Virus record (IMG/VR): IMGVR_UViG_3300029286_002225
Location: 1-21,654 of that record
Reading direction: 5' to 3' (one strand)
Length of the DNA stretch: 21,654 nt
DNA from: a virus
The notes under the pieces are model-generated. The model had not been told where the DNA came from and did not search any database. It was given only the letters and a program-made list of their open reading frames with translations. The position numbers and the translations under genes were made by a program. Shown here in pieces: positions 1 to 21,654 of this stretch. Each line of letters starts with the position of its first letter. Positions within the stretch are counted from its first letter, which is position 1.

Positions 1-1
1 A

Positions 2-109
2 AATGTTCCGATTCAATGTATTTATTTTAAGGAAAGAATAAGTAAAATACACCCTATAAAAGATACTATAAGATTTATTAAACTATTGTGGAGGTATTAT
101 TGTGAATAA
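2..109 (+). CDS. GT2 glycosyltransferase (DPM1/GtrB-like), C-terminal fragment, cut by window edge
   Basis: An open frame runs in from the left edge and stops at TAA 107-109, giving the last 35 residues of a protein. The readable tail includes ERISKIHPIKDTIRFIKLLW. Many polyprenyl-phosphate or dolichol-phosphate mannose synthase-like GT2 transferases end with a similar pattern: a tyrosine-containing strand, then an E-x-S-K-I, a K-D-T-I-R-F helix and a basic end. The stop overlaps the GTG start of the next gene by 8 bases, which suits an operon. The family call rests on a short segment and is tentative; an open coding frame is fairly certain because the peptide is non-random and continuous with the operon. 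Confidence 0.55.
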   Translation, partial: NVPIQCIYFKERISKIHPIKDTIRFIKLLWRYYCE

Positions 110-1163
110 GCCTATTATGTTTTACCATGTAGATACATCTAATCGTGGAGATTGGGCTATTAAAAAAAGCATTGTAGAAGCTATTTCTAAGTATATTGAT
201 GTGCCATTTTCATTTTTTAGTGTTAAAAATGATGAATTAACTGAACAAAGGATATTAAAACAATTAAATACAGATTGTTCTGTTCTGATGGTCGCTGGAA
301 GTGGGCTTTATACTAATTACCCTAAATCAAGCGGATGGTATTTTCCATGTTCGACTAATTTGTTTGAAAAAATAAAAGTGCCTATTATATTATTTGGATT
401 AGGAAATAATCAAAATTTAAGGGGCAATGTATTAAATGATGAATTAAAAGACGAAACTAAAAAAAGTATTAAGTTGATAAATGACTTAGCTATTGTTTCT
501 ACAGTAAGAGATAAAAGAACTTTTAATATGTTAAATAATTTAGGTATAACTAAATGTAAACTCTTATTAGACCCTGGAAATTTCTTAGAAGTTCCTAAAG
601 TTAAAAAAGAAAAACGAGTTGCAATTCAGATTGCTCAACATGCACCAATTTTAGGTAGATTTGACGGAACGACTGAATTAAGAACCTATAATGTAAATGC
701 TTATGCTGAAATATCTAATTATTTAATAAGCAGGGGATATTCAGTAGTATTTATTTCTCATGATGCGTTGGAAAATAGCTTAATTGTTGATTTAAAGAAA
801 TTAGTTCCTGAATTAGAATATTTAAATTCAGATAATTTAGATGAAATGCTAAAAGAGTATGCTAAATGTCAGTTCAGTATTGGAATGAAGATGCACTCAA
901 ATATTATGTCATTTGCAGCAGGAACGCCTTTTATTTCTGTTTATTATGATGTAAAAACTCTTGAGTATTTAAAAATGATAAATTGGGATTATAAGGTATG
1001 TGTATTTGATAAATACCAAGATGACTTAAAATGGGAAGTAGATTATATGATAAGTGAAATAGAAGAAAAAATAACTATATTTGAAAATCTAAAATTACAA
1101 CATCAACCAATGTTTGATAAAGAAATAAAAAATATATGCAATATTATAAAGACTTCAATTTAA
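102..1163 (+). CDS. Polysaccharide pyruvyl transferase family protein
   Basis: This 353-aa protein resembles the polysaccharide pyruvyl transferase family (PF04230), whose members move a pyruvyl group from phosphoenolpyruvate onto sugars of cell-surface polymers, forming ketals. The N-terminal N-R-G-D-W-A-I at residues 14-20 matches the family's N-x-GD-x-A-I signature. A V-R-D-K-R-T segment near 135-140 matches the usual v-R-D-x-x-S block. The C-terminal G-M-K-M-H at 261-265, followed by A-A-G-T-P and a Y-D-x-K stretch, matches the R/K-x-H ... G-x-P ... Y-D-x-K signature. Length is normal for the family. The GTG start is chosen because GGAGG lies at 90-94 with a 7-base spacer. The 3' end overlaps the MurB-like gene by 28 bases, implying coupling. 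The acceptor sugar cannot be read from sequence. Confidence 0.85.
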   Translation: MNKPIMFYHVDTSNRGDWAIKKSIVEAISKYIDVPFSFFSVKNDELTEQRILKQLNTDCSVLMVAGSGLYTNYPKSSGWYFPCSTNLFEKIKVPIILFGLGNNQNLRGNVLNDELKDETKKSIKLINDLAIVSTVRDKRTFNMLNNLGITKCKLLLDPGNFLEVPKVKKEKRVAIQIAQHAPILGRFDGTTELRTYNVNAYAEISNYLISRGYSVVFISHDALENSLIVDLKKLVPELEYLNSDNLDEMLKEYAKCQFSIGMKMHSNIMSFAAGTPFISVYYDVKTLEYLKMINWDYKVCVFDKYQDDLKWEVDYMISEIEEKITIFENLKLQHQPMFDKEIKNICNIIKTSI

Positions 1164-1951
1164 AAAATTATAATTCTTTTCATCTTGATTCTGTAGCTAA
1201 AGAAATTTATTTCCCAGAATCTAATGGAGAACTACAATCTTTACTTATAGAATTAAAAGGTCAGAAATTTCATGTTCTATCTTATGGAACAAATGTTCTA
1301 TTAAATGGAACATTAAATAAAATTATTTGTTTAAGAAAAATGCCAAGCAATATTTGTTATGGTTTAGACAATGTAATGTCAGTAGATGCTAATCTATCTT
1401 TCAATATATTTATTAATGATATTATAAAACATAATTTAAATGGTATTGAAGGATTAATTGGAATTCCAGGAACTATAGGAGCAGCTATTTATGGAAATTC
1501 TGGTAGCGGAAATTATTGTATTTCTGATTATTTAGAATCTGTATGGACTATAGATTATAATGGAATATTTAATAGTTATTATAAAGAAAATTTACAATTC
1601 GGAAGAAGATATTCCATTTTTCAAGATAAAAAGGAAATAATATTAGATGCTATATTTAAATTTAATAAACAAGGAATAAATCAAGATATTATAAATAAAA
1701 CTATTGAATATAGAAAAACATTACCTAAATATCCAAGTGCAGGGGGATTGTTTAAAAATTGGCACGCATTAAAACCATATGAAAAAGAATTGATAGGATT
1801 TCAAATTGGTGATGCAGAAGTATCAGAAAAAATAAATATAATAATAAATAAGGGTAATGCTACTTATAATGATATTATTTCTTTAATAGAAATAATAAAA
1901 TGTAGAGTAAAAGAACCACTTGAATTAGAAGTAAAAATATTTAAGGATTAA
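1136..1951 (+). CDS. MurB-like FAD-dependent reductase homologue with altered active site
   Basis: This 271-aa protein has the fold and order of UDP-N-acetylenolpyruvoylglucosamine reductase (MurB), which reduces the enolpyruvyl ether of UDP-GlcNAc to the lactyl ether of UDP-MurNAc. The N-terminal L-K-N-Y-N-S-F (9-15) matches MurB's L-K-P-x-N-T-F. S-Y-G-T-N (49-53) corresponds to the FAD-binding G-x-G-S-N loop, and G-I-P-G-T-I-G at 109-115 is the classic PG-x-x-G loop. The C-terminal L-E-L-E-V (262-266) keeps the glutamates of MurB's L-E-P-E-V. The A-G-S-F-F-K-N block carrying the proton-donor serine reads A-G-G-L-F-K-N here (202-208), so Gly204 replaces that serine. The G-Y-R-D-S-I-F block reads F-G-R-R-Y-S-I-F (155-162). 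It is shorter than typical (about 300). It may be a reductase with other chemistry or a non-catalytic FAD binder. Confidence 0.8.
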   Translation: MQYYKDFNLKNYNSFHLDSVAKEIYFPESNGELQSLLIELKGQKFHVLSYGTNVLLNGTLNKIICLRKMPSNICYGLDNVMSVDANLSFNIFINDIIKHNLNGIEGLIGIPGTIGAAIYGNSGSGNYCISDYLESVWTIDYNGIFNSYYKENLQFGRRYSIFQDKKEIILDAIFKFNKQGINQDIINKTIEYRKTLPKYPSAGGLFKNWHALKPYEKELIGFQIGDAEVSEKINIIINKGNATYNDIISLIEIIKCRVKEPLELEVKIFKD

Positions 1952-1953
1952 TC

Positions 1954-3387
1954 ATGAAAATATTGTGGCTTTATGGAAGCAATGAAGAATGGGATGCTAT
2001 TAACCATTGGTATCATATGGATTGGGCTGAAGTTATTAAACAACAGCCTGGCGTTGAATTAATCGCTTATGGCTGGAATTTAGAACAAACTATATGGAAA
2101 AATTTAGCTCCAATTACTTTTAATACTTCTCTTGATGCTAAAGATTTGAAAAAGGATTTTAATTTCGATGTAATTATAATGGATAATAAAAATAGATTTT
2201 TTAGAAATCCAAAGAAAAAGAAAACTACAGGTTGGTTATCAGATAACTTTTTTGATGGAGTTGACAATATACCAAAAATTATGATAGAAGGAGATTATCA
2301 CCAACATAAATCACAATATTTAAATGAAAATTGGTTTAATAAATCTAAAATAGATTTGCTTTTACATAGGCATATTAGTAATATAGAAAGGTCTAAAAAA
2401 GATTTTCCAGATATTGATTGTGCTTGGCTTCCTTGTTCTGTAGATATTAAAAAATTTAAACCCAATAATTTAATAACAAGAATTCCTAAAATTTGTTTTA
2501 TAGGTGGATGGTCTCCTGGATTATATACTTACAGAAACTTAGCTGGAAATGCTTTAAAATCAACAGAATTATTACAGAATTATACTAAGAGATTATTAGG
2601 AAATGACTATATTAATTGCTTACAGTCTTATGTTTCCCATATAAATTGTTCAAGTAAATATAGCATAACAACTGCAAAAATGTTTGAAATAATGGCAAGT
2701 GGGTCTGTGTTATTTACAGATGCAGCAGAAGATTATGGATTATCTGAACTTTTTCCAAATAATTCATATTGCACTTATAAACGAGATGGAAGTAATGTTA
2801 TAGAAAAAGCTAAATTTATAATAAACGAGCCAGCCTATAGAGATTCAGCAACAAATAAAGCAGTTAAATGTATGCAAGAAAAACATACTCATGAAATACG
2901 AGCCAAAGAATTGATTAAAATAATCGAAAAAAAATTCAATATTAGTGAATCTTCTCTGCCCTTAAAATTAAAAATGATAAATAAAATGTGTTCTATTGAT
3001 GAAATTCAAAAAATATTGCAAATTAAACAATCTAATTTACCTGATACATCTATTGCTTTGAATAATAATAAATTAACTATATATGAACTATATAATAAAA
3101 TTAGTTCTTTAAATATAAAATTTTGGTTATTAAAAGAATCGTGTTTAGAAGTTATGCTTCATTGTAAATTACCAGAAAATCAATTAACTATAGGAGTAGA
3201 AACATCTGAAATAAAGGAATTAATAAAAAATGCGATACAGGATGATAGGGTAATTATTTTTATTGAGCCAAATAGATTTGTTAAAAAAATGATGAGAATA
3301 CACGAAAATGGAATACTTGTTCCTAAACCTGTAGTAGAATATTTGGCTAAATTGTATGGGAACGAAATAAAAATGGATATACAATGA
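1954..3387 (+). CDS. CgeB-like glycosyltransferase fused to a degenerate LicD-like domain
   Basis: This 477-aa protein has two parts. Residues 1-328 look like a GT-B transferase of the Glyco_trans_1_2/CgeB type (PF13524): an M-K-I-L-W-L-Y-G start strand, H-R-H at 138-140, P-C-S-V-D at 160-164, and the nucleotide-sugar-binding region K-M-F-E-I-M-A-S-G-S at 242-251 followed by D-Y-G-L. Residues about 370-472 have no counterpart in the neighbouring paralogue and resemble the LicD/nucleotidyltransferase-like family. They show a K-F-W-L-L strand at 389-393 and a V-P-K-P-x-x-E-Y-L-A-K-L-Y-G ending at 456-469, close to LicD's C-terminal pattern. The usual G-G/T-L-L-G and D-x-D-x-D catalytic positions are absent. 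It starts 2 bases after the MurB-like stop and overlaps the next gene by ATGA. The acceptor is unknown. Confidence 0.75.
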   Translation: MKILWLYGSNEEWDAINHWYHMDWAEVIKQQPGVELIAYGWNLEQTIWKNLAPITFNTSLDAKDLKKDFNFDVIIMDNKNRFFRNPKKKKTTGWLSDNFFDGVDNIPKIMIEGDYHQHKSQYLNENWFNKSKIDLLLHRHISNIERSKKDFPDIDCAWLPCSVDIKKFKPNNLITRIPKICFIGGWSPGLYTYRNLAGNALKSTELLQNYTKRLLGNDYINCLQSYVSHINCSSKYSITTAKMFEIMASGSVLFTDAAEDYGLSELFPNNSYCTYKRDGSNVIEKAKFIINEPAYRDSATNKAVKCMQEKHTHEIRAKELIKIIEKKFNISESSLPLKLKMINKMCSIDEIQKILQIKQSNLPDTSIALNNNKLTIYELYNKISSLNIKFWLLKESCLEVMLHCKLPENQLTIGVETSEIKELIKNAIQDDRVIIFIEPNRFVKKMMRIHENGILVPKPVVEYLAKLYGNEIKMDIQ

Positions 3388-4352
3388 AAATACTTTGGCT
3401 ATACGGATTAATGCCTGGATATGACCATAACCATTGGTATCATATGGGCTTTGCTAAAATACTTAAACAGCAAAATTCTCAAAATTTATTAGCTTATGGA
3501 TTTGGCTTAAAAAATTTATATCCAGACTTAGCTCCTATAGATTTTGATAGCAATATTACTGCATCTGATTTAAAAAAAGAATTTGATTTTGATGTAGTTA
3601 TTATGGATAATAGATATAGATTTTTTCGTAGATTAAATAAATTACAATATAGTAAATTTTTTAATAATTTAACTAATGTTCCTAAAATTATGATTGAGGG
3701 AGATTTTCATTTACATAGACGAGAATATTTAGCTCAAAATTGGTTAAAAAATAATGAAATAGATTTAATATTACACAGGCATTTAAAAAATCTTATTTTA
3801 GGAAAAAAATTATTTCCTGAAATAAATCATTTATGGTTTCCTTGTTCAGTTGACACTGATATTTTTAAACCTAATTTAAGTATTAAAAGAATTCCTTTAA
3901 TATTTACAATAAATTATGGATTTGCTACAAAAATTTATCCATATAGAAATTTAGTAACTAAAATTTTAGAACCTGAACATTTAATTAAAAAATCTAATGG
4001 TGTTTTAGAAAGCACAAATTATATAGAATGTTTACAATCTTATATTTCACATATAAGCGATTCAAGCGTTTGTCATGTAGATGTAGCAAAAATGTTTGAA
4101 ATAATGGCTTCTGGTTCTGTGCTGTTAGCAGATAAGGGAGATGATTATGGATTAAAAAAATTATTTCCTATTAATTCGTATTGTTCTTATAAAAGAGACG
4201 GAAGTGATATTATTGAAATGGCTAAATTAATTATAAATAATAAAGATTATGTGCAAGTTTTAACAAAAAATGGAGTAGATTGTATTAATAAAAAACATAG
4301 TCATATAATAAGAGCTAATGAATTGATAAATATAATTAAGGATATATTATGA
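3384..4352 (+). CDS. CgeB-like glycosyltransferase, paralogue of the preceding gene
   Basis: This 322-aa protein aligns along its whole length with residues 1-328 of the upstream protein. Shared blocks include an M-K-I-L-W-L-Y-G start, N-H-W-Y-H-M, P-K-I-M-I-E-G-D, L-H-R-H, P-C-S-V-D, C-L-Q-S-Y and A-K-M-F-E-I-M-A-S-G-S. It ends where the LicD-like extension of its neighbour begins. The pair is best explained by tandem duplication followed by gain or loss of the extra domain. The GT-B type and PF13524-like C-terminal half suggest sugar transfer from a nucleotide sugar. Both ends use ATGA overlaps (with the gene before at 3384-3387 and after at 4349-4352), so translation is probably coupled. 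Donor and acceptor are not known. Confidence 0.78.
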   Translation: MKILWLYGLMPGYDHNHWYHMGFAKILKQQNSQNLLAYGFGLKNLYPDLAPIDFDSNITASDLKKEFDFDVVIMDNRYRFFRRLNKLQYSKFFNNLTNVPKIMIEGDFHLHRREYLAQNWLKNNEIDLILHRHLKNLILGKKLFPEINHLWFPCSVDTDIFKPNLSIKRIPLIFTINYGFATKIYPYRNLVTKILEPEHLIKKSNGVLESTNYIECLQSYISHISDSSVCHVDVAKMFEIMASGSVLLADKGDDYGLKKLFPINSYCSYKRDGSDIIEMAKLIINNKDYVQVLTKNGVDCINKKHSHIIRANELINIIKDIL

Positions 4353-5122
4353 AAGTTGCTATCATTCTTACAACTTTTTTAAGAGACAATTTGCTATATA
4401 AAACTCTACAAACAATTGTAGATAATCCTGTAAGCGATTGTATACTTTTGATTGCAGACCAGGGGTATTCATCAGATGAGAAAAGCATTACAGTTGATTA
4501 TACAAAATCTCAGATACCATGCGAATATTATAAATTACCATTTGATTGCGGTGCATATTTTGCTCGTAACTTTTTAGTTAAAAAAGCTCAGGAATTAGGA
4601 TGTGATTATTGTTTGATTTCTGCCGATTCAATTCAATTTAAAGAAAAATATAATTTTGAACCCATTATTAATTTTTTAAATAGTAATGAAAAAATAGCTC
4701 TTTGTGGCTTTGAATTGGAAGACAGCAAATGTGCATGGGAGTATGAAATGGAACTTACTAAGAAAGGTATAAAATTTTTATATCCTACTAAATTTATAAC
4801 TGTTAATGAAATAAAATATACAAAAGTAGATATATGTAGAAATATATATCTTGCAAAAACAAAAGCATTAATTGACAGTCCTTATGATGAAGAATTAAAA
4901 TTAGGTGGACATGAATTAAATTTTTGGAATTTAAAACAAAAAGGTTGGGAATGTTATTGGACTGATTCTTTAATATTTAAAAGAGTTTCTAATACTAATA
5001 ATGAATATTCTGAATATAGAAAAAGATTTAGTGATTATTTACAAATAGCTAAACAAAAATTAGGAATAACTGGATGGGTAATTTACCCTCCAAAGATTAG
5101 GACAAAAAATAATTCTAAATAA
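4349..5122 (+). CDS. Small GT-A fold glycosyltransferase (GT2-like)
   Basis: A 257-aa protein with the layout of a compact GT-A transferase: an initial strand A-I-I-L-T-T-F-L-R (4-12), a middle strand ending L-I-A-D-Q-G, then L-P-F-D-C-G-A-Y-F-A-R-N, a helix, and C-D-Y-C-L-I-S-A-D-S where the A-D-S takes the place of the usual metal-binding D-x-D. Near the C terminus G-G-H-E-L-N-F-W fits the acceptor-side G-G-x-E/D motif of GT2 and galactosyltransferase-like enzymes, with E as candidate catalytic base. It overlaps the previous gene by ATGA. The single aspartate in place of D-x-D is a noticeable difference and could alter metal use. Family assignment is by motif only. Confidence 0.68.
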   Translation: MKVAIILTTFLRDNLLYKTLQTIVDNPVSDCILLIADQGYSSDEKSITVDYTKSQIPCEYYKLPFDCGAYFARNFLVKKAQELGCDYCLISADSIQFKEKYNFEPIINFLNSNEKIALCGFELEDSKCAWEYEMELTKKGIKFLYPTKFITVNEIKYTKVDICRNIYLAKTKALIDSPYDEELKLGGHELNFWNLKQKGWECYWTDSLIFKRVSNTNNEYSEYRKRFSDYLQIAKQKLGITGWVIYPPKIRTKNNSK

Positions 5123-5153
5123 TCATAAGTTATTATAAATAAAGGACTTAAAC

Positions 5154-5849
5154 ATGACAAAAAATAAGACAAAAAAAGAGAAAATAATAAAACTTATTGA
5201 TATAACTAAGATACGCTTTGGTATAGAAATTGAAGTTGAATTTTCTAATCCAGAATTGGGAGATAAACTAATTAAAAGACATAAAGTTCTTGATGGCTGG
5301 ACTATAGATTACGATGGAAGTTTGGATGGGGGAGCTGAATATCGCCCAAAAAATAGCAATCATCTTTATTGGAACGAAGAAACTCTAATGGAAATTAAAG
5401 AAATTCTTGCTCTTATAAAGTGCCACAGAGGAAAGGTAAGCAAACGCTGCGGACTCCATATTCACATTGATTGTAAACATTTCTCAGATAAACAAATTTT
5501 ATTCATTATAAAAGAATTTATTGCTTGCCAAAAATATATTGTTAAAACATTTGAAGTCCATCCAGATAGATTAAAAGAAACTTGTCAATTGCTTCCAAGA
5601 GAAGGAATATCTAAATTATCAGAAATACAAATTCATAATTTCAGAAAACAAAGTCAAGAATGGAATTATGATGGATATGATGGCTTACTTGATGAAAAAT
5701 ATCAGGCGTTAAATATTTCACATTTAGCTAAAGGAAATTATTCTACTTTAGAATTTCGATTATTTGATTCTACTCTATCATATAAAAAATTAAAAGCTCA
5801 AATAAAGTGGACTTTAGAATTTATTAAAAGGAGTGTTGAGCGTGAATAA
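5154..5849 (+). CDS. Putative amidoligase (Amidoligase_2-like, COOH-NH2 ligase)
   Basis: This 231-aa protein carries the motif set of the Amidoligase_2 family (PF12224), glutamine-synthetase-fold enzymes predicted to join a carboxylate to an amine with ATP. Visible blocks are F-G-I-E-I-E-V (22-28), D-Y-D-G-S-L (52-57), G-A-E-Y-R-P (60-65), C-G-L-H-I-H-I-D (99-106), Y-Q-A-L-N-I (183-188) and L-E-F-R-L-F (199-204). The glutamates, histidines and final arginine match the expected metal and ATP ligands. AAAGGA precedes the ATG. The 31-base gap upstream is one of the larger ones in this block, but strand and spacing still fit one transcript. Such genes are known in phages and have been proposed to modify cell-wall peptides or proteins; the substrate here is unknown. 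Glycosyltransferases on both sides favour a surface-glycan or glycopeptide role. Confidence 0.78.
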   Translation: MTKNKTKKEKIIKLIDITKIRFGIEIEVEFSNPELGDKLIKRHKVLDGWTIDYDGSLDGGAEYRPKNSNHLYWNEETLMEIKEILALIKCHRGKVSKRCGLHIHIDCKHFSDKQILFIIKEFIACQKYIVKTFEVHPDRLKETCQLLPREGISKLSEIQIHNFRKQSQEWNYDGYDGLLDEKYQALNISHLAKGNYSTLEFRLFDSTLSYKKLKAQIKWTLEFIKRSVERE

Positions 5850-6519
5850 ATGTAAAATTTGTAAAATTCCAATCAGTAAATGGTCTATATTAGGATATTG
5901 TAAATCGTGTTCTAATAAATTTGCACACAAACGAGAAATAACCAAGCATTATTGTATAAACTGTAAAATAAATGAAATTAGTATAACCAATTTTTTATAT
6001 GGAAAACAAAGATGCAGAGTTTGTTCAAAACCAAAAATTAATCCTATGTTTGGTAAGAAAAGACCAGATTTAATTTTAAGAAATATAAAAAATAGAAAAC
6101 ATCCTATTAATCATTGTGTTGATTGTAAAAAAATAATTGCAATTCAATATACCAGATGTGAAAAGTGCTGGCGTAAATTTGCTGTAGGTAAAAATCATCC
6201 TTGTTTTGGAAAAATAGCATCTCATGGAAAATGGTCTAAATATAAAAATACTCGGATGAGAAGTTCATGGGAAATAAAATATGCAAAATATCTTGATAAT
6301 CAAAAAGTTAAATGGTTCTATGAACCAAAGGCGTTTGACTTAGGTAATACAACTTATACTCCAGACTTTTATCTTCCTGAAACTAACGAATATATAGAAA
6401 TAAAAGGATATTGGAGAGATGATGCAAAAATAAAATTTGAATTATTTAAGCAAATATATTCTAAAATAAAAATAACAATTTTAATGAAAAAAGAACTGAA
6501 AAAATTAAAAATAATATGA
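5842..6519 (+). CDS. Freestanding homing endonuclease: zinc ribbons plus PD-(D/E)XK nuclease
   Basis: The protein (225 aa from the chosen start) has three Cys4 zinc-ribbon modules: C4/C7/C20/C23, C38/C41/C58/C61 and C92/C95/C106/C109. NUMOD3-like patches (M-F-G-K-K-R-P and H-P-C-F-G-K) sit between and after them. The C-terminal 90 residues form a PD-(D/E)XK-like nuclease: M-R-S-S-W-E (Glu144), T-P-D-F (Asp175) and Y-I-E-I-K-G (Glu186, Lys188). The zinc modules probably recognise DNA and the C-terminal domain cuts it. GTG 5842 is preferred because AAAAGGAG at 5826-5833 then sits 8 bases upstream; GTG 5833 would overlap that site. It overlaps the amidoligase by 8 bases and the next gene by ATGA. 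The nuclease half is about two-thirds identical by eye to the endonuclease at 13030-13710, while the N-terminal halves differ. Confidence 0.82.
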   Translation: MNKCKICKIPISKWSILGYCKSCSNKFAHKREITKHYCINCKINEISITNFLYGKQRCRVCSKPKINPMFGKKRPDLILRNIKNRKHPINHCVDCKKIIAIQYTRCEKCWRKFAVGKNHPCFGKIASHGKWSKYKNTRMRSSWEIKYAKYLDNQKVKWFYEPKAFDLGNTTYTPDFYLPETNEYIEIKGYWRDDAKIKFELFKQIYSKIKITILMKKELKKLKII

Positions 6520-7577
6520 AAACTCTTACATTAGCCCTTATGGTCAAGAATGAATCTAAGGTAATAGAAAGATGTCTTTCTTCTGTGAAAGATATTGTAG
6601 ATTATATGGTAATAGTTGATACTGGAAGCACAGATAATACAATTGAATTAGTAGAAAATTTTCTTATAAATAATCATATTAAAGGAGAAATTCGTAAAAA
6701 AGATTGGAAAAATTTTGGTCATAATAAAATAGAAACTATTAATTTAGCAAAATCACAAGCTGATTATATTCTTTGGATGGATGCAGATGATGTTATTATA
6801 AATGATAAATTTGATAAAAATCAATTAGTGGATGATGCTTATTATTTAAGATATGATGGAAATCTTGATTATGTTAATTTAAGAATAATAAAAAGTAATT
6901 TAAATTGGAATTGTGTTGGTGTAGTTCATACTTATTTAGATTGTAAAGAAGCTAAACAGCCATTTAAAGAATTAAATACATTAAAAATTAAAACTTTTAA
7001 TGATGGGTCTACTGATAGGGATGATGTAAAATTATTATTAGATGCCCTAAAAGCTGAACCAAATAATAAAAGGTATCATTTTTATTTAGCACAAAGTTAT
7101 AAAGATAAAGGTGATTATAATAATGCTATTATTTATTATAAAAAAAGAATTGATTTAGGTGGATGGGAAGAAGAAATATTTTATAGTAAATATATGATTG
7201 GTTTTTGTTATGAAAGATTAAAAGAAATAGAAAAAGCAAAAAGTTGGTATTTATCTGCATATGAATTTAGACCATCCAGGGCAGAACCTTTGCATAAATT
7301 AATTGTATTATGTAGATATTTAAAAGAATTTAATCAAGCATATTTATTCGCAAAAAAAGCTAATGAAATATCATATCCAAAAGATTTACTTTTTATAGAA
7401 AAACAAATTTATTATTTTAGAATATTAGATGAATTGGCTATCGCAGCTTATTGGATAAAACATTATAGAGAATGTAGACAATTATGTAATATATTATTAA
7501 AAAAAGAACTACCTAAAGAAGATAGAATTAGAATAGAAAATAATTTAAAGTATGCAGAAAAAGGGATAATCAATTGA
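6516..7577 (+). CDS. GT2 glycosyltransferase with C-terminal TPR repeats
   Basis: This 353-aa protein begins with a GT2 GT-A domain: A-L-M-V-K-N-E-S (7-14), V-D-T-G-S-T-D-N (34-41) and the metal-binding W-M-D-A-D-D at 87-92. From about residue 185 it consists of helical pairs with TPR character, such as H-F-Y-L-A-Q-S-Y-K-D-K-G-D-Y-N-N-A and K-Y-M-I-G-F-C-Y-E-R-L-K-E-I-E-K-A. This arrangement is common in bacterial and phage SunS-like or protein-glycosylating transferases, where the TPR part can bind a peptide or glycan acceptor. A protein acceptor is therefore plausible but not shown. It starts in an ATGA overlap with the endonuclease and ends in a TTGA overlap with the next gene. Confidence 0.83.
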   Translation: MKTLTLALMVKNESKVIERCLSSVKDIVDYMVIVDTGSTDNTIELVENFLINNHIKGEIRKKDWKNFGHNKIETINLAKSQADYILWMDADDVIINDKFDKNQLVDDAYYLRYDGNLDYVNLRIIKSNLNWNCVGVVHTYLDCKEAKQPFKELNTLKIKTFNDGSTDRDDVKLLLDALKAEPNNKRYHFYLAQSYKDKGDYNNAIIYYKKRIDLGGWEEEIFYSKYMIGFCYERLKEIEKAKSWYLSAYEFRPSRAEPLHKLIVLCRYLKEFNQAYLFAKKANEISYPKDLLFIEKQIYYFRILDELAIAAYWIKHYRECRQLCNILLKKELPKEDRIRIENNLKYAEKGIIN

Positions 7578-8080
7578 ATTCATATTATATAAAATTAGTT
7601 CTAATGGCTTATTGGAGATTTAGAAGGCAGTGTTTGTGTGCCAACGAAGTTGGTTATGGAATGTGTTTAGCAGATATTATTGTTTTAAAACAAAATAATT
7701 ATATTCATGAAATAGAAATAAAAACATCTAAATCAGATTTATGTATTGCAGAACTTAGAAAAAAGAAACATGATGAAAATAAAAATCCTCATAGTAGAAA
7801 ACCTCATTATTTTTCTTTTGCTGTTCCTACTGATTTAATAGAAGATGCAAAAAAGATTATAGAAAAATTAAATCCTAATTATGGGTTAATAGAAATAACA
7901 AATGAATTCTTTGGTTATAATACTTATCCTGTTACAACTATAAAATTGCCAAAATTGTTACATAATGATATTTCTCAATTAGATTATTGGAAAGAAAAAA
8001 TAAGTTACAGACTTTGTTCAGATTTAATCGGTCATATGAAAGAAGCTCAGAAGGAGATAAATAATGAAAAAACTACTTAA
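7574..8080 (+). CDS. MmcB-like PD-(D/E)XK family protein
   Basis: A 168-aa protein with a short PD-(D/E)XK core: V-G-Y-G-M-C-L-A-D-I-I (26-36) supplies the aspartate (Asp34) and H-E-I-E-I-K-T-S-K-S-D (45-55) the E-x-K. Charged helices with K-K-K-H and then K-P-H-Y-F-S-F-A-V-P follow. The order (A-D strand, E-x-K-x-S strand, K-rich helix, Y-F-x-V-P strand) resembles MmcB/PF06319-type DNA-repair or restriction-like proteins. The TTG start at 7574 overlaps the preceding stop (TTGA) and has AAGGG 8 bases upstream; ATG 7604 is possible but has no visible ribosome site. It is an unusual companion for glycosyltransferase genes; DNA processing or protection is an inference. Confidence 0.62.
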   Translation: MNSYYIKLVLMAYWRFRRQCLCANEVGYGMCLADIIVLKQNNYIHEIEIKTSKSDLCIAELRKKKHDENKNPHSRKPHYFSFAVPTDLIEDAKKIIEKLNPNYGLIEITNEFFGYNTYPVTTIKLPKLLHNDISQLDYWKEKISYRLCSDLIGHMKEAQKEINNEKTT

Positions 8081-8330
8081 CATCAATAAAATCAATAAGT
8101 TATATAAAAATAGTTGTATTTATACCTATAATTTGCCTTTAAAGGGGCAAAAACAGCAGTCAAATTTAACCCATACATACAGCCAAACTACCCTATCAAA
8201 TGCTGCTGTGGCTAATCTGTGCGAAGAAATAGCCCGAAATTACCCCATATGTCCTAATTGTCATAGGTCTTTGCCTAATAATACCTTTTTACATAAAAAT
8301 AGCAAATCGTGTATCTGGTGCAGGGCTTGA
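8064..8330 (+). CDS. Small zinc-ribbon protein of unknown function
   Basis: An 88-aa protein with a polar, poorly structured N-terminal 60 residues and a C-terminal treble-clef or zinc-ribbon-like motif, C-P-N-C-H-R-S-L (63-70) with C-I-W-C just before the end, so four cysteines can hold a zinc ion. AAGGAG at 8051-8056, 7 bases before the ATG, supports the start. The gene overlaps the previous one by 17 bases. Base composition from about 8141 onward is near 40% GC by hand count, clearly above neighbouring genes, which suggests separate origin or a regulatory constraint. The stop codon TGA 8328-8330 lies inside the -35 box of the next promoter. I do not recognise the family. Confidence 0.6.
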   Translation: MKKLLNINKINKLYKNSCIYTYNLPLKGQKQQSNLTHTYSQTTLSNAAVANLCEEIARNYPICPNCHRSLPNNTFLHKNSKSCIWCRA

Positions 8331-8356
8331 CACAGTAGATAGTTTTATGGTATACT
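8327..8356 (+). promoter_or_regulatory. Sigma-70 type promoter
   Basis: A perfect -35 TTGACA lies at 8327-8332 and a -10 TATACT at 8351-8356, 18 bases apart. TGG directly before the -10 gives an extended -10 (TGN). Transcription would start near 8363, leaving about a 17-base leader to the ATG at 8380, with the ribosome site AAAGGTGG at 8367-8374. It lies in the only sizeable non-coding gap of the + strand block, which supports it as a real site. It would drive the cassette from the two-TM gene onward. Confidence 0.78.
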
Positions 8357-8379
8357 ATATATAAAGAAAGGTGGATACC

Positions 8380-8685
8380 ATGTTAAAAAAATGGATATAT
8401 CAAAAATTACTTTATCTTACTAATAATGAAAAAATACCTGTTCAGGAATGGAGAAAAGATGAAATAGAATTCGATATTATCTTTTTTATTATTCTAATTA
8501 TTAGTATTATATTAGGTCTTGGATGCTGGATAGGAGGGGTAGTATTTAAATTTAAAGGATTATTAATTCCTAATCCTGTCCTGTCAGAAATAGGTTCTAT
8601 TTTAATTGAAGGTGGATGGATTTTTGTAGGTGTTATATTTTTTATAGAGGCTTGGGATTCTGTAAGACACAATCGAGAGGATTGA
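8380..8685 (+). CDS. Small two-TM membrane protein
   Basis: A 101-aa protein with a basic, soluble N-terminal ~30 residues, a hydrophobic helix at about 31-54 (I-I-F-F-I-I-L-I-I-S-I-I-L-G), a short loop with L-I-P-N-P, a second hydrophobic helix at about 74-88 (G-G-W-I-F-V-G-V-I-F-F-I) and a polar tail. ATG 8380 is preferred over GTG 8371 because AAAGGTGG at 8367-8374 is then correctly placed upstream. It is the first gene after the promoter at 8327-8356 and sits 1 base before the site-2 protease gene, so it could be that protease's partner or substrate. That is inference from position only. No family is recognised. Confidence 0.68.
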   Translation: MLKKWIYQKLLYLTNNEKIPVQEWRKDEIEFDIIFFIILIISIILGLGCWIGGVVFKFKGLLIPNPVLSEIGSILIEGGWIFVGVIFFIEAWDSVRHNRED

Positions 8686-8686
8686 T

Positions 8687-9262
8687 ATGATATTTATTAT
8701 ATCTCTCATTATAATAATCTTCTTTCATGAATTAGCACATTTAATTGTAGCTAAATTAGTTAAATGTCCAGTGGATGTGTTTTCTGTTGGTTTCGGAAAA
8801 CCAGTCCTATTTTCTAAAAAAATTGGAACTACCATTTATCAAATAACTCCTTGGATACTTGGTGGCTACAATAAATTACAAGATGAATTATCTTTTAATA
8901 GAAATCCAAATACATTTCCTAATTTAAAATATAGATATAAATTTTTAATAGCTGTTGCTGGATGTGCTATAAATATTATAATGGGTTTAATTAGTTATTT
9001 TTTAGGATTGAAATTAAAAAATTTTAATCTATCTTATTTTGGAATGATAAGTTTTTTTATGGGAGCAATGAACTTCTTGCCGATTCCAGCTCTTGACGGA
9101 GGTCTTGTAGTTTACTTACCATTATGCATAAAAATGTTCGGTCAAAAAAGAGGATTGATATTCTTTGGTAAAGTAAGCACAGTATTTTTTATTGTTTTAA
9201 TGGGATTAAATATAATATTTTTACCTTACTTAATTATGTTAATATATCAAGGGAAGATATGA
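8687..9262 (+). CDS. Minimal site-2 protease (M50 family)
   Basis: A 191-aa membrane metalloprotease. The zinc-binding H-E-L-A-H sits at residues 14-18 in the first hydrophobic segment, and N-F-L-P-I-P-A-L-D-G-G at 129-139 supplies the third ligand (Asp137). Both match the M50/RseP-type HExxH and N-x-x-P-x-P-x-x-D-G signatures. Several further hydrophobic stretches (about 84-107, 113-135, 155-185) account for the membrane core. No PDZ domain is present and there is little beyond the catalytic core, so it is smaller than RseP. The family cuts substrates inside membranes, often to release regulators. GAGAGGA before the ATG is the ribosome site, and its end overlaps the transporter gene by ATGA. 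Confidence 0.85.
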   Translation: MIFIISLIIIIFFHELAHLIVAKLVKCPVDVFSVGFGKPVLFSKKIGTTIYQITPWILGGYNKLQDELSFNRNPNTFPNLKYRYKFLIAVAGCAINIIMGLISYFLGLKLKNFNLSYFGMISFFMGAMNFLPIPALDGGLVVYLPLCIKMFGQKRGLIFFGKVSTVFFIVLMGLNIIFLPYLIMLIYQGKI

Positions 9263-10440
9263 AGAATAAAAAATTAATGTGGCTCTATGTTTTATCTGCT
9301 TCGATATACTTCGTTCAAGGAATTGAAGGTTTACCTGGACTTAGTATATTTGCATTTATGAAAGAACATTTACATTTCAGTCCATCTAAAATAATGTATA
9401 TTGGTTCTTTGGTATCGTTAGCCTGGCTGGTAAAACCTTTATTTGGATTTATATCAGATAATTTTTTATCTAATAAAAAATGGATTTTAATTTCACTATT
9501 AGGTAGTTTAGGAATTTGTTTATATTTGGGATTAAGTCCTTATATTCCATTATTTATTTTAATACCCATTTTAATGTTAGCAAATGTAAATGCTGCTATG
9601 CGAGATGTGAGTTGTGATGGGATGATGTGTATTACAGGTAAAAAAACAAATACCTGTAATAAAATACAATCTATTCAATGGATTAGTATTACAGTTGCGT
9701 CTATTTTTGTAGGATTGTTTGGAGGTTATATAGCAGACCATTATTCATATAAAATAGGATATTTATTTTTAATTCCTATCTATTTAATAATTTTAATTAT
9801 TGTATCAAAATATAAAACAATTGTATCAAAAAATAGAACACATGTTCAAAAAAATGAACAATCATTATTACAATCTATTTTATCATATAAAGAATTATTC
9901 ACTAATAAGCAATTTCTCTTAGGTTGCTTATTTTTATTTGTTTATAAATTTGCCCCTGGCTTTGGAACTCCTTTAAGTTTTATAGAACGAGATACTTTTG
10001 GATGGTCTTATACATTTATGTCTATTTTAGGTGCTGTAGGTTCAGTTGTTAGTATTATAGGAGCTATAATTTATTATAAAATAAGTCATAAATTAAATGT
10101 TAAAAAAGTATTATTTTGGAGTATATTCCTTGTTGGTATAACTAATTTGGCTTACCTTTATTTTACACCAGTTACAGATGTTATTTATACCATTATATTC
10201 AGTTTTTTAGGAATGTTTATATTTCTTAATACCATGACCTGGATGGCAAAAAATACTTTATCTGGAAAAGAAGCTACTTCTTTCGCTTTATTATGTAGTA
10301 TAAATAATTTAAGTGGAACATTATCTACATTAACAGGAGCTTGGTTATTTCCGTTATTGGGATTAAAGCTAATTATTGTGTTAGCTTCCATTTCAGCCTT
10401 TGCTTCTTTACCTATTTTAAAGAAATTAGATATTAAATAA
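9259..10440 (+). CDS. MFS transporter of the BT1 (folate-biopterin transporter) type
   Basis: A 393-aa protein made of about twelve hydrophobic segments. The N-terminal pattern Y-F-V-Q-G-I-E-G-L-P-G-L (17-28), followed by A-W-L-V-K-P-L-F-G-F-I-S-D (54-66), matches the BT1/folate-biopterin transporter branch of the MFS (Y-F-x-Q-G ... W-x-x-K-P-L-x-G-x-x-S-D). A-A-M-R-D-V-S-C-D-G near 113-122 corresponds to that family's a-x-x-D-x-x-x-D block. Length fits a 12-TM transporter. BT1 members carry folates or pterins in plants, protists and cyanobacteria; other substrates occur, and an AmpG-like muropeptide permease is an alternative. The ATG overlaps the protease stop as ATGA. A full-length transporter is not typical phage cargo. 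Confidence 0.7.
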   Translation: MKNKKLMWLYVLSASIYFVQGIEGLPGLSIFAFMKEHLHFSPSKIMYIGSLVSLAWLVKPLFGFISDNFLSNKKWILISLLGSLGICLYLGLSPYIPLFILIPILMLANVNAAMRDVSCDGMMCITGKKTNTCNKIQSIQWISITVASIFVGLFGGYIADHYSYKIGYLFLIPIYLIILIIVSKYKTIVSKNRTHVQKNEQSLLQSILSYKELFTNKQFLLGCLFLFVYKFAPGFGTPLSFIERDTFGWSYTFMSILGAVGSVVSIIGAIIYYKISHKLNVKKVLFWSIFLVGITNLAYLYFTPVTDVIYTIIFSFLGMFIFLNTMTWMAKNTLSGKEATSFALLCSINNLSGTLSTLTGAWLFPLLGLKLIIVLASISAFASLPILKKLDIK

Positions 10441-10457
10441 CCTGAAAGGAGAATCAA

Positions 10458-11021
10458 ATGAAAGAAAAACCTGAACAGTATGAAAAAATAGTAAAATATT
10501 CACAAGAATATTATGAGGGAGAATTAAGTAAAGATAGATACCTTTTTCTTTATGGAGCTATCGAATTAGATACTGCTTATGAAATAAATACAAAATTACT
10601 TGTTATGGAAAAGGAAAATAAAGAAAAACCTATTTATTTAGAAATAAATTCGCCTGGTGGTTCAATTATAGATGGTCTTGCTATAATAGACACTATGCAA
10701 CATATTAAGCCCGAAATAATCACTATAGTAAGCGGATTGGCTGCTTCTATGGGAGCAATAATTGCTTCTGCTGGAGATAAAAGATACGCCTATCCAAATG
10801 CTCAAATTATGCTTCACGCAGCATCTGGAATGGTTGGAGATTATATGAATCATATGAAGGACAGAACTGGATGGTTAGAAAAAATAAGCAATAGAATAAA
10901 GAAAATCCTGAAAGAAAAAACTGTATTAACAGAAAAAGAATATTTTAAAATGGATAATGGAGAACTTTGGCTTAATTCCAAAGAAGCTCTTAAATTAAAA
11001 TTAATTGATAAGATAATATGA
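10458..11021 (+). CDS. ClpP-like serine protease (phage S14 type)
   Basis: A 187-aa protein with the ClpP fold: I-Y-L-E-I-N-S-P-G-G-S (59-69) as oxyanion and turn motif, G-L-A-A-S-M-G-A with nucleophile Ser97, Q-I-M-L-H-A-A-S with His120, and Asp166 in K-M-D-N-G-E-L-W, spaced eight residues before S-K-E-A as in ClpP's catalytic Asp region. The triad therefore looks complete. It ends in L-I-D-K-I-I, like ClpP's G-L-I-D-x-I. GAAAGGAGAATCA before the ATG is a strong ribosome site. Phage ClpP-like proteases often process capsid proteins, but here no capsid gene adjoins. Instead it follows a membrane protease and a transporter, so an accessory or regulatory role is possible. Confidence 0.87.
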   Translation: MKEKPEQYEKIVKYSQEYYEGELSKDRYLFLYGAIELDTAYEINTKLLVMEKENKEKPIYLEINSPGGSIIDGLAIIDTMQHIKPEIITIVSGLAASMGAIIASAGDKRYAYPNAQIMLHAASGMVGDYMNHMKDRTGWLEKISNRIKKILKEKTVLTEKEYFKMDNGELWLNSKEALKLKLIDKII

Positions 11022-11146
11022 TAAAATGTCCTATTTGTAATAAAGAAGCAAAAATAGATGAAGATTTAATATATCATTGTTATAGATGTGATATAACATT
11101 TATCATATGTTATCTTAAAGATAAACAAGTATATAGAATATTATGA
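11018..11146 (+). CDS. 42-residue zinc-ribbon mini-protein
   Basis: A short gene between the ClpP-like and DUF115-like genes. It overlaps the upstream stop as ATGA (11018-11021) and the downstream start as ATGA (11143-11146), which is strong architectural support for a real gene. The peptide begins M-I-K-C-P-I-C and contains Y-H-C-Y-R-C about 14 residues later, giving a C-x-x-C ... C-x-x-C pair (C4, C7, C21, C24) that can bind one zinc. It resembles the zinc-ribbon units found in the endonucleases and the 8064 gene, but no nuclease domain follows. Function is unknown; a nucleic-acid or protein adaptor is plausible. Confidence 0.7.
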   Translation: MIKCPICNKEAKIDEDLIYHCYRCDITFIICYLKDKQVYRIL

Positions 11147-11826
11147 TATTAAATGAATGTATAATTATTGGAGGTGGAGATTCGATATCTATTGGTGTAT
11201 CTTTGGGTCTTAAAGAAAAAATAAAAGATAAATTTGTTATAACTACAAATTTTTCTTCCTACCATTTCGATTCTACCTTTACATCTTGCATGGACAATTC
11301 TTTTTATATAGGTAAATTAATATCTAATTCTGATAAAATAAATCAAGAACATGTCAATCATTTAAAATCCCTTCCGCTTATTGTAGCACCTAAAGCCCAT
11401 ATTAGAGCTGATATTTATAATAATACTGTTTTAACTAAAAAAATAAAGCCTGGAGCTTTAACTGGTATTTATACATTAAATTTAGTTTCTTATTTAATGA
11501 ATTATAATGGAATTATTTATTGTTTGGGTTATGATTGGACAAGAAAAACTGAAGAAGAAAAAAAGAAAAATATATTAGCAAAAACTCACTATTATGATAA
11601 TATTAAACATCGAGGCACAGGATTTACAAAGTATTACGAGAATCACAGAGGAATAGAATTTAAGGAATTATTAAAATATAAAAATTTAAAAATATATAAT
11701 GTTAATCCTGATAGTAATTTGGAATATTTTCCTAAAATTACATATGAACAAATGTTTGAATCATTAAATAAAGAAAAATATAATCAAGAAGAAATACGAA
11801 AAGAAATTAAATTGCAGTTCCTGTAA
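11143..11826 (+). CDS. Maf/MptE-like (DUF115) domain protein
   Basis: A 227-aa protein with a Rossmann-like start, C-I-I-I-G-G-G-D-S (6-14), and a later T-G-I-Y-T-L-N-L-V-S-Y-L ... G-I-I-Y-C-L-G-Y-D-W (107-132). This resembles the g-G/S-P-S-L and s-g-G-t-A ... I-Y-L-x-G-x-D signature of the PF01973/DUF115 family, which includes Maf-type flagellin-glycosylation proteins and archaeal MptE. A tail rich in charged residues follows. Together with the sugar genes upstream, a role in glycan transfer or nucleotide-sugar handling is plausible; MptE-like pterin chemistry is the alternative and is notable beside a BT1-like transporter. It starts in an ATGA overlap with the mini-protein and its last 20 bases overlap the end of the opposite-strand gene. 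Confidence 0.62.
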   Translation: MILNECIIIGGGDSISIGVSLGLKEKIKDKFVITTNFSSYHFDSTFTSCMDNSFYIGKLISNSDKINQEHVNHLKSLPLIVAPKAHIRADIYNNTVLTKKIKPGALTGIYTLNLVSYLMNYNGIIYCLGYDWTRKTEEEKKKNILAKTHYYDNIKHRGTGFTKYYENHRGIEFKELLKYKNLKIYNVNPDSNLEYFPKITYEQMFESLNKEKYNQEEIRKEIKLQFL

Positions 11827-13027
11827 TATCATAAGGTATAGAACTAAAATAAAAATCAGTTAAAGTTCCTGAATTATCTTCCCAATAAAAACTCCCTGGA
11901 GTTGTTGGTAAATTTTTGCTATCATCTCCGTTTCCACATCTAAATTGTCGTAAATTAGTATATAAACTTTTTGCAGATATTTTATTTAAATAATAAGAAC
12001 TGCTATCTGAAATATCCACAATCATTTTAGTAGGACTTCCAATTTGCAAACTTGGATAATGAAAATGCCCCAAATTACCAGTATACCAATAATTAAATAA
12101 TTGAATTGGAATATTTATTACATGATTTATAGAATACCATGTTGCATATGTCCATACATATGATGGTGAACTATAAGTTCCTCCAATAACAACAATATTT
12201 TCAGATAAATTTCTTTTAAAAATTTCACTTGTAAATTCGCTATGAGCAGACGAATTAACAGAAACATTTATATTATTATCTGCAAAAAGAGATACTCCCA
12301 ATCCACCCTTAGTAAATCCATTTGTTAAACTAAATGGATGGGTTTCATCCCATCTTGTATGAATAGGAACATCCATTGATTCATTAAAATAAACATCGTT
12401 ATCTATATTACAATTATCTAACCAATTAACCAAATCAAATGTTTCTATTCTTGTAAAATTAAAAGTTAGTAATACTGTTCCCGAAACTGTAATGCTGTCT
12501 TGTTCAGAAGTAATGCCATTAAAAATTATTTTTACATCATAAAGTCCTGTCGCCAATACTATATTTTTTGGATGTTCTCCTGCGTTTCTTGCAGCATATC
12601 CTTGATTTATCCATGTTGGAGAAGAATGTAATTTAGTATATATAACAGCATAATCGATTGTTGCCATTCCATCAATTGAATTTATTTCTTTTCCTTCTGG
12701 ATTATGGCAATGAACTGAAATTTGAGTTGCACCAGCAAGTATATTTAATATATCTTCTATTTCATCTAAACTAACTTCTGCTATCCAATTAAAAGCCCAT
12801 GTTTTCCATGTGCTATATCCATAACCAGCAGCAGTTAAAGCTGTAGCTAAAGTATATCCATATGAAGGAAGTATTTCTATAAGTCCATCTCTTAAACAAT
12901 TAATATCTGATTGTTTTACCCAATCAGAAAATGTATGAGAAATAGGAGAAAATCCCATTGCTACCCTTTTTTCATTTAAAAGAGTTAATATAGAATTCCA
13001 TCTATTATCACCTATCCAATTTGACAT
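11807..13027 (-). CDS. Tail-tip or receptor-binding structural protein (probable)
   Basis: A 406-aa protein at the 3' end of the tail module, the usual place for fibre, baseplate or receptor-binding proteins. It is rich in Ser, Thr, Asn, Tyr and Trp and alternates short hydrophobic strands with polar loops, as in beta-rich virion proteins. A segment around 175-205 (D-V-K-I-I-F-N-G-I-T ... S-G-T-V-L-L-T-F-N-F) looks like an Ig-like or jelly-roll strand set. No enzyme motif or known domain is recognised. The start codon lies 2 bases after the endonuclease stop and has only a weak GGA upstream, so translation may depend on coupling. Its last bases overlap the convergent gene by 20 bp. Confidence 0.6.
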   Translation of the reverse strand: MSNWIGDNRWNSILTLLNEKRVAMGFSPISHTFSDWVKQSDINCLRDGLIEILPSYGYTLATALTAAGYGYSTWKTWAFNWIAEVSLDEIEDILNILAGATQISVHCHNPEGKEINSIDGMATIDYAVIYTKLHSSPTWINQGYAARNAGEHPKNIVLATGLYDVKIIFNGITSEQDSITVSGTVLLTFNFTRIETFDLVNWLDNCNIDNDVYFNESMDVPIHTRWDETHPFSLTNGFTKGGLGVSLFADNNINVSVNSSAHSEFTSEIFKRNLSENIVVIGGTYSSPSYVWTYATWYSINHVINIPIQLFNYWYTGNLGHFHYPSLQIGSPTKMIVDISDSSSYYLNKISAKSLYTNLRQFRCGNGDDSKNLPTTPGSFYWEDNSGTLTDFYFSSIPYDITGTAI

Positions 13028-13032
13028 AATTA
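13025..13032. repeat. Direct repeat CATAATTA at the left boundary of the inserted endonuclease
   Basis: The 8-base sequence CATAATTA (on the - strand TAATTATG, containing the ATG of the tail-tip gene) occurs exactly at the downstream boundary of the endonuclease gene. The same 8 bases are found at its upstream boundary, 13708-13715. Confidence 0.5.
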
Positions 13033-13710
13033 TATTATTCCAAGTTTTTGTAATTCTTTTTTTTCTAAAATAGATAACTTAATATTCTTATATAATTTTT
13101 TAAATATTTTAAATTTCTTTAAAGCATCTTCCCTCCAATAACCTTTTATTTCTATATATAAATCCTGTTCTGGTAAATAGAAATCTGGAGTATATGTTGT
13201 TTCTCCTAAATCAAAAGTTTTGGATTCGTAAATCCATTTAATCCTCTGTCTATCTAAATATTTAGCATATGCTATTTCCCATGAACTTCTCATCCAAATT
13301 CCTTTATATTTACCAGATTTCCCATGATATATTTTACCAAAAGTTCCGCTTTTTTTACCTCTAAAATCTGCATGATTATCACTTAATTTTTTTCTATATT
13401 CTTTACTATATAAACCAATTGTTCCTTTATTCCAAACATCATAATAAGAATTTTTTCTTGCATTTATTTTATAAATTTTAAATTTATTCTGTATTACACA
13501 AACACTGCAATTAAAAAAATTCGCTATTTTTTGTAAAGTATATTTTTGTTTAATATATAATTTAATTAATTCTTTTTTAGAAATATGATATTTAAAATTT
13601 CCATTGAATTTTCCTTGAGCATTGCATTTGCAACATCTTATTGCTCTATTATCTATTAATTTTTTACATATCATGCATTTTTTATTTTTGTTATAATTAT
13701 ATTTTTTCAT
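13030..13710 (-). CDS. Freestanding homing endonuclease: zinc ribbon, HTH and PD-(D/E)XK nuclease
   Basis: A 226-aa protein with one Cys4 unit (C12/C15/C26/C29) containing N-R-A-I-R-C-C-K-C, a helix-turn-helix-like segment at about 47-80 (L-Y-I-K-Q-K-Y-T-L-Q-K-I-A-N-F-F), a NUMOD3-like G-T-F-G-K, and a nuclease core with M-R-S-S-W-E, T-P-D-F (Asp177) and Y-I-E-I-K-G (Glu187, Lys189). The nuclease half matches the endonuclease at 5842-6519 over about 90 residues, roughly two-thirds identical by eye, while the DNA-binding halves are unrelated in detail. It sits between two tail genes with 2-base gaps on both sides and is bounded by an 8-base direct repeat, consistent with insertion exactly at a gene junction. 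There is no clear ribosome site before its ATG. Confidence 0.85.
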   Translation of the reverse strand: MKKYNYNKNKKCMICKKLIDNRAIRCCKCNAQGKFNGNFKYHISKKELIKLYIKQKYTLQKIANFFNCSVCVIQNKFKIYKINARKNSYYDVWNKGTIGLYSKEYRKKLSDNHADFRGKKSGTFGKIYHGKSGKYKGIWMRSSWEIAYAKYLDRQRIKWIYESKTFDLGETTYTPDFYLPEQDLYIEIKGYWREDALKKFKIFKKLYKNIKLSILEKKELQKLGII

Positions 13711-13715
13711 AATTA
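13708..13715. repeat. Direct repeat CATAATTA at the right boundary of the inserted endonuclease
   Basis: This is the partner of the repeat at 13025-13032. Here it carries the endonuclease ATG and the end of the 131-aa gene's stop codon. In both places the - strand reads stop codon TAA, two T bases, then ATG. Eight bases in AT-rich DNA can recur by chance, so the match is suggestive only. Confidence 0.5.
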
Positions 13716-14108
13716 ATCAGGATAGTAGATAGCATATCCAGGATTTTTATAAACTATAAATTTTTTATCTACAGAACTCCACATCATAGTAACTATATAA
13801 TCTGCATCTTCTGTAGGAATCGCTCCTGCTTCACATTCAAATGGTCTCCATTTTTCATCTACAGAATCATAATAAATATCCAATAAAGCTAAATTAGTAT
13901 ATGAACTTTCACCTTTATCTCCTATCCAAATATTATTGGAATCTAAATTTGTTGGTAATATAGGAGAAATAGAATTTTGCTTTATATTAGGAACTATTTT
14001 GGATAAATTAGCAACTGTTAATTCTAATGCTTTTAATTTATCTGATAATATAATATTTATTTTTTCCATTTCTATTAATTTTATTTGTAAATTTTTTATT
14101 ATACCCAT
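13713..14108 (-). CDS. Small coiled-coil tail protein (probable structural)
   Basis: A 131-aa protein. Residues about 5-42 form an amphipathic, Leu/Ile-rich heptad stretch that looks like a trimeric coiled coil. A G-D-K-G motif within N-N-I-W-I-G-D-K-G-E-S and a compact C-terminal domain with aromatic residues (Y-Y-D-S-V-D-E-K-W-R-P-F-E) follow. I do not recognise the family. Its place between the hub fusion and the tail-tip protein suggests a virion-tip or fibre-anchoring part. AAGGAGTAATT before the ATG is a good ribosome site. Confidence 0.62.
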   Translation of the reverse strand: MGIIKNLQIKLIEMEKINIILSDKLKALELTVANLSKIVPNIKQNSISPILPTNLDSNNIWIGDKGESSYTNLALLDIYYDSVDEKWRPFECEAGAIPTEDADYIVTMMWSSVDKKFIVYKNPGYAIYYPD

Positions 14109-14117
14109 AATTACTCC

Positions 14118-16145
14118 TTATTCGTGAGCTGGAATACTTACACTTCTTTTATAATAATTTTCCGATTCTAAATTTATAGTAACTAAATAACTACCAACAT
14201 CATAACTAATAGATTTTATATTTAATGCTGTGCATATACCAGCTATTGTAATTCTTTTTGTTAAATCTATTCCATAATATTCTATACAATCGAATGTAAC
14301 CTGAATTTGTGCTGATATTTTTGTATCTTTATATTTATAATATTCTACATTTGCTATATCTGTTGCATATGCTGTATCATCCCATGTAGGTATTACAACA
14401 GTTGGAGGAGTTAAAACTACAGGGTCGTATGTTTGAGATTGACTTGGTAAAAGAGTTTTTTGTTCACCCCAACTTGAACTAACCTGAGTCCAATCTAAAT
14501 ATGTAACTCCATACTGTCTATTTAATCCAGATAAAGATAAATTTTTATATATAGTTCCTGTTCCAATTTCAAATGTATATGCGTTTGTAGTTTCTTCTAC
14601 TACTTCTCCTTCATGTCCATATTCAGCTAATTGATATACTTCACATATATTTTCATCTGCCACTTGAGTATTTGTATAATAAACTTTTCCACCACCATCT
14701 ATATCAAACCATCCTGCTTCTGAAATATAATTTTCTGCATAAATAGTTGGGTCATCTGGATATTTAGGTCTAAAAGCTGTTCTTAATCCTGCTCCCCACC
14801 ATTCATTATCATGCCCTTTATGAACATCGTCTCCCATTATTACTTTTATTTTATCTATTTTATCTGTATCATCTTCTGCAATTGAATGAGAAATAACATC
14901 TCTTAACCCTAAATTAGAACCTATTGTTTGTCTATTTAATGTAATTATATCACCTGCACCTAATGTTTGTAATTTATAAGTTCCGTCTGGCTGAATATAC
15001 CATCCAAATGTTCCACATTTAGATACTATTTGAGAAATTGCATCTGCTTCTCCTAATTCATTGTAGGTTTCATCTTCAGGAGTAAAATTTCCTATATCTT
15101 CTGGAAATGAAAGTGCAGCTAATGCTAATTTATAGGTTGAATATGTTTCTCCATGCCCCACAGAAAAATCAACAGTATTTCTATTTAATATATGATATTC
15201 ATCTTCACATCGAATTGAAATTTGTTCATTACTTGAAGAAGATATACTTGTGATATATCCATGAAATTTTAATTCATTATTAAAATAAATATCAACAGAA
15301 TGACCTTTGGTTGGTTTTAAAACACTATCATATGGTAATGCTAAAGAAAAATCTGCTTCCCAAGATGCATTTACTGTTTCCATCCATCTAATAGAATCTA
15401 TATTAACATTCAACGATTCTGTAATATCTACTTCGTTTATTTTTACTTTAAAATATGATTTACCTAAAGCTGTTGCAGCATCTTCAAATTCTGCTGTAGC
15501 TGGAGTATAATCAGCTTCGTATAAACATTCTCCAACAGTTAAACGGAATTCATCTAAATAATAATTACCTACATGAGTTCCACCTATTTCTCCAATAGTC
15601 CAATCTGATGAAATATCTGCAAAATCATCAGTTCCAACATCAACTTCCTGAGCTTTTATTCCATCAATAAAAAATCTTATAATACTTCCTTTTCTTGTAA
15701 TAGATATATTGTGCCATGTATCTTCCAGTAAAGGAAGATATTGCCATTCAGATAAAATATAATTTCCATCTATAAGAGACATAACTCCTATAAATATATC
15801 TAAGTCTGCATTTACTGATAATTGAATAACATTTCTATTATCCACATCTTGAAATTGTTTTAAAATTAAATTATAATCATTTGGGTTTGTTGGTAATGTA
15901 TCAAAATTTATCCATGTTTCAAATGTAAAATCGTTTCCTGCTAAATGTAATTCTGAACTATCTGAAAAAGACCAATAGTCTGCTGAAACTCCTTGTTTAA
16001 ATGATGCAGAACCAAATTTTTTATTTGCTGTTGTTATTTTTGCAGAATTATGGCTTGTAATAATTCTATGATAAAAAGAATTATCTATTGTTTCTTCTGA
16101 TTCATTATATCCATTAAAATGTAATAATAAAACTGGATTTGTCAT
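14118..16145 (-). CDS. LamG-like lectin domain fused to a tail hub/baseplate protein
   Basis: A 675-aa protein with two regions. Residues 1 to about 215 resemble a LamG/concanavalin-like domain: L-L-L-H-F-N-G at the start, G-S-A-S-F near 46-50, D-F-T-F-E-T-W-I-N-F at about 73-82, W-H-N-I-S-I-T-R-K at about 144-152 and a late Y-L-D-E-F-R-L. These are usual for LamG-type glycan-binding folds. From about 230 on, the sequence is beta-rich and ordered like a tail hub or gp27/gp44-like baseplate protein, with repeated strands such as G-H-S-V-D-I-Y-F-N-N-E-L-K-F-H-G-Y-I. Its position right after the tape-measure and Dit-like genes fits a tail hub. The lectin part may contact the host surface. AAGGAAAAAAC lies before the ATG. 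Confidence 0.72.
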   Translation of the reverse strand: MTNPVLLLHFNGYNESEETIDNSFYHRIITSHNSAKITTANKKFGSASFKQGVSADYWSFSDSSELHLAGNDFTFETWINFDTLPTNPNDYNLILKQFQDVDNRNVIQLSVNADLDIFIGVMSLIDGNYILSEWQYLPLLEDTWHNISITRKGSIIRFFIDGIKAQEVDVGTDDFADISSDWTIGEIGGTHVGNYYLDEFRLTVGECLYEADYTPATAEFEDAATALGKSYFKVKINEVDITESLNVNIDSIRWMETVNASWEADFSLALPYDSVLKPTKGHSVDIYFNNELKFHGYITSISSSSNEQISIRCEDEYHILNRNTVDFSVGHGETYSTYKLALAALSFPEDIGNFTPEDETYNELGEADAISQIVSKCGTFGWYIQPDGTYKLQTLGAGDIITLNRQTIGSNLGLRDVISHSIAEDDTDKIDKIKVIMGDDVHKGHDNEWWGAGLRTAFRPKYPDDPTIYAENYISEAGWFDIDGGGKVYYTNTQVADENICEVYQLAEYGHEGEVVEETTNAYTFEIGTGTIYKNLSLSGLNRQYGVTYLDWTQVSSSWGEQKTLLPSQSQTYDPVVLTPPTVVIPTWDDTAYATDIANVEYYKYKDTKISAQIQVTFDCIEYYGIDLTKRITIAGICTALNIKSISYDVGSYLVTINLESENYYKRSVSIPAHE

Positions 16146-16154
16146 GTTTTTTCC

Positions 16155-16553
16155 TTAGTATGATAATACTAAAAATTCGCAATTATATTCTTGATATGAT
16201 ATTCTTAAATTTGTTGGAAATTCTATTTCATTAATTTTCTGAACTGTATAAGTCCAATCTGTTATCCAACTCGCACCTTCTTTATGTTCCATTAATAATG
16301 TTCCTGATGCTGATGTAATTGAAGATTTCATCGTATTCATCAAATCAGTAATAGCTTTATAATCTGCTCCAAGAATAACTCCAGATATAGTTATTCTTTG
16401 AGATTTTTTTCCACCTGGAATTAAAATAGCACCATCTCCTCTTGTTCCTTCTATAATTATATCTTTATTAGATGTTAAATTTGAGCCATTTTCCGATTGA
16501 ACTGCTAAAAATTCATATGAATTAAATTTTATTCTTGTTAAATAGTCTGTCAT
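16155..16553 (-). CDS. Dit-like distal tail protein (probable)
   Basis: A 132-aa beta-rich protein directly downstream of the tape-measure gene and upstream of the hub fusion, the standard place for a distal tail (Dit) protein. The block G-T-R-G-D-G-A-I-L-I-P-G-G-K-K-S-Q-R-I-T followed by S-G-V-I-L-G resembles the N-terminal galectin-like ring domain of Dit proteins (ipG-x-G, r-I-t-v-x-G-x-I). It is shorter than most Dit proteins, so a reduced version is likely. AAGGAG precedes the ATG. The identification is positional plus pattern. Confidence 0.6.
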   Translation of the reverse strand: MTDYLTRIKFNSYEFLAVQSENGSNLTSNKDIIIEGTRGDGAILIPGGKKSQRITISGVILGADYKAITDLMNTMKSSITSASGTLLMEHKEGASWITDWTYTVQKINEIEFPTNLRISYQEYNCEFLVLSY

Positions 16554-16571
16554 AAAATATTCTCCTTACTT

Positions 16572-19469
16572 TTATTTTCCTTTATCTGTCATTGACCAAG
16601 CTATTCTTTCAACTAATGTAGCGAATTCTGGATTACCTTGCAATAATTCTGTTAATTTTTTACCTGATAAATTAGATAATTCATCTAATGTTCCTTTTGG
16701 TAAATTTATTGTTATACCACCGAATGATGGAGCAATAGTTATATTCTGAGATAAAGCAGTTCTTTCTTTTTCAATATTTGTAATAGCAGATGGTATATTT
16801 ACAGCATTTTTTTCAGATATAGGAATAATTTGTCCACCCCATTGAGATGATTTTCCAGCAAAAAATTCCTGTGCTAATAATTGCTTATTTAATTCTGAAA
16901 ATTTTTCCTGAAATATTGCATATGCACCAGACATTTCTCTTAAATAATTAAACGATATTGTTCCATTTAAAAATTTTGCTATAGTAATCGCTGCTTCGAC
17001 TCCTTCTTCTTGAGCAATTTCATAAATCTTCATAGAATTAGAAGAAAGTTCATTTTGATGTAATTTTTCTCTTGTTAATTCTTTTTCTTTTTCTAATCTA
17101 TAATCTAATGAACTTTTAATTGCATTTTCACCATATAACTGCATCTTCAAAGCAGAATCTAATTCAAATAATTGTCTTGAGCTTGCTCCTCTTATTCTTG
17201 CTAAATCTACTTCATGGGATATTAATTTGTTACTTGTTGCTATTGTTGTTTCTAATAATTTATTTTCTAATTCTCTTAATTTAATACTTCTTTCTTGTTC
17301 TGTTTCAAATTGAGATTCTGCTTTAGTAGTCTGTTCTATTTCTTTCAAAATCAATGCTATTTCGCTACTTTCTTGTGATTTTAATTTTATTAATTCTTCT
17401 TGATTATCTAATCTTTCTTTGTCCTTAAATCCTAAACTTCCTGTTAATTCTAATTCAAGTTTTGCTGCATCTGCAAGTAGTTTTTTATCAATTGATTGAG
17501 ATTTATATGCTAATTTTTGTTTTTCTGCTTCAGTAGATTGTTCATTTAAGGATTTTTCTATATCTGAATTTATAGCATTAATAGTATTGCCCAATACCTG
17601 CAATTCTCTTTCTCCAGCAACCCCCACTTTACTTATATATTTTTCTATAGTATTTTTTTTCTGTTCTTCTAACATCATTTGCTTCGGTTTAAATTGAATT
17701 TCTACTTCTAAATCTATTTGGTCTAATGCTAATTGTTCACTTATGTTATCTATCTGTGCTTTTAATTTTTCAGGATTGCTTTTAATATTAAATTCTAAGT
17801 CAGGAAATTTTGTTTTTATATTTTCTAATACAGTATTTATTTTTTCTAAATTAGCAATATTTTCTCCTGTTTGTGGAGCTTTTTCTAATTTTTCTTTTAT
17901 ACTTATTAGTTCTGAAACAGAATCTATTTGACTTCTTCTATTTTTTATATCATTTAAAGTAACTGAATTTACTTCTTCGACTGCTAATTTCCAGGCTTTT
18001 TCTTTATCTATAAACATTGTCATCGTAATCAATAAATTTTTCCAAGAATCTAATGCTACTTTAAATGCACCAGTATTTGCCATAGAATCCGTTAAATCAT
18101 TCCATGCACTTGCTACTGCTGTTAATTTAAATTTTGTCGTTTCTTGAATTATTCCAAAAGCTCTTTCTGCATTACCAGCAGCAGTTAAAGCTGTTATTCT
18201 TGCTTCTATTGCCCTATTATAATTCTGCATTAAAGCATTAAATACAGTCATCTGTCTCATAGACCCGACAGATTTTGCTATAGATAATTTTTCTGATTTT
18301 TCTAAACCTTCCCATCTTAGAGCTAAATCCCCTAAAATATCTGCATGACTTCTTAATTTATTAGTTAAAGCAGATGTAGCATTTCCTTGAGCATCTAAAT
18401 AAAATGGAATTTTTGCTACTTGTTCTACTGTTTCTTTTCCTACAGTTAATAATCTTGCATATATAAATGATAATGCTCTTGCTGCTTCAGAACCAGATTT
18501 TCTTGTAACTTCTATAACAGCAGTAACATCTCCTAAAAATGAAGATACTGTAACTCCTAATTGATGTGCAGTAGCACCTGCAACTTTAGTAGCATCAGCC
18601 AAATCTTTAGCTGTAACAGCAAATTCTTTTTCTACTGCAACCCATTTATCCAAAATTGAAGTTGTATCTAATATAGGAATATTAAATCCTTCAACCGCAG
18701 CAGTTAAATTATCTACAACAGTTTTTATATCTGTTCCTAATGCTTTAGCACCAATCATTGCTGCTTTTGTTAAAACTATTGATTCTGAAACTGACCTACC
18801 TTGCTGAACAAATATTTGAGCTGCATCTAACGCTTCAGATGCACTTGTTCCATATACTACTGATAAAGATATAAGACTTGTTTTTAAATTATCAAATTCT
18901 TCAGCAGTTCCTTTACCAACTATTTTAATACGAGCCATAGCTTCTTCCATATCAAGTAAAAACTTAATCTGAGAAGAAATTAATGATGTTACTCCTTGAA
19001 TAGCTGACCTCATTATCATCCATATAGGAGCAACTATTACAGCTCGTTTCATAGCATTTACAAAATCGCTCATTCCAACGGATGCTTTTTTTAAATCTTG
19101 GACATTAGTTTTTAATACCTTTCCTTGAGCATCAAATTGAGTAGTAACTTGTTTCATTACTCCAGATTGATTTTTTAATTTTTCAGTTACTACAGTTCCT
19201 GCTACATTTCCAAATTCATCATAAGTATTTTTAGATAATTTTAATATACTTGTAAATCCTGCTAAATCTTGAGATAAAGCACCCAATCCTGTTCCTGCTA
19301 CTTTTGCTTTGTCTCCTATATTATTTAAAGCTGCTCCAGCTTTATTTACATTTCCAGTATCCCAGGGCAGAGTAAGTTGCTGTTCTACTTTTTTAGCTTC
19401 AGCAACTGCTTTTTCACTGCCAATTGTGTTGAATACTATGTTTATTAGATAGTTATAAAATGAGTCCAT
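16572..19469 (-). CDS. Phage tail tape-measure protein (TP901 core type)
   Basis: A 965-aa protein, the largest in the window. The core at about 165-500 shows the typical tape-measure region: an M-E-E-A-M-A-R-I start, G-T-S-A-S-E-A-L-D-A-A-Q-I-F, K-D-L-A-D-A-T-K-V-A-G-A-T-A and the A-Y/F-x-x-L-T-x-x-x-K-x-S-G-S/A-x-A-A-R-A-L pattern (R-K-S-G-S-E-A-A-R-A-L-S-F-I). A long charged helical, coiled-coil-rich section at about 500-870 and a hydrophobic stretch near 145-175 follow expectation. Using the general rule of about 0.15 nm per residue, the tail would be roughly 145 nm long. It lies between the chaperone-like genes and the Dit-like gene. AGAGGTAATTTT precedes the ATG. Confidence 0.93.
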   Translation of the reverse strand: MDSFYNYLINIVFNTIGSEKAVAEAKKVEQQLTLPWDTGNVNKAGAALNNIGDKAKVAGTGLGALSQDLAGFTSILKLSKNTYDEFGNVAGTVVTEKLKNQSGVMKQVTTQFDAQGKVLKTNVQDLKKASVGMSDFVNAMKRAVIVAPIWMIMRSAIQGVTSLISSQIKFLLDMEEAMARIKIVGKGTAEEFDNLKTSLISLSVVYGTSASEALDAAQIFVQQGRSVSESIVLTKAAMIGAKALGTDIKTVVDNLTAAVEGFNIPILDTTSILDKWVAVEKEFAVTAKDLADATKVAGATAHQLGVTVSSFLGDVTAVIEVTRKSGSEAARALSFIYARLLTVGKETVEQVAKIPFYLDAQGNATSALTNKLRSHADILGDLALRWEGLEKSEKLSIAKSVGSMRQMTVFNALMQNYNRAIEARITALTAAGNAERAFGIIQETTKFKLTAVASAWNDLTDSMANTGAFKVALDSWKNLLITMTMFIDKEKAWKLAVEEVNSVTLNDIKNRRSQIDSVSELISIKEKLEKAPQTGENIANLEKINTVLENIKTKFPDLEFNIKSNPEKLKAQIDNISEQLALDQIDLEVEIQFKPKQMMLEEQKKNTIEKYISKVGVAGERELQVLGNTINAINSDIEKSLNEQSTEAEKQKLAYKSQSIDKKLLADAAKLELELTGSLGFKDKERLDNQEELIKLKSQESSEIALILKEIEQTTKAESQFETEQERSIKLRELENKLLETTIATSNKLISHEVDLARIRGASSRQLFELDSALKMQLYGENAIKSSLDYRLEKEKELTREKLHQNELSSNSMKIYEIAQEEGVEAAITIAKFLNGTISFNYLREMSGAYAIFQEKFSELNKQLLAQEFFAGKSSQWGGQIIPISEKNAVNIPSAITNIEKERTALSQNITIAPSFGGITINLPKGTLDELSNLSGKKLTELLQGNPEFATLVERIAWSMTDKGK

Positions 19470-19480
19470 AAAATTACCTC

Positions 19481-19801
19481 TTATTTAAAAAATTTAAGAT
19501 GCACATCGTGCTTTTTATTATTATCTTTTTTATCTTCTGTATCTTTCTTTTCCCTTTTAGATTGCCAAACGCTATATGCATCTTCCCTAACTTCTGATTT
19601 TAGAACATCTTTACTAACTTCTCCTGTAGATATATTTTGATTTAAATTATAATAAAAATATAAATAATTAATAAATAAATTCTGAATCTTACTTAAATCT
19701 ATATCATTTCTAAATAAACGAACACCATTAAGTTCTTTAGATGCAGAAAATAAATTTAGATTCTTATTATTCTTAGCTAATTTTCGTATAAATTCTAACA
19801 T
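19481..19801 (-). CDS. Small protein in the tail-assembly chaperone position
   Basis: A 106-aa protein immediately upstream of the tape-measure gene, the place of the second tail assembly chaperone (GT-like) in many siphoviruses. The first 60 residues are helical and hydrophobic with Y-F-Y-Y; the last 40 are highly charged and Lys/Asp-rich (K-R-E-K-K-D-T-E-D-K-K-D). AAGGA lies 7 bases before the ATG. It is in a different frame from the preceding gene, but a TAA just upstream in its own frame rules out a simple frameshift fusion. I do not recognise the family. Confidence 0.6.
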   Translation of the reverse strand: MLEFIRKLAKNNKNLNLFSASKELNGVRLFRNDIDLSKIQNLFINYLYFYYNLNQNISTGEVSKDVLKSEVREDAYSVWQSKREKKDTEDKKDNNKKHDVHLKFFK

Positions 19802-19811
19802 ATTTTATTCC

Positions 19812-20453
19812 TTACATATATTGTAACATTAGAGCATACTTTGTAGCCATTCCTATTAAACCTTCATCATCACATGCATTAAAATCTTCTAAAGTTTTAA
19901 ATGCTTTTATATACTTGTCATTTTCTTTTATATATAATGATAAATAACTTATCCACTTTGCCACAGAATTCATTAGCTGATTTTCAAATGAATACATTAA
20001 TAAATCTGATTTTTGTATCATTAAAACATTTATTTTTTGGTCTAAAACTTTTATTTCTTCTTCATATCCTTTTAAAATTGGTTCTTCTGCTTTTTTTGAT
20101 AATGCTTCACCCAATTTCATCTGCAATCCAAATCTCTCTGATTCATATTTCTTCATATTGTTCATTATTTCTTCTATATCTATACCTTTTTCTTTGTATA
20201 TTCTAATTAAATCTTTTTCGAATAAAACATCCTTATCCTTTAATAAATTAGTAAATTTTTTGCGTCTAAGGTCATCAAGTTCTTCTTTATCTCTCATAGT
20301 AAGAAGTCTAACTTGATATTCTTTTTCTTTATGTTTAAAATCTACTTTATTATCCTTTAATAGTTCTTCTATTCGGTCTAATTCAAATTTCTGATTCATT
20401 TCAACCAATATTTTCTGTGCCTCTTCCTTACTTTTTAATTCTTGTTCTTCCAT
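19812..20453 (-). CDS. Tail assembly chaperone-like helical protein (probable)
   Basis: A 213-aa, strongly helical, charged protein with long heptad-like stretches and no enzyme motif (for example E-R-F-G-L-Q-M-K-L-G-E-A-L at about 105-118). Its place two genes before the tape measure fits the first tail assembly chaperone. K-E-K-E-Y-Q-V-R-L-L-T-M-R-D-K-E-E-L-D-D-L near 42-62 suits the conserved N-terminal part of some chaperone families, but the match is loose. AAAGGAGG lies close to the ATG with a spacer of only 4 bases. A 42-base gap upstream holds no clear gene. Confidence 0.5.
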   Translation of the reverse strand: MEEQELKSKEEAQKILVEMNQKFELDRIEELLKDNKVDFKHKEKEYQVRLLTMRDKEELDDLRRKKFTNLLKDKDVLFEKDLIRIYKEKGIDIEEIMNNMKKYESERFGLQMKLGEALSKKAEEPILKGYEEEIKVLDQKINVLMIQKSDLLMYSFENQLMNSVAKWISYLSLYIKENDKYIKAFKTLEDFNACDDEGLIGMATKYALMLQYM

Positions 20454-20495
20454 ACATCCTCCTTTTATATTTTACAAACTTTTTTATTCATTTTT

Positions 20496-20753
20496 TTATT
20501 CCTTACTTTTATTTGAAAATTCAAATATTATTTTCCCTGTTTGTAAAAAATCTCGCATATTTCTGTATTGCTCATAAATAACTTCTTTTATATTAGACTT
20601 TAATATATCTATTTCTTTAGATGTTATATAATCTCTATTTTCTTTTTTTGCTTGTTCTAATGATAAATCTATTCGTTTTAAAACTATTCCAACAGTTTTT
20701 TTGCTTTCGTTGTCCGAAATATAACTCATTATGCCCTGAAATGATTTTTCCAT
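20496..20753 (-). CDS. Small helical protein of unknown function
   Basis: An 85-aa protein with two amphipathic helices (about 5-38 and 45-70), many Lys and Glu residues, and no known motif. Its ATG overlaps the TAA of the endonuclease gene by one base (TAATG), and the GAGG used as its ribosome site lies within the last codons of that endonuclease. A tail-gene function is suggested by position only, upstream of the chaperone-like genes. Confidence 0.55.
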   Translation of the reverse strand: MEKSFQGIMSYISDNESKKTVGIVLKRIDLSLEQAKKENRDYITSKEIDILKSNIKEVIYEQYRNMRDFLQTGKIIFEFSNKSKE

Positions 20754-21544
20754 TAGAATTTCCTCAATTTTATAGATAATTTATTTAAATCTTTTAGTTC
20801 GTGTTCCCATATAATTATAGTTTTATATCCCTTGTGTTTATAGGCTTTTAATCTTAATTTATCTCTCTCAATATTTTCTGGTCTATTATGCCAATAATCT
20901 CCAAATAATTCTATTATTTTTCTATTTTTGATGTCTACAAAATCAGGATTAAAACTTTCTATCCAAAATTTTCCATTTCCTACATATCTAAATTTATCTC
21001 GTAATATATTTATTAATATTGTTTCTGGTTTATTTGGTTTAATTGACAATATTCCAGTTTTTAATCTTCTAATAGTTTCGCAACTTGAACATCTTATTGC
21101 TCTATAATCACTCAATTCTTTTTTACAATCTATGCAATTATTAATTTTTAAAGAAATACCATTATTAAAATTTGGATGATTTAATGGATTTTTATATCGT
21201 TCTTTAGTTTCACAAGATTTACATAATTCACTTTTTATTTGATACCCACTCAATTTTTTATTACAAATTTTACAATAATATTTTTTTATTGTTCTACCAT
21301 CTATATAAGCAGGATTGTTTTCTCCTTTATATTTTATTTTTCTATTTAGATTATCGCATTTTTTGCATCTTATTGCTCTGTAATTTATTTTTGCATTGCA
21401 ATCTTTACAATAATTTTGTTTTAAAGAAATTCCATCTTTATAGTTTGGATGGTTTTTCGGATTTTCTCTCCATTTAATATAACAATTCCAACAACGGATA
21501 CATTTATTTGCTGTTTGCTTTTGACAATCAACACATTTATGCAT
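20753..21544 (-). CDS. Vsr-like homing endonuclease with tandem zinc ribbons
   Basis: A 263-aa protein. Residues 1-156 hold four Cys4 zinc ribbons: C4/C7/C18/C21, C46/C49/C60/C63, C91/C94/C108/C111 and C137/C140/C152/C155. They are joined by repeated linkers of the type N-H-P-N-Y/F-x-x-G-I-S-L-K at about 31-42, 76-86 (looser) and 122-133. The C-terminal ~90 residues are a Vsr/EDxHD-like nuclease: F-N-P-D-F (Asp201), E-L-F-G-D-Y-W-H (Glu212, Asp216, His219) and W-E-H-E-L (247-250). The array likely reads DNA and the nuclease nicks or cuts it. AGAGGG lies 6 bases before the ATG. It overlaps the upstream 23-codon ORF by 8 bases. The nuclease class differs from that of the other two endonucleases, though the zinc units are alike. 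Confidence 0.82.
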   Translation of the reverse strand: MHKCVDCQKQTANKCIRCWNCYIKWRENPKNHPNYKDGISLKQNYCKDCNAKINYRAIRCKKCDNLNRKIKYKGENNPAYIDGRTIKKYYCKICNKKLSGYQIKSELCKSCETKERYKNPLNHPNFNNGISLKINNCIDCKKELSDYRAIRCSSCETIRRLKTGILSIKPNKPETILINILRDKFRYVGNGKFWIESFNPDFVDIKNRKIIELFGDYWHNRPENIERDKLRLKAYKHKGYKTIIIWEHELKDLNKLSIKLRKF

Positions 21545-21608
21545 AAGAAACCCTCTGGTCTAATAATATTTTTAATAAATCTAAGTCTATAGTAATTTTA
21601 TTATTCAT
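21537..21608 (-). CDS. 23-codon ORF with a strong ribosome site
   Basis: A short ORF reading M-N-N-K-I-T-I-D-L-D-L-L-K-I-L-L and ending V-S-Y-A. AGGAG lies 7 bases before its ATG, better than for many genes here. It may be a true micro-protein, a leader peptide for the endonuclease it overlaps, or the N-terminal remnant of a gene broken by that endonuclease's insertion. The sequence alone does not decide. Confidence 0.4.
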   Translation of the reverse strand: MNNKITIDLDLLKILLDQRVSYA

Positions 21609-21652
21609 ATGATTACTCCTAAACAAAAAGGCAGAGTATAACCATTAAAAAT
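21605..21652 (-). CDS. C-terminal end of a gene cut by the right window edge
   Basis: An open frame enters from the right edge and ends at TGA 21605-21607, which overlaps the next ATG as ATGA, the junction type most common in this window. The 15 visible residues include F-N-G-Y-T-L-P-F-C-L-G. Another frame with a TAG at 21619-21621 is also open, so the choice rests on the overlap. No function can be given. Confidence 0.35.
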   Translation of the reverse strand: MFNGYTLPFCLGVII

Positions 21653-21654
21653 AG

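Follow-up and report, generated by a model that had tools for sequence, protein, structure and literature searches.

The DNA analysed here (the window) is a 21,654-nucleotide stretch of the IMG/VR virus record IMGVR_UViG_3300029286_002225, and the locus of interest is a run of coupled genes on its plus strand. The run opens at 8380–8685 with a 101-aa protein that has two hydrophobic segments and no family (ATG 8380 is its best start, and GTG 8371 is disfavoured), followed at 8687–9262 by a 191-aa M50 site-2 protease (S2P; Pfam PF02163, 6.9e-29). The start of the next gene, a 393-aa BT1-family MFS transporter (9259–10440; PF03092, 4.5e-25), overlaps the S2P stop codon as ATGA. Then come a 187-aa ClpP-like (S14) serine protease at 10458–11021 (CLP_protease PF00574, 1.6e-43; phrog_94, 8.4e-45; ClpP matches in the PDB) and a 42-aa zinc-ribbon-like mini-protein at 11018–11146 (CPIC...CYRC), which has ATGA overlaps with both neighbours. 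The Pfam scores for M50, BT1 and CLP_protease are all well over their cut-offs, and a preliminary description of the sequence had named these genes correctly, although the zinc-ribbon frame is weakly supported (best Pfam E value 0.019, under the cut-off). The coupled run extends past that frame up to 11826, closing with a 227-aa gene (11143–11826, start set by the overlap) that carries an IIGGG motif, has no Pfam family and whose homologue is the end of the same-strand block in related phages. The run was also described as other than virion genes, and indeed it contains no head or tail gene, the tail genes of the window lying on the opposite strand. An Rfam search of the window gave no match.

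Directly upstream, a perfect predicted promoter at 8327–8356 of the plus strand consists of TTGACA (8327–8332), an 18-nt spacer that ends in a TG extended -10 (TG-G), and TATACT (8351–8356), with a predicted start near 8363 and a Shine-Dalgarno sequence, AAAGGTGG (8367–8374, plus strand), serving ATG 8380. Nowhere else in the window does a site reach 11 of 12 matches plus the TG, where dinucleotide shuffles lead us to expect 0.17 such sites per window. The opening 20 kb of a related phage, G005, contain five copies of the exact form TTGACA-N17/18-TGnTATACT (for the 17-nt form with up to one mismatch the shuffle expectation is about 0.01) and another, L021, contains two, and six of these seven copies are followed by a Shine-Dalgarno sequence and a start codon. 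These data show that the module of the window lies under a predicted promoter of phage sigma-70 type, as had been proposed. In the other module phages the gene set lies within long same-strand runs that do not have this promoter type directly 5'.

We then ask whether the gene set exists elsewhere, a search the preliminary description had suggested. Single-sequence pattern scans (M50, BT1, ClpP and a 675-aa tail protein) gave no matches; finding relatives took alignments. The same string turns out to occur in many other IMG/VR contigs: at least 10 further non-duplicate phage contigs, the largest of 106 kb, carry S2P and BT1 and usually ClpP, and scans with M50 only or with BT1 only each reach contigs holding the remaining module genes. 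These contigs add two genes that are absent from the 21.6 kb fragment, one for a peptide deformylase and one for a peptidase that can be either an aminopeptidase or an M16 enzyme. The peptidase slot is filled by M16 in G001, G005 and G006, by M17 in G004, L082 and L094, and by M42 in L091, and the presence of unrelated peptidases in one module suggests peptide breakdown as the common theme. An HslV-like gene read by eye in L086 has no support from Pfam. Deformylase, S2P, BT1 and ClpP keep an unchanged order in L090; in distant members (BT1 about 31% identical) the set persists with its order changed, as in L091 and L092, where the same four genes lie inside about 7 kb. Some of this common order could come simply from the phages being related by descent. 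Taken together, the contigs show a conserved module of a tailed-phage group, made up of deformylase, an S2P that does not have a PDZ domain, a variable soluble peptidase, BT1 and mostly ClpP. Like other phages with an auxiliary peptide deformylase, the module phages carry a deformylase gene, here adjoining S2P; what sets them apart is that it is tied to S2P, a BT1 transporter and ClpP.

The combination had been called unusual, and it is rare: among the 50,697 records of INPHARED there is no true relative of the window S2P or BT1. Of the INPHARED M50 matches, the three records read (MT835981, MT836562 and MT838244) carry the label 'Bacteriophage sp.' but consist of dxr-rseP-ispG-polC DNA from bacteria, and the named ones are bacterial RseP genes. 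Of the earlier suggestion that the cassette is a prophage moron, the own promoter stands and the recent insertion does not. A moron would be a recent insertion absent from close relatives, whereas this module is common to at least 10 phage contigs and is an ancestral, conserved feature of the group. A simple scan of 7800–12200 found no terminator-like site. No relative of the two-hydrophobic-segment protein that opens the run could be detected among the other module phages, which makes this protein unlikely to be the conserved S2P substrate; a 144-aa TM protein found in those phages was considered as its homologue, and no homology was found.

The S2P carries the motifs of an RseP-type core: HELAH at residue 14, GFG, GGY and PALDGG with D137. 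H14, E15, H18 and D137 are invariant in an alignment of 11 viral S2P sequences, and with HExxH, LDG as third ligand and a multi-TM core the protein belongs in the M50 superfamily. Its AF2 model (pLDDT 89.2) matches Aquifex RseP (9j82) with Z 17.6 over 185 of 191 residues; Z values are 17.6 and 17.5 for RseP against 10.4 for MjS2P and 9.9 for SpoIVFB, and the model strands 29–36, 42–46, 49–53 and 56–64 align to RseP as its membrane-reentrant beta-loop. With RseP and other Group I enzymes (M50B) it shares HExxH, the beta-loop region with GFG and GGY, the G..N motif and the LDG motif. However, it has neither the PDZ domain nor the post-PDZ region between TM2 and TM3: the gap from HExxH to LDG is 123 residues (122–153 across the module phages) compared to about 275–375 in the cellular RseP proteins measured, and a 12-residue link joins the two matched halves. 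By sequence and predicted structure, then, this is an RseP core from which PDZ is cleanly absent. Since Group I is defined by one or more PDZ domains between TMH2 and TMH3 (PMC7728848), the protein is RseP-like in its core, yet not a member of Group I in that sense. It further differs from RseP (350–450 aa) in being 191 aa long, phage-borne and placed inside a peptidase module. In 193 Omnitrophota genomes, by comparison, the M50 profile breaks near position 107 within frames of about 350–470 aa; a few frames were shorter, and these we took as contig ends. Short M50 proteins from such genomes (L040, L047, L048) look like a different, non-RseP type of S2P. Viral M50 proteins of uncultured phages are also present in BFVD (A0A6J5SMS1 and A0A6J5RHB6, 184 and 268 aa), but their identity to the window M50 is just 17–20%. 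PDZ-less RseP cores do occur in several unrelated phages (L006–L008, L009, L010–L016, L019, L096). An open literature search returned no paper pairing phage-encoded with intramembrane protease. S2Ps are ancient regulators restrained by PDZ domains, and a phage lineage that has time and again kept the core and dropped the gate, with one set of processing enzymes and a transporter always alongside, would provide an ungated S2P from nature and a clue to the advantage that intramembrane proteolysis brings to phages.

The transporter is a BT1-family member (PF03092, 88.7 bits against a cut-off of 22) with an MFS fold in its AF2 model (pLDDT 89.1), and the fold matches name no solute. A search of 84,980 species returned cellular relatives from omnitrophote MAGs only (one titled just 'bacterium'), with strong orthologues in 37 of the 193 Omnitrophota genomes searched; plasmids and INPHARED gave no match. 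Omnitrophota genes are 46–51% identical to the window BT1, and in the three loci read the orthologues stand in the order pgk-tpiA-secG-BT1. The phage proteins nonetheless form a separate clade (97/98), sister to the Omnitrophota orthologues, and this tree shows that the phage and chromosomal genes share ancestry. Because the closest cellular BT1 genes found are all in Omnitrophota, the phage host is probably a member of this uncultured bacterial phylum, and the module would then be a handle on its viruses. When 384 Omnitrophota genomes were searched for prophages, neither the 593-aa head protein nor the TM144 family gave a full-length match, so that the host assignment rests on one gene family and a pattern-limited scan.

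How might these genes work together? We propose, with a probability of roughly 45%, that the module serves to process and recycle peptides and proteins in the course of infection with the help of an ungated S2P. The S2P would cut signal peptides, membrane stubs and membrane proteins of small size, and might also act on host regulators that are still intact or on small toxins of the membrane, while ClpP would degrade soluble proteins. Deformylase would remove N-formyl groups and so open the way for aminopeptidases. The MFS protein would transport either a product or some small solute that is required across the membrane. The phage would probably gain amino acids in this way and be rid of host membrane proteins that stand in the way of infection. 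The window fragment itself has neither deformylase nor aminopeptidase, which counts against a peptide-processing reading.

Alternatively, the S2P could mimic a permanently activated RseP, cutting anti-sigma factors or single-pass regulators with no need of a site-1 cut and so redirecting host transcription, its neighbours having separate jobs. The RseP PDZ acts as a size-exclusion filter, and E. coli RseP freed of PDZ control cleaves RseA independently of site-1 (PMC7728848); the PDZ-less cores of unrelated phages fit as well, as does L094, a phage of the module type in which a trypsin-fold protease whose N-terminus carries a hydrophobic segment lies near the S2P, an arrangement resembling a site-1/site-2 pair. 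We consider such a takeover unlikely: it leaves the constant link with deformylase, BT1 and aminopeptidases unexplained, and no phage sigma or anti-sigma target was identified. It is less likely again that S2P and ClpP serve to remove host defence proteins, especially Hok-type small membrane toxins or other abortive-infection membrane effectors. RseP does cleave and neutralise HokB (PMC10470546), and the module sits in the non-structural genome arm, with its own promoter in the window copy; however, neither a defence gene nor an antitoxin lies among its genes, and the presence of deformylase and aminopeptidase beside them is again unaccounted for. More speculatively, and in our judgement improbably, ungated intramembrane proteolysis could rewire host membrane signalling or make a secreted peptide signal, with S2P freeing membrane peptides, deformylase and aminopeptidase trimming them and the MFS protein moving them. 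If true, loss of the PDZ gate would amount to a strategy general among phages, because several phages that do not carry the module have PDZ-less RseP cores too.

Equally improbable is that the ClpP-like protein is a displaced head-maturation protease with S2P and BT1 as unrelated passengers. The protein scores 149 bits to PF00574 and shares with ClpP/S14 enzymes, phage head-maturation proteases included, the fold family and the Ser and His (Ser97 and His120, invariant in an alignment of five phage sequences), and its best PHROG match is the head-maturation family phrog_94. It differs in having Glu169 aligned with what we take to be the catalytic Asp position, and in falling under all equivalog cut-offs: it reaches 107.6 bits of the 120 needed for the head-maturation model NF045542, which generic Clp models outscore, and 120.4 of 308.6 for the ClpP equivalog TIGR00493. 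Nor does it stand beside head genes: the putative portal, 593-aa and 317-aa genes of G001 and G005 cluster on the other strand, distant from ClpP, and G006 (a record that may be incomplete) has the 593-aa head-region gene without ClpP; the 593-aa protein itself, as read by eye, may resemble a protease-scaffold. The ClpP is therefore probably not the head protease. It is duplicated in G007.

Least probable of all is an auxiliary-metabolism cassette in which BT1 imports folate or pterin for formyl-methionine and nucleotide synthesis and the proteases are incidental: the Pfam match, a partial score to the folate/biopterin model TIGR00788 of NCBIfam and the association with deformylase, a part of formyl-methionine metabolism, speak for it, but that score is 73 bits against a cut-off of 216.4 (the AmpG subfamily cut-off is missed too), a regular-expression motif screen of G001 and G005 found no thymidylate-synthase pattern, and the host BT1 orthologue keeps its place among glycolysis genes and secG.

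We find that the gene string of the window, which the preliminary description had taken for an accessory cassette with its own promoter, recurs in other phages. Alignment-based IMG/VR scans started independently from the M50 site-2 protease (S2P) and from the BT1 transporter reach the same contigs, and the string is present in G001 (L017/L022), G002 (L020), G004 (L023), G005 (L024), G006 (L025) and G007 (L026), in L082/L083 and L086, and in the more distant L090, L091 and L092. The usual order is an SMC/RecN-like gene, a 144-aa TM protein, peptide deformylase, S2P, an M16/M17 peptidase, BT1, ClpP and a metallophosphatase (deformylase, M16, M17 and M42 identities are Pfam-confirmed in these phages). 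Even where gene order is altered and BT1 identity is only ~31% (L091, L092), deformylase, S2P, BT1 and ClpP still lie inside ~7 kb. Partial sets occur as well: in L021, BT1 and ClpP lack a neighbouring S2P, and in L094 deformylase, S2P, ClpP and M17 occur without BT1. Flanks of other-type phage S2Ps (L006-L010, L013, L019, L093, L096) contain no module partners. Shared phage descent may explain part of the synteny.

The best-supported reading is a putative peptide-processing and proteolysis module, in which peptides and proteins would be processed and broken down with the S2P acting ungated. The module is conserved among these phages and, with its PDZ-less S2P, is a variation on known kinds. 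No such module was found in the annotated phages searched (INPHARED), where MT835981, MT836562 and MT838244 ('Bacteriophage sp.') are bacterial chromosomal DNA (dxr-rseP-ispG-polC).

The window M50 (8687-9262; Pfam E = 6.9e-29) resembles RseP in both halves: phmmer against PDB pairs residues 2-105 with the N-terminal half of Aquifex RseP and residues 118-144 with its C-terminal LDG region, and comparison of the AF2 model (pLDDT 89.2) with RseP gives Z 17.6 across 185 residues (SpoIVFB, Z 9.9; MjS2P, Z 10.4). It differs in lacking the PDZ domain, ~250 residues of Aquifex RseP between the aligned parts being absent. In module phages 122-153 residues separate HExxH from LDG; other phage S2Ps have 146-204, and the measured cellular RseP proteins have 275-375. 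Across 193 Omnitrophota genomes, N-terminal matches end near position 107 within frames of ~350-470 aa, the few shorter frames being taken as contig ends. The PDZ tandem of E. coli RseP acts as a size-exclusion filter, and its impairment leads to unregulated cleavage of intact RseA (PMC7728848); the phage S2P should therefore be ungated. Small membrane proteins are RseP substrates as well, and the toxin HokB is one of those degraded (PMC10470546). Takeover of host signalling and anti-defence directed at small membrane proteins are rival readings, less well supported than peptide processing and proteolysis; folate import by BT1 and a ClpP that is a displaced head protease are two more. PDZ-less RseP cores (gap 146-204) with flanks free of the BT1 module also occur in L009, L010-L016, L019, L006-L008 and L096. 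In L094 (5974-6732 and 8953-9636), a trypsin-fold protease with an N-terminal hydrophobic segment lies ~2 kb from a PDZ-less S2P, reminiscent of a DegS/RseP site-1/site-2 pair.

The ClpP-like protein (10458-11021) retains the catalytic Ser and His, with Glu aligned where the catalytic Asp is expected. Its top PHROG is head maturation, as a displaced head protease would have it, but it falls below equivalog cut-offs, its gene stands apart from the putative head cluster, and record G006, which may be incomplete, carries a 593-aa head-region gene and no ClpP. We read it as a probable accessory protease.

The window (21,654 bases, G+C 26%, an IMG/VR virus record) is a real tailed-phage fragment, since tape measure and hub-like genes occupy its minus strand at 14-20 kb. 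Around the cassette, the amidoligase, the 11143 gene and the convergent tail genes have matches in G001 and in further members of the group; deformylase and aminopeptidase are missing from this fragment. The predicted promoter at 8327-8356 (TTGACA-18-TATACT, extended -10) is followed by AAAGGTGG and the ATG at 8380, and sites of its quality are expected by chance 0.17 times per window. The best support for it comes from comparison: the related phage G005 has five copies of the exact motif TTGACA-N17/18-TGnTATACT in its first 20 kb and L021 has two, and six of these seven copies lie directly 5' of an SD and start codon. Downstream, the two-TM protein, M50, BT1, ClpP, zinc-ribbon ORF and a sixth gene ending at 11826 overlap or almost abut. 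The cassette is borne out, and its earlier interpretation is partly supported. In L009 the S2P gene lies immediately downstream of TTGACA-17-TGnTATACT (7938-7966), and an Omnitrophota genome has a single copy of the motif downstream of its BT1 gene (L032:7961-7989).

Scanning 84,980 species with the BT1 alignment yielded seven loci; six carry Omnitrophota or Omnitrophica in their titles, and the seventh is a MAG with identical gene context. BT1 follows pgk, tpiA and secG in all three loci read. Of 193 Omnitrophota genomes, 37 have strong orthologues (455-512 bits), and in the tree the phage genes form one clade (97/98) beside these orthologues. The host is likely to be an omnitrophote; this falls short of proof because the scan is pattern-limited and a search of 384 Omnitrophota genomes gave no prophage of the group. 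The group may be temperate, since G001 (8595-9455) and G005 (18182-18988) encode tyrosine recombinases of the phage-integrase family. G005 also has a tRNA-Thr (L063:4541-4615), and a short insertion splits BT1 into two ORFs at L017:9736-11105 (G001:41897-43263).

Elsewhere in the window, positions 102-7577 hold a big sugar-surface cluster (pyruvyl transferase, MurB-like protein, several glycosyltransferases, amidoligase). Three dispersed, free-standing zinc-finger/endonuclease-like genes (5833-6519, 13030-13710, 20753-21544) are probably homing endonucleases, and similar genes also interrupt related phages.
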